Positions 1-64,000 of a stretch of 64,000 nt of DNA are shown piece after piece. The stretch covers positions 1,736,001-1,800,000 of the forward strand of contig NC_089390.1 in the NCBI RefSeq assembly GCF_003171515.1, given 5' to 3'. The position numbers and the translations under genes were made by a program. The DNA is from Pyrenophora tritici-repentis. Its lineage: Eukaryota; Ascomycota; Dothideomycetes; Pleosporales; Pleosporaceae. How positions within the stretch are numbered: position 1 is the first letter of the stretch; the number at the start of each line of letters is the position of its first letter. Below the pieces are notes generated by a model. It made no database searches. It worked only from the letters and a program-made list of their open reading frames with translations, and was not told where the DNA came from.

Positions 1-1076
1 CGCATCTACATCTACAGCTGCGACGCACCTTTATAACTTCGGCCTTAGCTACACGGGTTCCGGTAATGTCGGATTGGTTCGAAGACCGTGCCACTTCGAG
101 GGGAAGGGCCATTTCCAAGGGTGACTCGGCATGTTGGCACAGGCATTTGCTGGTTCTAGAGGAGAAGTCAACTAGGGGATCTAAGTCCTCCATGAGGAGA
201 ATCATTTCCTATATAAGTAGCGCCCAGTGGTAAAGGATACATTTTGCTCTGAATTAGCAAGACGGTCACAGATTTAACCGTTATCAGTGAGACATTTCGT
301 CGCTAGGCTGCAGTGTCTTTTCATATTAAGCCAAAGATGAGCCGGTCCAAATTCTGCCTGCCAACTAGCCCAATCCGGGTATTCCGGACGCCTCAAGCGC
401 CACTGCGTCTTGAAGTTGCATAATAGCTGTATCGGAAGCTGATTGCGGTTTTGATGTTGAGTGTGCTCGTTAGCATGCGCTATACGCCAGGGACTTCAAA
501 CCTAGCCCTGCTCCTAACCCGAGCCGGTTTTCGGGTGCCCTGGAGCGCTTGGCAAAAGCGGTGCACAGCCACATAGCCACAGATCTGGTGTCAGCAGCGA
601 TAGGTTACAGCTAAGCTGCTTTAAGCTAGGTGCGCAGGTCCTCCTTATCTGGCACTTCTAGTAGGCGTACTTAGAATTAGCACAGAAGTACGACAACCTC
701 TCAAGCTTAAGCGCAGTGCTTAGGATAGGATGATAATATAATAAGCTGTAAGCTGATAAACTTTCGACAAAATGTATAAGCTTTCGACGCGCCTACTGCT
801 AGCCAAAGCGAGGCGGTTACGTAATGCTTATGCCAAATTGTTGTATTGCACGGCAAGTAGAACCTATTTTCAAATAACACTAAAGGAGAATAGACTTTAT
901 AGCTTAGAGCTAATATTCCGAGAATATCTACTCTTATGGCCTGTTGTTGAGTTTATTATGTTGGGGAGTGTCTGTGCTGTCTCGTCACGCAGTATGTCTC
1001 GCTACGCAGTGACGGACGTTAGATTGATTCTGTTCGTATTAGCTTTTAGATTTCCCGCTGCCTGTCAGATGCATGA
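1..1076. other. Left-end region without a recognisable gene
   Basis: No reading frame here looks like a known protein. The longest (772-1095, + strand) has no recognisable motif, no splice logic and a composition like its surroundings. The stretch is AT-leaning with many TA-rich words, which would fit old, mutated repeat DNA. I see no clear terminal repeats, tRNA or promoter for the gene that starts at about 1.8 kb. Confidence 0.4.
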
Positions 1077-1079
1077 TAG

Positions 1080-1197
1080 CACCCGGATGACATGAAATAC
1101 TCGACATACTAGTGTACAAAGGTCACTATAGGCACCAGACATGCCAAGGTATTAGGTGTTTACTCATACTGTCAAGTATTCCATGTCACTTAGGTGA
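1080..1197. repeat. MITE-like short inverted-repeat element (copy A)
   Basis: A short element with inverted ends. The left end (1083-1110) contains gatgacatgaaatact followed by gacatactagt; the right end, read on the opposite strand from 1197, contains aagtgacatggaatact. A related sequence lies at 32739-32845 and a more distant one at 47526-47625. They share the block gacatact-gt followed by aggtcact or aggccact. Differences between copies are largely C/T and G/A. There is no coding capacity, so a non-autonomous DNA element is the simplest reading. Exact ends and target duplication are not certain. Confidence 0.5.
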
Positions 1198-1802
1198 TAG
1201 TTTGCATGTATAATGTTACCTCTTTCGCTAAGATCCCAAACAATTCTTTCGCACTTTTCCCTACTGTGACTCTTGTAGAACATACTAACATCTAAGCCAT
1301 ATTACAATTCTAATAGCCCAGCTTTGATCCAAACCTAACACAGAGTGTGTGTTCGACTCGTTTGCTCCTTAGTCGGCTTAGAGCAAACTTCTCTCTCAGT
1401 ATATCAATCCAGCCACACAATGTCCGCAGTAGTCCGCATGGCTTACCCACAATGCCAGACAAATCATGGCTTTGTATATCAGCTGTTTGCCTTCCAGCTG
1501 TACAATGTACCTGACCTTCTAACACTGTCTGATTTCCATCAAAGCAAGTCATTCATTCTGTCAAAGATACGTCGGCCACTGTGTACATACACTTACCGCC
1601 ATACCGCTTTACAAAGCCACTCCCCCCTTTGACCTACACAGTGTGAATTCAAAGCACGACATTTCGCTCCAACAGCCCCTAGTCATTATAGATTTCGCTC
1701 AAGCCCACACTATACGCAGATCATACACAAACGACGCATATCGGCCGCACCAAATTAAATCAGACACCACCACCAAGTTTAAAACAATATTTATCATCAA
1801 TC
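1198..1802. other. Intergenic DNA upstream of the first gene
   Basis: Short frames on both strands overlap each other and carry no recognisable motif. The last ~100 bases (about 1,690-1,802) are A/C-rich, as expected for a fungal 5' leader before the ATG at 1803. No confident TATA box was seen. Confidence 0.4.
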
Positions 1803-3287
1803 ATGTGCGGTTCCACCTCGATAACCTACATCGAGTGCGGGCACCAAATGCTCTCCACAACCCCCCAGCACACACTTCTCTGCGAATACGCGGTCATGGT
1901 CGAACTCGTCTAAGGCATCGACATGGCACCACCGCCCTGCGTCCCCTGTCCAGCCACCAACACGGTTATAGCCGCGAATCAGAAACTCTTCGACTACTGC
2001 CCCGACTGCCGGCCCGAGATGGACTTGGAGGATCCCGCGCGGGCCCAGCGCGGAGAGCTAGATGACGTCCTTCAAATCCACGTGCATATCAAGGACGACG
2101 AACGAGGCTGCTATGACGAGGCTGAGGCAAGGCAATTGCTCGAAGATTTTCGGGTTTATGTTGATGAAAAGGCTAGAGCCGGCATGGAATGGGGGGAGAG
2201 ACTTGAGAACTTTTTAATAGCAAACCCAACGGCAGTGTCTCGTATTGAAGAGCACTCCCTCCATCAGTTACTGTCGGTTGCCGACCCCGCAAAGTACAAC
2301 ATAATGTACCTTGACGGCTTCGCCACGTGCGCGGGCATGGTACGGGTGCTGCGCATGTACGTCGCGCGTCAAGTTCCCAACAAGCTGTTCACCGATACGT
2401 TCAAGTGGGTACATGACTTGGCACTGCAGACGAATCGTGTCATGGAGACCTTTCACGTCGTGGCGGACGCGATGATGCAGGAGAATACGGAAGCGTATCA
2501 AATGCGAGTGGAGTTTTGGGGGGATGTGCTTATAAGGACGGTGCGGAGAGGGCCAGGGCATGGGGTGGGAGAGGAGTTTTTTGGAGGGGAGGGAGTGGTG
2601 GATGGGGACAGCGAGGATCATCCGCTGGCAGAGAAGGAGGTGGCCGTGGAAGCTCCAGTCACAAGGATAACTGGGAGAAAGCCGTCGAGGAAAGAAAACG
2701 GGACACTAAATATCCACGGCCTGAAGTATAACTCTAAGAGCTTGGAAGGACTTCTAGACCACGAACCGGCCAAGGAGGTCGAACTGAACATCTCCTACAT
2801 TCCTAATGGAGTAAACGGGATGGGTGTGGATGTGGAAGATGAGCACGGCAACAGGCTTGTTTGGGACGATGAAGGAAAATCCCGTCTCATCTGCGCCCAA
2901 GAGCCAAGAGCTACCACGCTTGCTCCGACCACAAAGCCCAAGTCACTTGACGCTGAACCACCAGTGTCCAAGCCAAAGAAAGTCACTGAAGGCTAAGGCT
3001 TCGGCTTCGAATACTCCGACTCCGCCGATGAAGCTAACATCGACGAGCCGGTCCAACCGAGCAACGACGACGTGGATGACTCCTCACCAGCCATTATCTC
3101 AGTAGCCGCAGGTCCAATCACCTCACCTGCTGCCTCCGAGCCATCGTCCTCTCTCCGCAAACGCAAGTCGTTGTCCCCCTCCTCGCCAGACAATAATGAT
3201 GATGATGATCCCTTTGATCCACTAATGCAGCGAAAGCGGAGGAAGCCAGCGCCTTTACATCTGGAGGATCGACGCAGCAAATTTTAG
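1803..3287 (+). pseudogene. Hypothetical Cys/His-motif protein gene interrupted by two in-frame TAA codons
   Basis: I do not recognise a named function. From ATG 1803 the frame reads MCGSTSITYIECGH and then a Cys, stops at TAA 1911-1913, and continues in the same frame through a 1.07-kb open stretch (1923-2996). It stops again at TAA 2994-2996 and continues in the same frame to 3287. The opening Cys..Cys-Gly-His followed by CVPC and CPDC looks like the zinc-binding start seen in many fungal hypothetical proteins, so 1803 is probably the ancestral start and the stop at 1911 a later lesion. The middle is helical with no known domain. The tail is acidic and serine-rich with basic clusters (LRKRKS, QRKRRK) that resemble nuclear signals. 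A shorter intact protein of 357 residues (1923-2996) is the alternative. Both stops read TAA-GGC and could each come from CAA by one C-to-T change. Confidence 0.55.
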
Positions 3288-3723
3288 ATCGAGAAGAACC
3301 ACTAGCCTACATCTAGAGGCCCTAGTGGTACGTTGTGTACCACAATCGGCATATAGTGATAAGTCTATAGGAAATAGAAGTGATGGCTTATCAGCCTCAT
3401 TAGTTACCTAGGCTCAAGCGGTTGAAGTAATAAAGGAAAAGCATAGCATGTGTAATATTGGGAGGATTGTTCTTGGAATAGTATTAATTTTGAACAAAGC
3501 TAGCGTAATTTTTGTTGTTGTGCATACAAGAATAGATTTTTGTCTTTTAAGTCATTACACTACAACATGTCTTGTTCTGTACCGTGTGAGTTTGTAAAAG
3601 TGAGAACTTGATTACTTTTTTTTTAGGGGTATCAAATATCTGACTATACCAAAGAACAGCGCTACCAGTTTGTACTTGAGACATGGGCCTCCCATATAGA
3701 TAGTGAAGGCACCTAGAAGAATA
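3288..3723. other. Convergent 3' intergenic region
   Basis: AT-rich spacer between two genes that end toward each other. It holds a T-run near 3616 and is presumably 3' untranslated sequence of both. No gene, tRNA or repeat was recognised. Confidence 0.5.
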
Positions 3724-4967
3724 TTACTCAGAATCGTCGCCTGCAGAGTCATCACTCTTGTCTCCGTCATCCTCTTCTTCAGAGTCGACTTGGACGTCGT
3801 CGTCATCGTTGTCGTCACTGTTGTCATCTCCTCCACTTTCTGCTTCTTCCTCGCTATCATCTTCTAGTACAATCTTTTGTTGTGGCACGGGTCTAGCGGC
3901 TGCCCTGCGACTAGGTCGACCGGTAGCCGTGACCTCGTTTGTCTTGCCCCACGCCAGCTCACCCTCTTTGATAGCCTCGAGGTCTTTCGCAAACTCCCTT
4001 TGTTCCTTTATCTTTGCCGCCTTTTCATTTGAGTATTTTCCGTCCATGCCAACGTCTTTTAGCCAGCCCTTGAGTACACGGATCTTTTCCTTGGTGGTGT
4101 CGCATTTCGAGAGCTCAGGATCGCGGGCCCAGACTTTGCGGATACCGCATTTGACCAGCCAGCCCTGAAGCCGTTTGACTTCGACAGTGTCTGGGTCGTC
4201 TTCGGCTTTGGCCTTGGGCGCAGCTTTTGGTTTGGCAGGCGCCTTTTCTTTCTTGCCCTTTGCAGCAGCAGCCTTTTTCTTCTTAGCAGGTGCCTCGTCT
4301 ATGACGCTTGAGAGATCGCTATCTGAAATTTCTTCCTTTGCCTCTGGTTGTTTGCTCTCCTCCTCTACCTCAGCACTAGGTTTATCAGTTGACTTTGGCG
4401 CCTCTTCCTCTTCATCCGAGTCCTCTGCCACAGTCTTGTTGGTCCACCGTGCTGGCTTCTTTGGGGGCTCACTCTCGGCATCGGAGATTTCGGCAGGTGG
4501 CTCTGAGAGATGGGCTTCGGACTCTTCGGACTCGGTCTTTGCGCGCTTCTTTGCCTTCTTCGCTGGCGCAGCTGCCTTGCGCTTTACGCCACGCGTAGTT
4601 TCGGATGCTGCTTTGGTCTTTTTCTCTGCAGGCTTCGCTCGCGGTGTGGGTACTTGTTTCTTAGGCGTCGGCTGTGGTGAGGGTTCGTCGGTGCAGAATT
4701 TATCCTATAAACTTGGACAATGGTCTTGAAAATGTAGCTTGAAGCACATACCACAGCATCTACAATTAGCTCCTGGGATTTCTGCTTCCATGTCGAGTTC
4801 GTCTTGAAGAAGCCCTCTTCCAGGCCTAGCTCCTTTTCGGCGCGCGCACGAACGCGCTTGACAGTAAGGTCGTCATCTTTTCCGGATTTATGTATCGCTA
4901 TGACAGTGTCGCGCAATTTGCTAGCAATGGCCGCCTCAGAGGGACCGTCTCGTTCAGAATCAGACAT
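3724..4967 (-). CDS. DEK_C-domain chromatin-associated protein
   Basis: Two exons, 4967-4753+1 (ending at 4752) and 4704-3724, joined across a 47-nt intron (4751-4705, GTATGT..TATAG), give 398 residues. Residues about 10-75 (KLRDTVIAIHKSGKDDDLTV, then a helix with WKQKS and AVDKFC) match the DEK C-terminal winged-helix fold, which binds DNA or chromatin. A second conserved block (KRLQGWLVKCGIRKVW through KDVGMDGKYS and LEAIKEG) sits near residues 245-320. The rest is low-complexity: Lys/Ala-rich basic stretches and long Asp/Glu/Ser runs, ending in an acidic tail. That composition suggests a nuclear histone-binding or chromatin factor. The start MSDSERDG is chosen over an upstream in-frame codon because it begins the conserved part. 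It shares its upstream region with the trehalose synthase gene. Confidence 0.85.
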
Positions 4968-5779
4968 GATAGTTGTTGCGCGGCGCGCGTGTTGGTGGTG
5001 TTGAGGGATCGACAAGGAGCCCTAGCTACAGCTCCGATAGCATCCACGTGACGTCGCGGAGAAGCAATAGGTACATGCACTACATATGTATTGCGTCAAC
5101 GGACATGAGGGTCCGGGATAAAGTAAAGTTCCGTGGACAAATACACAGAACTACATGCTGCTCTGGCGGCCTCGATCAGGTTTGTGTTGGGTACCTGTCG
5201 TCAGTGTAGGTGACTCGAGGGACTCGAGGCCGTCGAGCTGAGGCAGGGGTGTCGCTGTTTAGTTAACTTATGGCCTGTGAGCCACCCCGCGCGACGTCAC
5301 TTTTAATCGCAAGTTTGACACGGACACGACCAGTGTCTACGTCTACTTTGCGTTGCCCACGTCGTCAACACATGTCGGTGAACAAGGTGCATAACGCCTG
5401 TCCTGGTCTCATCTAGCCTTCCCATAGTCGTTGCCAAGTTTACTTGTTGCCCTCGGCTGCACCGGCGGTGCCCTGCGACGTGCCATCTCTCCCGTCGCCT
5501 GAGCTCGGAACCTGCGAGAAGCTACCTCCACCCCAGCGGGCCCTGATCCATTATCATTCTTTCGTCACCTAAGAACCACAATAAAAGCTACTGACCCATC
5601 CTTCGCGCCTGACAAGCTTGCTTGCTCTTCTCACTCGCCGCCTTCACACGTTTCCGGCTTTAGTGTTGATTGCGTGCGATTATCCACATAGCAGACAAAC
5701 TTACGACGTGAGCAAATTTCACGACATTGAATTCCCGGCCCCACTATCCTAAACACACACGCACATATAGACCGCCAAG
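4968..5779. promoter_or_regulatory. Bidirectional promoter region, DEK_C gene / trehalose synthase
   Basis: The 812-bp gap separates two divergent genes. It holds one stress-response-element-like AGGGG at 5245-5249, a tandem gactcgagg pair at 5212-5229, and a pyrimidine/CA-rich stretch just before ATG 5780. Stress control of trehalose synthesis through STRE sites is known in yeast; for this gene it is inference from a single motif. Confidence 0.4.
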
Positions 5780-7489
5780 ATGCCTGAGGCGCCAACAAAG
5801 CTCGTCCAGCCCGAGTCGTCCGAAGGACGTCTGCTACTCGTATCAAATCGCCTGCCCATCACCATCAAGCGCTCCGATGAGGGCAAGTATGACATGTCCA
5901 TGTCCTCAGGTGGACTTGTCAGTGGATTGAGCGGACTGTCCAAGACGACGACATTCCAGTGGTATGGCTGGCCGGGTCTGGAGGTGCCTGAAGACGAGGC
6001 CCAGAGCCTGAACGACCAACTCAAGGAGAAGTACAACGCGGTACCTGTCATGCTCGACGACGAGCTCGCAGATAGGCATTATAACGGCTTCTCAAGTGAG
6101 AATACCCGATTAGGGGAATGCTGTACGTGTACTGATAACGCGCAGATGAGATCATGTGGCCGCTTTTCCACTACCACCCCGGTGAGATCACTTTTGACGA
6201 ATCCGCTTGGGACGCTTATACAGAAGCCAATCGCCTGTTCGCAAAGGCGGTTGCGAAAGATGTACAAGACAATGACATGGTTTGGGTACACGACTACCAC
6301 CTGATGCTCATGCCAGCTATGCTGCGTGAGGAGCTCGGCAACACCAAGAAGAATGTCAAGATTGGCTTCTTCCTGCACACACCCTTCCCCAGTTCCGAGA
6401 TTTACCGTATCCTCCCTGTCCGTAACGAGATTCTGCTGGGTGTACTCCACTGCGATCTCATCGGCTTCCACACATATGACTATGCTCGCCACTTCCTGAG
6501 CAGTTGCTCGCGTATTCTGTAGGTATTTGCATCAGAGCACTACCTTCTCCTACTAACAAATGCCAGCGGCCTCGCCACAACACCCAACGGAGTTGAATTC
6601 CAAACCAAGGTCGTCACCGTCGGCGCTTTTCCCATTGGTATCGACCCCGAGAAGTTCGATGAGGGCCTCCAGAAGCCCAAGGTACAAGAGCGGATAGCGG
6701 CGCTCGAGAAAAAGTTTCAGGGTGTCAAGCTCATCGTCGGTGTGGACCGTCTTGACTACATCAAGGGTGTTCCCCAGAAGCTACACGCTCTCGAGGTCTT
6801 CCTCACCGAACACCCCGAGTGGATCGGCAAGGTTGTACTTGTCCAAGTCGCCGTTCCCTCCCGCCAAGATGTCGAAGAATATCAAAACCTGCGCGCCGTG
6901 GTCAACGAGCTTGTCGGTCGCATCAATGGCAAATTCGGCACCATTGAATTTATGCCCATCCATTTCATGCACAAGTCCGTTTCTTTCGACGAACTCATTG
7001 CCCTCTACGCCGTTTCTGACGTCTGTCTCGTCTCATCGACGCGTGACGGTATGAACCTGGTGTCCTACGAGTACATTGCTACCCAGGAGAAGCGACACGG
7101 TGTCATGATTTTGTCAGAATTCACTGGCGCTGCACAGAGTCTCAACGGCAGTCTCATCGTCAACCCCTGGAACACTGAGGAGTTGGCAGATGCCATCCAC
7201 GACGCAGTCACAATGGGCGACGAGCAAAGGAGCCTAAACTACCAGAAGCTCTCCAAATACGTCAGGAAATATACAAGGTAAGTCTCCGCGATTACCTAAC
7301 AGCATATCTATACTAACGTCGCTTAGTGCCTGGTGGGGCGAGTCGTTTGTCACCGAGCTTAGAAGGATCTCGGAGATGCCAGACCGCAAAGTGCACTTTG
7401 CCAACGTCACCGTTGCGGGTGTTGATGACTCAGCAAAGACAGATGGAGAGAAGGCTTCTGAAGAACCCGCTTCCACTACTCAGGCCTAA
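5780..7489 (+). CDS. tps1: Alpha,alpha-trehalose-phosphate synthase (UDP-forming)
   Basis: Makes trehalose 6-phosphate from UDP-glucose and glucose 6-phosphate in the cytosol, the first step of trehalose synthesis. Four exons: 5780-6095, 6146-6518, 6567-7277 and 7327-7489, giving 520 residues, the usual length for fungal Tps1. Family motifs appear in order: LLLVSNRLPI near residue 20, QWYGWPG, IMWPLFHYH, VHDYHLMLMP, GFFLHTPFPSSEIYR, VGVDRLDYIKG, and near the C terminus SSTRDGMNLVSYEY and SEFTGAAQSL. These form the GT20 donor and acceptor sites. All introns are 48-50 nt; the second uses donor GTAGGT inside a CTG codon, which restores the Leu-Gly junction. There is no trehalose-phosphatase domain, so this is the synthase subunit and not a Tps2-like protein. 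The last ~35 residues are polar and non-conserved. No lesion is seen. Confidence 0.97.
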
Positions 7490-8291
7490 ACGAAACACGC
7501 TCAGTGTGCCAATGCCACAAAGGCTACGACCTCAGGTCATCACCCTTGTTTACGATGAATGAAATGGCATGTGGGGGAAACACGGCGTGACGGAAGGCAG
7601 TTCGAATTGCATAGTGATGGAAGGTTCCTGTTTACTCAGTACCCCTCAGTTACTAGATCCTTTACCTAGATGCTAGAGTGAGATGCCTCACTAGAGCAAC
7701 GAGGATATACCCCTATAGACGACAATGAAGGTTCTTCTCCGAATGCTCCTTGTACGATGTTCTTCCATTAGGTTTATTTAGAAGTGATCCGGTTTATTTA
7801 GGACAACATGCCGCTTTCACCACATCTGCTAGCAATTGTACACACCACGGTCCTCATTGGGCTAGCAAAGTATGAATCGGGGCTTATTACAGATAGTGAA
7901 CTTCAGAATGAGAGTGAGTTGAGCTGTCGATTTGTAGTTCATGGATGCTATGTTCACTTTACAATTACGAAAGTGCACTAGGCTAGAAGCAGTGCCAAGC
8001 TTCCCGGGGAAATAAGGCCCTGAGCTCGGATTGGGGCTACATTTCTGTAACAAAGTTTCTTATCCTATCTTTTAGATCTATCGACATTATATACCAAGTG
8101 ACCACATGTTCTGCCCTAGTTCAATTCATATTGTCAGTATGAGTGAGTACACTGACTTTCCGTTGTCTGCTGTCTTTCAACCTTTTTCCGCGCCCATCTC
8201 TCTTTTCTTCATTTACAGTATATGCTTGCAATTCTTGTCACTAGGTAAGTGTGAAAAAGCTCGATAGAGCTCTTGTCAAAATCAGGTAATC
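7490..8291. other. Intergenic DNA between tps1 and the retrotransposon
   Basis: AT-leaning spacer with a short direct repeat (ggtttatttag, near 7770 and 7791). Its last ~60 bases (8240-8291) belong to a short repeat that also occurs near 63,020-63,100. No supported gene. Confidence 0.45.
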
Positions 8292-8446
8292 GATGGTGTC
8301 GGAACATGCGCGTACAGCCAGCCCGGCGAGTTTTTCCGGGCCGGAAGCTTGGACCACTAGTTAGACCAAGCTTCCCGCTTAGCTCGCAACCGTACATATG
8401 GAGATCTCTCCATCCAGCTCTTGCTCACTACTAATCAAATACTATA

Positions 8447-10319
8447 ACGTACCTCACGGGCGAGTGGGCCACACGGGCGAGTGGGCCACTCCGCTAAGAC
8501 CCCACCAAAACATACTGTTACCTACAGTACTTTCACAATGAGCCAACAACAAAACAATCTACCAGCTTTAAAAGAGGCTCGATTACAGCTTGCTCTCAAG
8601 GCTATCGAACGCGACGCGACGCTGTCGCAGAGACGCGCTGCAGCTATCTACAACGTATCTCGAGTAACTCTTGGGCGCCGACGCGCTGGAATACCTCTTC
8701 GGAGCGATTGTACGCCTAACTCAATGAACCTCCTTAAGACAGAGGAGGATGTAATTGTCCAGCATATCCTTGACCTCGACGCGCGAGGATTTCCGCCCCG
8801 ACTTGCTGCTGTGCAGGATATGGCTAATTCTTTGTTGGCTGAGCGCCACCGCGACCCTGTTGGTCAGAACTGGGCTGCAACCTTCGTCAAACGTCGCCCT
8901 GAGCTTAAGGTCAAATTCAATCGCAAGTATGACTACAAGCGAGCCCTCTGTGAGGATCCTGAGGTTATACAAGGCTGGTTCCGACTTGTGGAGAACACAA
9001 AGGCCAAGTACGGTATCCTTGATGAGGACACCCACAACTTTGACGAGTCTGGCTTCATGATGGGCATGATATCAACTGGAGCAGTAGTCACAGGCTCTGA
9101 GCGTCGAGGACGACCAAAGAGCGTTCAGCAGGGCAATCGCGAGTGGGCTACAGTGATCCAGGGTATCAACGCGACTGGGTGGGCAATCCCACCTTTTATC
9201 ATCTTCAAAGGCAAGAACCACCTCTCTGCCTGGTACAAGGAAGATAACCTACCTCGCGACTGGGTTATTGCAGTCTCTGAGAACGGCTGGACAACAAACA
9301 AGCTTGGTCTAGAGTGGTTAAAGCACTTTGACGCTCACACAAAGAAGAGGACTGTAGGAAACTATCGTCTGCTTATTATCGACGGCCACGAGAGCCACGA
9401 CTCGCTCGATTTCCAGCAGTACTGCAAGGATCACAACATTATTACTCTCTGCATGCCTCCTCACTCGTCGCACCTACTACAGCCTCTTGATGTGGGGTGT
9501 TTCTCGCCTTTGAAGACAGCGTATGGCCGCCAAGCCGAGGATCTAATGCGCAACAAGATCACCCATATCACTAAACTAGAGTTCCTACCGTGCTTTAAAG
9601 GCGCTTTTGACGCTGCGATTACAAAGGCCAATATACAAGGAAGCTTTCGAGGCGCTGGCTTAGTCCCATTTAATCCAGAGGCTGTGATATCGACGCTTGA
9701 CGTGCGGCTGCGCACTCCACTGCTACCTACCGTCGAGGACGGTCCCTGGCAGTCGCAAACTCCAAGCAATACCCTAGAACTTGGGTCGCAATCAAAGCTG
9801 ATTCAAGAGAGGATTCGAAGACATGTAGATAGCTCACCTACGTATATGGTTGAGGCGATCAAAAGCCTGTCAAAAGGTGCAGAGATGATAGCGCATTCTC
9901 TGGTGTTAATGACCAAGCGCAACGCTGAGCTCCAAGCCGCCAACGAGGCCTCAAGTAAGCGTAGATCATATAAAAGGAAGCGCTTACAGCAGCAAGGGAC
10001 CTTAACAATTGATGAGGGCGTGCGACTGACGACTCTTAAGGAGTTTGGGGCATGTAGTGATAGGAAGAAGGCGAAGAAGAGAGTGCGCGTTGAGGCAGGC
10101 GAGCCTAGCCAACGACGCTGTGGACGCTGCGGCGAGGCAGGACATAATATGCGCACATGTAGGCAAGAAGCAGCGATAGATTCTGAGTAGAATAGCCTAT
10201 TACGATTTCTATTTACTATCTTTGACGGTGCTATATAGTCGTGTACAGTCGTGGTTTTAATGGGGTCTTAGCGCAGGTGGCCCACTCGCCCGTGTGGCCC
10301 ACTCGCCCGTTAGGTACGT
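8447..10319 (+). mobile_element. Pogo/Fot1-like (Tc1-mariner superfamily) DNA transposon
   Basis: A 1,873-bp element with imperfect terminal inverted repeats of 58 bp (8447-8504) and 59 bp (10261-10319), flanked by a duplicated TA (8445-8446 and 10320-10321). Each TIR contains a 17-bp direct repeat, cgggcgagtgggccaca, nearly twice in tandem. The intact 3' LTR at 15306-15508 acts as an empty site: the sequence there runs straight through actaTAcacttt with a single TA. One uninterrupted transposase gene fills the element, so it looks autonomous. It inserted after the Copia element because it lies inside one of its LTRs. Confidence 0.95.
8538..10190 (+). CDS. Pogo/Fot1-like transposase (DDE_1 family)
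   Basis: Cuts and pastes the element 8447-10319. The first ATG (MSQQQNNLPALKEA) gives 550 residues; the frame stays open upstream into the TIR but without ATG. Domain order: a psq-type helix-turn-helix at residues ~15-52 (ATLSQRRAAAIYNVSRVTL), a CENP-B/Tc5-type DNA-binding domain at ~60-135, then the DDE_1 catalytic core. The catalytic acidic residues fit D169 (NFDESGF), D282 (LLIIDGHESH) and D318 (QPLDVGCF), a DD35D arrangement of the pogo/Fot1 type. A basic stretch (KRRSYKRKRL) comes later, and the protein ends in a CCHC zinc knuckle (CGRCGEAGHNMRTC) near residue 530. There is no stop or frameshift, and all three catalytic residues are present. Confidence 0.95.
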   Translation: MSQQQNNLPALKEARLQLALKAIERDATLSQRRAAAIYNVSRVTLGRRRAGIPLRSDCTPNSMNLLKTEEDVIVQHILDLDARGFPPRLAAVQDMANSLLAERHRDPVGQNWAATFVKRRPELKVKFNRKYDYKRALCEDPEVIQGWFRLVENTKAKYGILDEDTHNFDESGFMMGMISTGAVVTGSERRGRPKSVQQGNREWATVIQGINATGWAIPPFIIFKGKNHLSAWYKEDNLPRDWVIAVSENGWTTNKLGLEWLKHFDAHTKKRTVGNYRLLIIDGHESHDSLDFQQYCKDHNIITLCMPPHSSHLLQPLDVGCFSPLKTAYGRQAEDLMRNKITHITKLEFLPCFKGAFDAAITKANIQGSFRGAGLVPFNPEAVISTLDVRLRTPLLPTVEDGPWQSQTPSNTLELGSQSKLIQERIRRHVDSSPTYMVEAIKSLSKGAEMIAHSLVLMTKRNAELQAANEASSKRRSYKRKRLQQQGTLTIDEGVRLTTLKEFGACSDRKKAKKRVRVEAGEPSQRRCGRCGEAGHNMRTCRQEAAIDSE

Positions 10320-10374
10320 TACACTTTGTTCGTTGCAACGACTGCTAGTATTCGACACCTTTGCCGTGTCATCA

Positions 10375-12253
10375 CTGATCAGTGGTTGATATGACCACAG
10401 GTCGGCAAGACATCTGTGTACAGAGGGCCCATCAGCATTGCGTCTGTGTATTATTATTATATTATTATATTTCCATTAGAGTCCTGTATCAGTCGGTGAC
10501 TATGTAGGACTTTGGCTAAGCCGTTCTATGTATGTTGTTCAATATGGAGTTTCTATAGGTCTTGTACAATTTGGAGGATAGTTGCGTAGTCCAATTTCCG
10601 AGCTAGTCTTCCATTGGCGCGGGTGCTAAAGAGCAGTGTGGTGAACAGAAAGAGATGTAACAGCGAGCTCTTTGCGAAAAGAAATATTGTTTGTAGTTTT
10701 ATACAGTGTCTGTCTGTTGTTTTGTGTAGGCGTCTGTATATAGGGATCTACAAGAGAGAGAATAGATCTATACAGCTATTGCCTGGTCGATGTTTTGCTC
10801 GTGCGTGTGCTAGTGAAAGCAGGTGCTGGAGCGGTTCGGTATATGGGGTCGGTATATCGAGTCGGTTTAGGGCGTTCGGTAGAGAGGGTATTTGGTGTAG
10901 GCGTCTGTATATAGGGATCTACAAGACAGAATAGATCTATACAGCTATTACCTAGTCGATGTTTTGGGCGTTTTGGTGTAGGCGTCTGTATACAGGAATC
11001 TATTATAACCTAACAATAATAGACCTATACAGCTATTGCCTAGTCGATGTTTTGCTCGTGCGTGTGCTAGTGAAAGCAGGTGCTAGAGCGGTTCGGTATA
11101 TGGGGTCGGTATATCGAGTCGGTTTAGGGCGTTCGGTGGAGAGGGTATTTGGTGTAGGCGTCTGTATATAGGATCTACAAGAGAGAGAATAGATCTATAC
11201 ATCTAGTGCCTGGTCGGTGTTTTGCTCGTGCGTGTGCTAGTGAAAGCAGGTGCTAGAGCGGTTCGGTATATGGGGTCGGTATATCGAGTCGGTTTAGGTC
11301 GTTCGGTGGAGAGGGCTTTTGGTGTAGGCGTCTGTATATAGGGATCTACAAGAGAGATAATAGATCTATACATCTAGTGCCTGGTCGGTGTTTTGCTCGT
11401 GCGTGTGCTAGTGAAAGCAGGTGCTAGAGCGGTTCGGTATATGGGGTCGGTATATCGAGTCGGTTTAGGTCGTTCGGTGGAGAGGGCTTTTGGTGTAGGC
11501 GTCTGTATATAGGGATCTACAAGAGAGATAATAGATCTATACATCTAGTGCCTGGTCGGTGTTTTGCTCGTGAGTGTGCTGGTGACAGCAGGTGCTGGAG
11601 CGGTTCGGTATATGGGGTCGGTATATCGAGTTGGTTTAGGGCGTTCGGGTATAGGTAGCATCTAGATATATAGGCCTATTACTTTGCAGCAATAGAGATA
11701 TATACCTAAGGAAGAGCCGTTGCTCTGTCGGTTTCGTAGAGGGTGCCTTCGATCGAACATCTAAAATCAGTTGGCGCACGGGCCATTTGCAGAGATTTCT
11801 CTCAACTAAGGCCAGGTAACAACTCTGTCAAAGTTGCAGCGGCCAGCGCGCCCGCCACAACGCCTGCACGCAAAAGCAGACGTTGGAAACTGATTCTAGG
11901 AAGGCATTTCAATGGAATTGAGATGAAAAAAGGGTAATCCAGGACCTTTTTGTCATCTCGAAAAGTTGGTGTTCGATGATTGCGTCTGTGTAGCCTAGGT
12001 AAAGAAGCGACTCTTAGTACGACCTTGTATCGTATTAAGCAGTGCGAAGAACAGATCCGCCCACGAGCGTTCGTTTCGGCTGACGGAGTCTGAAAGAGAT
12101 CCAGAACTAGGGATCTGCGTCAACTACGCACCAAAACCCGACAAAATCACCGGCGAGCAACCCGCCACAGTCAACCCCGCGACGAGCGACCTACGGGCAA
12201 TCTACAAGCGACCCACAGGCAACCCCGCGACTCACAAGCAACCCACCGGAATC
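10375..12253 (+). other. Long untranslated leader of the Copia element
   Basis: This 1.9-kb stretch lies between the 5' LTR and the Gag start. It contains the tandem array at 10727-11650 and a repetitive segment around 12,150-12,245 (gcaaccc, gcgac words) just before ATG 12254. No frame here looks like protein. Such a leader may hold the packaging signal, but nothing shows that directly. Confidence 0.6.
10727..11650 (+). repeat. Tandem array of ~171-bp units in the Copia leader
   Basis: Units begin with taggcgtctgtata at 10727, 10898, 10979, 11155, 11325 and 11496, so spacing is about 171, 81, 176, 170 and 171 bp. The third unit (10898-10978) is a short version lacking the middle. Each full unit carries a partly palindromic part around atagatctatac, then tgctcgtgcgtgtgctag, then ggttcggtatatggggtcgg. 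Copies differ by only a few bases, so the array is young or homogenised. Confidence 0.9.
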
Positions 12254-15145
12254 ATGCCTACATGCATTACTACCCGGCAATGGTACCCAAAGGTGTACGC
12301 GGACGAGTACACCAATACCCAACTCGACATTGCAACCGATGCTATTATCCCTGGTCAGATAAGCACTATTGCTATCGACTGGATGATACAGGCCGAAGAG
12401 AACGGAGACTTTGACATCATGCTTATTCAAGACTTCCAAGAGACATTTGCAGGATGGTCTCTCAATCATTTCAATGCAATGGACATGCGAGTCCGTACAG
12501 CAGTCAAGAACATACTCCGCGACCGAGGTGTCTACATCGAGAAGAACAGCCGCAACACCATCGCACAACAGCTAGTCAATCTCCTTAGCCTTACACGCTC
12601 TCCCGACTGGCCCATTGACGAGCTCAACGTTATGCGACTCAACCCAGACTTCAAATGCCGACAGATAGCAGAAGAGGCACAACACGCTAGAACAACTCAA
12701 CAAAGCAGCAACCCGCCAACTCAAAGCGCCAGTATAAACTATGCGCCATCTCCTGCTCAGGCAAACGTAACAGCCCTCACCAACCTCGCAAAGGTATACA
12801 GTGAGGAGGAGAAGTTCAGTGGCGACAAGTATGACGTCCTCGACAACAAGATAGTCATCTTTAAAGACCATTGCGAAAAGGTTGGCATTACGACACCAGC
12901 ACAGTACAAACTTGCAGTCTCTACTATGCTTAGAGGCAAGGCCTCAGCATACTACTACAACTACATTGCTCCACTCAACCTAGACTACGACAGCATTATC
13001 AAGAAACTAGGGGAGTACTTTCACACGAGCGAGAACTACCAAATGTTCTTAAGTGAGTGGCGCACCATTATGCTGAAAGACGTCATCGCCAACAACCCCG
13101 ACAAGACACTCACCCAGTGTCTCGACATAGTCATCGACAAGCTCCAGCTGCTGCACCAGGCAATGACTCAACAGAATGGACCAAGCGAGCTCGCTCTTAC
13201 AAGCCAACTTATTGCTGCCTGTCAAGGCGTCGAAGCATGTAGCGCAGTCCTTATCCGCCCAGCTTCAACCTTTGAAGCCGTTGCCTCAGAACTCCGCAAC
13301 GCTGTCGGCAACTGGACGCGCTGCCATCCGCGCTCACAGTTCAACTGCGAGGAGTCCGATCCGAGCGAAGACGCGTTCTACACAAACCGCCGATACAACC
13401 GCAACGATAGCGGACAACGCGACAAACCGCGCAACTATAGCGCACAAGGCCAAGGCGAAGGATCCCGCAACTACAACCGCGGAGGATCCCGCTTCCAACG
13501 CAGCTTACCCCGATCGCAGTACAACGATGATACACAGCGCCGCAATAACAGGAAGTGCTACGTCTGTAGCAAGCCAGGCTGCTGGTCAACTCGTCACTCT
13601 AGAGAAGAGCGAAAGGAAGCGCAACAACGTTTCCGGACGTACGTGCAGACCCGCAACGTCGATATAGACTACGAAGCTTTCCTTGCCCAGTTTGAGGGCA
13701 TTGACCTTAATGACGACGACGATAACGGCGGCACGGACGAAGAACTCGACGCGTTCTTCAACAACGACCAGTTTGATACAAAGCACCAGTTTCTCACTGC
13801 TACCTGCGGTGCAGTTGATGGAGGAACAATGGTACGCAACCTCAACAACGCCGCCGCTCTACACGCGATCACGAAGATCGACCCATACGCCGGCAACGAC
13901 ATTGCCAAAGAGGCAAGCCACCTCTTCACACTCGATCACCGGTACGGGCGCGAGCAGTTCCAAGGCATCATGCCAGACACCGGCGCGGCCGGAGTGTCTA
14001 CAGCAGGCAAGCAACAGGTTACAGCGTTACACCGCATCCAACCGTTATGGATTGACAAGTCAACTGCTGGCCGACACCGGATCCGATTTGGGGATAACCC
14101 GGAGTGTGTTTCTATCGGCGACGTCAACGTCCAGACACCCGTTGGAGTGATTAGGTTCGCTGTAATGCCTACTAACACACCGTTCTTACTCTGTCTTGAT
14201 GACATGGACCGCCATGGCATCTACTTCAACAACGTCGACAATACGCTAGTTCATCAGTCCAAGGAGTACCCAATTGTCCGCAAGTGGGGGCATCCATGGC
14301 TTCTTCTCAACAAGCAGGAGACTGCCACCCACTATCTCACCGAAGGAGAACTCCAGCAACTCCACCGACGTTTTGGGCATCCAGCCGCCGCACGCCTCTA
14401 CAAAGTCCTAGTAAAGGCAGGCCACGACGACATTGACAAGACGCTAATTGATGAGATTAACAAGTTCTGTCATCAGTGCCAGATAACTGCTAAAGCACCA
14501 GGCCGATTCCGCTTTACTCTACGCGATGACAACCTCGACTTCAACTCCCGCGTCATCGTCGACATTATGTACATTGACAGTAAACCAGTCCTCCACGCCG
14601 TTGACGAAGCAACTGCTTTTCAAGCCGCCCGCTTTCTTATAGACATAAAAGCAAGCACAACATGGGACACGCTGCGCGCTATGTGGATTGACATGATTAT
14701 GGACCGACTGTCTTTCCCTAAGGTCTCTATTGTCGCATGCACGGATTCACGATCCTTGTACGACTGTCTCGTCAAACTCGGCACTACTAAGGAGAAACGT
14801 CTCATGATAGACATCATGGCATTGCGCGAGGCATACGAGCGCAACGATCTCATGGATATCCGCTGGATTGACGGCAGAGACAACCCAGCAGATGCGATGA
14901 CAAAGGCAGCGAGCAACTCTGCTTTAGAGCATCTCATTGACACCAACGAGCTCGAACTTCGTGTACAGGGATGGGTGAATCGCGACACCACAGGCATCGA
15001 GCCTACGAACAAGCCAGGCACCAAGCCTACGAACAAGACAGGCACCGAGCCTACAGACAAGACAGGCACCGAGCCTACAAACAAGACAGGCACCGAGCCT
15101 ACGAGCGATGGCACCGAGCCCACGATTGATTGTGGTGAGAACTGA
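12254..15145 (+). CDS. Copia Gag-protease-truncated integrase/RNase H fusion polyprotein
   Basis: A 963-residue open frame in one Copia-type polyprotein. Gag occupies about residues 1-430, with a Cys-rich nucleic-acid-binding motif near 435 (CYVCSKPGCWSTRH). The aspartic protease site is MPDTGAAG near 574. The integrase zinc domain has LHRRFGH near 704 and CHQC near 739, and the integrase core begins at VDIMYID near 769. At about residue 815 the frame jumps directly to the end of Copia RNase H (ACTDSRSLYDCL, KRLMIDIMALR, DNPADAMTK). The rest of the integrase core and the whole reverse transcriptase, including any YVDD box, are missing, yet the frame is kept. The C terminus has imperfect 8-residue repeats (TGTEPTNK) from about residue 914. 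Gag and protease look intact, so the protein could still build particles. Confidence 0.9.
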   Translation: MPTCITTRQWYPKVYADEYTNTQLDIATDAIIPGQISTIAIDWMIQAEENGDFDIMLIQDFQETFAGWSLNHFNAMDMRVRTAVKNILRDRGVYIEKNSRNTIAQQLVNLLSLTRSPDWPIDELNVMRLNPDFKCRQIAEEAQHARTTQQSSNPPTQSASINYAPSPAQANVTALTNLAKVYSEEEKFSGDKYDVLDNKIVIFKDHCEKVGITTPAQYKLAVSTMLRGKASAYYYNYIAPLNLDYDSIIKKLGEYFHTSENYQMFLSEWRTIMLKDVIANNPDKTLTQCLDIVIDKLQLLHQAMTQQNGPSELALTSQLIAACQGVEACSAVLIRPASTFEAVASELRNAVGNWTRCHPRSQFNCEESDPSEDAFYTNRRYNRNDSGQRDKPRNYSAQGQGEGSRNYNRGGSRFQRSLPRSQYNDDTQRRNNRKCYVCSKPGCWSTRHSREERKEAQQRFRTYVQTRNVDIDYEAFLAQFEGIDLNDDDDNGGTDEELDAFFNNDQFDTKHQFLTATCGAVDGGTMVRNLNNAAALHAITKIDPYAGNDIAKEASHLFTLDHRYGREQFQGIMPDTGAAGVSTAGKQQVTALHRIQPLWIDKSTAGRHRIRFGDNPECVSIGDVNVQTPVGVIRFAVMPTNTPFLLCLDDMDRHGIYFNNVDNTLVHQSKEYPIVRKWGHPWLLLNKQETATHYLTEGELQQLHRRFGHPAAARLYKVLVKAGHDDIDKTLIDEINKFCHQCQITAKAPGRFRFTLRDDNLDFNSRVIVDIMYIDSKPVLHAVDEATAFQAARFLIDIKASTTWDTLRAMWIDMIMDRLSFPKVSIVACTDSRSLYDCLVKLGTTKEKRLMIDIMALREAYERNDLMDIRWIDGRDNPADAMTKAASNSALEHLIDTNELELRVQGWVNRDTTGIEPTNKPGTKPTNKTGTEPTDKTGTEPTNKTGTEPTSDGTEPTIDCGEN

Positions 15146-15287
15146 GACGGACACACATGCACACACACACAAGGGATGAATGGGTTGCATGTATTTGCGT
15201 TAGCCGGAATAGGAAACTAGATACTTTTCTAGGAGCAGGATATTGTAGCAGATTCGGGGTACTTGGGAGCTGACTGTACGCCGTCAC

Positions 15288-15301
15288 AAAAAGAAGAAAA
15301 G
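15288..15301 (+). other. Polypurine tract of the Copia element
   Basis: A purine-only run (aaaaagaagaaaag) ending four bases before the 3' LTR. This is the position and composition expected of the RNase H-resistant primer for plus-strand DNA synthesis in LTR retrotransposons. Confidence 0.75.
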
Positions 15302-15305
15302 CCAG

Positions 15306-15508
15306 TGTCGGAACATGCGCGTACAGCCAGCCCGGCGAGTTTTTCCGGGCCGGAAGCTTGGACCACTAGTTAGACCAAGCTTCCCGCTTAGCTCGCAACC
15401 GTACATATGGAGATCTCTCCATCCAGCTCTTGCTCACTACTAATCAAATACTATACACTTTGTTCGTTGCAACGACTGCTAGTATTCGACACCTTTGCCG
15501 TGTCATCA
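15306..15508 (+). repeat. 3' LTR of the Copia element (intact)
   Basis: 203 bp from TGTCGGAACATG to TTGCCGTGTCATCA, followed by target duplication GATGG (15509-15513). By eye it equals the rejoined 5' LTR base for base. It also serves as the unfilled target for the transposon at 8447-10319. Confidence 0.95.
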
Positions 15509-15513
15509 GATGG

Positions 15514-16294
15514 TTCTTCAGTTTGGTACGCCAAGCACGGGTACCATGGTACTGTACCATAGTTAGGGGAGATGGAAAACTCCGCGCGCACACGAATATT
15601 CTTGTTACTAATCCTTTTTCTTTTGTTCTCCGTGAGACTCTACACGTTGATGCTTGCATAAATCGGGTATAATACCATGCTACTCCCAGGTAGGTAGTTA
15701 AGGGCTCATTCCGTGCAAGCTGACACCAAGAGAAAATCATCTCAATTTGTGCAAGCTGACGCCGAGAGAGAAAGTCATTCAACTATTTGAAGGGTGATAA
15801 TGTGGAGTCTAACGCTCTTAGAGATACGACTCGAGAAAAGGGAGAGATACGACTCGAGAAAAGGCGTAGGTACTTATACGGGTTCCGCCTTGAGTGGAAG
15901 GCAAGACAGTTCAGTCCAGGGCTTTTGCTGGTATCCCACAACTAATAAATAAGGCGAAAAAAGTAACACACGTATACAGTAATTTTGTGAGTAGTGTGCA
16001 TAAAGCAAAGAAAAATAAACTGCTAGCCGTGTTCTTTGAGCGAGTACAGTCCCTAACATGCTCTTTTCGTATTCGTTATTAACCTGCTACCCTTGCAACA
16101 CCCTTGATTAAAGGGGCTCATCATTATTCCACAATCGGACTCGGTACTTCGATCTGAACTTTGACTGCACGTACTAATCCATGTATATAAGCCTGCGAGG
16201 TGTGCGCCGTTTGCTTAGACAGAGTCAACATTATCAACATCATTTACAATTCACCACCAAAACCTACAACCCGAAACAAGTCTTCATTACTACA
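15514..16294. other. Spacer and promoter before the secreted-protein gene
   Basis: Begins with the right half of a short repeat shared with 63,060-63,090 (cagtttggtacgccaag). It holds two small tandem duplications: gtgcaagctgac-type units near 15713 and 15749, and gagatacgactcgagaaaagg twice at 15821-15864. A good TATA box, tatataag, lies at about 16183-16190, some 105 bases before ATG 16295, with a CA-rich leader between them. Confidence 0.5.
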
Positions 16295-16682
16295 ATGCGC
16301 TTCCATCTCCTCGCACTGGTGGTAGCACCCCTTGCGTATGCAAATACCGATGGCGGATGTCAGAGCTCAGATGAGGTTAAGTGTTCGAATCGATGGGGAT
16401 ATCAGGTATTCTATGTTGCCACTCCCACCCAACTTCATCACATACTGACCTTTCCAGTGTCCTAGCACCCATCCACCAACTACTGCGACGGGCATGTGTC
16501 AAGTAGCTGGACGACGACATCGCATTCGCTTTTTTTGCATAAGCTTTTCACCTGCTTTGCTACCTAGACCTGGTCTGATTTTGTTTTTAGTGCTTCTCTT
16601 AGGTTGTTTTGTACAACGGGAACCGGCAGCCGTAGAGGAGAAGGGGCGGGGAGTATATCTGGCCACTCTGATATTTACTTGA
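16295..16682 (+). CDS. Candidate small secreted cysteine-containing protein
   Basis: The first exon (16295-16405) encodes MRFHLLALVVAPLAYA, a good signal peptide, followed by NTDGGCQSSDEVKCSNRWGYQ. A 52-nt intron (16406-16457, GTATTC..CCAG) keeps the frame into CPSTHPPTTATGMCQ. Beyond that the gene model is unsure. Reading on gives an odd hydrophobic tail to the stop at 16682. A second intron from GTAGCT at about 16505 could instead end the protein after only a few more residues (~55-65 total). The TATA box and CA-rich leader support a real, strongly expressed gene. No family was recognised. Small secreted Cys-containing proteins next to repeats are a common profile for effector candidates in plant-associated fungi; that role is inference. 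Confidence 0.45.
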
Positions 16683-16968
16683 ATGCGGTTTGGTGTGCAA
16701 AAGGGCGGAAGGGGTTTCACGGATAGATTGCTGGTATAAAGCAGACTTTCATCACATGCTTTTCGGCTGGCTTTGTACACCTATGAACGCCCATCCTGAC
16801 TAGTAGCAAGATATAATGGAAGTTGGTTTATTCTCAACTTAACTATCGATTGCTCTTCACACGACATGGTCAAAACAGACTGACGTTGGTTAGCATGCGA
16901 CGATACAAAAGATTTGGAAGTATCACACTTAGGAGAAAAGTTCGATGAAAATGTAACGGGAGTATGGG

Positions 16969-18066
16969 TTATACTGCACATGTAATAAGTAAAAACTCGA
17001 AATACAGACAGGACAATGAAGCAGCATGGGAAAATATGCGTACCCAAGCTAATATATACTGCTTAATAGCCTTAGGATCGGGCCTGCCCACCCCCCCTTC
17101 AATCCTCACACCCCATCCTCTCAGCACCCCAGAACTTCCCCCCAGCACAGCCATCTTCTCTCGGACACACTGCTCGTGCTTCTTCTGCAGCTTCGCCTCT
17201 TTGGCCATGGCCTGCTTAATCTTTGCCTCTCGCTTCACAATCTCATCGTGCTCAACCTCCTTGATCAGCCTAGCCTCCGTCTGTCGCAACCGCGAGCGCT
17301 GAGACTTTGTCTTACGTCCCCCACGCCCCTCGAGCGCCGCAACCTGCCGCTGAAACAAAGCAAGGCGTTTTTGCGGACCCATACGAGTACAAACAGGTGA
17401 ATTATGTAAATCGCGCCACGTGTTGGTAGGAAGGGCACGACCTTCACTGACAATAGCGTCCCAATCGTGGAAGTACTTTTCCTCATCTAAATCGAAGGTG
17501 CAGCCTGGTTGAGCATATTGGGTGGCTAGGGCTTCGTGCGCGTGACGACGAAGGCGCTCGTGCATTCCGCTAATATTATTTTCTAGCTGGTCTTCCTGTT
17601 CGTACTTTTCGACGTGGAGATGACGCCAGTGTTCAAAGGCGGTGTAGGCAGCGTTATACTCGGCGTTCAAAACATACTTTTCTTCTTCGCCTAACTTTAC
17701 GAAGGCGAAGCGGTGGGTTTTAGAAGAGGCGATTGCCCAGTTGATGATTGGGGTGGGCTCGTTGCCGCGGAGGTTGTTCCACCATTCGGAGTTGAAGCTG
17801 AATATGCCAGCGGGGAGCTTGTCGCGCCAGTCTGTATCATCGTCCTCGTGTTGGTCTTCGACGGTGGTGTGTTTAAGATGGGATAGACAGTACTTATAAG
17901 CTTCGTTGATTTCTTGGAAACGAGCGGTTGCTTCTGCTTAGACCTCTCGATCGGCCTTGTCGGGGTGGTACAAGAGAGCAAGTTTCTTGTATGCTGTCTG
18001 GATGGAAGTCGCAGAAGCCGTGGGTGTGAGGCCGAGAATGGCGAAAAAGTGTGCGTCGTTTGGCAT
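16969..18066 (-). pseudogene. J-domain (DnaJ-like) protein gene with an in-frame TAA
   Basis: From ATG 18066 the frame reads MPNDAHFFAILGLTPTA, then a J-domain helix and the diagnostic HPD (LALLYHPDKADREV). TAA 17940-17938 follows directly, and the same frame continues AEATARFQEINEAYKYCLSH, which is the rest of the J-domain. It stays open to 16969, 366 codons in all. Downstream are an acidic linker, a Trp-rich patch (FNSEWWNNLRG) and a long Lys/Glu/Arg coiled-coil stretch (~residues 230-310). J-domains stimulate Hsp70 ATPase through HPD. The stop cuts the domain just after that motif, so the gene is probably broken, unless the stop is read through or is a base error. The extreme C terminus looks unlike protein and may include missed splicing. 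Confidence 0.7.
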
Positions 18067-18415
18067 GCTTGTGGTGATGATGATTCAAAAGAAGGCTGGA
18101 ATGCTCGCTGTACGCTTTGGGTTGGGAAGTGTAGTGTTGGTGAATAGTGAGTCTACTCTGTGAGTCCTTATTGTTCCAGACTGTAGCGCTTTCTACTCAT
18201 ATAGCTTCAGGGTCTCTTGACATCAACCTAGTGGATGCCAACCATGGTTCGCGCACCAGAGCTATGGAGGAAATATGGGCTTCTTAGCTAAGCGATTGGA
18301 AACACCCAATCATACCCGTTAACGGCGTGGTAAATCCCCTGTAATACGTATGTGGTTCGGCCCAGGGTAGCGATGGAATGCTAGTATGAGGCTAACTCAT
18401 ACTTCCTGTTTGCCA
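18067..18415. other. Spacer between J-domain gene and Zn2Cys6 gene
   Basis: About 350 bases, upstream of the J-domain gene and downstream of the regulator gene. No gene or repeat recognised. Confidence 0.4.
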
Positions 18416-19595
18416 TCACAGTTGCTCTGAAATACCTTTCCAGTTGGACAGGAACCAAAATTCGGAGCCTGCATATTCTAGAAGCTTACAGTAATATTTG
18501 AAAACTGTTCTGACATGGGGATGTCCCCTTTCCTTTAAAGTTTCTATAAATTCTTTCTGAAGGCTGATGGGCCATACCATGATGGCGCGCAGGGCTGGAT
18601 GAGAAGTCGTTTCCAGGGAGTATTGCAGAGAGACTCGTAGTTGATCGATGGCTTGAATAATGGCAAGGCCAATCGGCGATGAGTCCTCGGAGACCGAACA
18701 GCCTAGAGCCTGTATTTCGACCAGGAAAGCAGACAACAGCGAGGGTGGCTTTGGCAACTCTGCCACAGGCGTCATGATAAGTGCGAAAGGTCCGCTTAGT
18801 AAGATGTGGATGACATCCTTCATCACGAAATGTACTCCGCGCACAACCTGGAACGTCTCCACGAGCACGTCCAGATTGTATGCACGTGCATCGGCAAAGG
18901 CGTTCATCACAGTCAACATGGCCGAAGCGAAGACCGCGTGGCAATTCAATGGTCCAATATCCGTGATCGCTTTGTTCAGGCTTGTAAGTGCAACGCTTTG
19001 ATGCGCAGAGGCAGCCAAGCGAAAATGGGTCGCCCTGGATGGATTGCTGTAGACGAGATGATTTGACGAGAAAGCCAATATGCTGTGTAGGAGAAAATCG
19101 AATTTAAACCCCTCTTGGGGGACTGCAAATTGCCAAATCTGTTTGATTTCGTCGGTGCCTGGCAGACTTTGGTGCGCGTGTGAGGTATAATGGTGCATCA
19201 ACTCCATATCCCGTAGCCAGTCAGCTGTTGGCACTCCAGCTGGAGCCTCAGCTGGCACGGTAGGTAAAACATGCTCCTGCACTGGTCGGAGATGCGAAGG
19301 ATCCGGTGAATATCCGTCCGTCTGGGTTGACAGGCTTCCCGGACTACCTGATGCAGATAGCTGTATGTTGTGCGGGGACGCAGTCTCCGAACCGCTTGCA
19401 CTTTGGGTATCAGCACCAAGAAGACTACATTCGGCTCTATATCGCGTGCAAGCGCCACATGGCCTGCCTTCGTCACACTAGATGTGTGAGTGTTAGAAAG
19501 ACGGTGAAGGCGTGGCGGAAGCTAGATACCTTGACGCGTCGCGCTTTGCATTGTAAACAGCCATTACGACTTTTTCTCGAACCAAGTCTGGGCAT
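18416..19595 (-). CDS. Zn2Cys6 fungal transcription factor (Upc2-like architecture)
   Basis: Two exons, 19595-19530 and 19477-18416, joined across a 52-nt intron (19529-19478) that splits the zinc cluster, give 375 residues. Residues 13-39 form a perfect binuclear cluster: CLQCKARRVK then CDEGRPCGACTRYRAEC. A Ser/Pro-rich linker follows. The C-terminal regulatory domain starts with DWLRDMELMHHYTSHAHQSL, typical of the fungal transcription-factor domain found in Upc2-type and related regulators. The N-terminal MPRLGSRKSRNG is the usual basic lead-in. It is a sequence-specific nuclear DNA-binding protein with unknown target. It may control the nearby metabolic genes at 21.8-31.3 kb, but only proximity suggests that. 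The frame is intact. Confidence 0.9.
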
Positions 19596-20450
19596 TATGC
19601 AAGGTTATTCAATGCTTATGAGTGGATGGATCGCTCCCGGCTGGCTGAGTAGGTAAGCTGGCAGAGTGTGTGAGTGGCTCCGATCCGTCTACGGGTAGCT
19701 CCGATCCAAAGTGCGAGTGCGAGTGCGACGGGTGGGTGCCACCTGCTTACGTCATCAACCAAAACAGCCGTCATTGGTGGGTACACAAATTTTTCGGAAT
19801 TTCAAGGTTAGGATACGCTTAACACATCGACATGGACCGCAAAACTCGAGTGGGCATTACACTGGAGGGGTATCTGCACATCAACTTTCTAGCATACAAG
19901 AATCACAATCACCCTGTCTCACAGTTTGCAATATCGCAGCTCCAGGGCTATCCCGAGCATGGTCCACTCCAAATTGCCCAGGTAGACATCGGGTTTTCGT
20001 TCCGTACCTACCCCAGTGGGCAACTTTGGTAGCCAATCATAGGTACCTAGGTAGACTACACGAAAATGTAACCATGGATCACATATATCGTGACTTTCAA
20101 GTTACTTGTGAGCTAGACGCACGCCAGGAGGACCTGTGAAGTGGTCAATAGAGACGTCCTTGAGTATGAAGCCTTATAGCGGTATCGAAACCCTGGAATG
20201 CCCATCGCTCGTTCGCCTCTACCATGATCACACTCGATGCACAATCTCGTCCACATGTCAGTGAATATTATAGTAGTTCCTGACAGATTCAGATTCAAAA
20301 GATCAACGTCAAGCCAACTCCAAAGATCACAGAGCTCCTATAATCTTCAGATAGGCCGCCCGGTGCCGTGTGACGATTTGTCTTCAACTAGCAAGGAGCC
20401 TTGGTATCAGGTGGACCCTGAATCTTCACCACGCGATTTTTTTAAATTAA
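19596..20450. other. Intergenic DNA between regulator and kinase-like gene
   Basis: Short frames on the + strand (for example 19832-20032) have no recognisable content. A T/A-rich patch at about 20436-20450 (tttttttaaattaa) could be a promoter element for the next gene if it starts at the second ATG (20595). Confidence 0.4.
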
Positions 20451-21701
20451 ATGCAGTCACGGGCTTTCCCTCTGGTTGCAGAGCTCAACACCAATACTAG
20501 CACAGATTCTCAACGACTTCATCCTCAAATAACACTTGCGATCCCATTCCGCTTGGACTCGTTCCGAAAGCCGCATTCGAGCGGGAACCGTGATATGTCC
20601 GACTCCAACCCTGCCCTTGGATTTTCGAAAAACCACAAGTTCATCCGCAGGATTCAGTCAGGGCCACAGGGCTACGTAGAGCAATGGAAGCACGTTCCTA
20701 CGGCGAAAATGATTGCAGTAAAGGTCATTCGACACACCCAGCCTACACCTAATGAGGTTGCTATCCATCGAGAACCACCACCGCATGAGTCGATTATCGG
20801 CTACTTGGGCTACTACGAACAGCTACCAAAGCCAGATGTGTCCTCACTTCTACTTGAGTTTTGTGAATTCGGCGACTTCTACGACTTCGGTAAACGGGCT
20901 CGGCGGGTGGCTCGGAGGGGTGAACACCCTAGTTTCTCTGAAGCTTTCATGTGGCCAGTATACCGCCAGCTAATGAGTGCTCTCGCCTTTCTGCATCAAG
21001 GCATCGATGCACAGAACCCACAAGGTCGTGACGGCTGGAGGCCAATAGTACACCAAGACATCAAGGTCGAGAACGTGTTCGTCAAGCGCTTAGGCACCAT
21101 ACCCGACTGGTCGGAAATTAAACTGAAGATTGGAGATTTCGGCATGTCTACTTACTATGATCCTGCCAATCTCAATCCCCACAGCTACATTGGCACAAGC
21201 ACAAACTGGTCGCCGGAAATCTCCTGGGAGACCAAGCGCTTCACACCTGCGAGTGATGTATGGGCAGCTGCTAGCATCATCCATGGACTGGCTCATAACT
21301 TTGGGCCAAAAGTTGCTTCCGAGCTTATCAAGAAGAAGTGGTTCCTCCAAAATGATGAACTGCCCTTCCCAGCGACATGGCCGCCAAATCTACAAATCAG
21401 CTATTGGTCGTCGCAAGCACCGCATAGAGTCATTCCGATCAACGTTGACCCTAAAGAGCCTGTCCCTGTTTTGTCCGATTACGGAGTGGGATATGACATA
21501 CGGGCACTGAGCGCTCGCGAGCATTGGCCGAGCCCAAAGTACTCTGACGCACTGAACGATTGCATGATGGCGGGCCTCAAGATTTCGCCAGATGAGCGTG
21601 CAGAGTCGGGGAAATTACTCTTCCAGATTGAGACAGCACAGGCTAAGTTCCTTTTCAAGGATCTATGTGTGGCGCATGACCGTGAGACTGCGTCGGACTA
21701 G
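20451..21701 (+). CDS. Protein kinase-like protein
   Basis: A single open frame of 416 residues from ATG 20451, or 368 from ATG 20595 (MSDSNPALGFSKNHKF). The second start looks better because the first 48 residues are unstructured and a TATA-like patch sits just before 20451. Kinase landmarks: IAVKVIRH (VAIK-like lysine), LLLEFCEFGDFYDF (hinge), IVHQDIKVENVFV (catalytic loop with HQD in place of HRD), KIGDFGMS (DFG) and SDVWAAASIIHGLA (helix F). The Gly-rich loop is weak and the segment after DFG is short. The catalytic Asp, Asn and DFG are present, so activity is possible. It resembles the divergent Ser/Thr kinases common in Pezizomycotina. The substrate is unknown. Confidence 0.8.
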   Translation: MQSRAFPLVAELNTNTSTDSQRLHPQITLAIPFRLDSFRKPHSSGNRDMSDSNPALGFSKNHKFIRRIQSGPQGYVEQWKHVPTAKMIAVKVIRHTQPTPNEVAIHREPPPHESIIGYLGYYEQLPKPDVSSLLLEFCEFGDFYDFGKRARRVARRGEHPSFSEAFMWPVYRQLMSALAFLHQGIDAQNPQGRDGWRPIVHQDIKVENVFVKRLGTIPDWSEIKLKIGDFGMSTYYDPANLNPHSYIGTSTNWSPEISWETKRFTPASDVWAAASIIHGLAHNFGPKVASELIKKKWFLQNDELPFPATWPPNLQISYWSSQAPHRVIPINVDPKEPVPVLSDYGVGYDIRALSAREHWPSPKYSDALNDCMMAGLKISPDERAESGKLLFQIETAQAKFLFKDLCVAHDRETASD

Positions 21702-21864
21702 GACGGGGCCGACATGACGGGATGATCTTTGTGAGCTTTGGGCGCATTTCAAATAATCAACAACCTTTGTCGAGCTATGTTGAGTTTGGCGCTACACATT
21801 GAATGAAGAGCATCTTTTTGTATGACAACTGGTCAGGAACAAGGTTCTAATTTAAACGCTAGCA

Positions 21865-22695
21865 TCACATATTGGAGTAATCATAATCGAATCGCGACAG
21901 CGCTCTACTTTGTATCGCCATGTCAATGATCTCTTCTACAAGTCGGTTTACATCCTTTGTCTTTATCGGAACCCGGTGCCCACCTTCCCACTCCTGAACT
22001 CTGACATACCGCTTGTCAAAATACTCATGAAGTAGCCGACGATGTAACTGAATATTGGGATCCTTCAAACCGTGGTAATGAATGGTAGGTATCCTAATCA
22101 GATCTAGCATGGGAAACTGTAGCTTCTCCTCGACCGCCGTAGTCGTAACAGCTGAAGCAGGAACAAGGCCATGTGGAACGGGCATATCGGGTATTAACGA
22201 CACCAGCGGTCCCCGTCCGGCGAGAAGTACTGCGAAGCGAAACTGAGGCCAATCGGTATCGATGCCAAACACGTCGCGGGAGAATTGTTGCATGTACAGC
22301 AAACTCGCGCATATCTTCGCTCCCTGACTGAACCCTAGTAGTCCTACCCACTCGCCCGTCACGCCCTTCTCGTCATCCTCTGCTATGGCACCTATAAGAG
22401 AACACTGTATACGCTCGATAGCGCTGGTCGCATCTCGATGTGGATCTTCGGGGCTCCAGTGGAGCCAGGCTTTGAATGGACCGCAGCTCTTGTATACTGA
22501 GATGACATCTGGACCGGGCTTGGAAGGGAATGGCGCTTCCGCGTAGCAAAGTCTGAAATATGGCAACAGACTACGCTCGAGGACACGGCATTGGGCGCGG
22601 AAGATCCTGGCGTTGGTTCCACCACCGTGTAGACAGAGGATTCTCGGCTTGTGTAGAGTTGGGTCGGCGCTGGGGGTTGGGGTATGGTAATTCAT
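21865..22695 (-). CDS. FSH-family serine hydrolase (FSH1/OVCA2-like)
   Basis: Single-exon 276-residue alpha/beta hydrolase. The start reads PRILCLHGGGTNARIF, the family's oxyanion strand. LGFSQGAK near residue 120 is the nucleophile elbow (GxSxG). LKDPN and GGHRVP near residues 220-245 supply the Asp and His of the triad. The overall size and the pattern with RAQCRVLE and YAEAPFPSKPGPD fit the fungal serine-hydrolase family used both in general ester cleavage and, in polyketide clusters, as a product-releasing or trimming esterase. Neighbours (acyltransferase, monooxygenase, efflux pump) make a secondary-metabolite role plausible, but no substrate can be read from the sequence. Confidence 0.88.
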   Translation of the reverse strand: MNYHTPTPSADPTLHKPRILCLHGGGTNARIFRAQCRVLERSLLPYFRLCYAEAPFPSKPGPDVISVYKSCGPFKAWLHWSPEDPHRDATSAIERIQCSLIGAIAEDDEKGVTGEWVGLLGFSQGAKICASLLYMQQFSRDVFGIDTDWPQFRFAVLLAGRGPLVSLIPDMPVPHGLVPASAVTTTAVEEKLQFPMLDLIRIPTIHYHGLKDPNIQLHRRLLHEYFDKRYVRVQEWEGGHRVPIKTKDVNRLVEEIIDMAIQSRALSRFDYDYSNM

Positions 22696-24119
22696 CGTCT
22701 ATACAGTACTTAAAGTAGTATAGTATTGGGATGAAGAGTAGATGGGAGAGCGCGTTGATGAGATTGCTTGGTATGCTATCGGCGCTTCAAGTTAAGACAT
22801 AGACAAGCCATGATAAGCATCAGCCCATTCTCCTAATCGAGTTAACTATCTCTTAGCCCTGTAGGTAACCTCAGCTTGTCGTGAAACTCCGAGAGATACT
22901 CCATGTATTTTTGGTTAGGCTGCCTGAAACTCTGGTGTGGTCGTGTCAGTGGGGGCGGGAAACTACATAGGTAAACAAGTCACCAAACTGTAGGTTACTT
23001 TTACTATCTGATGCTACTTTAAGCTATCTAGAATCTTTTGACTTCAATGTTAGTTATATGGAGGTTGGTTTCGTGTGTTTGTAATAGTCAAGAGAGTCGC
23101 AAAGGCTGAAGACGGCCACTAAGGCACACGTCGCTAAGTGAGTATCAGTGATGACAGCTTGCTAAATCAGCGTTACTACATGCATGTAACCTTATATATA
23201 GGGGGGGGGAATGGGCTTCGTGGTATGGGGACAACTCCAGTATGGAGTAAAGTGAAGTACGTGACCGTGACGTATCTTAACAGACTTGTGACAACAGTAG
23301 CGTGGCGAGATCATGAAAAAACTGTATGTGTTACAATGTTATTAACTTCGACTATACTAGGCCGTGGAGTACTGTATTGTGAAGTCATTATTATAGGAAC
23401 AACACATTCGGCCGTAGATGATTCTAGAGGGTTGCCCAACTCCCACAGAGACGGCAACGCCGACGGCTAACTAGTGTGGTGTAGTAGCTTGTCACGTGTT
23501 CGGCGTTAGGTAATCGGCGCTAGGGTTGAGTATTTTAGGGCGACTCCGCGAGGAGAAGCTCGACATCATCGGATCATCTTATCGTACACCATTCTTAATA
23601 CTACCGTTTATTGTTCGGATACCTTCTTGTTCCCTACTCTCTACCGATTGCGGGTCGGCAGCCTCTCTTCTGACTATTGAGGCTATCCCTCTACCACACT
23701 AGTCAGCCTCCCCAAGCTACTGCACGACACCGTGATTACTTGCAGAGATAACAGAAACATTACCTAGGATAGATAAGTTCGACGCCTGAAATGTACCGAG
23801 AGATCGCGAATAGCCTGGAGATCGGGGTATATTGAAGAAAGGTAGCCATTGGAGTCTAGAACTGAGAAATGGAAAGTGTAGAACAAATGAATGTCTCAGG
23901 TATCACCGGTCTCAGCCAGCCTGGCACTAATACTCCGAAATTTTCCATGGGCTCCACGAACGTTCTTTCTCAGGGATGATTACCCTACCTTCTGGTATCT
24001 TGTATGTACATAAAGAAGCACGATTACATAAGTGTTCGTGTCTAGTGTGACTTTATTCGGACTATTATTTCTTTTCACGCACAATCCAAACGACCTTGAA
24101 TACTAGCCTAGCCCTACGG
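22696..24119. other. Gene-poor 1.4-kb spacer, possibly old repeat DNA
   Basis: No supported gene. It contains a G-run at about 23,200 and a segment at ~23,488-23,756 that starts tgtcacgtg and ends gagataaca. That segment resembles a solo LTR in outline, but I found no second copy and no target duplication. Short frames are unconvincing. Confidence 0.35.
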
Positions 24120-25490
24120 TTATGAATTCTCTTTAATGATAGCAGTGCATCTACTCCACTCTAGGTCCTCACACAAGCCCTTGATCTCTATCTCCGGAAG
24201 ACAAAGCAAAAGCAATAGATCGCCATTCGCCTCCTGAGGATAGATATAAAATACGCCAGGAAGTGGTGTCAGCTTGGGCCTGCGACCTAGATCCAGCTTT
24301 CCTAAGATACCAAAATCGAACCCATTGACTTTAGCGTTCATCATAGATGAGTGGCCAATGTCTGTGATTGGATTGGCACCGCCTGCGTACATGAGCCGTG
24401 ACTTGTCCTGCACTGAGTCGACAAAGGTAGCGTAAGATCGGGCCGAAAAGTCGTTGTTTGTGTCGTCAAGGTCCTTGCGCAGGCGCGTTGCCACCGTAGC
24501 AAGTGGCAAATCTACGAGCTCTTGGAAGGTGAGGCGCGTGGCAGATTGATACACCATCTGTCCAAGATAGCCCGGCGAAACGCCGACAACAGGTCGGATA
24601 TCGATGGTGCGACCGAACTTGGAAACGCAAGTTGGATCGGGGCCAGTCTTGATCCGGACAGCGGCTATGCTCTTCCAGAATAGCGCACACAAAGCGTCGT
24701 TGGGAGAGATGAACGGAACGTCTGGGTCAAAGCCTACTGAGTCTTCGGCTAGCTTCTTGACTTCTGCCAGCTTGTCCTTGAAGAAGCGGAAATAGGTCCA
24801 TTGAGCTGGAGCGCGGGGTTTGATAGGTTCCGGCGCTGGATCGGGCTTTAGAAGATGACTGTGATCAAGCATTGGCTCGAAGGGGTCAAGAAGCCGTATG
24901 ACACTTGCGGGATCTTGATTGGCAGCTTCGATGATGTCTTCAGGGAAAGGCTCGCCACGGAGAGCGGCAGACAGAAGGGTGATGATAGTGAACAAGCCCG
25001 TCCCGTCAACCATGTTATGCTGGTTGCTGTACGTGAGAAGGAACCCGCCCTTCACGAAAGTAACTTGCAGCATAGCCGGAGGCGCCGGCCCGATCTTGGC
25101 GGTGTTGTAACCCAGAGGGAATCCTGGGTAAGGACAGATGAGGTCCCCGTCAAGCATCGAGAAAGGCGCCTCAGCCGCAAGCATCTCTGCGTACGAGGGA
25201 AGAAGATCAGAGCAATCTCTGACCTTGAGGAGGCCGTGTGGCGGGACATCTTCGGGCCATGGTGCCATGCGGAGGATACCTGAACTACTATCTTCACCGG
25301 GTACATGGATGACTTGACCCGTGAGCCAAGGGATAGCGGCTAGAATTTTAGATGTAGCGTCTCTAAGGGCAGAGATGACTATCTCTTGAGTGAGGCCTTC
25401 CCTCATAGGGAAAAGGGAGACGCCATGGTTGTAGGTCGTCAGTTGGGGAAATTGACCAAGGACGTCAGGGTTGCGTTCAGGGTAAGGCAT
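24120..25490 (-). CDS. BAHD/Tri101-like acyltransferase
   Basis: A single-exon gene of 456 residues starting MPYPERNPDVLGQFPQ; an upstream in-frame ATG at 25595 would add 35 non-conserved residues. The catalytic motif HNMVDG (HxxxD) lies near residue 175 in LTYSNQHNMVDGTGLF. The second family motif near the C terminus is NGFDFG, a variant of DFGWG. SALRDATSKILAAIPWLTGQ near the start matches the fungal branch related to trichothecene 3-O-acetyltransferase, and the family transfers acyl groups from CoA to alcohols or amines of small molecules. It is divergent from the monooxygenase-transporter fusion gene across 585 bp, so the two are likely co-regulated. The acyl donor and acceptor are unknown. 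Confidence 0.88.
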   Translation of the reverse strand: MPYPERNPDVLGQFPQLTTYNHGVSLFPMREGLTQEIVISALRDATSKILAAIPWLTGQVIHVPGEDSSSGILRMAPWPEDVPPHGLLKVRDCSDLLPSYAEMLAAEAPFSMLDGDLICPYPGFPLGYNTAKIGPAPPAMLQVTFVKGGFLLTYSNQHNMVDGTGLFTIITLLSAALRGEPFPEDIIEAANQDPASVIRLLDPFEPMLDHSHLLKPDPAPEPIKPRAPAQWTYFRFFKDKLAEVKKLAEDSVGFDPDVPFISPNDALCALFWKSIAAVRIKTGPDPTCVSKFGRTIDIRPVVGVSPGYLGQMVYQSATRLTFQELVDLPLATVATRLRKDLDDTNNDFSARSYATFVDSVQDKSRLMYAGGANPITDIGHSSMMNAKVNGFDFGILGKLDLGRRPKLTPLPGVFYIYPQEANGDLLLLLCLPEIEIKGLCEDLEWSRCTAIIKENS

Positions 25491-26075
25491 TTTGAACAAA
25501 AAGTGGGTAGTTCTGGAGTGGTTGAAATAAACCCTGTATGGTGATGATAGTACTTGGGTACGGGAAGGCAGGTATGATAACGAAAAGATGTGCAATTCCT
25601 ACCCACCCAGAAGGAACAAGTAAGATTTATCGCGTTATGACTCAACTCTCTCAGTACCTATAGTTACTTATTTAAGATTGTACATGTTTCGTTGTTTCTC
25701 CCTGAGCCTTGCGCGCCGCGTCGTGTTGTCGTTGAGATATTCCGAGCTCCGTGGTAAGTTAATCGGCCCATCCAGGGTCCACCGCTACCACTTCCAGAAC
25801 ATGAGTTCATGAGCTAGGCCAGTTTCTCCGAAAATACAAAATGCAATCACTTCAGACGGAGTAACCACTGCATCCGCATCGTACCGCTCAAAATACAGAG
25901 TAGTCTCACTGTCGTACAGGATGGTAAACCCCGCTCTCAATGTCTTACATGATGGCAGACGCCCCAGCCGATCACATTCACCTCCTCCCATCACGCTTTT
26001 CACCAAAGCAACCTTCAGCCCAGTACTAGTGCCCATTCCAATAGGTATCTAAGGGGGCAATCCAACTTGGTTACT
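25491..26075. promoter_or_regulatory. Divergent promoter between acyltransferase and monooxygenase-transporter gene
   Basis: This 585-bp gap also contains an 83-residue open frame on the - strand (25785-26036) with no recognised motif, which I do not call a gene. The two flanking metabolic genes start outward from here, so shared regulation is likely. No specific operator was identified. Confidence 0.45.
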
Positions 26076-29000
26076 ATGTTCGACGACGCTCCTTTCGAAG
26101 TCGCCATTGTGGGTGGCGGCATTGCCGGTCTGACACTCGCAATCGGCCTCCTACGCCGTAACATCCCTTTCAAGATTTACGAGCGCGCACAGGGTTTCCG
26201 TGAGATCGGTGCTGGGATCGGATTTACTGCAAATGCTGAACGTGCTATGCTCGCACTTGACCCGCGGATCCACGCTGGATTCCGGAACCTCGCTTTTCGC
26301 AATAACGAGGATGATTTTTACTATGTCGATGGGTATCACTGGGACCCTAATAATCCAGATCATGAGGAGGTCATCTTCAAGATGTACCTTGACGAGAGAG
26401 GATTTGAGGGTTGTCGCAGACCAGACTTTCTGGAGGAATTGGTACGGCATATTCCACCACAGTTTGTTGCATTTGGGAAGGATTTGGTTTCGGTGAGGGA
26501 TGATGCAGGGGATAGCAAATGCACTCTATCATTTCACGATGGTTCCGCAGCAAAAGCTGATCTCGGTGAGTTCCATACAACAAAATCCTAGACAACCATA
26601 TGAATGAACATGGCTAACAAATCACCAGTAATTGGGTGCGACGGGATTCGCTCCAAACTTCGACGTGTCATGTTCGGAGAAGGCCACCCAGCTGCCTACC
26701 CTCAATACACTTACAAGTACGCCATTCGAGGTCTTATCCCCATGGACCAAGCCAAAGCCGCAGTCGGAGAATTCCAAACTTTCAATCGCATGATGCACTT
26801 CGGCCCTGGTGCCCATGCCCTCACCTTCCCTGTCGCCGGCGGTAACATCCTCAACGTTGTTGCTTTTGTCACCGACCCAGACCAGTGGAAAGCTCCAGAT
26901 GGCAAGCTCACCGCACCAGCGTCGAAGGCTGAAGCAGCAAAGGCTTTTTCCGCGTTCAGCCCCGTTGTGCGCAAGATCATAAATCTACTCCCTGATACAA
27001 TCGATAAATGGGCTGTGTTCGACACTGGAATCCATCCCCCTCCTTCCTACGTGTCTGGCCGTCTATGTCTTGCCGGTGATGCCGCACATGCTGCTGCACC
27101 TCACCACGGAGCAGGTGCTGGCTGCGGTATCGAAGACACACTAGTCCTGGCCTGTCTCCTGGAAGCCGTTGCACGATCTAATCCAGCCGACCGATCAACA
27201 GCCATACGATCCGCCCTACAGGTCTACAATAACATACGATACGAGCGAACACAGTGGCTCGTCCAGAGCAGTCGCATGATAGGCGATGTGTACGAGTTCA
27301 TGCATCCCGAGTGCGGCCAAGATCACCAAAAGATCGCCCACGAGATCTACACACGCTCACACAAGATATGGGACTACGAAGTCGATGCCATGGCGCAAGA
27401 TGCACTCCACCAGTTCGGAAGCGCAGTAAAGAACACCCCATCGCTCACATCGGTCGGCAAGGAAGCAGACAAGAGTTCCACTGAAGTATCGCTAGTTGGC
27501 GAAAAGCCAGTTGAGCATATATACATGTCTGGTTTTGCGCTCGCTGCGGTCATGGTCACGTTTACGCTCGTGTACTTTCTGCTCATGTTGGATATTTCGA
27601 TTATGTCTACTGCAAGTAGCCGTTATTAACGTACGATATGTATTTTGACAAAATGATCAGGCTATCCCGTACATCACTGACGAATTCAACTCGCTCCTCA
27701 ATGTTGGTTGGTATGGCAGTGCCTACCAGCTCGTCTGTGCGACATTGCAACCCCTCACTGGCACCATGTACGCCCGCTTGAACTCAAAGGTTCTGTTTCT
27801 TACCTTCTTCACCATCTTCATGGGCGGCTCTGCCATTTGTGGTGCAGCGCAAAGTTCAGTGATGCTGATCTTGGGGAGAGCGGTAGCTGGTTTTGGTGCT
27901 GCTGGCATTATGAATGGCGGCTTCACTATGCTCAACTCTTGCGTCTCACCACAGCAGCGACCCGGGATGCTTGGCATTATGATGACTTTTGGCAATCTTG
28001 GTGCAGCAGCTGGACCGCTCATCGGAGGAGCGATCACAGAATACGCCACATGGCGATGGTGTACGTATCTTACCTTCTTCCTTTCGCATTGTAAAGATGC
28101 TGATGACTCCAAGGCTTCTACATCAACCTCCCCGTCAGCGCCATCGTCTTTCCCTTCTTAGTCTGGCTCAGAATCCCTGAGCATATACCCAAGCCTCACT
28201 GGAAAGCCGTTCTCCTAAACGCACGTCATGAATTCAACCTCATCGGCTTTTCCGTCTTCGCTCCCGCTGCCATCATGCTGTGGCTCGTACTGGACTTTGG
28301 CGGCAATCGCTGGGAATGGGACAGCTCTACCACTATCGGTCTTCTCTGTGGCTCTGTCGCCACGTTCGCTCTCTTCACTGCATGGAACAATCATCAAGGC
28401 GACAAGGCGATGCTCCCATTTTCCACTCTGAAGCTACGCGTCGTGTGGTCTAGCTGCTTGACAATTCTCATGCTAGCTGGAACACTGCTTGTTCTCACGT
28501 ATTACCTTCCATTGTGCTTCCAGGGTGTGAGGGGAGACACTCCGTTCCTGAGTGGTGTGCACTTCTTGCCTACGGCGGTGACGCAGGTTGTGCTTACTCT
28601 GATCAGTGGCCGGTTGAGTAAGTCGTCGTCTCCAACCTTTCTTTTCGGTCTCAATACTAATAGTCCTGCAGTTCAGGTGCTTGGATACTACCTTCCTTTT
28701 CTCCTCGTCGGTGGTGTCTTGGGCACCATCGGCTCAGGTCTCATGACGCTCATCTCGCCATCGCTCAGCCTGGCCAGGATCATCGGATTCCAGGTCCTAG
28801 CCGGAGTGGGCAGAGGTATTGCATTTCCTATGGTTAGTCGATTTCCCCACTCTCTCGTCTCATCGTACCCAACTAACCAAACAACACAGCCCATGATCGC
28901 TCTCGAGAACTCCCTCCCACCCGCTCGCATCCCCACCGCAATATCCACCTTCGTCTTCTGCCAGAACCTCGGCAGCGCTCTCTTCACCATCATCGCGCAA

Positions 29001-29264
29001 ACCGTCTTTGCCAACTCGTTGAAATCGAAACTCAGCGAGGACGCTCCTACAATTGACGTAGGGGCTATCATCCGCGCTGGCTCTACTAAGATGCGGACAT
29101 TGGTCACCAGCGAACAACTACCGCAGTTGCTCGAGGCGTACAGCTCGAGTATCCGGAGAACGTTTATCCTGGGCACTGCGACGAGCATAGTCAGTCTTTT
29201 AGTGTCGTATTTTATGGGATGGAAAGATGTCAGGCACAAGAGGGCGCCTGTGGCAAAGACATAG
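26076..29264 (+). CDS. FAD-dependent monooxygenase fused to an MFS (DHA2-type) transporter
   Basis: Six exons: 26076-26565, 26629-27611, 27661-28060, 28114-28617, 28672-28832 and 28890-29264, giving 970 residues. Residues 1-~420 are a salicylate-hydroxylase-like flavoprotein: VAIVGGGIAGLT (FAD, residues 10-20), GAGIGF, VIGCDGIRS and LAGDAAHAAAPHHGAGAG (~313). With no stop, the same exon runs through a ~35-residue polar linker into the first membrane helix (YMSGFALAAVMVTFTLVYFL, ~460). The DHA2 signatures follow: DISIMSTAIPYITDEF, LGRAVAGFGAAG, motif C GAAAGPLIGG and WRWCFYINLP, with about 14 helices expected. The third exon is entered through a GC-AG intron (27612-27660). The flavoprotein would oxidise an aromatic or polyketide-like compound and the fused pump could export the product. 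The separate-genes alternative has no stop codon, promoter or start between the halves to support it. Confidence 0.87.
27612..27660 (+). other. GC-AG intron in the transporter part
   Basis: Donor GCAAGT and acceptor ATCAG, 49 nt. Only this splice joins MSTA to IPYITDEF in frame. Using the nearby GT (27616) breaks the conserved helix-1 loop. GCAAGT is the usual sequence of the rare GC donor class. Confidence 0.85.
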
Positions 29265-29857
29265 AGGATATTCCGAAACCGACTGCAAGTCAGTCCGAAG
29301 AAAAGAGGAGGGCCTCCGAAATTGACCAAAAGGCATTCCGATGTAGACTAGAAGCCACCCGAAAAAGAAAGTTCTAATCGTGATGGAGCACTAAGTACGT
29401 TTCCATTTGTATGGCGTGACCCACAAAACTCGGAAGACGCAAATCTTTTCAAGTATACCTCGATGTCTAGGAGGACTGTAATGCTTGATGACGTGATTTC
29501 ATTGGAAGCTCTCCTGGGTTTCATCAACTTCATCTCTCCGCTGCACTACATGTACGGAGCCATCCGCGAACTCCATGGGTGACAAGATTCCATTCGGAGT
29601 TCGAATGTCCATGTCGGAGCTGGTGTGCCGTCGCGTTCGTGACGCACGCTGGCAGGAGATGGCCCGGCGTTAGCCCGGCGATAACCAATCACCCGCCTAA
29701 CCACTTCCCCGCCACATCATTCGCCGCGGGTTACCTTCTTTAGCCTACCTATCCACGTAGTTCGTACAAGTGCTTGCATATAAAATGGCGTCTACGGTAA
29801 GCAGCTGTGGAGCAATACTCACGCTGGATTACTTACACAGGTACCGTCTGAACCATC
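29265..29857. other. Spacer before the DAO-type oxidoreductase
   Basis: Includes a probable 5' untranslated part of the next gene. A TATA-like tataaaa lies near 29778, a small upstream ATG frame starts at 29785 (ATGGCGTCTACG), and a good donor/acceptor pair (GTAAGC at ~29797 to ACACAG at 29840) suggests a leader intron. Confidence 0.45.
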
Positions 29858-31335
29858 ATGCGACATGAACGCGCAACCCTCCCGACGCCAAAGTCGACCG
29901 ATTCCTTCTGGCATAGCGAGCCCGATGAGTTTCTTCTCGGCCATCGTACGACGGATGATCTGCCCTCTGAGGCCGACGTTGTTATCGTGGGGTCTGGTAT
30001 AACAGGCACGAGTGCAGCGAGATTTCTTGCTGAGGATGAGAGGGCTAATGGAAAGAGCATCGTGGTGCTTGAGGCTAGAGAAGCATGTTGGGGTGCGACG
30101 GGAAGGGTGAGTTGGCCCTGTTGATGTAGGTCAAGGAAGCCTGCTGATACTGCTGCCATCAGAACGGCGGACATTGCCAACCTCTCCTCTTCGATCGGAG
30201 CAGCGAAGTAGCCGAGTTCGAACTAAAGAACGTCGCCGCGGTACGATCATACATTCAAGAAAATGACGTACCCTGCGAGTGGCGCGATGTGACCGGCTGT
30301 CGCACATTCTGGACTGAAGAAGCGTTGAAAGAGACTATGAAACAAGTAAACCATCTCCGGGAGGTAGCACCCGAGATAGCCCGCCACGTCACTGTTATCC
30401 AAGACAAGCAAGACTTCAAGAAACACCGCGTTGCGTCTGATTGTGTTGGGGCGACTCTCAGTGAGGGAGCTGCAAGTCTATGGCCCTACAAGCTCGTCGC
30501 CTTTATCCTGAAGAAGCTGGTGAAATCCGGCCGAATTAACCTGCAGACTACAACGCCCGTCACTGAGATCACATCTGCCAACGGCACGCACACACTACAT
30601 ACAGCTCGCGGTATCATAAGCAGTAAGACCGTCATCCTTGCAACCAACGGTTATACATCAGCCATCCTGCCCCACTTTGCCGACCTCATCGTTCCCTGCC
30701 GTGGTGAAATGTCTGCTCTCTACCCCCCGAAAGCTTCAACCATCCTGCCCAACTCCTACGGTATGGTCGCAGCTCTAGGCCAGCCCGCCAACAATGATGA
30801 TTACCTCATCCAACGCCCCTACGAAGGCGTTCCCAATCCCGCCGGCCATCTCATGTTTGGCGGCGGTCGCGGAGCTGGGAACTACCCTAGCATAGGTGTC
30901 TCAGACGACAGCATAATCGACGAAGGCGCCGCCGCCTATCTCCGTGGCGCCCTATTGAAAGTGCTCGAGCTAGATGGTGAGACTGAAGGGCTTCAAGAAC
31001 TCCAGGCCGCCGCACAATGGACTGGTATCATGGGGTATTCGCGCGACGACCACCCGTGGGTAGGCAAGGTGCCTGGTAAAGAAGGCTTGTGGCTCTGTGG
31101 TGGCTACACTGGTCACGGGATGCCAAACGGCACGCTTTGCGGGAAGGCTATCGTTGATATGGTGTTGGGAGAGTTAGAGGGGCGGGAGTTGAGTGCAGTT
31201 CAGACTGCCATGGTGGAGAAGGGCCATATTCCTAGTAGTTATATCTTATCCAAGGAAAGGATTGATAAAGCGAGGCAGATGCTTACTGTGCAGCAGCAGG
31301 ATGAGAGAGGGGTGCGTATGGATCCTATGGTTTGA
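29858..31335 (+). CDS. FAD-dependent oxidoreductase, DAO family
   Basis: Two exons (29858-30106, 30163-31335) with a 56-nt intron give 473 residues. The Rossmann FAD motif ADVVIVGSGITGTSAARFL lies at residues ~40-58, followed by VLEAREACWGATGR and, across the splice, NGGHCQP, the conserved flavin-contacting segment of this branch. Near the C terminus, WTGIMGYSRDDHPWVGKVPG and LWLCGGYTGHGMPNG complete the FAD domain. This is the D-amino-acid-oxidase-like fold used for oxidation of amines or amino acids, for example gamma-glutamylputrescine-type oxidases. The true substrate is unknown. It follows the monooxygenase-transporter gene in the same direction and may belong to the same metabolic set. 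The frame is intact. Confidence 0.92.
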
Positions 31336-31806
31336 GGAGAGAATTTGTGGTATGATTTGCTCTTGATGTAGCTGTAGTAACTACCATGACTTTGGTTCTT
31401 AGTAGAAAACCGCTTCTGGTTATCTTTACGCTAGATAGTATGATAGGATGAATATACGGTCTCACTCTAGTTAGATCTCCTACAATTTGTGCACCTGAAG
31501 TCATGACGAATGCTTCAATCACAGCCTCATTTATCTCGGGGAAATTATCGTGGGCTGAAGTCAATATAAATTGTGTTAGTATTTTGGTAGCTCAATCAAC
31601 AGCGTCACTCATGGCGCGTTGCACCTCGGTAATACTAGCTTGGCGAGGGGATAACCTTGGACATTCCCATCTCTCCACGATGATACAATCCACGAGACCA
31701 CTGCGTAAACTGCGTAAACTGGAGCAACCAGCTATGCAAGAAGACCTGGCGCCTACATCATATTACTACACCTGTGTACACACGGAGCCTACAGCTCGAG
31801 CACACC
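31336..31806. other. Spacer before the phosphotransferase gene
   Basis: No gene recognised. A short duplicated word (gcgtaaact gcgtaaact) lies at about 31702-31719. Confidence 0.4.
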
Positions 31807-32685
31807 ATGGCTTGGGCGCCTGCTCAACTACCTTACCAAAAATCGCCTGACCTACTACCGGCCCCCCAACCTAGCGAATCTCAATTCTCAGAATCAGCAA
31901 CCGTATTCCAGGACGATGTTCAATATCACCGCGTGGTTGCGGTCGATTCTCACTTCATCGTCAAATACGGCCGCGGTGTAACAAAGAATGAAGGCCAGGT
32001 ACTCTTATCCCTCAAACACCACCTGAACGCCAGCCCCAGATTACCAAAACTCTATACAATGTACCGTATGCCAGACACAAACCACGTCTGCCTAATCATG
32101 CAGCGCATGCCAGGCGTCCAACTCAACTACCTATGGCCTAAGCTCACAGACTCTAAGAAAACCGACATATGTGCTCAGTTAAACGAAATCATCACATCTA
32201 TCCGAACTATTCCCGCTCCTCTCTTCGGTAGTGTCACTAAAGACCGTTTCTACCACCACATTTTCTACAGCCAAGATTACGAGAGGGAATTCTGTGGTCC
32301 GGTTGATTCTGATGACAAACTTAATGCGGCCCTGGTGAAGCGGTTACGGTCGTTTCGACAACACAACTTGGATCAGTGGGTTTTGAGAGCGGACTTTTAT
32401 CAGAGAAATCTCGGAAAAACTTTGGTCGGGCATAAGCCTATCTTCACACATTCCGATCTGCAAAGGGAGAACATCATGGTACACCAGGATGCTTCAGAGG
32501 GGTTCACAGTTAGTCTAATAGATTGGGAAGACGCGGCTTGATACCCGGATTATTGGGAATACTTTATTGCTTGGCGAGGCTTGCAGTGGAAGGACAATTG
32601 GACCCAGCGGATCGAGGAGATCGTGGAACCTTGGCTTAGTGAGGCGGCGGTTATAAACAACGTGCATCGTGATGTATGCTTTTGA
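31807..32685 (+). pseudogene. Aminoglycoside-phosphotransferase-fold kinase gene with an in-frame TGA
   Basis: ATG 31807 (MAWAPAQLPYQKSPDLLP) opens a 245-codon frame ending at TGA 32539-32541. The family landmarks are present: a nucleotide-binding lysine region (FIVKYGRGV), VCLIMQRMPGVQLNYLW (hinge), FTHSDLQRENIMV (catalytic loop, Brenner motif) and SLIDWED (metal-binding Asp). Immediately after the stop, in the same frame, comes YPDYWEYFIAWRG, the continuation expected in this fungal family (normally D-W-E-x-A-G-W-Y-P-x-Y-W-E), and the frame runs to TGA at about 32685. The stop therefore replaces what is normally a Trp (TGG to TGA, one G-to-A change). The truncated product keeps the catalytic loop but loses the C-terminal helical part. 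These proteins phosphorylate small molecules of unknown identity. Confidence 0.75.
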
Positions 32686-32738
32686 ACATTGATGTTGATG
32701 GTGGCTCGTGCAACCGTCTTTTGATGATTCCACCTGGG

Positions 32739-32845
32739 TGACATGGAATACCTGACATACTAGTATAAGAAGGCCACTGTAGTTGCCAGGCAAAACTATT
32801 AGCTGCTTACCCACTGTGAAGCAATTCATGACACTCGGCTGGTTC
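32739..32845. repeat. MITE-like short element (copy B)
   Basis: Aligns by eye with 1080-1197 over about 90-100 bases, sharing gacatactagt and aggccact. Most differences are C/T or G/A. It sits between two broken genes. The right end (agcaattcatgacac) is a degenerate inverted copy of the left. Confidence 0.5.
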
Positions 32846-32880
32846 TTTCGTGCAAGCCGTTTTTTTCATGACGCCAGGAT

Positions 32881-33671
32881 TTATACAGCACCCCACCTCG
32901 CGGCAAACCCGCCGTCATCGCCCGCATCAGTGTTTCTAACATACTCACTCCGATCTGCGATATCTTGTGCCATGTCCTCTCCAAACACATAGCCTATCCA
33001 TGCGTATGTCAGATCCATGCCTGCTGAAACACCGGAACTAGTCCAGTATCTGCCGTCGACGACCCAGCGCGCTTTGGCGATCCAGTCAACGTTTGGGTGA
33101 CGGGCTTTTACCTGTGGAAAAAAAATGGTTAGTGGTTGTTGTTGGGTTGGAGAGAGGAGTATGTGAGAACAAAGAAGATTACCTACCTCATTAAAAGCCC
33201 TCTTATTACAAGTAGCCCTCCTCCCATCCAAAACCCCCGTCCTAGCTAAAATCTCACTCCCAGTACAAACCGTCAACACCCACTTTGGCCTCTTATCCTC
33301 CCCGTTTCTCAGTCCCTGTGTTAGAATCCCCTCCAGCCACCACCCTACCCCTCTCATTCTCTCCTCCCACCCCTCCCCCCTCATCCCCAACCCCCAGGCA
33401 CAATCACAACATCCCAATCCCACAGAGCTGTCTCAAACGTATGCGTCGGCACGATGGATTGAGCGAACACGCTGCCGCGCTGCGTGCCGGCGGCTGTTTG
33501 AGTTGAGATGGGGGTTAGGGAGGCGGCGACGATGGAGAGGGTGAGGGGATGCGTGTAGGAGAGGATGTTTAGGGCATCGAGGGGGCCGGCGACGTCGAGG
33601 AGTTGGAAGGAGGGGTAGAGAATTATGGCGATTTTCATGGGGAGACGGGTAGTGGAGGGGGAGGGGGACAT
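32881..33671 (-). pseudogene. DJ-1/PfpI-family (ThiJ) protein gene with a frameshift
   Basis: Reading from 33671 (MSPSPSTTRLP) or 33638 (MKIAIILYPSFQLLDVAGPL), the N-terminal half matches the fungal DJ-1/PfpI family through WDVVIVPGG. There a G-rich run (~33385-33400) throws the frame to a TGA at 33381-33383. In the neighbouring frame the match resumes immediately (LGMRGEGW), then VLTVCTGSEILARTGVLDGR carries the nucleophile Cys in its usual A/CTGS setting. A 75-nt intron (33186-33112) follows, then ARWVVDGRYWTSSGVSAGMD. One added base in the Gly-coding run restores the whole protein, so either a one-base deletion inactivated the gene or a homopolymer was mis-read. The family includes isonitrile hydratase- and glyoxalase-like enzymes. 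Confidence 0.75.
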
Positions 33672-34195
33672 TGCTTGGGTTGGGTGTTGGGGGGGTGGAT
33701 GATGATGATGATGATGATGATGATAGGAAGAGGAATGTTTCAAGCGAGCTCGAAGGTGAGAACGGATATTCAAATGAGGTAACTACAGCTTGAAATCTGA
33801 ATGCAGGAGGTAAGGTCCAACAATTTTAATATAAATATCCGTGTGCTGCGGGATGGAGTCGAAGAGAGGGACTAAGCAATACGATTAGTAAGCGCCACGG
33901 CTTGGTCACCATGAGAAGAAGCGGAGTAACGCCGTAAACGCTACCTAGATACATCTCACCAAACAGACTACACAATTATAGATTTCTGACTTATCAGAGG
34001 AACAGATATTTCATAACCAGCTTTAGCGAGTTTTTCATTTTCATGATACCTACATGAACTTTAAGTTGTACTACGACTACTGTAGTGCCCCGTGACAAAT
34101 ACATAGTAAAAAAGTAACCATTTATAACGAAACCTCCTCTCACCTCAGGTAGACTAAACCCCCTTACCATTACCACAAACCCCCATCCAAACCCC
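33672..34195. other. Spacer with a (GAT)n microsatellite
   Basis: A run of about eight GAT/ATG triplets at ~33700-33724 would encode polyHis if the preceding gene began further upstream, which I think unlikely. The rest is AT-rich and shows no gene. Confidence 0.45.
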
Positions 34196-35314
34196 CTACA
34201 AAACAACAACCAACTTCTTCGCACTAACTCCCTTCATCATCCTATCCAACCCCTCTTGCACACTCTCCAACCCCCTCCCCACAACCTCCGCCTCGGGCTT
34301 CGCTTGAAACTTTCCCACACTCAACGCCACCGGCAGAAAATCTTCATAAACCGCTTTGCCTACCTCATTAACCATGAGATCATTTCCCCAGATGAACTTA
34401 TACCCTACACCTTTCACCTTACATTTCACAAACGTACTGAGTTTGAACCACACAAACCCCGCTATGAAGCTCACCAACTGCATTCCTTTTGGTGGAACAA
34501 CGTTGGGCATCGGCAGTGAGGGTTGCGCGATGAATTTTCGTCCTGGGGTAGAGGCGATGATGGGGATGCAGGATCCCATGCTGTTGGGGCCGATAGCGAG
34601 GGCACCGGCGTGCTGTTTGTCTTTTAAGAGAGAAATGATGGACGGGATAGTGGAGGCATCATTATAGTCGAATACTTGTGATGCTCCTAGCGACTCCACG
34701 TAGTCGAAGTTTCGGGGGGAGCACGTTGTTATGACATCGTACCCGGATGCGACGGCCAGCTGGATAGCGTTGGAACCTAGCGATGTAGATCCACCCCAGA
34801 TGAGCAAGTACTGGCCTGCGGATCCTTTTGGTGTTTTCACCGACGGGTGCGGTAGGGCGAGGTAATCTTTCATATACAATCCACAGGCAGCGGTGGAGAG
34901 ACACAAGGGGAGCACGCAGGCTTTTTCGTAAGGGAGGTTGTCTGGAATGGGGGAAACGAGGTTGGAGCGTAAAACGACGTATTTTTGGAATGCACCTTCT
35001 GAGGATTTGTTGCTGCGGGAGTCGAGACCTACGGCGTGGCCGATGACGCGGTCGCCGGGGGAGAAGCGCTTGACGTTTGAACCGACTTCTACGACTTCAC
35101 CGGCGACGTCTTCGCCGAGGGTGAAGGGGTATTTTACCCAACCCATCATGTTGTCGCCCATGAGTTGCTTCATGCTGTCGATGGGGTTGATGGCTACGGC
35201 GCCGGTTTTTACGACGACTTCGTTGTCGCCAGGCGGTGTGTAGGGTGCTTCTGAGACGACGAGCGGGTGGACTTGCTTGCCGGTGAGCCAGGCGGCTCGG
35301 TTGGTTGGAGCCAT
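34196..35314 (-). CDS. Zinc-independent medium-chain dehydrogenase/trans-enoyl-reductase-like protein
   Basis: A single-exon gene of 372 residues. The N-terminal GroES-like domain reads NEVVVKTGAVAINPIDSMKQ and YPFTLGEDVAGEVVEVG. The NADPH-binding domain starts YLLIWGGSTSLGSNAIQLAVASG near residue 170. The Cys/His ligands of zinc alcohol dehydrogenases are absent. The arrangement matches the fungal branch that contains LovC-type trans-acting enoyl reductases and many stand-alone quinone or enoyl reductases. No polyketide synthase is in the window, so a trans-ER role cannot be claimed; reduction of an enone is the safest call. The 3' end lies in an AT-rich region, and the start (MAPTNRAAWLTGK) is typical of the family. 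Confidence 0.88.
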   Translation of the reverse strand: MAPTNRAAWLTGKQVHPLVVSEAPYTPPGDNEVVVKTGAVAINPIDSMKQLMGDNMMGWVKYPFTLGEDVAGEVVEVGSNVKRFSPGDRVIGHAVGLDSRSNKSSEGAFQKYVVLRSNLVSPIPDNLPYEKACVLPLCLSTAACGLYMKDYLALPHPSVKTPKGSAGQYLLIWGGSTSLGSNAIQLAVASGYDVITTCSPRNFDYVESLGASQVFDYNDASTIPSIISLLKDKQHAGALAIGPNSMGSCIPIIASTPGRKFIAQPSLPMPNVVPPKGMQLVSFIAGFVWFKLSTFVKCKVKGVGYKFIWGNDLMVNEVGKAVYEDFLPVALSVGKFQAKPEAEVVGRGLESVQEGLDRMMKGVSAKKLVVVL

Positions 35315-36368
35315 TGTTTAGACGGTGGTATGGTGGTGTGAGAAATGAAAACGTGAGGTTAGAAACTAGGTACCTCTCAAAGACAGCTGATGGGGTATAA
35401 AGCGGGAAATGTAAGAGCGTAATAAAGATGTTGAATCAAAAGTACAATCCAAACCACCAGGAAGGCCTATACATAAGTATATAAACACCTACCTAACCAA
35501 TGTCCAACTGGGCTATTCCATCGGCCCGACGTTGCATATGCATTGTGTAGTTGACGTCCATTCCAAGGACGGAGTAACTCAGCGGACTTTGTGATGCCCC
35601 GGGATCCGTGTACCTGAAAGGCAACTCGAAATGCAAACACGGTGATAACTACCAACCCCATCACAGCCATCACCATCGGCTCCATCCCTTGCCTGGCCCC
35701 ATATCATGGAAAGAAAGTTAACCCGCCTCGCCGCTTGCACAAAACGTCCCCCTGGCCCGCGGCTTGTCTCTTCTTCCCCATCGGTCCACCCGACGTCGAT
35801 CGGGGGCCCCACTTAAATCCCACGTGACGTACCGGGCGCAAATTACACCAAATCGGGAAGTTCTGCATAAAGACGAAGCGGGTGGCGGTTAGATGTGATC
35901 CGTGGTAGACTGCTGCTGTCATCGCGCCCGCAAGCCACGTGTCTGGATGAGATGACGTTTAACCACGCAACCATCTATCACTGCAACTCAGCGATTTCAA
36001 TAGAAGTTCCACGAGGCGCTGCACCTCGAATTGATAGATACAGACTAAGCTATATATTGAAACGACTAGCTTCTCCATCACGCCAGGCGTATCCTACGTA
36101 AGGCATTCAACAGCCTTTCAACAGCACGTATACACTTTGTGCGTAGCAACAGGACCTGTGATAACCGCGAAAACATGAACCCCAAACGTCCTCGATATCC
36201 AAATATCATCGTCTTCATCATCAGAGTTCATGTAACAAGCTTTCTTCATCAGCACATGGGAATTTCCTATCCAATGTTTCCGCCTCATTGCCATGCTTGT
36301 TTTCCACCTCTTATCGTGTGTCTTTTGGGGGATCATTGTCGTCCCCTAGACTGTTTTTCTGTAAAAGA
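35315..36368. other. Intergenic DNA between reductase and PKA-type kinase genes
   Basis: About 1 kb holding the promoter of the reductase and the 3' region of the kinase. Short frames show no motif. No repeat or tRNA recognised. Confidence 0.4.
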
Positions 36369-37853
36369 CTAAAAGTCCCTGAAACTCTCCTCCCATCTAT
36401 CGCTCAGTTCTTTGGTATACGGATCTCTCTTGTCCGACTCGGGTTCATACTCGTCAAAATTTCGTGTATCCGCAGGACCTCTTAGGTGTGGTACTATGGG
36501 GCCTTGTACTTCGCGGTTGTATAGTTTCTCCCAGTCAATGTTCTTGAACCATTCATGTTGCTTGACACGCTGGGCGCCGCCGGCGACGTTGCCGAGACGT
36601 TTCGACGTGTCGACTGTGCAGAGACCAGAAATAAGGTCGCGGGCTGTAGGAGACATGGCACTAGGGAAGCGAACACGACCCTCTACGATTCTGCAGCGAG
36701 TTAGGATAAGCACAAATGCCCAGCAACACTAAAGCGTACTGTTCGTAGATCTTCATGGGGTTCTGATCCCAGAAGGGTGGTTGGCCAACGAGGAATTCGT
36801 ATACTAGAATGCCAAAAGCCCACCAATCGACGGCAGTACCGTGGCCTGCATGCGTGTTAGCCGCATATCCCCACACAGCGTCATGCATGATATACCTGTG
36901 TTGCGAATGACCTCGGGAGCCAGATACTCGGGAGTGCCGCAGAGTGTGTAGGTTTCTCCTGTCCAGCCGTTAGTTTTGGGAAACTAGCCGTAGTGACGTC
37001 AGACGTACTATTATCTACTTTCTTAGCAAACCCAAAGTCTACCAGCTTAAGGTGACCTTCGGCGTCTATGAGGATGTTCTCGGGCTTGAGGTCTCTGTAT
37101 GCGACACCTTCTCTTTCGTGGAGGAATTCGAGTATGAGAACTATTTCGGCGGCATAGAATTGGGAAGTGGGTTCGTTGAAGCGTCGCGCTCGGCGCAGGT
37201 AGCTAAAGACCTCACCACCGGGGCAGTAGTCAAGTACCATGTACAGCGAGTCGAGCGACTGGAAGCTGGCGACCATGGTGGTTATGAAGGGGTGTCCTGC
37301 GACTTTGGCAAGGACATTGCGCTCGTTGCGAACATGCTCGACCTGCTTGAGACGAATGACTGAGAAGAGGGCGTTGAGCAGCTGGACAAGCGCAAGAGAC
37401 AAGGAATAAACGTACCGTCTACCTTGCGCAGGATCTTTAGGGCGAAAACTTTGTTCTCGTCGCCGGCCTTTGCGTCCTTTAATCGCACCAGCCACACGCG
37501 CGCAAAAGTACCTGACACATGGTCAGCATGCATCCAGTCTCGTCGTCGGTCATGGTTCAAGATGCGCACGCACCCGTGCCCAGTGTTTTGATCAACTCAA
37601 AGTCTTCCTGTCGCAACACCTTGGATGAATGGCCCACGGGCTTCTTCTCCGGGTCGATGTCGATTTGGTCGGGACTCAGCGTGTGCTTTTGCGCCTCCCA
37701 CTGCGCCAAGTGCTGCTTCTCTTCCTCGCGCGGCTTGTCCATGGCCGAGTCGGTGCGGTCGTGGAGCGGGCCGGCATGCGAGGGCGAAGAGGCGTCCTTC
37801 TTGTCGCGGTGGTGCTGCACGGGGTGCAGCATGTTCTTGAAGGTAGTCGCCAT
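36369..37853 (-). CDS. cAMP-dependent protein kinase catalytic subunit-like AGC kinase
   Basis: Six exons: 37853-37574, 37511-37416, 37359-37009, 36958-36896, 36845-36740 and 36690-36369, giving 405 residues with every phase matched. The kinase begins at residue ~88 (FELIKTLGTG then TFARVWLVRL, the Gly loop). It continues with VFALKILRK, VAYRDLKPENILID, LKLVDFGFAKKV, ETYTLCGTPEYLAPEV (activation loop with a PDK1-type Thr) and DWWAFGILVYEFLVG. It ends with the AGC tail and a terminal hydrophobic F-x-x-F (ESFRDF). The activation-loop Thr, Lys and Asp are all present. The short divergent N-terminal region and a tail ending exactly at FRDF fit PKA catalytic subunits, probably the second fungal isoform. 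It acts downstream of cAMP in growth and stress signalling; the isoform is inference. Confidence 0.92.
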
Positions 37854-38537
37854 GGTAGGCGGCAGGTCGGCGGCGTGCAACAACAGCAGTCGCGGGCGTT
37901 GTAGTCGGAGCGGGGGGTTCCAAGGTCGTTTCCGGGTCTGGGGGGCACGAGTTCAGTGTTCAGCAGCAGAGACACCACATGGCAGCACACAGCAAACGTA
38001 GAAACGTATAATCAGACGGATGGATCGTGACCGAGGCGGTGCGGTTAGGCGGTGCGACCGGACTGGTGGCAGTCGTCAACCATGGATATGCTGGCGGGTG
38101 GTTTGAAGACTTGGTGCAAGGGAGCGGGAGCGGGCGCAACAAAGTCGTGCTAAGTGCACAGCAGTGTGCAGACATGGCGGGGGGTTGACATGCCCCCAAA
38201 ACATGACGCAGCCGGCGTGGGGAGCTTGCAAGCCGTAAGCCGCAAGCCGAAGCTGCAACAAAGCCGAAGAGCTGCATGGTTGCGTCGACGCCCGAGTCCG
38301 ACAGCTTGCTTGCTCACATGCATGTGCAAATGCCCGCCAACACTCTCTAGTTTGGTACTTGGACTTCAATACGAACCAAACTGCCGCTATGCATTAATCT
38401 CAGCCTTTAAATACATTTCATGCCCGGGCAGAATCTGCCCACAGTAACTCCCGTGTAAACTCCCGTCTGTTGCATGCGCGTCCTACTGTTTTCTACACCA
38501 CACCAGCTAGTCGTACAATTTGCCTCTCCGTGCCGCT
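37854..38537. other. Spacer upstream of the PKA-type gene
   Basis: GC-rich near the kinase gene, with CAG/GCA words. It contains the kinase promoter and the 3' end of the V-ATPase gene, which is read in the same direction. No further gene recognised. Confidence 0.4.
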
Positions 38538-39352
38538 TCAGCCACTTGCTCTGGTGTTGAGAATGAGGGCGACAATAAGTCTGCAGAGGTTAGTATATAT
38601 ATATATGCTTTGGTCCGTCGTGTACCGGATGCATACCCGTAGAGTCCCAATACTTCAGCGAAAATGAGAATGAGCACCATGCCGACAAAGATTCTCGACT
38701 GGCTCATAAAGGAGCGTACGCCCTGCGCATGTTAGTGCATGCCCTCGTATTGTTTCCACGACGCGACCTACAGCATCTCCTACGATTCCAATAGCGTATC
38801 CCGCAGCCAGGCCCGACAGCCCGACCGACAGACCGGCTGCCATGTGCATGAATCCAGCATATAGCGAGTACGTGTTGTTTGGTGGTGGCTTGATGTCGCT
38901 GGCGATGAGGACTGATATGACGAGGGCGTAGACGGCCAAGATACCCGACATGACAATGGGAATGAGCGACTGGGCAAGTGGTTAGCTTGGATGAAGCTCC
39001 TCTAGCACCTGCCAGCGCTTCGTACCTTCATGATCAGGTCCGGCCTGTATGTACCAATACCGGCAATGCCGATGCCAGCTTTAGCTGTTCCATACGCAGC
39101 TCCGGCGCCTGCTCTTGTTAGCTCGTACCCAGCCAACTACGCGTCGGGGCGTCATACATCCAAAGATCATCTGTCGTGGGTTGGTATATTAGAACGACGG
39201 CCAAAAGGGGTTGGGCTACTCACAGCGAAGGCGATTCCGCTCTACGTGCTGTTAGCTATCAAAGTATCATCATCATCATCAACGTCAGGGTCCGGTGCAC
39301 TCACCATGCCGAAGAAGGGCGCGAAGCTCGGCGCGAGCTCATTTGAAGACAT
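38538..39352 (-). CDS. vma3: V-type ATPase proteolipid subunit c
   Basis: Seven exons: 39352-39305, 39241-39224, 39170-39158, 39108-39026, 38969-38772, 38722-38637 and 38580-38538. All phases close to give 162 residues, the normal length. The protein is the proton-carrying ring subunit of the vacuolar H+-ATPase, with four membrane helices: [20 protein letters not shown], then [54 protein letters not shown], and finally [16 protein letters not shown], where Glu in IFAEV is the essential proton site. The call of c rather than c' rests on helix-1 and helix-2 wording and is fairly but not fully secure. Exons 2 and 3 are only 18 and 13 nt, an unusual pair of microexons. It is divergent from the RhoGEF gene. 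Confidence 0.93.
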
Positions 39353-39987
39353 GCTGCCGTGGGCGTAGCAGTAGTAAGCTAAGCAAAGGGTAGGGAGGAC
39401 GCGGTGAAGGTCGAGTCGGGGTTGCGGTCGGGGTTGATGCGTCCAAGACGGACAGGATGCAGCAAGTGGTTTGGTGAGGACGGCGACGATGGCGGCGCCA
39501 AGCATAGGGCGGTCCAACACCTGCACCACCGCCATTCTCCCACGACAACGCCGCGAGCTGCTAGGAAGGCCGGCCAGCAGCGCTTCCCTCAGCCAACGCT
39601 ACCACGCATTTCGCCCATTGCTAGCCGCCATCTTCTACAAGACATCAACCTCTCACCACTTACGCCGTCCTCGCCGGCCCCTCGCTGGGCGGCGTCATCG
39701 CAGCTGTCAGAATCGCCCTGGGCTCGCTCGCACTCGTGCACTCTCGTTTGCACCCCGCCGGCACCTACACACGACTCGCACTCGCTCGCCATATCGCAGC
39801 ACCGCCAGGACTTTTGTAACGACGTGCGCTGCCCATTTCCACGCCCTCGCCCCGCCGTTAGAGACGCCCTACTGCCCCCCAGACGCCCAAGACACGGCCG
39901 AAAGTCCAGGACGAAAAAGCCCGCTCCCCGCCAAACCGGCACGGCGAATGCACACGACAGGTCAGCAACGCTGTCCAAGATAGAGAC
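39353..39987. promoter_or_regulatory. Bidirectional promoter, vma3 / rom2
   Basis: A 635-bp, GC-rich, pyrimidine-rich gap between two divergent genes. No TATA box is obvious, as is usual for housekeeping fungal genes. Long frames across it are shadows of base composition. Confidence 0.5.
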
Positions 39988-42900
39988 ATGGCCGATTACG
40001 GGAACCAACAGCGGCCAGACTTTGCGCGCGGTCCGGGCCCTGGACAGCCCGCAGGCGCAAGGGAAACCGCCTTTACAAACATCTTCGGCGCCAACCCTGC
40101 CATGGCTGGCCGCTCGCAGACGATGACTTCGCAGTCCCATCCGCGCATGAATGATCGGGCTGCTACAATGTCCAGCCAGACGGCTGACATGATGCAGCGC
40201 GCCCCGCCAATGCGTCAGCCTGTCAATGGCTACGATCGACGCCCTCAACCGCCGTACGATGGGCGCACGGGACCCGGCTTCGGGGAGCAGCGCCCCATGG
40301 ATCCGCAGAATGGCTACAACCGCCCCGTGCAGAACGGTTACGGCCCAAATTCGCGATATCCTGAAGCGCAGCAGCCACAACAACAGCAGCCGCAGCAGCA
40401 GCAGCAGCGCCAGCCGCAGCCACAGTACTTGCCACAACCCCTTCGCCCTGAGCGCCAGCCATACGGCCAGCCCCAGCGGTTTGACCCCCGAACGCCTGTC
40501 GGTCAGCCCCCGTACAACAAACCCATCCCTAATCGCTTTCCCGGCCCTCCGGGTCCTGCTATGAACGCAGACCCGTACCGCTCACAATCGCTAGCACTGA
40601 ACCCGCGTCCACAATTCACCCCTGGCGGTCCGTCGCATCCATCCCAGGCCAACACGTTCCGTCAACAGCCATACATGAACCACATGGCAAGAACGACAGC
40701 CCAGGGCCGAGTGGTGCCGGAGCGCCCTGATGAGCGGACCATGTCCATGACCTCGTATACACGAGACCCCGAACACACGCAGACCATGAGTGGAAGAATC
40801 ATACCAAGTCGAAGACGAGAATCGGGCGGGAATGACATGGTACCGCCTGGCCACCCTCAGGATAGGGGACTGCCACCAAATCCCAGAAGTGTCAGCCAGG
40901 GCAGCATGCCAAACCAGTCACAGAGCCAGTCGCGGACCATGTCCATGGCATCCACTATTGTGCCTCCCTCGGAGCGTACCAGCACCATGTCTTCCATGAG
41001 CTCGCGTCCTGATTCCACCCAAACCATGGGCAGCAACTCCAGCAACAACAGGACTTCTAACCAGTCGATGAATTCATTGACACCTAGCGGTCAACAAGCG
41101 CCCGCCCAGCGACGCGCGCCTCTAGTCTATCCCGCCCTCTTGTCTCGAGTCGCAGAAACCTTTCAGGATAGAGTGGGCCTTACAGAGAAAGAGAAGGACG
41201 GCCTCGTGTACAAGCAGGCTTTCACTGGCGCGGATGCTGTCGATCTCATCTCGTTTATCATCAAAACGACGGATCGCAATCTAGCGCTGCTCCTCGGCAG
41301 GTCTCTGGACGCGCAAAAGTTCTTCCATGACGTGACATATGCCCACCGATTGCGCGACTCATCCAATGAGATTTATCAGTTCCGCGAGACCATGGTCGAG
41401 GACAAGTCGGAGATTAATGGTGTCTTCACTCTCCTCACAGAGTGCTATTCTCCTACATGTACTCGTGACCGTCTTTGCTATTCCATTGCGTGTCCCCGCC
41501 GCCTGGAGCAGCAAGCTCGTCTCAACATGCGCATTCAGCCTGGTCTCAAACGCGAGGAGTCTAGGGCAAGTTTGCACGAAGAAAAAGATAATGAAGAACA
41601 GAAGTTGTGGATCAACACTGTTCCAAAAGAGATTTCCGACAGCGTATCTGAGAAGGAGCAGAAGAGGCAGGAGGTCATTTCTGAACTCATGTACACCGAG
41701 CGCGATTTCGTAAAGGATCTCGAGTACCTCCGAGATTTCTGGATGAAGCCCCTGCGCAACCCGGCAACATCGCCTATCCCCGAGCACCGTCGCGAAAAAT
41801 TCGTCCGGACTGTATTCTCAAACTGTCAAGAGGTTTACATGGTGAACTCCCGTATGGCCGAGCAGCTCACCAGGCGACAGCAGAAGGAAGCCGTCGTTCG
41901 GAATGTTGGAGATATCTTCTTGGAATATGTGCCGCATTTTGCGCCATTTATCAAGTACGGTGCCAACCAGCTCTTCGGTAAGTACGAGTTTGAGCATGAG
42001 AAACGCACAAATACTGGCTTTGCCAAGTTTGTGGACGAAGTAGAGAGGATGAAAGAATCGCGAAAGCTGGAGCTGAACGGTTATCTCACCAAACCAACAA
42101 CGAGATTGGCTAGGTACCCGCTACTCTTGGAGAATATTGTCAAGTACACAGCAGACGACAATCCTGACAAGGAAGATATTCCCAAGGTCATCAAGATCAT
42201 CAAGGAAACTTTGTCCAAGGTCAATGTTGAGTCTGGAAAGGCGGAGAACCATTTCAACCTGATGCAGCTCAACAAGGATCTCAAGTTTAGGCCTGGCGAA
42301 TTTGTCGACTTGAAGTTGACCGACGAGAACCGACAGCTGGTTTTCAAGGGCACGCTGAAGAAGACCCCGACCGAAACTACTGGCGACATTACTTGCTACC
42401 TCTTTGATCATGCAGTCCTACTGGTACGCGCAAAGACTGTGAACAAACGCGAAGAGCAAAAGGTTTACAAGAAGCCTATACCGCTCGAGCTATTAGTAAT
42501 CACTCAGATGGAGGAAGTCAATCCCAAGCTAGGCATCGCAAAACGCCCGTCAGCAAACTTGATCGCAGGCAAAGCCATTGCCGCTGCAACACCAAGAAAC
42601 AACGATCCCAAGCAACAAGGATACCCCATCACATTCAAGCATCTCGGCAAAGGCGGTTACGAGTTGACGCTATTTGCCAGCACCCCCATTTCGCAGCAAA
42701 AGTGGATGGAGCACATTGACACACAGCAGCGAACCTTGAGAGAACGTAGCAACATCTTCACAAAGACTATTGTCAACGAAGGTTTCTTCTCTCCGACTAT
42801 CAGAGTCACGTGTGCTGTCCCTCTCGATGGTGGACGCAAGCTGGCCCTGGGTACGGATGCTGGTGTCTATGTTGTGGAACGGAAGCCGAAAGATGCCTCG

Positions 42901-43860
42901 ATACGGCCGCGTCGTGTGCTGGATTGCAAGGGCGTTACCCAGATTGAAGTCCTGGAACAACACGCCATTGTGCTTGTCTTGGCCGACAAAACTCTTTACT
43001 CATACTCTACCGATGCCCTGGAGCCCGACGAGTCACAAGCAATGGTCAAGCGGCCACGCAAGATTTGCCACGCCAACTTTTTCAAGGCTGGCATTTGTTT
43101 GGGACAACAACTAGTTGCCGCTGTCAAGACATCCGCGCTCTCGACCACGATCAAGGTGTACGAACCAAAGGAACAGATGGGCAACAAGAACAAAAAGTCT
43201 GGCTTTGCGAAGATGATGCTCTCTACGGGCGGCGCAGATCAACTGAAGCCTTACAAGGAGTTTTACATTCCTACCGAATCCACATCGATACACTTCCTGC
43301 GGTCCAAGCTTTGCGTTGGCTGTGCGCGTGGATTTGAAGTGGTCAGTCTCGAGACGCTCGAAACACAATCGCTTCTTGATCAGGCCGATACATCGCTCGA
43401 CTTTGTCGTGCGGAAAGAAAACATCAAGCCCATTCACATCGAGCGCATGGGAGGAGAATTCTTGCTTTGCTACACCGACTACTCGTTCTTTGTCAACCGC
43501 AATGGCTGGCGGGCACGACCGGACTGGAAGATTACCTGGGAAGGCACGCCCCAGGCTTTCGCAATCTTCAACCCTTACATTTTGGCTTTCGAGCCTAGCT
43601 TCATCGAAATCCGACATATGGAGAGCGGTGGTCTGGTTCACATTATTACAGCCAAGAACATAAGATGGTTACACACATCAACAAGAGAGGTATGTGTATC
43701 TGATGAATTGATACTGGACGAAAGCGCTAACACGACACAGATACTATACGCGTACGAAGATGAAATCGGTAACGACGTGATTGCAAGCCTGGACTTTTGG
43801 CAAACAGGAAATGGAGGAAAGCAATCCCTCGATACCCAGCGGTCCTACGAAAAGAGCTAG
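39988..43860 (+). CDS. rom2: Rho guanine-nucleotide exchange factor, Rom1/Rom2 type
   Basis: Activates Rho1-type GTPase for cell-wall integrity and polar growth at the membrane. Two exons (39988-43689, 43741-43860) with a 51-nt in-frame intron give 1,273 residues. Residues 1-~370 are disordered and Pro/Gln/Ser-rich with a short polyQ near 135-145. A DEP domain follows at ~375-465 (YPALLSRVAETFQDRVGL through SSNEIYQF), then the Dbl-homology GEF domain at ~560-750 (RQEVISELMYTERDFVKDLE, and TRLARYPLLLENIVKYT). A PH domain lies at ~775-920, and a C-terminal CNH (citron) domain at ~945-1240 begins FFSPTIRVTCAVPLDGGRKL. This is the exact domain order of fungal Rom2. The intron must be removed, although the frame stays open through it. 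The start follows a GC-rich leader. Confidence 0.95.
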   Translation: MADYGNQQRPDFARGPGPGQPAGARETAFTNIFGANPAMAGRSQTMTSQSHPRMNDRAATMSSQTADMMQRAPPMRQPVNGYDRRPQPPYDGRTGPGFGEQRPMDPQNGYNRPVQNGYGPNSRYPEAQQPQQQQPQQQQQRQPQPQYLPQPLRPERQPYGQPQRFDPRTPVGQPPYNKPIPNRFPGPPGPAMNADPYRSQSLALNPRPQFTPGGPSHPSQANTFRQQPYMNHMARTTAQGRVVPERPDERTMSMTSYTRDPEHTQTMSGRIIPSRRRESGGNDMVPPGHPQDRGLPPNPRSVSQGSMPNQSQSQSRTMSMASTIVPPSERTSTMSSMSSRPDSTQTMGSNSSNNRTSNQSMNSLTPSGQQAPAQRRAPLVYPALLSRVAETFQDRVGLTEKEKDGLVYKQAFTGADAVDLISFIIKTTDRNLALLLGRSLDAQKFFHDVTYAHRLRDSSNEIYQFRETMVEDKSEINGVFTLLTECYSPTCTRDRLCYSIACPRRLEQQARLNMRIQPGLKREESRASLHEEKDNEEQKLWINTVPKEISDSVSEKEQKRQEVISELMYTERDFVKDLEYLRDFWMKPLRNPATSPIPEHRREKFVRTVFSNCQEVYMVNSRMAEQLTRRQQKEAVVRNVGDIFLEYVPHFAPFIKYGANQLFGKYEFEHEKRTNTGFAKFVDEVERMKESRKLELNGYLTKPTTRLARYPLLLENIVKYTADDNPDKEDIPKVIKIIKETLSKVNVESGKAENHFNLMQLNKDLKFRPGEFVDLKLTDENRQLVFKGTLKKTPTETTGDITCYLFDHAVLLVRAKTVNKREEQKVYKKPIPLELLVITQMEEVNPKLGIAKRPSANLIAGKAIAAATPRNNDPKQQGYPITFKHLGKGGYELTLFASTPISQQKWMEHIDTQQRTLRERSNIFTKTIVNEGFFSPTIRVTCAVPLDGGRKLALGTDAGVYVVERKPKDASIRPRRVLDCKGVTQIEVLEQHAIVLVLADKTLYSYSTDALEPDESQAMVKRPRKICHANFFKAGICLGQQLVAAVKTSALSTTIKVYEPKEQMGNKNKKSGFAKMMLSTGGADQLKPYKEFYIPTESTSIHFLRSKLCVGCARGFEVVSLETLETQSLLDQADTSLDFVVRKENIKPIHIERMGGEFLLCYTDYSFFVNRNGWRARPDWKITWEGTPQAFAIFNPYILAFEPSFIEIRHMESGGLVHIITAKNIRWLHTSTREVCVSDELILDESANTTQILYAYEDEIGNDVIASLDFWQTGNGGKQSLDTQRSYEKS

Positions 43861-45142
43861 AACTTGCCCACCCAACAATAAGATTCAGCAAGTTTTCATC
43901 ATTTCACAAACATTCGAGAGCTTCTTTCATCACGTTACCGAGTACACCAAATTCGAGGCATCCAATCCCCACAGTCGCAGAAGAGCTGGCAAATGAACCC
44001 CTACCATTACCCGTACCTGCTCCACGTTTCCATCCTGCCGACGGCTAACAGGGATAATGATCAAAGAGAATCGGCCACAGAAAAGCTGGGCTAAACCGAG
44101 CCGCGGCGGGACCGGTGGTTGTTAACGATGGAATGTTGGCCTTTTTTTATAACAAATCCTTTTTTCATCTCTCTCTCTCTTGCTCCCTTTTTCTACCTTT
44201 CTACTGCGAACTTGCCGAGTTTTTTCTCTTCCAAAATCAGGATAGGAGAGTTATCTTTGTATCATACTAGAATTTTTAGCGAGCGGCGATTTGTTTGTGG
44301 GTTTTTCTGAGAATATGTGATGGGGATTTTGTTTTCTGGCTTTGGAATTGGGGTGTATGTGCGTGTGTCTGTGGGGAATGATGGATGCCGTGTGTCTGCT
44401 GTGTGCTGTGTGCTGTGTGTGTAGTGCGAAAGCTCGGATCTTGAGATGTAATTGAAGAAGCGATTTAGCGTGTTTTACCGTAACTGCAGTGCACTGAACA
44501 AACATTATGAGCAACTGGATTTTAATAGACTTGTTGTTACTTTAGTCTCCGGCCACTCCCTCCCTTCCCCCGGCAGGCTTGCGCACCTACAACCTTCACT
44601 CCGGAGCTTTGTCGTCCTCGGCGGCCCTTACCGCGCTGCTGTCTTCTTCCTGCCGGACAGGAAACGGCGGCTACGGCGTTGCCCAATCGCTAATTCTCCG
44701 ACCACGGGCCTTTTTTTCACTGCCGTGTACTGGGATGCTAAGGGTTACTTTAGCCGGTTGTGTACAAGTGCTGGGTAGCTTCGAGCTGGAGACTCCACTT
44801 GGGCTGGGGTTTAAGCTGCATTTTTTGCGCCGGTGTACCTACCGCTTTGGTCTCGTGACGAATGTGATGGCTAACGCTGGCGTTGGCGTGCGATGGGTGA
44901 CAGGCAAGGAAGGTGGGGAAGGAGGGATTGTTGTATTTAGTTTTACTTTTACCTTGACCCGTGAAACGACTAATTGATTGTTAAGATTTTTGAGCCGTGG
45001 CTGTGTAAGGGAAACGTATGGAATTTGATAGCCAAGGATTTGTGGAGAGAACGCGAATAGAGAAGAGAAGAACATTGAGAGAAAAAAGATAAGGAAGTCT
45101 GGAAAAAGAAAGAGAAAAACAGAAAAGGACAAGAAAGAAACC
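43861..45142. other. 1.3-kb spacer with low-complexity tracts
   Basis: Holds CT-rich patches (~44,165-44,205), a TGTGTGCTG microsatellite (~44,390-44,424) and, just before the next gene, a purine-rich leader (~45,050-45,140). No motif supports any of the short frames here. Confidence 0.45.
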
Positions 45143-46161
45143 ATGGCACCAGGTATCCTATGGGTATCCTCGCGGATTGTGAATAAAGACAAATTGGACG
45201 TTGAGAAGTTTTGTGAGTGGTACGAGAATGTATGTATTACCTGTACCTTTCCTCTCATCCTTCCTCATCCCAAACCATCACTCTCTTTTCTCCCTGTCAC
45301 TCTCTCTGACACATCCAACAACAATCTTAACCTATTGTTGCTAGCTAAGGCGTCTATGACTAAGAGTGCAAAGCTAATGAAAGAAAATGTAGACACACAT
45401 CCAAGAAGTCCTCATCCTCCCTGGTTTCCCCTCCGCCCTGAGGTATGAAGCCGTTACCCCCGTTCCCAGGGGCATGCAGTATGGGAAGGAGGCGCCTTGG
45501 TTGGTACGTTCATCTCACCCCATCCCTTCCCTCCCCTCATCTCTTTACCTACCCACATCCCACCCTCCCTAAGCGTATCTGATCCGCACAGACAACCTAC
45601 GCCATGCCAGACGTCGACTACCGCCTCAGCCAAGCTTTCAAAGACCTCTCTGGCGGAAACCCCCCCAGCGCTGAATTAATCGAAGCCGTTTACAAACATA
45701 CTCGTTTCGACACTAGGTTCTATGAGGAACGTGGTAGCTTCCCTGCCTCCAGTACCTCCCCCGCCACTGCCCCATCCCCCACCTCCTCGTCTTCTCCTAC
45801 CCCCTCGTCTTCTTCGTCGTCATCCACGCCCCCAAAATTCCTCATCGCCGCTACCTTCCACGCCCCGAAGGACTGTACTACAGAGTTCCCAAAACAATTC
45901 CGCGCAAAGCTCCTACCGCAGTTGGAAGAGACACCAGGGTTTGTGAGGGCGAAGACGTACGAGGTTGCTACCGCGTTGGTGCTGGATCGTTGGAATTGGG
46001 CGGCTGCCGAGGGCGTACCGGGGTGGTTGGTTATGGCTGAGTTTGAGGGGGGTGAGGCGCCTGCTGTGGAGGGCTTCTTAGGAGAGGGAGGGGTGGAAGT
46101 GGGTGTTTATAAGGTGGGCAGGATTTATTCGGAGGAGGAGTGGGGGTGTGTTGGGGAGTAA
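45143..46161 (+). CDS. EthD-like dimeric alpha/beta-barrel protein of unknown function
   Basis: Three exons (45143-45229, 45393-45503, 45592-46161) give 255 residues. The first intron is long for this window (163 nt); its acceptor after aaaatgtag is chosen because it restores WYENTHIQEVLILPGFPSA, the hallmark of the family. The start MAPGILWVSSRIVNKDKLDV leads into a first ferredoxin-like barrel half. After a Ser/Thr/Pro-rich insert (residues ~108-132) a second half (KFLIAATFHAPKDCT, then FRAKLLPQLEETPGFVRA) repeats the pattern, so the protein looks like a tandem barrel. EthD-type folds occur in oxygenases, cyclases and stress proteins; no active site can be assigned. Confidence 0.82.
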
Positions 46162-47525
46162 GGGGGGTAAGGAGATGGAGATATGTGTGAGATTCAGGCC
46201 CTTTGAGGACTGAAAGTCGATGGGCCATAGATAGGAAGGCATTATCATGGAATCTGACTATACGTTATATCAGAGTGAAGTCGCCGAGTGTAGGCATTAG
46301 TATAAGACAGTAGGTGTAAATTATTCGATTCTTTAAGATTCTGTACCGCAGCCCACGTACATTGCATTAGTATAGAACGGTCTCCGTATTTCTTTGTTGC
46401 TGTAGGATGTCTAGAAGATATATTGTTCAGCGTGGGCGCTAAGACTTTCTATCTCCTTTATATGTATTTAAAGTAAGTGATATCAATACTTAGTACTAGC
46501 AGATTTTCACAACACGGTCTTTGTAGCAGCAGTACAAAAAAGCAGTTAAGGTTGTTGGGAATCGAACCTGCGGTAGATAAGGCAGCTGGTTGCTGCATGC
46601 ACGAGCTTGGATTACACGGCTGACTAAGCCGTGTGGTCCGAGCTCTAGCTGCTGCCTTACTGCCGACCTCCCTCCACCTCCATAGAACAACAAGAACAAT
46701 CACAATCATTTCAACTCGTTGCAACGAAGGTGGTTCCTATACCTTAGCCGTATCGACAAAGGTGTTATCCCAACACCTTATACTCTGTAAGTGACAGTTT
46801 TCACTCTATCGCCTTTATATTACCATAGTACTTAGTTATCCTTAGCGTACGAAACTGAAGAACTATCGATTATATAATCTTGACGAGAGCTCTACTAAGC
46901 TTTTTCACTCTTATCTCTCCATATTCCTATCTTACCGACCCACTTAATCCTGTAACCCTGCAATTCTACCTTTGGCCCCGTAGCATCAGCTGGTAGAAGT
47001 GCACTTTGATCGTGTACACCCTGCTGATTGGATTGGCCTTTACACAAGGTTTTGGAGATTTGAAAATGCTGTACTAAACCTTCCACCTGCGTGTATTTCG
47101 GACTGGAGAGTCGGTAAATTACGAGGCATGCTTTGCCAGTTGGCTGCAGCATTATCTCGTCATTCTCTTCCTCTTCCTCTTCCTCCTCCTCTTATTATTA
47201 TTCTTTTTCTTCTATTTCTTCTTCTCTTTCCTCTCTACCCTATGCGATATTGTGGCGCTTCAACCTGCTTCCATACCAGCAACGGCAACCACGCCTAAAG
47301 CACGTATGCTATCTTGTTCATTGCGGCGAAAATAACGGCTCGTTCCTTGTTGTCATGGGTACAGATCTCGTGCGCCCAGGCGAAGCACAGGCCCGACAGG
47401 CCTCTTCTTGATCTGGGCTCCTCTCCTTCGTCTTCGTCTTCCTCTTGTCTCTCTACTTCCCTCCTCCTGTTTCTTCTTGTTCTTCTCCTTCTTTCTGTCC
47501 TCTCTCTTCTCCTAGATATCGAGGG
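46162..47525. other. Gene-poor region with low-complexity DNA and a tRNA-like segment
   Basis: Contains CT-rich microsatellite DNA at ~47,155-47,240 and ~47,405-47,515. The frames reported there are simple-sequence artefacts. See the separate entry for 46,550-46,645. The frame at 46895-47152 (- strand) has no recognised domain. Confidence 0.4.
46550..46645 (-). other. tRNA-like segment: Pol III B-box plus strong hairpin
   Basis: On the - strand the segment carries a perfect B-box core, GGTTCGATTCC (46568-46558). About 35 bases upstream of it is a 43-base near-perfect hairpin (46645-46603) with arms GAGCTCGGACC-ACACGGCT and AGCCGTGT-AATCCAAGCTC around a 5-base loop. I cannot fold it into a standard cloverleaf, because the T stem is poor and the acceptor stem is unclear. 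A decayed tRNA or tRNA-derived SINE end is possible. Confidence 0.3.
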
Positions 47526-47625
47526 GCACCCAGGTGTCATGAGATACTGGACATACTGGTGCATTGAGGTCACTATGCTCCAGACACTGCTTATCCACAC
47601 TGCCAAGTGCACCGATATTCTCTTG
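47526..47625. repeat. MITE-like short element (copy C, divergent)
   Basis: The block cacccaggtgtcatgagatactggacatactggt followed by aggtcact resembles copies at 1080-1197 and 32739-32845 over about 60 bases, then diverges. It lies just beside the decayed HET gene. Confidence 0.4.
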
Positions 47626-47749
47626 TAGGGTATAATTATGGCCATGGGCTTGCAAAAACAGCGGGGCGCGGGAGATGACGACGTTGTGGAGCGGAAGATG
47701 AACGATCTCGGCATGTGTCATATGATCATGTGACCTACCTAGGTATTTT

Positions 47750-49588
47750 TCATGCGAGAGTGATATCGCTGAGTACAGGGCCCGACTTCAAGGCTTCACC
47801 ATCCATGAATCCGTGCACATAGGCCACCCCTACAACGCGAAAAGTACTAGGTCCGACTTCATGGAGAATCAGCGGCACGCGGGATCCAGCGATGATCCAT
47901 ACTGCGTTGCTTTTTAGAATAGACTCAGAGCCCAGGCTGAGGTGCTTTTTGTTTGTCAAAAACAGTCGCAGATGAACGGCGTGTGAGAATGTTGTTTCGA
48001 AATCGACAGAGTCGATGGAGTAGGTCGAACTCTCCCTACACTCGGTGTGTGAGCTACATGGCAGTAGATCGGAGATTTCGCTTGCTGGAAAGGATGTGAA
48101 TGTGTTATTTGATGTTGAATCTGCAGTGTGTTTTGGGAGCTTCGAAGTAATCTAGGAGACGTATGCGGAACGGTAGCTACACGGTGCTGGATGCCAGGGA
48201 CGCACTCCCGCCGTGTCTGTAAGTAGGGTGCGCCAGAAAACTTCGGTTCGACATTGTCCTATATGATACACATAGTGCATATCATTAAATATGCTCAGCC
48301 AATTTGGGAAAGGTTTCCCTGTGAGGACATCCCGCTTACTCTCCCCGACAGCAGTGATCTTATCCAAACAAAACCCCTTAACAGTCAAATAAGCATCCCG
48401 CTCGTTGATGTGCAATGATCTGGGGAGAACAGCAGCAGCCGAATATCTCAGGTACCCAGTAACACCCAGCCCAAGTACCTTGCTACACCGCCAATCCGGA
48501 ACCCAAGAAGGAAGACCCGAATCAAAACCTTCAGAACAAGACAGCAAGAGTAAATTATCCGAGTCCTCAAGAATCTGCACCGCAGCCAAAGTATACGTCT
48601 CCGCCACTGATCTCCCAGCATAAACAGTTTCAAGCCGCCTCTTCTCGTTTGCTTTATCTCCCACGATGCCAAGTAGCGCGTAAACTTTATCCCGCACTAG
48701 CCATGAAGCGCCGACACCGAATGAGTGCGTAGAGTAAATCTCCCGCCATATTTTCTGTCTCCCAGATATTCGAGACAGCGTGATTAGTCTGCTATGAGCC
48801 CGTGAAATCAACTATCAATCTAGTCCATAGGGTGAGTGTAAGGAACTGTGAGACTTTAATAATATCCGCCAGTCGATAGCGTGACTACCGCAGAGCGCAC
48901 GCATCTTCCTCGCGGGTTTGATTTCTTGGATTGTCCACACTCAGGTAAAGTATGTGCGTTGGAAGAACCTGGCCATGCATTTCCAGGAAGAATGGTCGGC
49001 GAAAAGTGCGTGTTTGGCGCGATGCTCTCCACCACTTATGGCTTTGGGTGTAATGTCTTTTAGACAATCTATTCTTTCGGCTTTGTGTCGACCCTGGATT
49101 CTGCTGGCCAAAAGTCTTATCAGCTCGAAGGCTGGGCCCGTGGCATCGTCTTCCTCACCTAGCCAAGCATGTACTATGTGTGCTCATTGGTAGATAATTA
49201 CCATCATATTTACCTGGCAGGTGCGCTCCTCTGGGTCCTCTTGATTGATGCAAATAGCGTCGATCCAGTAGGACTCAAGCGTATGCGGTTCATCGTCACG
49301 TATCTTGTGGAGAAAAGCGTGGAGATTCTTAGTGACTGCAATTTGGTACCAGAGCTGCTGGGGTTCAACTAGAGAGCTTTTCTTCGTCCTGCAGGGTGTT
49401 AAATAGGTGGAAATCCCCGGGTTTCTCCTCCTGTGGTGACGATGGGAGAGCCTCATGTGTACGAGGGCGCAAAGTTTGACTACCTGGAGCTCATATGCGA
49501 GGACTTCACTCTGAATTCGTGGAAGGATGTTTATGAGCCTAATTTCGCCTTGGGTTGTTAGTTCTAACGTGGCATATAGGCCAAGCAT
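47750..49588 (-). pseudogene. Heterokaryon-incompatibility (HET) domain gene, decayed
   Basis: HET-family pieces follow one another on the - strand. From 49588: ATLELTTQGEIRLINILP and later VTKNLHAFLHKIRDDEP and YWIDAICINQEDPEER, the core HET block. Then TGA 49186-49184 follows IIYQ and the same frame resumes as AHIVHAWLGEEDDATGPAFE. A second TGA (~48,934) comes after FFQRTYFT and is followed by VWTIQEIKPARK. The central part continues in 48152-48811 (RDKVYALLGIVGDKA, GLPSWVPDW). The C-terminal signature VPLILHEVG with YVHGFMDGEAL lies at 47750-47959. The P-x-A-L-S-Y-x-W-G segment is missing or out of frame. Both TGA codons stand where Arg is expected (CGA to TGA). HET proteins trigger cell death on fusion of unlike hyphae; this copy cannot make a full protein. 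Confidence 0.8.
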
Positions 49589-50306
49589 ATTGCTACTTCA
49601 TATATTTCTCTCATCGAAGATTGAAGTATGCGTTCAACAGACCCGCTATCCCGCATTTAGAGGGGGAAAAAAGATAATCATATAGTTGTCTCGAGAGATT
49701 GTCGTGACGAGCCTGCCGTTCTGTAGAAATATGGCAGCCTAGAATGCTTGGCGAGTGGGGCCCACTATCTACCTAGGTAGATGGTTTGGGGCCTTGACTC
49801 TCAAACCCCCCGATTACCAACACCAACTCTTCCAATATCTAGCCCTCTGTCCGGAGACCACACGTTCTGTGTCCACAAATGGAATCATGGGACAAGAAAC
49901 GCCCTTCTAGCCGATCGTCGAAAAATAATAGATCATAGTTGCAATAGAAGAAGCACTTGGGGTCAGATTGGAAAGAACGAGTGTGATTGTTTTCAAATCA
50001 GGTCTCTCATATCCAGCAAGATGTGTTTGAACCACTGCAATCCTTAGTAACCCGTCCTTGTCTCTCCCTCAATCTTCAACTCAATCTATACCAAAGCTAT
50101 TGTACAAATTTTGTAAAGCCAAACAAGATAAGCAAAGTCACCAAAGTGATACCAAAAGCCCGCCCCAGCATGCACTTTTCACCACAATAAACACCACTTT
50201 CCATCCGTAGTAGATGTCTTCTCCCTACGACCGATTTCACTTCCTCCCAACAACACCCTTACACTGTATGCCTTAACAACACCTACACCCCTCCCCATAC
50301 CGATCC
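49589..50306. other. Spacer downstream of the small RS-rich gene
   Basis: No gene recognised. It includes a perfect 16-base palindrome, ctacctaggtag plus flanks, near 49770-49785. Confidence 0.4.
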
Positions 50307-50807
50307 TCACACCTCTATTTCCTCCTCTGCATCAACTCCTTCGCGGACGCCGTAACCGAGTACCCCCCCAAATAACCAATCATTCGAATGCCGTCCCCTC
50401 CATGGATCACTCCCACTCGTACTCCTTCTCCCCCCATCCTGAAGACTCGGTCTCGAGTTCTGAACCGGCAATGGCATCGGAGTCTGTCTCACCGGCCCTG
50501 TCGACGAAGAACCATGTTGGAACTGCGATGACGACGGTGTCGGCTGTGGCATAGGCGACTTTGACCGTTTACGTAGTGTGCCTCCACGCGAGCGACTCCG
50601 TGAGCGACCGCGGATACGCGCTGTGATTGCGCCGAAGAAAGAGGCTTCGGTGGGTGAGGAGACGGAGCGGGAGGTTGAAGTTGCTGAGGCGGGGGAGTGT
50701 GGTGGGGATAGTTGGCTTGTTGATGATTTTGAAGACTGGGTGGTTTGGGAGGAGGCGGTGTTTGTGCGGATGGGTGGAGGCATGGGTTGATTGTGTGAAG
50801 ACGTCAT
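50307..50807 (-). CDS. Small disordered Arg/Ser-rich hypothetical protein
   Basis: A 166-residue frame from ATG 50807 (MTSSHNQPMPPPIRTN). It is almost wholly low-complexity: Ser/Thr/Pro-rich, a short RS stretch (RIRGRSRSRSRGGTLRKRSK, ~residues 66-85), then Pro/Gln-rich. It ends in a more ordered piece, HSNDWLFGGVLGYGVREGVD. The combination of an RS patch and a C-terminal W-L-F-G-G block is seen in small conserved proteins of filamentous ascomycetes, so I regard it as a likely gene, but no function is known. There are no introns. Confidence 0.6.
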   Translation of the reverse strand: MTSSHNQPMPPPIRTNTASSQTTQSSKSSTSQLSPPHSPASATSTSRSVSSPTEASFFGAITARIRGRSRSRSRGGTLRKRSKSPMPQPTPSSSQFQHGSSSTGPVRQTPMPLPVQNSRPSLQDGGRRSTSGSDPWRGRHSNDWLFGGVLGYGVREGVDAEEEIEV

Positions 50808-52079
50808 TGTTGACAAAGGTGGTCTGATTGTAACAAGTTTGATATGAGTGGTTGTTTATCTAGTTGTTTATCTGATATGTTCGAATTCGTAGACTCGAAG
50901 GCCCATCGTAAGCAAGAGCCAGATTATCAGGCAAACAAAAAGATGACTGCAGATAGATGAGGCTCAGAAACAACACAAACCGTCAGCACTATATATCCTC
51001 CTCCAGCCCAATCCCCAATCCTCACCCCATCAAGCCTATCCTGCCGTCCTCCTCCACCACCACCGCCACAACCTTGGCAGCACAACCCCAGCTGCAATCA
51101 CAACCCCCTACAAACTATCGGTGACCACACTCCCCCACCCCTCCTCTCAGCCAACCAAACCCCCCGTACTCGAAGCGGGGACTCCCAAATCACCAGCTTC
51201 CCTCCAAAACCACACCGACTTGCGACCCCTCCTTGTGTCGCATGCAAAGACGCCACAAAGTCGGCATGCAAACTGCAAGGCCAACGCATGCCTAACAGCC
51301 GAGAAAAGGCTACGTAGATCATCGCACCTGCACGTTTTCGCAGATGGATGATGATTGCAGCCTGCCTGCCTATCTATTCTACGACCTCGGGACTTTGGTT
51401 GCATCCAATCAAACCACCAACCCACGCCGTGTGCGACGATGAAATCCGTGATGTTGGCCTCACCGGTTTTCAATGCGTGTGACATTTGTCCAGGCGACTT
51501 TCGAACCATATTCAAATCCATGCCTGCGCGCATGTGTCTAGATAGAGTGTGCGATTTATACCCAGAGTGTTCTTGTTACCCCAGGAATGCGCATTCGTGA
51601 CCGTGCCAGCAAAGCAGCAAAATGCAACGTCCCGCGGGACAACGCGATAACAGCACGAAAGAGTCCTCAAGGGCGACGGCGCATAGGCAAGGACAACAGC
51701 GCATGAGGGGGATACAAACGTTCTCGACCCTTCTGCGACTCGCAGCTGAAAGAAGCTGTAACTGCAGCAAGTACGCACGCGTCGGACCTGGCCGCTGTCC
51801 CTATCGTGATACCCCTCATCTTATGTCGCACACATCCCCATTGAGCCCACCGGTTTACTTGGTAGCATAGCAGCGTCCTAAGTAGATAAAAAATGATGTA
51901 TTAATCCCGTCTCTTTCTTGCATCGTACGTGAATTCTGTTGTTGCGCAAGTCCCGTTCCGTTCCGAATGCTCCATTTCGAGTTCCGATTCCCTTCCGAGC
52001 CGCATCCTTTGCTCTCCCGCCACAAAAAAAAACAGCAAAAAAGTAATTCACAACGTTGCAATCGAGAGAAGGATGTTGT
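50808..52079. other. 1.3-kb spacer between RS-rich gene and tRNA-Gly
   Basis: Overlapping frames on both strands (51,100-51,870) show no motif and mirror base composition. A C-rich tract lies at ~51,000-51,180. No gene supported. Confidence 0.4.
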
Positions 52080-52149
52080 GCATCCTCCGGGAGTCGAACC
52101 CGGGCCAATTGCTTGGAAGGCAATTATCCTACCGTTGGACCAAGAATGC
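52080..52149 (-). tRNA. tRNA-Gly(UCC): tRNA-Gly(UCC)
   Basis: A full cloverleaf of 70 nt reads on the - strand. The acceptor stem GCATTCT pairs with AGGATGC (one G-T pair). The D arm is GTCC/GGAT. The anticodon arm ATTGC-CTTCCAA-GCAAT has anticodon TCC (reads GGA). The T arm is CCGGG-TTCGACT-CCCGG. There is no intron, and the encoded gene lacks CCA, as in eukaryotes. Confidence 0.95.
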
Positions 52150-52608
52150 TTGATGGAAGAATAGATATGTTTGGATGTTATAATCTTAGTTTCAAAATGG
52201 AAGGTACGATATGGGAAAAGTGGGAGGGTGCGATGAGGGAACGCTGTGTTAGGACTAGCGAGATTGAGTGGGGACTAGCGTGGAGGTGGTCCTAATGATG
52301 TCATTGTCGGTATGTGGGGCTAGATGAGGCGGTGGAGGCAGTGTTGGGTTCGAGGTTAATGAAGAGAACGGTGGAAAGGTGGAATATGATGCTTTGGTGC
52401 GTATTCCATCAAGCATTCTTGGTCCAACGGTAGGATAACTGCCTTCCACGCAATTGATGCTATCGTTTTCTAGATGTTCTATTGGATCTAGCCGCCGTGT
52501 ATAATACGAAGCTTCAATATACACGCAGTCTCACGCCCTTCTAACCTAGACACGGCCACTTTGCGTCTTGGGGGTTTATAATACTCTCCCCCCCTTCAAT
52601 CCTCGCCT
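52150..52608. other. Spacer between the tRNA and the SRR1-like gene
   Basis: Apart from the truncated tRNA copy (52413-52460) no feature was recognised. The 3' end of the SRR1-like gene faces this spacer. Confidence 0.4.
52413..52460 (+). pseudogene. Truncated inverted copy of tRNA-Gly(UCC)
   Basis: 48 bases match the first ~42 bases of the tRNA at 52149-52080 with two changes, then end directly in gatgc, so the variable and T arms are missing. It lies 264 bases away in the opposite orientation. The match extends ~8 bases upstream of the tRNA start (ccatcaa), so it arose by DNA duplication with flank, not from a processed tRNA. Confidence 0.8.
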
Positions 52609-53652
52609 TCAACACTCAAACTTATCTCCTTCCCCTTCCCTTAAATACACAACCAACCCCCCCAACGCACTCGCACTCGCACCCACACCTACACCCTCTT
52701 TCAACTTCACACATCGCCTCCTCTCCGACCATTTCCTACCCACCTCATTACACATCTCCAACATCTCCCTCTTCTCCGTTGTCTGCGCAAAAAGCGTGTA
52801 ATCAGACAAAACCTCGTTTCCTATGTAAACCGCCGGGTCTTTGTCTTTGAGGAAGGTGGGAAGGAGGAGGAACCAGTCTACGAAGGGGGAGTAGAGAAAT
52901 GTTTGGGAGGTGATAACGCTGGAGGGGGATGGGGAGGAGGTGGGTGAGGAGGGAAGGGCGGATATGTGGAGAAGAGAGAGGAATTCCGTGTCTATTTGGG
53001 TAAAGGCTGGGTCTGTGGCGTAGCATGTGATGGGTTGTATTTGGGTATCTTTTGGAATCACTAGTAGTGTGGTTGTTAGTAATCGTGGTCGGCAAGTGTA
53101 GAGCAGGAGCAGACAGCAGGAAGCCAGAACCATGCAAACGGAAGGCAGGACGGGAAAACAGAGCAAGAACATACCCTTCCCAACAACATCAACAAACAAC
53201 ACAAGCTGCCACAGACTCCTCCATCTATGCACCCAGTCTCTGCTGAAACTTCCAATGCCGATGCACATGGCTTCTCTTATATCCCAATCATCCTTCTTCC
53301 CATTTTCCATATCCTTCTCCCCTTCTTCACCCGCCTCCGCCTCCTTCCTTCCAGCTCTTCCACCAAATATGCCATCAATTTGTCCCGCAACCCCCAACTG
53401 CCGCCACCGCTCCTGCAGCATTTTAAACTCTGCAAGCAATTTCTCAGCTGTGATATCTGAGATAACATCCGGTAGTACAAAAGCGGTGCCTTTCTTGCCG
53501 GTGCTGTTGTCTTTTGCGTTCCTCTTTCCCTTGTCATCTCCGTGACTACTCTTTTCGGCATTAACGAGAGAGACATTCGCTAACCCATGCGTAATAACCG
53601 TCCACCCATCTTCAGCCGCGACTTGTTGTCTTTTTATGCGGTTTCTAGGCAT
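52609..53652 (-). CDS. SRR1-like domain protein
   Basis: Two exons (53652-53175, 53060-52609) joined across a 114-nt intron give 309 residues. The frame stays open through the intron, but its hydrophobic Cys-rich translation is unlike the family, and the splice GG|GTATGT..CTAG joins VDVVGK to VIPKDTQIQP. The core reads EAMCIGIGSFSRDWVHRWRS followed by LWQLVLFVDVV, the conserved start of the SRR1 domain. Then come a short Ser-rich insert and FVDWFLLLPTFLKDKDPAVY, FIGNEV-like and SDY motifs. SRR1 was named from a plant light and clock gene; in fungi such proteins are uncharacterised and may affect haem or circadian signalling. The N terminus (MPRNRIKRQQVAAEDGWTVI) is typical. Confidence 0.85.
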   Translation of the reverse strand: MPRNRIKRQQVAAEDGWTVITHGLANVSLVNAEKSSHGDDKGKRNAKDNSTGKKGTAFVLPDVISDITAEKLLAEFKMLQERWRQLGVAGQIDGIFGGRAGRKEAEAGEEGEKDMENGKKDDWDIREAMCIGIGSFSRDWVHRWRSLWQLVLFVDVVGKGMFLLCFPVLPSVCMVLASCCLLLLYTCRPRLLTTTLLVIPKDTQIQPITCYATDPAFTQIDTEFLSLLHISALPSSPTSSPSPSSVITSQTFLYSPFVDWFLLLPTFLKDKDPAVYIGNEVLSDYTLFAQTTEKREMLEMCNEVGRKWSERRRCVKLKEGVGVGASASALGGLVVYLREGEGDKFEC

Positions 53653-54530
53653 GATTTGTGATTGTGCGTTTTGCTCCTTCTTCGCGGCCCTGCACCACCT
53701 CTTCAGTTAAACTTTTGTATGCGAATGCTTCGTACTCGACTACTCGCACGCCCTCAGTCCACTCTCCCCGGTGCTGTCCGAATACTCTGTTAAGATACCA
53801 CGGAATGAAAATCGCACGTGACAAGCCCTCTCTGATGTCGCTTCCTTTCCGAGATAAACCCGTCGTTCGTTCAACTTGCCCGTCGCTACTCGGCTGCGGC
53901 TTGCATCGGTCGGCGCGGGACAACCAAAAAAACGTTAGCAGTCGTTCGGCCAGAAAGAGTGAATTGTGAGTGGAGGGGTGAGTCGGCGGTTAGAAAATCA
54001 TTGTGAGAGGTTGCGGGACGACGATCGGAACGGGGGGTTTCCGACCCACAATACAACCCAGCGCAGCTTATTCGGACCGCCGGGACGCTGGATTAGGACT
54101 GACAGACTGTGTTTGCGAGTGTGTAGGTCGACCGTTCGGCCGTTGGGTAGGAACAGAAGCTCAGCTACTCGCTGTCATCTATTGGCATTGTTCGTATTAT
54201 GCCCAGGCAGATGAGGTACACGGGTTTGAACAATGAGTGTGTCAACAACTCTGTTGAAAATTGGCGTCTGTTATTTATCCAGAATATGACGTCTGTAGAC
54301 GGTATGGGACGCATTAAACGTGGCGTGTCCTCCCAATACATCATTTGGTTCTATTAGACCAAACCACTCTCCATCCCCCATTCATGTATACAAACTCCAA
54401 CCGGAGCTTCATCATCATCATCTTGACCAACAGAAGATTCAAAAAGAAAAACACAAATAACACCGGATATCTTGCGCGCCCAACGCCATACAGAAGTTTC
54501 CAGTCCCAAAAAAAGCGAATCCAAATCACG
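53653..54530. other. Spacer upstream of the SRR1-like gene
   Basis: Presumed promoter of the SRR1-like gene and 3' region of the BIM1-like gene, both on the - strand. Short frames have no motif. Confidence 0.4.
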
Positions 54531-55390
54531 CTAAACAACCCACGTTAACCACGACGCAGCCGCAAGCATCGCCGGGACGAGTATGGATGCGTAACCGTTG
54601 ATGACCAGCGTATGTGGCGCTGGCGACGAGGTAGTCGTATAAACGACCTGAAAACCAATATGTTGACCTTCAGCGGTGGTGTTTACGCAATTCGAACTAT
54701 TAACCTCGGGTACATCCTCCGGTTCCGCAAACGTGATATCAGCGCACTACACCCTCGTTAGCTTCCTTCCTTTCAAAAAACCCTCCCCATATCACAACAT
54801 TCACAACTCACATTATAAAGGGCGGCCCCATGCTGCGCCGTCTCAATAACCTGAATAGTCGCATTATCCCCAACTTTAGGCGTATAATTCGCCGGCAGCG
54901 GCACCTGCGGGAGACAAAACTGTCCGGCATACTGTTGATTCGAGGGCCCGACGATTTGGAAAACAGGCAGCATGGTGTGTGAGTAGTTCAAGGGTTCGTT
55001 GCCATAGCCCATGTTGATGTAGAAGAGGGCGAGCGAGTGGCCTGGGAACCAGCCTGGTTGGATGGATACGGCGCCTCCGCCTATGGGCCATTTTGTGCGG
55101 TTGCGAGACATGGGCATGCCGCCGCCTGTGAGGTGTTAGTTTAGCAGGAAATGGGGGGAGGGAGACGGACAAGGATACATCCATTGCATGCCGTATGGGA
55201 AACCATAAGTGCCGGTGTCATTGTGGTAGTTCATGCCGAGTGAGCCCTCGGGAATGCTGGGGTCGGTGGGGGAAACAGTGCCGTTTGTGTGGATGTTGTC
55301 GCCGCGCCACGGGGGGTAGACGATAACGGTGTGTGCGGCCGCGAGCGACCATGTAGCGGCGATGAAGACGAGTTCGGTGAAGCGAAACAT
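54531..55390 (-). CDS. BIM1-like secreted copper-binding protein (X325/LPMO-like fold), GPI-anchored
   Basis: Three exons (55390-55171, 55125-54812, 54746-54531) give 249 residues. The signal peptide MFRFTELVFIAATWSLAAA ends immediately before HTVIVYPPWRGDN, placing a His at the mature N terminus. That is the copper-binding position shared by LPMO-like proteins and the BIM1/X325 family. Family blocks follow: YGFPYGMQWMYPC joined by splicing to GGMPMSRNRTKWP, then GAVSIQPGWFPGHSLALFYI, FCLPQVPLPANYTP and IQVIETAQHGAALYN joined to CADITFAEP. The C terminus (~25 hydrophobic residues after a Thr/Ser-rich stretch) looks like a GPI-attachment signal. BIM1-type proteins take part in copper uptake and are not polysaccharide-cleaving. 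The first intron uses donor GTCCGT, a weak site supported by the conserved Cys-Gly-Gly it restores. Confidence 0.92.
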
Positions 55391-56826
55391 ATTGGCGGTG
55401 CGGCAACGAAAACGAAAAAGCAAGGCGGGGTGATGGGATATATGACGGATGGGATGTCCTGCTCTTTTACAATGCACAGTAGTTGGGCTTGCCCGGTTAA
55501 TTGCCAGGCGTATAGTCAGTCGTTGGAGGTACAATCCGATGGTAGTTTCAACACACAAGGAACCAGCAGCGTGGTGGCGGGGATGGGGGGACCATTGATA
55601 TTTAAGAGCTACATGACTAGGGCTATGGGCGACTTGGCTCCCACCAGTCTCGTGCAACGACTCCCCATCACCTCGTGTGCGGAAAGAGGGTTCGCGCGAT
55701 TATGGAGCCAGTGCTGTTAGCCAGATGGGTCCCGCCAGCATGGCCACAGCCCAGTGCATGTCAGCCCGCTCAGAGGCAGCAGAGAGAGATGAAGAGTAGG
55801 CAGCGAATAGGCGTGCAGCTAGGATATTGAAGCGACAGGGGCGGGCGACCACTGAGCTTCGCGTATGCACGTCTTGTCGGGCGGGAGGGAAAGGCCCTTC
55901 TAAGCCGGGACGAATTGGCCGCCGACTTGGTCACAGGGTTGGGCGGTTTGATTCGTGGAAGAGGGTGTATGTGTGATGGCTTTTGCTTGCTGTAAGCGCC
56001 CAACCTTTGCCTCCACATATCTCGACTCCACATGGCCACCTCCCCGACATGTCTGGCCGTGGTAGTGTGACCGCGGGCGTGCGACTCGGTCTCCAGCCGC
56101 CAGCTGCTTTGTCAACCCAGTTCTGATGTGCGCGACAACAGCAGCAACGCCCACAGCACACCATAAACAGCCGCGAACATAAATGGGCCTGCAGACACAG
56201 TCAGCTTTGCCGCCCGTTGGCCCCCAATGCTACCCCATCATCGTCCACGCCGCAATATAAATCCCCCAGTCCGACGCATGCGCAAGTTGCTATCCTCACA
56301 ACGTTGCATAAGTTATCGGCTGCTGCGTGAGAGAGAGGGCCGCGTTTTCTGATTGGGACAGTGTTTCTCTTCTCGGCCCCTCCCCGCCCTGGTAGCTTGA
56401 TAAGCGACCACTCCGCCGGGACGACCGAAGCCTTTTTCCCAGCGTCGCACAAAACGTTACCAGGTAGGACTCAGCGGAAGAAGCATCGGTTTAGCCAAGC
56501 GCCATGAGGTTGTCCATCCGTTGTTGGATTGGGGATGCGGATGGGCATGCAACTGCAAGGGAGCACAGGTTCGGTGGAGTACCGTACAAGTTCGTGAGGT
56601 GGCGTCTACTGGGTTCAGGGTTAACAAATAAGGCACGAGAAGGGAAAGTCGTCAGCGGCTGTCACACAAGACGCGAGTCGACGTTATATGTAGTTCAATC
56701 AGCACGTGTGTGTGGCTATGTCTTGCAGCAATGCGTCTTTCTGCAATCGTTTCAACTCATCAATCAGCCATCAACGGGTCAGCTACAGCTACATGCTACT
56801 ATATGGATACCCTTGCTTACAAACAC
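55391..56826. other. 1.4-kb spacer upstream of the BIM1-like gene
   Basis: Promoter of the BIM1-like gene and 3' region of nup82. Overlapping frames at 55,770-56,450 are unconvincing, being Arg-rich mirror frames of GC-rich DNA. No copper-response element could be assigned with confidence. Confidence 0.4.
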
Positions 56827-59391
56827 TCAGCTTCCCGTTTCAACAGGGATATTTATACCCAGCCTCCTTAGTCTGTCCACGGCAGCTTCGACGAGCATGT
56901 CGTTCCTTTGTATGAGTTCCTGCACCTGTTCATTCTCCGCTTTTCTAGAATAGCTTGGTACTTTGACGGCGCTGCGCGGCGTCTGCTCGCCGTTTCCTAG
57001 CAGCTTGACAGAGTTCAGGGCTTCTTCAATCTTCTGTGCTTGAGCCTTTTGCTCTTCCTTGATGCGGTTCAGACGCTGCCATGCTGGGTGGTCGCTTCCA
57101 TCAATGTCGCCACTTAGAGTGTTGCTTGAAGGGTCGACTGAGCTGTCCATGATTTGTAACTCCTCGATCCAGTTGCTCTCCTTTTCACTGAGTTGACTGG
57201 TGCCCACACTAATCATCCTACGTCGGAGAGCTTCGTAGCGAGCATTGAGCTGGTCTTGTCGTGCTTTGGCGTTGTCAATGCGGACATCGATCTTGTTGAC
57301 ATCGTAGGATGACCCATCATCCGAGCCGTCCTCGTCGTTACCGGTGACTTTCTTAATGTTGGCCGCAATGCCCGAAGTTCTGTACATTTGGTCCCTGAAC
57401 TCTTCCTGGAGTCGTGTTGCGCGGTTGAACAAGTCCGATACTGCGTGTTGGAGCTTCGATGTCTGCGCAGAAAGCACGCGGTGGATGTCCATGAGTAGGC
57501 CAAGATTTGCAGGTGACAGCCTGATTTCATCCTTCAGTAACGCTTTGTGCCGCGCAGGAATCTTGATGGATCCAAACAAATCAACTTGTTGGTACAGTTC
57601 CTTCGGGGGTTGCCAGGCTGCACGCACTTCCGTGTTAGGACTGGAAAGGGTCATATACCTAGCCAACTCCTCCTGGGAAATAACATCATCTTCTGGTGCA
57701 TCGAGCAGCACTGCTTGTGGTTCGCCATCGACGGTAGTGAGCAGGATGTATCCAATGTTTCCATCTTCGATGACAGCAGCCGAGGTGACTTCTTGTTCGG
57801 CCACATCGCCGTTGACGCGCCGCTGTAGGCATCGTTCTACTGAAGTGTTCGCCGCTTCCAGTACTCTGTCCAGACGGAAAGGCGAGCCCAGTGTTTGCGG
57901 TTGGGATAGCTCCTTCTCTACGTTCCTAATCCACGGCTCCATTGACACGTAGAAAACCCCACTGGCGTGTGAGACGAAGAATGAAAAGTCCGTATGTACA
58001 TCTGGTGTGATGCTCTGGCTGAAGGAAGATTCACCACCCTCTACCAGAGCGATGGTTTCCGCAAGGATGAGCGCATGCTCGGTTGTTGCTGGCACATCAA
58101 TCTCATCCTCAAGAGAAGGCAGCCATCGTCCAACGATACCCTCGACATCCAAGCAGACGTGGATTTCGCTAGTATCAGTGAGCAAGCATACAATAGCAGT
58201 CGGTAGACCTTCCGCAACATATTCTCCTGCTTCGTCCTCGTCGTCCTCATCATCGACTTCAGACATGTTCTTGAGGGAAAAGACAATCATGTCGCTGAGC
58301 TCAAAGTCATCAACTTCTGGTGCAATGGTGAATGGTCCCTGCAGCAACGGGACGGTGGGAACGCTTGCTGGACGTGCAAAGACCTTGACCGAATCACCAC
58401 TCGGTCTCTCCTCTACGTGTGGCTCCTCATACAGGATGTCAGAGAGCCACTTAATTTGCTTCTCCGACGTCACGACGTCGTGCCTGGGTGCGTCGTCGTT
58501 GTCGGAGATTTCGGCGTCATAGATGTTGATCGAGGAGGCTAGGGTTTGAAGGAATGTGTGGCTCCCGGGTGACTCGACCAGCTGCCACTTTCTCGGCAGC
58601 AAGGGACACAGAGCATACACGTCTCCGGATACCGTGGCGATCCATAGAGTCATGGGTGCCCATCCGTGGACGCCTTCTTGCTCTGGAAAGTCGCCAAAAC
58701 AAGCGGATGCTACTTCAAGCTCCACGGAATCCGGGGAGAAGCCCTTCGATGCTCCAAACTTGGAGGCACTCAAATCATCCCTGTCGCTTGTCGCATTTGC
58801 CAGCTTTGGCAGATCAATTGAGAGCGAGGGTTCACTGAACGAGGACCTGTCAGCGCGGTTCATCTCCCACAGACGTACGACTCCCGCCTTTGTGATGGTG
58901 ACGAGACACCGGCCGTGATAGCCCAAAGGATGCCATACTGTTGTCGCGACGGGTGACTCCTCCAGGACGTGAATGGTCGGTCCTAGTTGGAACGTCTTTG
59001 GCTTCAGCGGGCCATCGTCTTCACCGGCTTCGAGTAGAGACGAGTCGGGAAGGAGGATGACGTGTACTGTATGCGAAGTAGAGACGGCGAGGTAGTCTTG
59101 GTCCGGTGAAATGACGAGACGCGTAATTGGTAACGGTATCGAGACTCTGAGGGTCCGGTATGCGGGCTGAATGCCTTCCTTGAGGTTGGCCAAATCCGCC
59201 CAGCGAATCTCGTTTCCAACAGCCACAAAGATCTCGGATGCTCTTGTAGCGATCGTTTTGCGCGGTCCAGGCTGCTCCGATCGTCGTGTAGCTACCACGC
59301 CATTGCCATTCGTCTGTGTCGGCGCAAACAGATGATAGCCTGGGTTTGGCCGGCTGAGCCAGTCGGGCGTGTAGGCCAGGACCTTTGGCAT
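56827..59391 (-). CDS. nup82: Nucleoporin Nup82 (Nup88 homologue)
   Basis: Single-exon gene of 854 residues starting MPKVLAYTPDWLSRPNPGYH. An upstream in-frame ATG at 59508 adds 39 residues that look like leader, so 59391 is preferred. The N-terminal ~500 residues form a WD-type beta-propeller (FVAVGNEIRWADL, LVISPDQDYLAVSTSHTVHV, VATTVWHPLGYHGRCLVTIT, VVRLWEMNR). An acidic loop (SEVDDEDDEDEAGEY) lies near 420-435. Residues ~640-854 are coiled coil (VSDLFNRATRLQEEFRDQMY, and RQDQLNARYEALRRRM). This is the Nup82 layout: a cytoplasmic-face nuclear-pore subunit that binds Nup159 and Nsp1 and is needed for mRNA export. No lesion seen. Confidence 0.93.
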   Translation of the reverse strand: MPKVLAYTPDWLSRPNPGYHLFAPTQTNGNGVVATRRSEQPGPRKTIATRASEIFVAVGNEIRWADLANLKEGIQPAYRTLRVSIPLPITRLVISPDQDYLAVSTSHTVHVILLPDSSLLEAGEDDGPLKPKTFQLGPTIHVLEESPVATTVWHPLGYHGRCLVTITKAGVVRLWEMNRADRSSFSEPSLSIDLPKLANATSDRDDLSASKFGASKGFSPDSVELEVASACFGDFPEQEGVHGWAPMTLWIATVSGDVYALCPLLPRKWQLVESPGSHTFLQTLASSINIYDAEISDNDDAPRHDVVTSEKQIKWLSDILYEEPHVEERPSGDSVKVFARPASVPTVPLLQGPFTIAPEVDDFELSDMIVFSLKNMSEVDDEDDEDEAGEYVAEGLPTAIVCLLTDTSEIHVCLDVEGIVGRWLPSLEDEIDVPATTEHALILAETIALVEGGESSFSQSITPDVHTDFSFFVSHASGVFYVSMEPWIRNVEKELSQPQTLGSPFRLDRVLEAANTSVERCLQRRVNGDVAEQEVTSAAVIEDGNIGYILLTTVDGEPQAVLLDAPEDDVISQEELARYMTLSSPNTEVRAAWQPPKELYQQVDLFGSIKIPARHKALLKDEIRLSPANLGLLMDIHRVLSAQTSKLQHAVSDLFNRATRLQEEFRDQMYRTSGIAANIKKVTGNDEDGSDDGSSYDVNKIDVRIDNAKARQDQLNARYEALRRRMISVGTSQLSEKESNWIEELQIMDSSVDPSSNTLSGDIDGSDHPAWQRLNRIKEEQKAQAQKIEEALNSVKLLGNGEQTPRSAVKVPSYSRKAENEQVQELIQRNDMLVEAAVDRLRRLGINIPVETGS

Positions 59392-59665
59392 TTTTGGGCG
59401 CCCAAGCAGTTGATATGAATTGATTTCGATATACAGGAGCGAGAGAGAAGTGGTGTAAGCCCACAAAGGTTGTCGCTCTGGTAAAAGAGAGAATGCGTAG
59501 ACAAACAAAAGTCGCGCCTACGCCAAAGTTAGTTGGCCCAAGCTCGACATAACGTACGACCTCACGCGCACTACCTAGGTACTTGGACCGTCACCCACAC
59601 CACACCAAACCCCCAGATTCACTACGGCGGCGCATCTGCCTTTACATATAATAGAATTTGCTGCC
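59392..59665. promoter_or_regulatory. Short divergent promoter, nup82 / cbc2
   Basis: A 274-bp gap between two divergent mRNA-metabolism genes, with no clear TATA box near either start. The tight head-to-head arrangement suggests shared control. Confidence 0.5.
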
Positions 59666-60222
59666 ATGCCGGCGCTTCGCAGTACAATCGATCGTCTCGA
59701 TAAGCCTAGCTCGTATGCGACGGCCAAGGTATGTGCAGCCTACACGACTTGCGACTTGCCATGCTAACAATCCACCAGAAGCGCAAGCGCCACCAGAACA
59801 CACGCGACGACGACCGCGGCCGATCGCCTTCACCCGAAGACAAACTGCGCGATGCAACCACGCTCTACGTAGGCAACCTGTCCTTCTACACCACCGAAGA
59901 GCAAATCCATGAGCTCTTCTCAAAGTGCGGCGAGATCAAGCGCCTGGTCATGGGCTTGGACCGCTTCCAAAAAACTCCCTGCGGGTTCTGCTTTGTTGAA
60001 TACTATACACATCAGGATGCGCTCGACTGCATGAAGTACATTGGCGGCACCAAGCTCGATGAGCGCGTTATTAGGACTGATCTGGACGAGGGCTTTGCCG
60101 AGGGAAGGCAGTATGGACGTGGAAAGAGCGGTGGACAGGTACGCGACGAGTATCGGGCAGAGTATGACCCTGGTAGGGGTGGCTACGGTAGAGCCGTTGA
60201 TGAATATCACGAGGCGCAGTAG
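59666..60222 (+). CDS. cbc2: Nuclear cap-binding protein subunit 2 (CBP20)
   Basis: Two exons (59666-59728, 59779-60222) with a 50-nt intron give 168 residues. The first exon encodes [21 protein letters not shown]. The RRM runs from [20 protein letters not shown] (RNP2, residues ~45-65) through [19 protein letters not shown] (RNP1) to [14 protein letters not shown]. The Tyr residues that stack on the m7G cap are in LSFYTTEE and at the N-terminal side, and the Arg/Gly-rich tail ([20 protein letters not shown]) is standard. With CBP80 it binds capped RNA in the nucleus for splicing and export. Confidence 0.96.
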
Positions 60223-60388
60223 GAGCTGTAGTAAGCTCCCGTCCATGACATTCGGGTCACAAATTACTGCATACATGGGAGTCTGGAGTTTATGATATGG
60301 TACTGAGTAACATCAGTCTAGGTACCTTGTAAAAACACACTAGCATCCTCCAACGTCTATGGCGCCATGTTCTGAAATGCACTGCAAC

Positions 60389-61246
60389 TCATTTGGTTCC
60401 ATAGCCAAGTTCAAACTGCCTTCTTTCCTCGACAGCCTTCACTACTTGACTCAACCACCAAGCGTGTATCCGCGCGTCATTGGTCAGTTCAGGGTGGAAA
60501 CTGCACCCAAATACGTTGCCCTGTCGCACTGCGATGATATCTTCGCTGCCGGAGTCATCATGTTGCTGATTCACTTGTAGTGGCTTCGCGTCGGTGGAGA
60601 GTGTAGCCATAATCTCAACTTCCTGGTCCAGCTCCTTCCTCGCCAAGTCGTCCACTGGAGTCTTGCTTGGCGCAACGATGGTATCATCTCGCTCCTGCTC
60701 TCCCTCTTGTATGCCTACCGCCTTTTTGCTCGGCAGCACCTTCTCCACCACGGGCGCGCGAATGAAGACGCATCGATAAGGCTCGTTCTTGCTGGTCTCT
60801 TTGGTCGACTCAAGGAACGGCAGTCGTAGGTTTGCCTGGAAACTCTCCGTCTGTCTTCCGAAATGATTCCTATTAACCCGGACGTCCAATCCTCCGATCA
60901 AATCCTGTCCACCCTTCTTCGTCCGATTTGCACTTTCCGCTAGTAATATCAACCCTGCGCATGTTCCCCATGTAGGCCGCCGCTGGACTTTGACAAAGTC
61001 GCGTAGTGGTTCGAGGAGATTACTGCGCGCCGCCACAAGAGACATTGCCGTGCTTTCGCCACCCGGTATGATCAGACCGTCGCATTGCTCGAGCTGGTTT
61101 GGCGTACGGACCTGGATGAATTGGAATTTGAGCGACGAGGGCAGACTGGACGAGGCAGATCGGAGCAGTTGGACGTGTTCGCTGAATGCGCCTTGGAGGG
61201 CGAGGACGCCGACTGTGATTGTCTGACCACCGTTTTCTACTGTCAT
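60389..61246 (-). CDS. sno1: Pyridoxal 5'-phosphate synthase glutaminase subunit (SNO1/PDX2)
   Basis: Supplies ammonia from glutamine to the PDX1/SNZ subunit for vitamin B6 synthesis. Single exon, 285 residues from MTVENGGQTITVGVLALQGA; an upstream in-frame codon at 61408 would add a hydrophobic stretch not found in the family. Motifs: GVLALQGAFSEHVQLL (N-terminal hallmark), LIIPGGESTAMSL, the catalytic Cys in PTWGTCAGLILLAE, LGGLDVRVNRNHFGRQ-like text, and the His-Glu dyad in GCSFHPELTND. A ~70-residue acidic insert lies between the two halves, which is common in filamentous fungi. It ends close to cbc2 in a convergent arrangement. Confidence 0.95.
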   Translation of the reverse strand: MTVENGGQTITVGVLALQGAFSEHVQLLRSASSSLPSSLKFQFIQVRTPNQLEQCDGLIIPGGESTAMSLVAARSNLLEPLRDFVKVQRRPTWGTCAGLILLAESANRTKKGGQDLIGGLDVRVNRNHFGRQTESFQANLRLPFLESTKETSKNEPYRCVFIRAPVVEKVLPSKKAVGIQEGEQERDDTIVAPSKTPVDDLARKELDQEVEIMATLSTDAKPLQVNQQHDDSGSEDIIAVRQGNVFGCSFHPELTNDARIHAWWLSQVVKAVEERRQFELGYGTK

Positions 61247-61708
61247 TTTGAAAAGAATTTTAATGCGACTCCAAAAACGCCGTGAACATAGGAAAGAAAA
61301 GTAACCCCAGACCAAGACGGAAAAGAATGTTAGAGTCAGAGGCGGTTGAAGGCGGGAATTCGCTATCGATAGACCGGCCCCCACTAAAACAGGCAACCCA
61401 AGCCGCACATGTCATGTCACACACCCGAACTCGGCCTTAGCCATGTATGATTGCTTACTCCGATCACCATCATCGACCTGGAACCCCGCAAGAAACTCCG
61501 TGAGTAGCCATGACTTGTGCAATCCCGAATCCTTCACACGACCACGCGGTGTAATTGCTTAGGCGAGTCATATAATACGGCTGCTTGTCCTGGCCCATGG
61601 TAGTTTGACCCTGACGTACCCAAATAGTTTGTCAAACTACTCGTGCTACTTTAGCGGACGCGCGAATGCATAACCCTACTTGGTAAACTTTCTTTCGGGC
61701 ACGGCACA
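61247..61708. promoter_or_regulatory. Divergent promoter, sno1 / phosphopantetheinyl transferase
   Basis: A 462-bp gap between divergent genes. A TATA-like tataatac lies near 61571-61578. No other regulatory site could be assigned. Confidence 0.4.
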
Positions 61709-62895
61709 ATGGTCAACACGGTCGAAACAGAACCGACATCGCGCGGTCTCACATGTTGGTTATTGGACACTAGGTCACTATGGCCTGGGGTCAAGATTAC
61801 CGATTCAGCTTCTGTTCGTTCAATCACCCGACTCCTTGGTATGTCTAACAATCACAGGCCCGAGAAGCTCTCTCTTTGATAAGTCCTGAGGAGCGCGAAC
61901 TCATCACACGGAAATACCACATAGCAGACGCACGTATGAGTTTGGGCTCTGCATTGCTAAAGCGCCTTTTCGTCAACAAAGCCCTCGGCATACCGTGGAA
62001 AGACATCCGCTTCGGTCGAAAACGCGACCCCAAACATGGGAAGCCCATTGCTCTCCTGGCCCCACCCCAGCACGGCCCAGCACCCCTGGAGTTCAATATC
62101 TCGCACCAAGCAGGTCTCGTGGCGCTGGTCGGATGCAAGACTGACGAGCTAGATGCAGAGGTTGGCGTGGACATCGTTTGTGTGAACGAGAGAAACGATT
62201 ATAGAGTCGTGGATGAAGAGGGCTTCGATAGCTGGGTAGACGTCTACTCCGAGATCTTCAGCCAGGAGGAGAGCTTCGATCTCAAGTATAACGTTGACCC
62301 TTTTCCTCTTCTCGACGGTACCATAGTCACCCAGGATATGCTTGGTCGACACGATCGGTGTTGTACACGGAACCAACACCTTACCATCACATTACCAAAC
62401 GGTGAAAAGAGGTCGGTCGACTCAGATCTTCTCATTGACGCCAAGTTGAGACGCTTCTATACGTACTGGTGCTACAAAGAAGCATACATCAAGCTGGACG
62501 GCGAAGCTCTTCTCGCGCAATGGATCCCATGCCTAGAATTCAAACACGTGCGCGCCCCGCGACCGGGCACACCTGCACGTTGCAGCACGCATGGTTCCTG
62601 GGGCGAGCGCATTAGTGACGCAGAAGTTTGGTTCTCAATGAAAGCGGACGGAAAAGGGCCGGCGGGCGTGCGAGATATGACGAGGGGGGAAAGTAGGAAG
62701 TTGGATGATACAAGAGTGGAGATTCAAGCTTTTGAGGAGAACTTTATGATTGGGGTTGCTGCGAGGGAGAGAACGGATCCGGTGGTTGATGGACACAGGA
62801 GCAGATTGCCGAATGTACTCACACACTTCAAGGGGCTGCATCTTGAGGAAGATGTCATTGCCATTGCGAGGATGTCATCTCCGGGAAGTTGGTAG
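61709..62895 (+). CDS. ppt1: Sfp-type 4'-phosphopantetheinyl transferase
   Basis: Moves phosphopantetheine from CoA to carrier domains of PKS, NRPS and the lysine-pathway reductase. Two exons (61709-61813, 61858-62895) with a 44-nt intron give 380 residues. The donor is GTTCGT, chosen because it alone joins KITDSAS to AREALSLISPEE in frame; a tempting GTATGT..CTAAC..CACAG of 19 nt nearby is too short and breaks the frame. Motifs: LTCWLLDTRSLWPG (N-terminal strand), KYHIADARMSLGSALLKRLF, PLEFNISHQAGLVALVG, the Mg-binding GVDIVCV, FSQEESF, and YTYWCYKEAYIKLDGEAL (W-x-x-KEA-x-x-K). It is the single broad-specificity enzyme usual in ascomycetes, so its loss normally blocks secondary metabolism and lysine synthesis. 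Confidence 0.94.
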
Positions 62896-63213
62896 GATAT
62901 GAGGTTACATTCAACATAGATACACATCGTGGACTTTAATGGTCTATAATACGGCATGTACACGACCTTGGCAATTTTTCATGTTGTTGGACCCTTTGCG
63001 CGTTTCATGAGGGAGTTGAGAGTGAAACCCCTCAGTAGAGCTCTCGTCAAAATCATGTCATCGATAATTCTACAGTTTGGTACGCCAAGGATAAGCTGCT
63101 ACGTCAACAATAAATGTATTGCCCCTCCATCACTAATCACTAGTAACCTCATCTCCTCTCATAGCTCATCAACAATTCAGCTTGAATTGAACAAATCGAC
63201 TGCCATATCAACC
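62896..63213. other. Spacer with a short dispersed repeat
   Basis: Bases ~63,020-63,095 match the DNA that flanks the Copia element (8240-8296 joined to 15514-15535), for example tagagctct-gtcaaaatca and cagtttggtacgccaag. This is an uninterrupted copy of the repeat that the retrotransposon entered. The promoter of the MAPEG gene is also here. Confidence 0.6.
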
Positions 63214-63769
63214 ATGTCTTCCAATTCGCTCAAGTACCCACTTCTCGCAATTCCTGCCTATTACGTCTTCTCAGTCGTTCCACATGTGTACGCCAGTGGC
63301 CTACTCGCAAGACATGGCTACAAAATGAACAATGCAAACCCCAAAGCCTCCTTATCCCCAGAAAATGTGAAGGGCAAGGTGCCTGATGAGGTGTATGACA
63401 CTCCTTCACGACATGGTACCGCCTTCTCAATCAGGCGTTAACAACGCATACAGGTTCCAAAAGTACCAGCGCGCTGAAAACGCCCAATCCAACAACATGG
63501 AACAAATGCCCTTGTTCGCAGCTGCCGTGCTTGCAAGCCTCATCGCCGAACGCACCACCGCCACTGGAATCGGAAGGGAGGTCATGTCAGGTGATGCAAC
63601 GGGCTTGACGACGTTCATCTCAGCTTGGTTCGCCGTCAGGACCTTGTATGTTGTTTCCTATGTGCAGCTTTCAGAAGCCCCCAAGAGTGCCATCAGGAGT
63701 GTTTTGTGGGCTACCGGTTCCGGGTTGGCATTCTATCAGTTCTACAAGGCTGCTGCGCTTTTCGGCTAA
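63214..63769 (+). CDS. MAPEG-family membrane protein (microsomal glutathione S-transferase-like)
   Basis: Two exons (63214-63392, 63454-63769) with a 61-nt intron give 164 residues. The junction PDEV-FQKYQRAENAQSNNMEQ restores the family core (R-A-x-N-A-x-x-N-x-x-E). Four membrane helices are expected: PLLAIPAYYVFSVVPHVYAS, LFAAAVLASLIAE, GLTTFISAWFAVRTLYVVSY and SVLWATGSGLAFYQFYKAAA. MAPEG proteins act in glutathione transfer or lipid-peroxide handling in the ER. Several catalytic contacts are not certain here, so enzyme activity is inference. Confidence 0.9.
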
Positions 63770-64000
63770 GGGTGCGGAAGGGTGCGGGGATAGAACGGGG
63801 AATAAGAGTACACGATAACAGCCACAATGACATGCGGTGACATGCACGGCTAATAAGCGCATGAAAATGCCGCCCGGTATTTCAGGAACGTATGATAAGC
63901 ACGAATCATGATCGTAGCCAAATCTGAAAATTCAATCTTAATAAGCCCGATATCTCGCCGCAAAGGTGGGGATCGGTATCTCGGGGTACACTATTCACGT
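63770..64000. other. Right end of the window, no gene seen
   Basis: 3' region of the MAPEG gene and unassigned DNA; no supported feature. Confidence 0.4.

Follow-up and report, generated by a model that had tools for sequence, protein, structure and literature searches.

A flavin monooxygenase joined to a DHA2-type transporter in a single fungal gene: a candidate for coupled oxidation and export

Introduction

In the parts of PMC11934079 that deal with sorbicillinoids, the flavin monooxygenase (FMO) SorC is described as making sorbicillinol, which stays reactive, and the major facilitator superfamily (MFS) protein SorT as being involved in carrying sorbicillinol across the membrane. A related set of tailoring enzymes is found in azaphilone pathways, for which the core genes are given in the relevant section of PMC8596599 as a serine hydrolase, an FMO and an O-acyltransferase together with an nrPKS and an hrPKS, the hydroxyl added by the FMO being the target of the acyltransferase. 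On the transporter side, the extra domains covered in the consulted part of PMC10710835 on bacterial MFS fusions are CBS, cyclic-nucleotide-binding, PAS and UspA domains, which are described there as regulatory.

During analysis of a 64,000-nucleotide stretch of the Pyrenophora tritici-repentis genome (the window; all coordinates below without a contig name are positions in it) we examined a gene in which an FMO and a DHA2-type MFS pump appeared to be encoded as one protein. The reading we came to prefer, and which we think somewhat probable, is that this is a single 970-residue protein combining an FMO like SorC, TropB and AfoD with a DHA2 pump, the enzyme likely dearomatising a resorcinol-like phenolic compound and the pump exporting the reactive product.

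Results

Gene structure and intron 2

The gene lies at 26076-29264 on the plus strand. The first-pass annotation had read it as one stop-free frame of six exons, and splicing these exons gave a closed frame of exactly 970 residues; its further statement that an FMO with intact motifs is joined here to a DHA2-type MFS transporter agreed with both the Pfam results and the solved relatives of each half. The parts of the gene are as follows.

26076-26565, 26629-27611, 27661-28060, 28114-28617, 28672-28832 and 28890-29264, plus strand: exons 1-6, from splicing to the closed frame
26076..27431, plus strand: FMO half, residues 1-431, in exon 1 and part of exon 2 with the intron 26566-26628 between them; PF01494 above cut-off
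27432..27524, plus strand: linker, residues 432-462 (31 residues), stop-free and inside exon 2
27525..29264, plus strand: DHA2-type MFS half, residues 463-970 and the stop, in exons 2-6; PF07690 with E-value 3.3e-45
27612..27660, plus strand: intron 2, GC-AG (GCAAGT...CAG), phase 0, just 3' of the first transmembrane helix

The match of the N-terminal half to FAD_binding_3 (PF01494) had an E-value of 2.7e-16, above the cut-off, and that of the C-terminal half to MFS_1 (PF07690; 3.3e-45) extended over residues 476-878 and scored 154.9 bits against a cut-off of 33.4. The C-terminus of the FMO, the linker and the first helix of the pump are all carried by a single uninterrupted exon (26629-27611).

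Intron 2 has a GC donor, not GT. Its GC-AG splice gives MLDISIMSTAIPYITDEF, which matches the relatives, and restores the STAIPYITDEF motif. In two public P. tritici-repentis models the first helix is shortened at this place, by 19 residues in P0001 and by 14 in P0007, and on this ground we rejected a GT donor for the intron. P0001 represents the same gene, being 100% identical outside the missing residues, and both entries are probably wrong at intron 2, the GC-AG splice having gone unused and the first transmembrane helix having been partly lost. The frame of two further fusion models, P0190 and P0191, continues as STVS at the intron 2 site, resembling a read-through into a GTAAGT-like donor, so the intron position seems to be common to the relatives and the GC donor a local change.

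Distribution of the fusion

Beyond P. tritici-repentis we found at least five full-length fused relatives of 970-988 residues, aligned over 99-100% of the query, in Pyrenophora teres (92% identity), Ascochyta lentis (62%), Polyplosphaeria fusca (61%), Curvularia kusanoi (60%) and Bipolaris zeicola (60%, representing a cluster of 31 sequences). Both precomputed domains were present in at least eight of the 79 matches (P0001-P0006, P0008 and P0009, the last two being two-domain fusions with shorter models); as the search scored the best 7,995 candidates, these counts are lower bounds. Shorter models that cross the junction came from Neofusicoccum, Macrophomina, Pleomassaria and A. clinopodiicola, with P0191; among these P0010 (Neofusicoccum), P0190 (Macrophomina) and P0191 have both the FMO and the linker and end after the first helix. 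The Diplodia model P0192 ends before the linker and has no pump, and it may be truncated or truly unfused.

Orthologues that were always two genes had been named at the outset as the finding that would count against a fusion, and the five other full-length relatives are instead annotated as single proteins. Together with the single exon across the junction and the spacing of motifs described below, these fused relatives led us to reject a merger of neighbouring genes or a missed stop. The first-pass annotation had also suspected that the fusion might be undescribed. We found no published description of an FMO-MFS fusion in the open-licence literature searched, but the architecture is already present in databases, where P0001 is named 'MFS-1 multi-domain protein'.

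A candidate for a second enzyme-MFS fusion in the genome, an 834-residue frame at C4:1095062, was rejected, being an MFS protein with a long N-terminal tail that by eye is unlike an enzyme. Separately, 'Vacuolar basic amino acid transporter 3' is the name given to three free-standing 441-residue Penicillium FMOs (P0226, P0234 and P0246), a transporter name possibly carried over from a fused FMO-MFS record.

The linker and the question of one protein or two

Across the six full-length fusions (15 pairs) mean pairwise identity was 68% for the FMO half, 70% for the MFS half and 31% for the linker, taken for this count as residues 432-463, and the pairwise identities of the two halves were closely correlated (0.93). 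Conserved halves with a variable linker are, on these alignments, what one would expect of two functional domains joined by a tether. Besides evolving fast, the linker is predicted to be disordered: in the predicted P. teres model, which is confident in both domains (mean pLDDT 89.3), pLDDT falls below 50 at residues 437-459. The pTM of this model (0.60) leaves the enzyme and the pump in no fixed mutual arrangement, so that channelling, which the first-pass annotation had suggested as a possible role beside self-protection, finds no support in the model.

Such a linker could be cut, and we asked how well the sequences fit the production of two proteins after all, whether by internal initiation, by a second transcript or by cleavage of the linker. 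Two methionines are of interest for this reading. Of the 11 rows compared across the junction, only the two from Pyrenophora species have Met 463, which directly precedes the first helix. Met 418, ~45 residues before the first helix, is common to all 11 rows. It is, however, part of the conserved C-terminal motif of the FMO, and the free-standing SorC, TropB and AfoD have it too, so its conservation needs no role as a start. Beyond Met 418 no methionine is common to the 11 rows, and a start inside the linker is thus not conserved. Spacing also argues against two proteins. From the conserved FMO C-terminal motif to the LDxSI helix motif there are 69 residues, whereas unfused FMOs continue for a median of 21 residues after the first motif (91 of 114 matched the pattern) and unfused MFS proteins have a median of 76.5 residues before the second (96 of 110 matched), which would leave little room for a 3' end and a second promoter. 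We consider the making of two proteins very improbable.

The enzyme half

The best PDB matches to the FMO half were SorC (1e-113), TropB (~1e-103) and AfoD (7e-101), with salicylate hydroxylase as the second-best group (3e-57). A Foldseek search with the P. teres model agreed: its top 11 rows consisted of SorC, TropB and AfoD only, with 42-44% identity for TropB and AfoD. Several FMO relatives bear the name salicylate hydroxylase in databases; we rejected this label here since these enzymes are outranked by SorC, TropB and AfoD in both sequence and fold. By homology, then, the FMO half belongs to the group A flavin monooxygenases, and its nearest solved relatives there are the dearomatising enzymes SorC, TropB and AfoD.

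Residues placed by alignment were consistent with this assignment. The equivalent of the substrate-binding Arg206 of TropB is R197, and arginine occupies this position in each of the 10 other fusions and in 123 of the 124 relatives. TropB position 239 corresponds to F230; it is phenylalanine in all 10 other fusions, and among the 124 relatives phenylalanine (107) was followed by tyrosine (9), cysteine (4), isoleucine (2) and valine (2). In the portion of PMC10789314 that treats this residue, F239 is said to promote S products and Y239 R products, with the reservation that the residue alone is not fully decisive, an F239 ancestor having given R products; residue 239 by itself therefore does not settle the chemistry. 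A further relative, Hfaza2D of Hypoxylon fragiforme (P0278), was 48% identical to the FMO half, and from its name we take it to be a member of an azaphilone cluster.

The pump half

Solved relatives of the MFS half by sequence were EmrB (5e-20) and EfpA, the latter being recovered by fold as well. We counted 14 membrane-like helices by eye in the predicted P. teres model, omitting a 15-residue helix at 904-918 for which a hydropathy scan of the window protein had no hydrophobic stretch. We provisionally assign this half to the DHA2 type from its Pfam match, its PDB matches and the helix count. The N-terminus of DHA2-type pumps is cytosolic, which fits a cytosolic flavoenzyme attached at that end.

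It could be argued that the pump half serves mainly to place the FMO at the membrane, the enzyme and the pump acting on unrelated compounds. A disordered, poorly conserved linker and domains without fixed contact would suit such an arrangement. Yet the pump half is conserved like the enzyme half, at the identities given above, and it keeps the glycine/proline-rich LGAAAGPLIGG, which we take to be a stretch typical of efflux antiporters, so that transport itself appears to be under selection; in addition, unfused FMO and MFS relatives share contigs, as described in the next section. We regard a purely anchoring role as quite improbable, and keep to the preferred reading in which the pump would carry the product of the enzyme.

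Origin of the fusion

A tree of each half had been proposed as a way to learn whether the fusion arose once. In rows hand-picked from the matches, the fusions formed one clade with 100/100 support in both trees, which took in 12 of the 48 FMO rows and 7 of the 47 MFS rows, and this clade was present in 100% of 200 bootstrap trees. The FMO clade includes the Diplodia model P0192, which has no pump and which we counted with the fusions because it is nested among them in the FMO tree; when it was scored as unfused in a preliminary FMO tree, two changes were needed. The MFS tree was made without P0143, P0152 and P0189 and with a stricter column filter, and a quick earlier MFS tree agrees with it.

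Among the closest unfused relatives, FMO and MFS occur as proteins of their own. Comparing by eye the 120 rows listed for each half, we noted six cases in which an unfused FMO and an unfused MFS relative had equal longest-contig values: Pleurostoma (767,613), Pleopsidium (51,285), Hypoxylon FL1284 (1,129,476), Aspergillus heterothallicus (283,581), Phlyctema (6,695,449) and Viridothelium (38,906; named for the MFS row only). The organism was identical for both halves in all five pairs in which both were named. Sharing of a contig is deduced here from these equal values, and on megabase contigs it has little meaning. Only the Pleurostoma pair is close to the fusions in both trees, the other five of the six being otherwise placed: Pleopsidium adjoins the fusions in the MFS tree and is far from them in the FMO tree, and the pairs of Hypoxylon FL1284, A. 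heterothallicus, Phlyctema and Viridothelium do not stand near the fusions in the MFS tree. From the contig sharing and tree position of the Pleurostoma pair in the main, we infer that the fusion probably arose once, from genes that were already clustered.

In the trees of both halves Ascochyta groups with Bipolaris and Curvularia, apart from Pyrenophora. This grouping runs against family-level taxonomy, and horizontal transfer, or an old duplication followed by loss, are possible explanations.

Neighbouring genes

The first-pass annotation had placed a divergent BAHD acyltransferase on one side of the fusion and a DAO oxidoreductase after it, and Pfam matches identified both. The neighbourhood is composed as follows.

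24120..25490, minus strand: BAHD-type O-acyltransferase; PF22664 and PF02458 above cut-off; divergent from the fusion and ~585 bp from its start
21865..22695, minus strand: FSH1-type serine hydrolase; PF03959, E-value 6e-30
29858..31335, plus strand: DAO-type FAD oxidoreductase; PF01266, E-value 7e-29 (second exon); an approximate by-eye model with one intron
18419..19477, minus strand: Zn2Cys6-type transcription factor frame (Fungal_trans_2); PF11951 above cut-off; Cys-rich start by eye
20451-21698, plus strand: protein kinase frame, between the transcription factor and FSH1
Downstream of the fusion, as is the DAO oxidoreductase: phosphotransferase-type (APH) frame, by Pfam

The Zn2Cys6-type factor is a possible regulator of the cluster. 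No second copy of the BAHD gene was found in the genome at an E-value of 1e-5. Annotated fusions among the FMO relatives included five to FSH1 (P0014, P0021, P0022, P0025 and P0027) and three to BAHD (P0019, P0024 and P0031), some of which may be merged gene models. The FSH1 of the window was 54-63% identical to the FMO-fused partners (54-56% for P0014, P0021, P0025 and P0027; 63% over 131 residues only), and its BAHD protein was 31-35% identical to the FMO-fused BAHD partners. As in the azaphilone tailoring set, FSH1, FMO and BAHD all fall within a short region (21,865-29,264).

We searched the genome (40.9 Mb in 41 contigs) for synthase domains. There were 54 ketosynthase matches, none within ~680 kb of the fusion and the nearest on its contig at ~684 kb and ~805 kb, and 10 SAT matches, none of them near the fusion. 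No synthase was present among the 29 Pfam-scanned frames of the window (of 61 listed), in which the longest frame had 1,332 residues. With no ketosynthase within this distance the locus is not a normal azaphilone cluster, and we rejected that description.

The missing synthase bears on the main rival to the dearomatise-and-export reading, a detoxification device in which the FMO would oxidise a phenolic originating from a competitor or from the host plant, and the pump would expel the product, with no polyketide of the fungus's own involved. The distance to any ketosynthase match suits this explanation, as does the position of salicylate hydroxylase as the second-best PDB group. Several of the genera bearing the fusion have plant-associated lifestyles, which would also agree with it. 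On the other hand, neighbours of the FSH1 and BAHD families are what one would look for in a biosynthetic tailoring set, and SorC, TropB and AfoD are far closer to the FMO half than the salicylate hydroxylases are. We judge detoxification unlikely, though a rival to be taken seriously, and continue to prefer dearomatisation followed by export.

Elsewhere in the genome, a region of ~18 kb (G000:C9:1663928-1682300) combines a ketosynthase match and a SAT domain with a free-standing FMO that is 37% identical; this is a polyketide cluster of the more ordinary type, its FMO unfused. In 30 kb at that locus we found no relatives of the window's MFS, BAHD or FSH1 genes. Other features of the window include a long transposase frame (8448-10187, plus strand; DDE_1 and HTH_Tnp_Tc5), a 4'-phosphopantetheinyl transferase frame (61849-62892, plus strand) that is ~33 kb from the fusion and probably unrelated, and two long frames of 1048 and 896 residues (11999-15142, plus strand, and 56830-59517, minus strand) without a Pfam match.

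Discussion

On the preferred reading, the FMO half would act in the cytosol on a phenolic, resorcinol-like compound, and would dearomatise it rather than simply hydroxylate it. The attached pump would work in the outward direction and its cargo would be the reactive product of the FMO half. The benefit of the flexible tether, as we picture it, would be that this product is made beside the pump that removes it, on one polypeptide. As the locus has no polyketide synthase nearby, a distant synthase or a source outside the cell would supply the substrate.

A bolder version of this reading, which we put forward tentatively and hold to be possible more than probable, would see a one-protein machine for oxidation and export, in which a membrane-tethered dearomatase beside a proton-driven pump allows no build-up of product in the cytosol. 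Such a machine would have been born once from adjacent genes of an azaphilone-type pathway and kept in Pleosporales and relatives, and in Pyrenophora, with no local polyketide synthase, its substrate would be supplied in trans or by the environment.

If these proposals hold, the fusion points to the likely class of cargo of one DHA2 pump, and it would serve as a natural template wherever an enzyme is to be linked to an exporter. We would also expect a tailoring module of this kind to escape cluster searches anchored on polyketide synthases, since none is nearby.

Comparison with known systems shows which features are shared and which are particular to this gene. EmrB and EfpA are the DHA2-type efflux pumps matched by the MFS half, and their solved chains have no enzyme domain. 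The bacterial MFS fusions resemble the present protein in having an extra domain on an MFS transporter, but those dealt with in the consulted part of PMC10710835 carry regulatory domains, whereas here the added domain is an oxidising enzyme. TropB, AfoD and AzaH are free-standing, unlike the fused FMO, in which the arginine equivalent to Arg206 is kept; at position 239 the fusion has phenylalanine like AfoD and unlike the tyrosine of TropB. No solved structure matches the FMO half better than SorC, yet in the phmmer alignment the catalytic Glu245 of SorC is opposite a valine, and valine or isoleucine is given as typical of TropB, AfoD and AzaH at this position in the section of PMC11934079 concerned. 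Azaphilone clusters, as outlined in the relevant section of PMC8596599, have a serine hydrolase, an FMO and an O-acyltransferase side by side, as found here, but at our locus no nrPKS or hrPKS is nearby and the FMO carries its own pump.

By analogy, the hand-over from SorC to SorT appears to be the closest working model for the fusion. In the introduction of PMC11934079, a dearomatising FMO is followed by an MFS exporter, the same succession that we propose, except that SorC and SorT are two separate proteins beside two polyketide synthases and here there is one protein. As separate proteins make and export the reactive metabolite in this closest model, the conserved fusion would provide a direct test of the physical coupling of synthesis and efflux.
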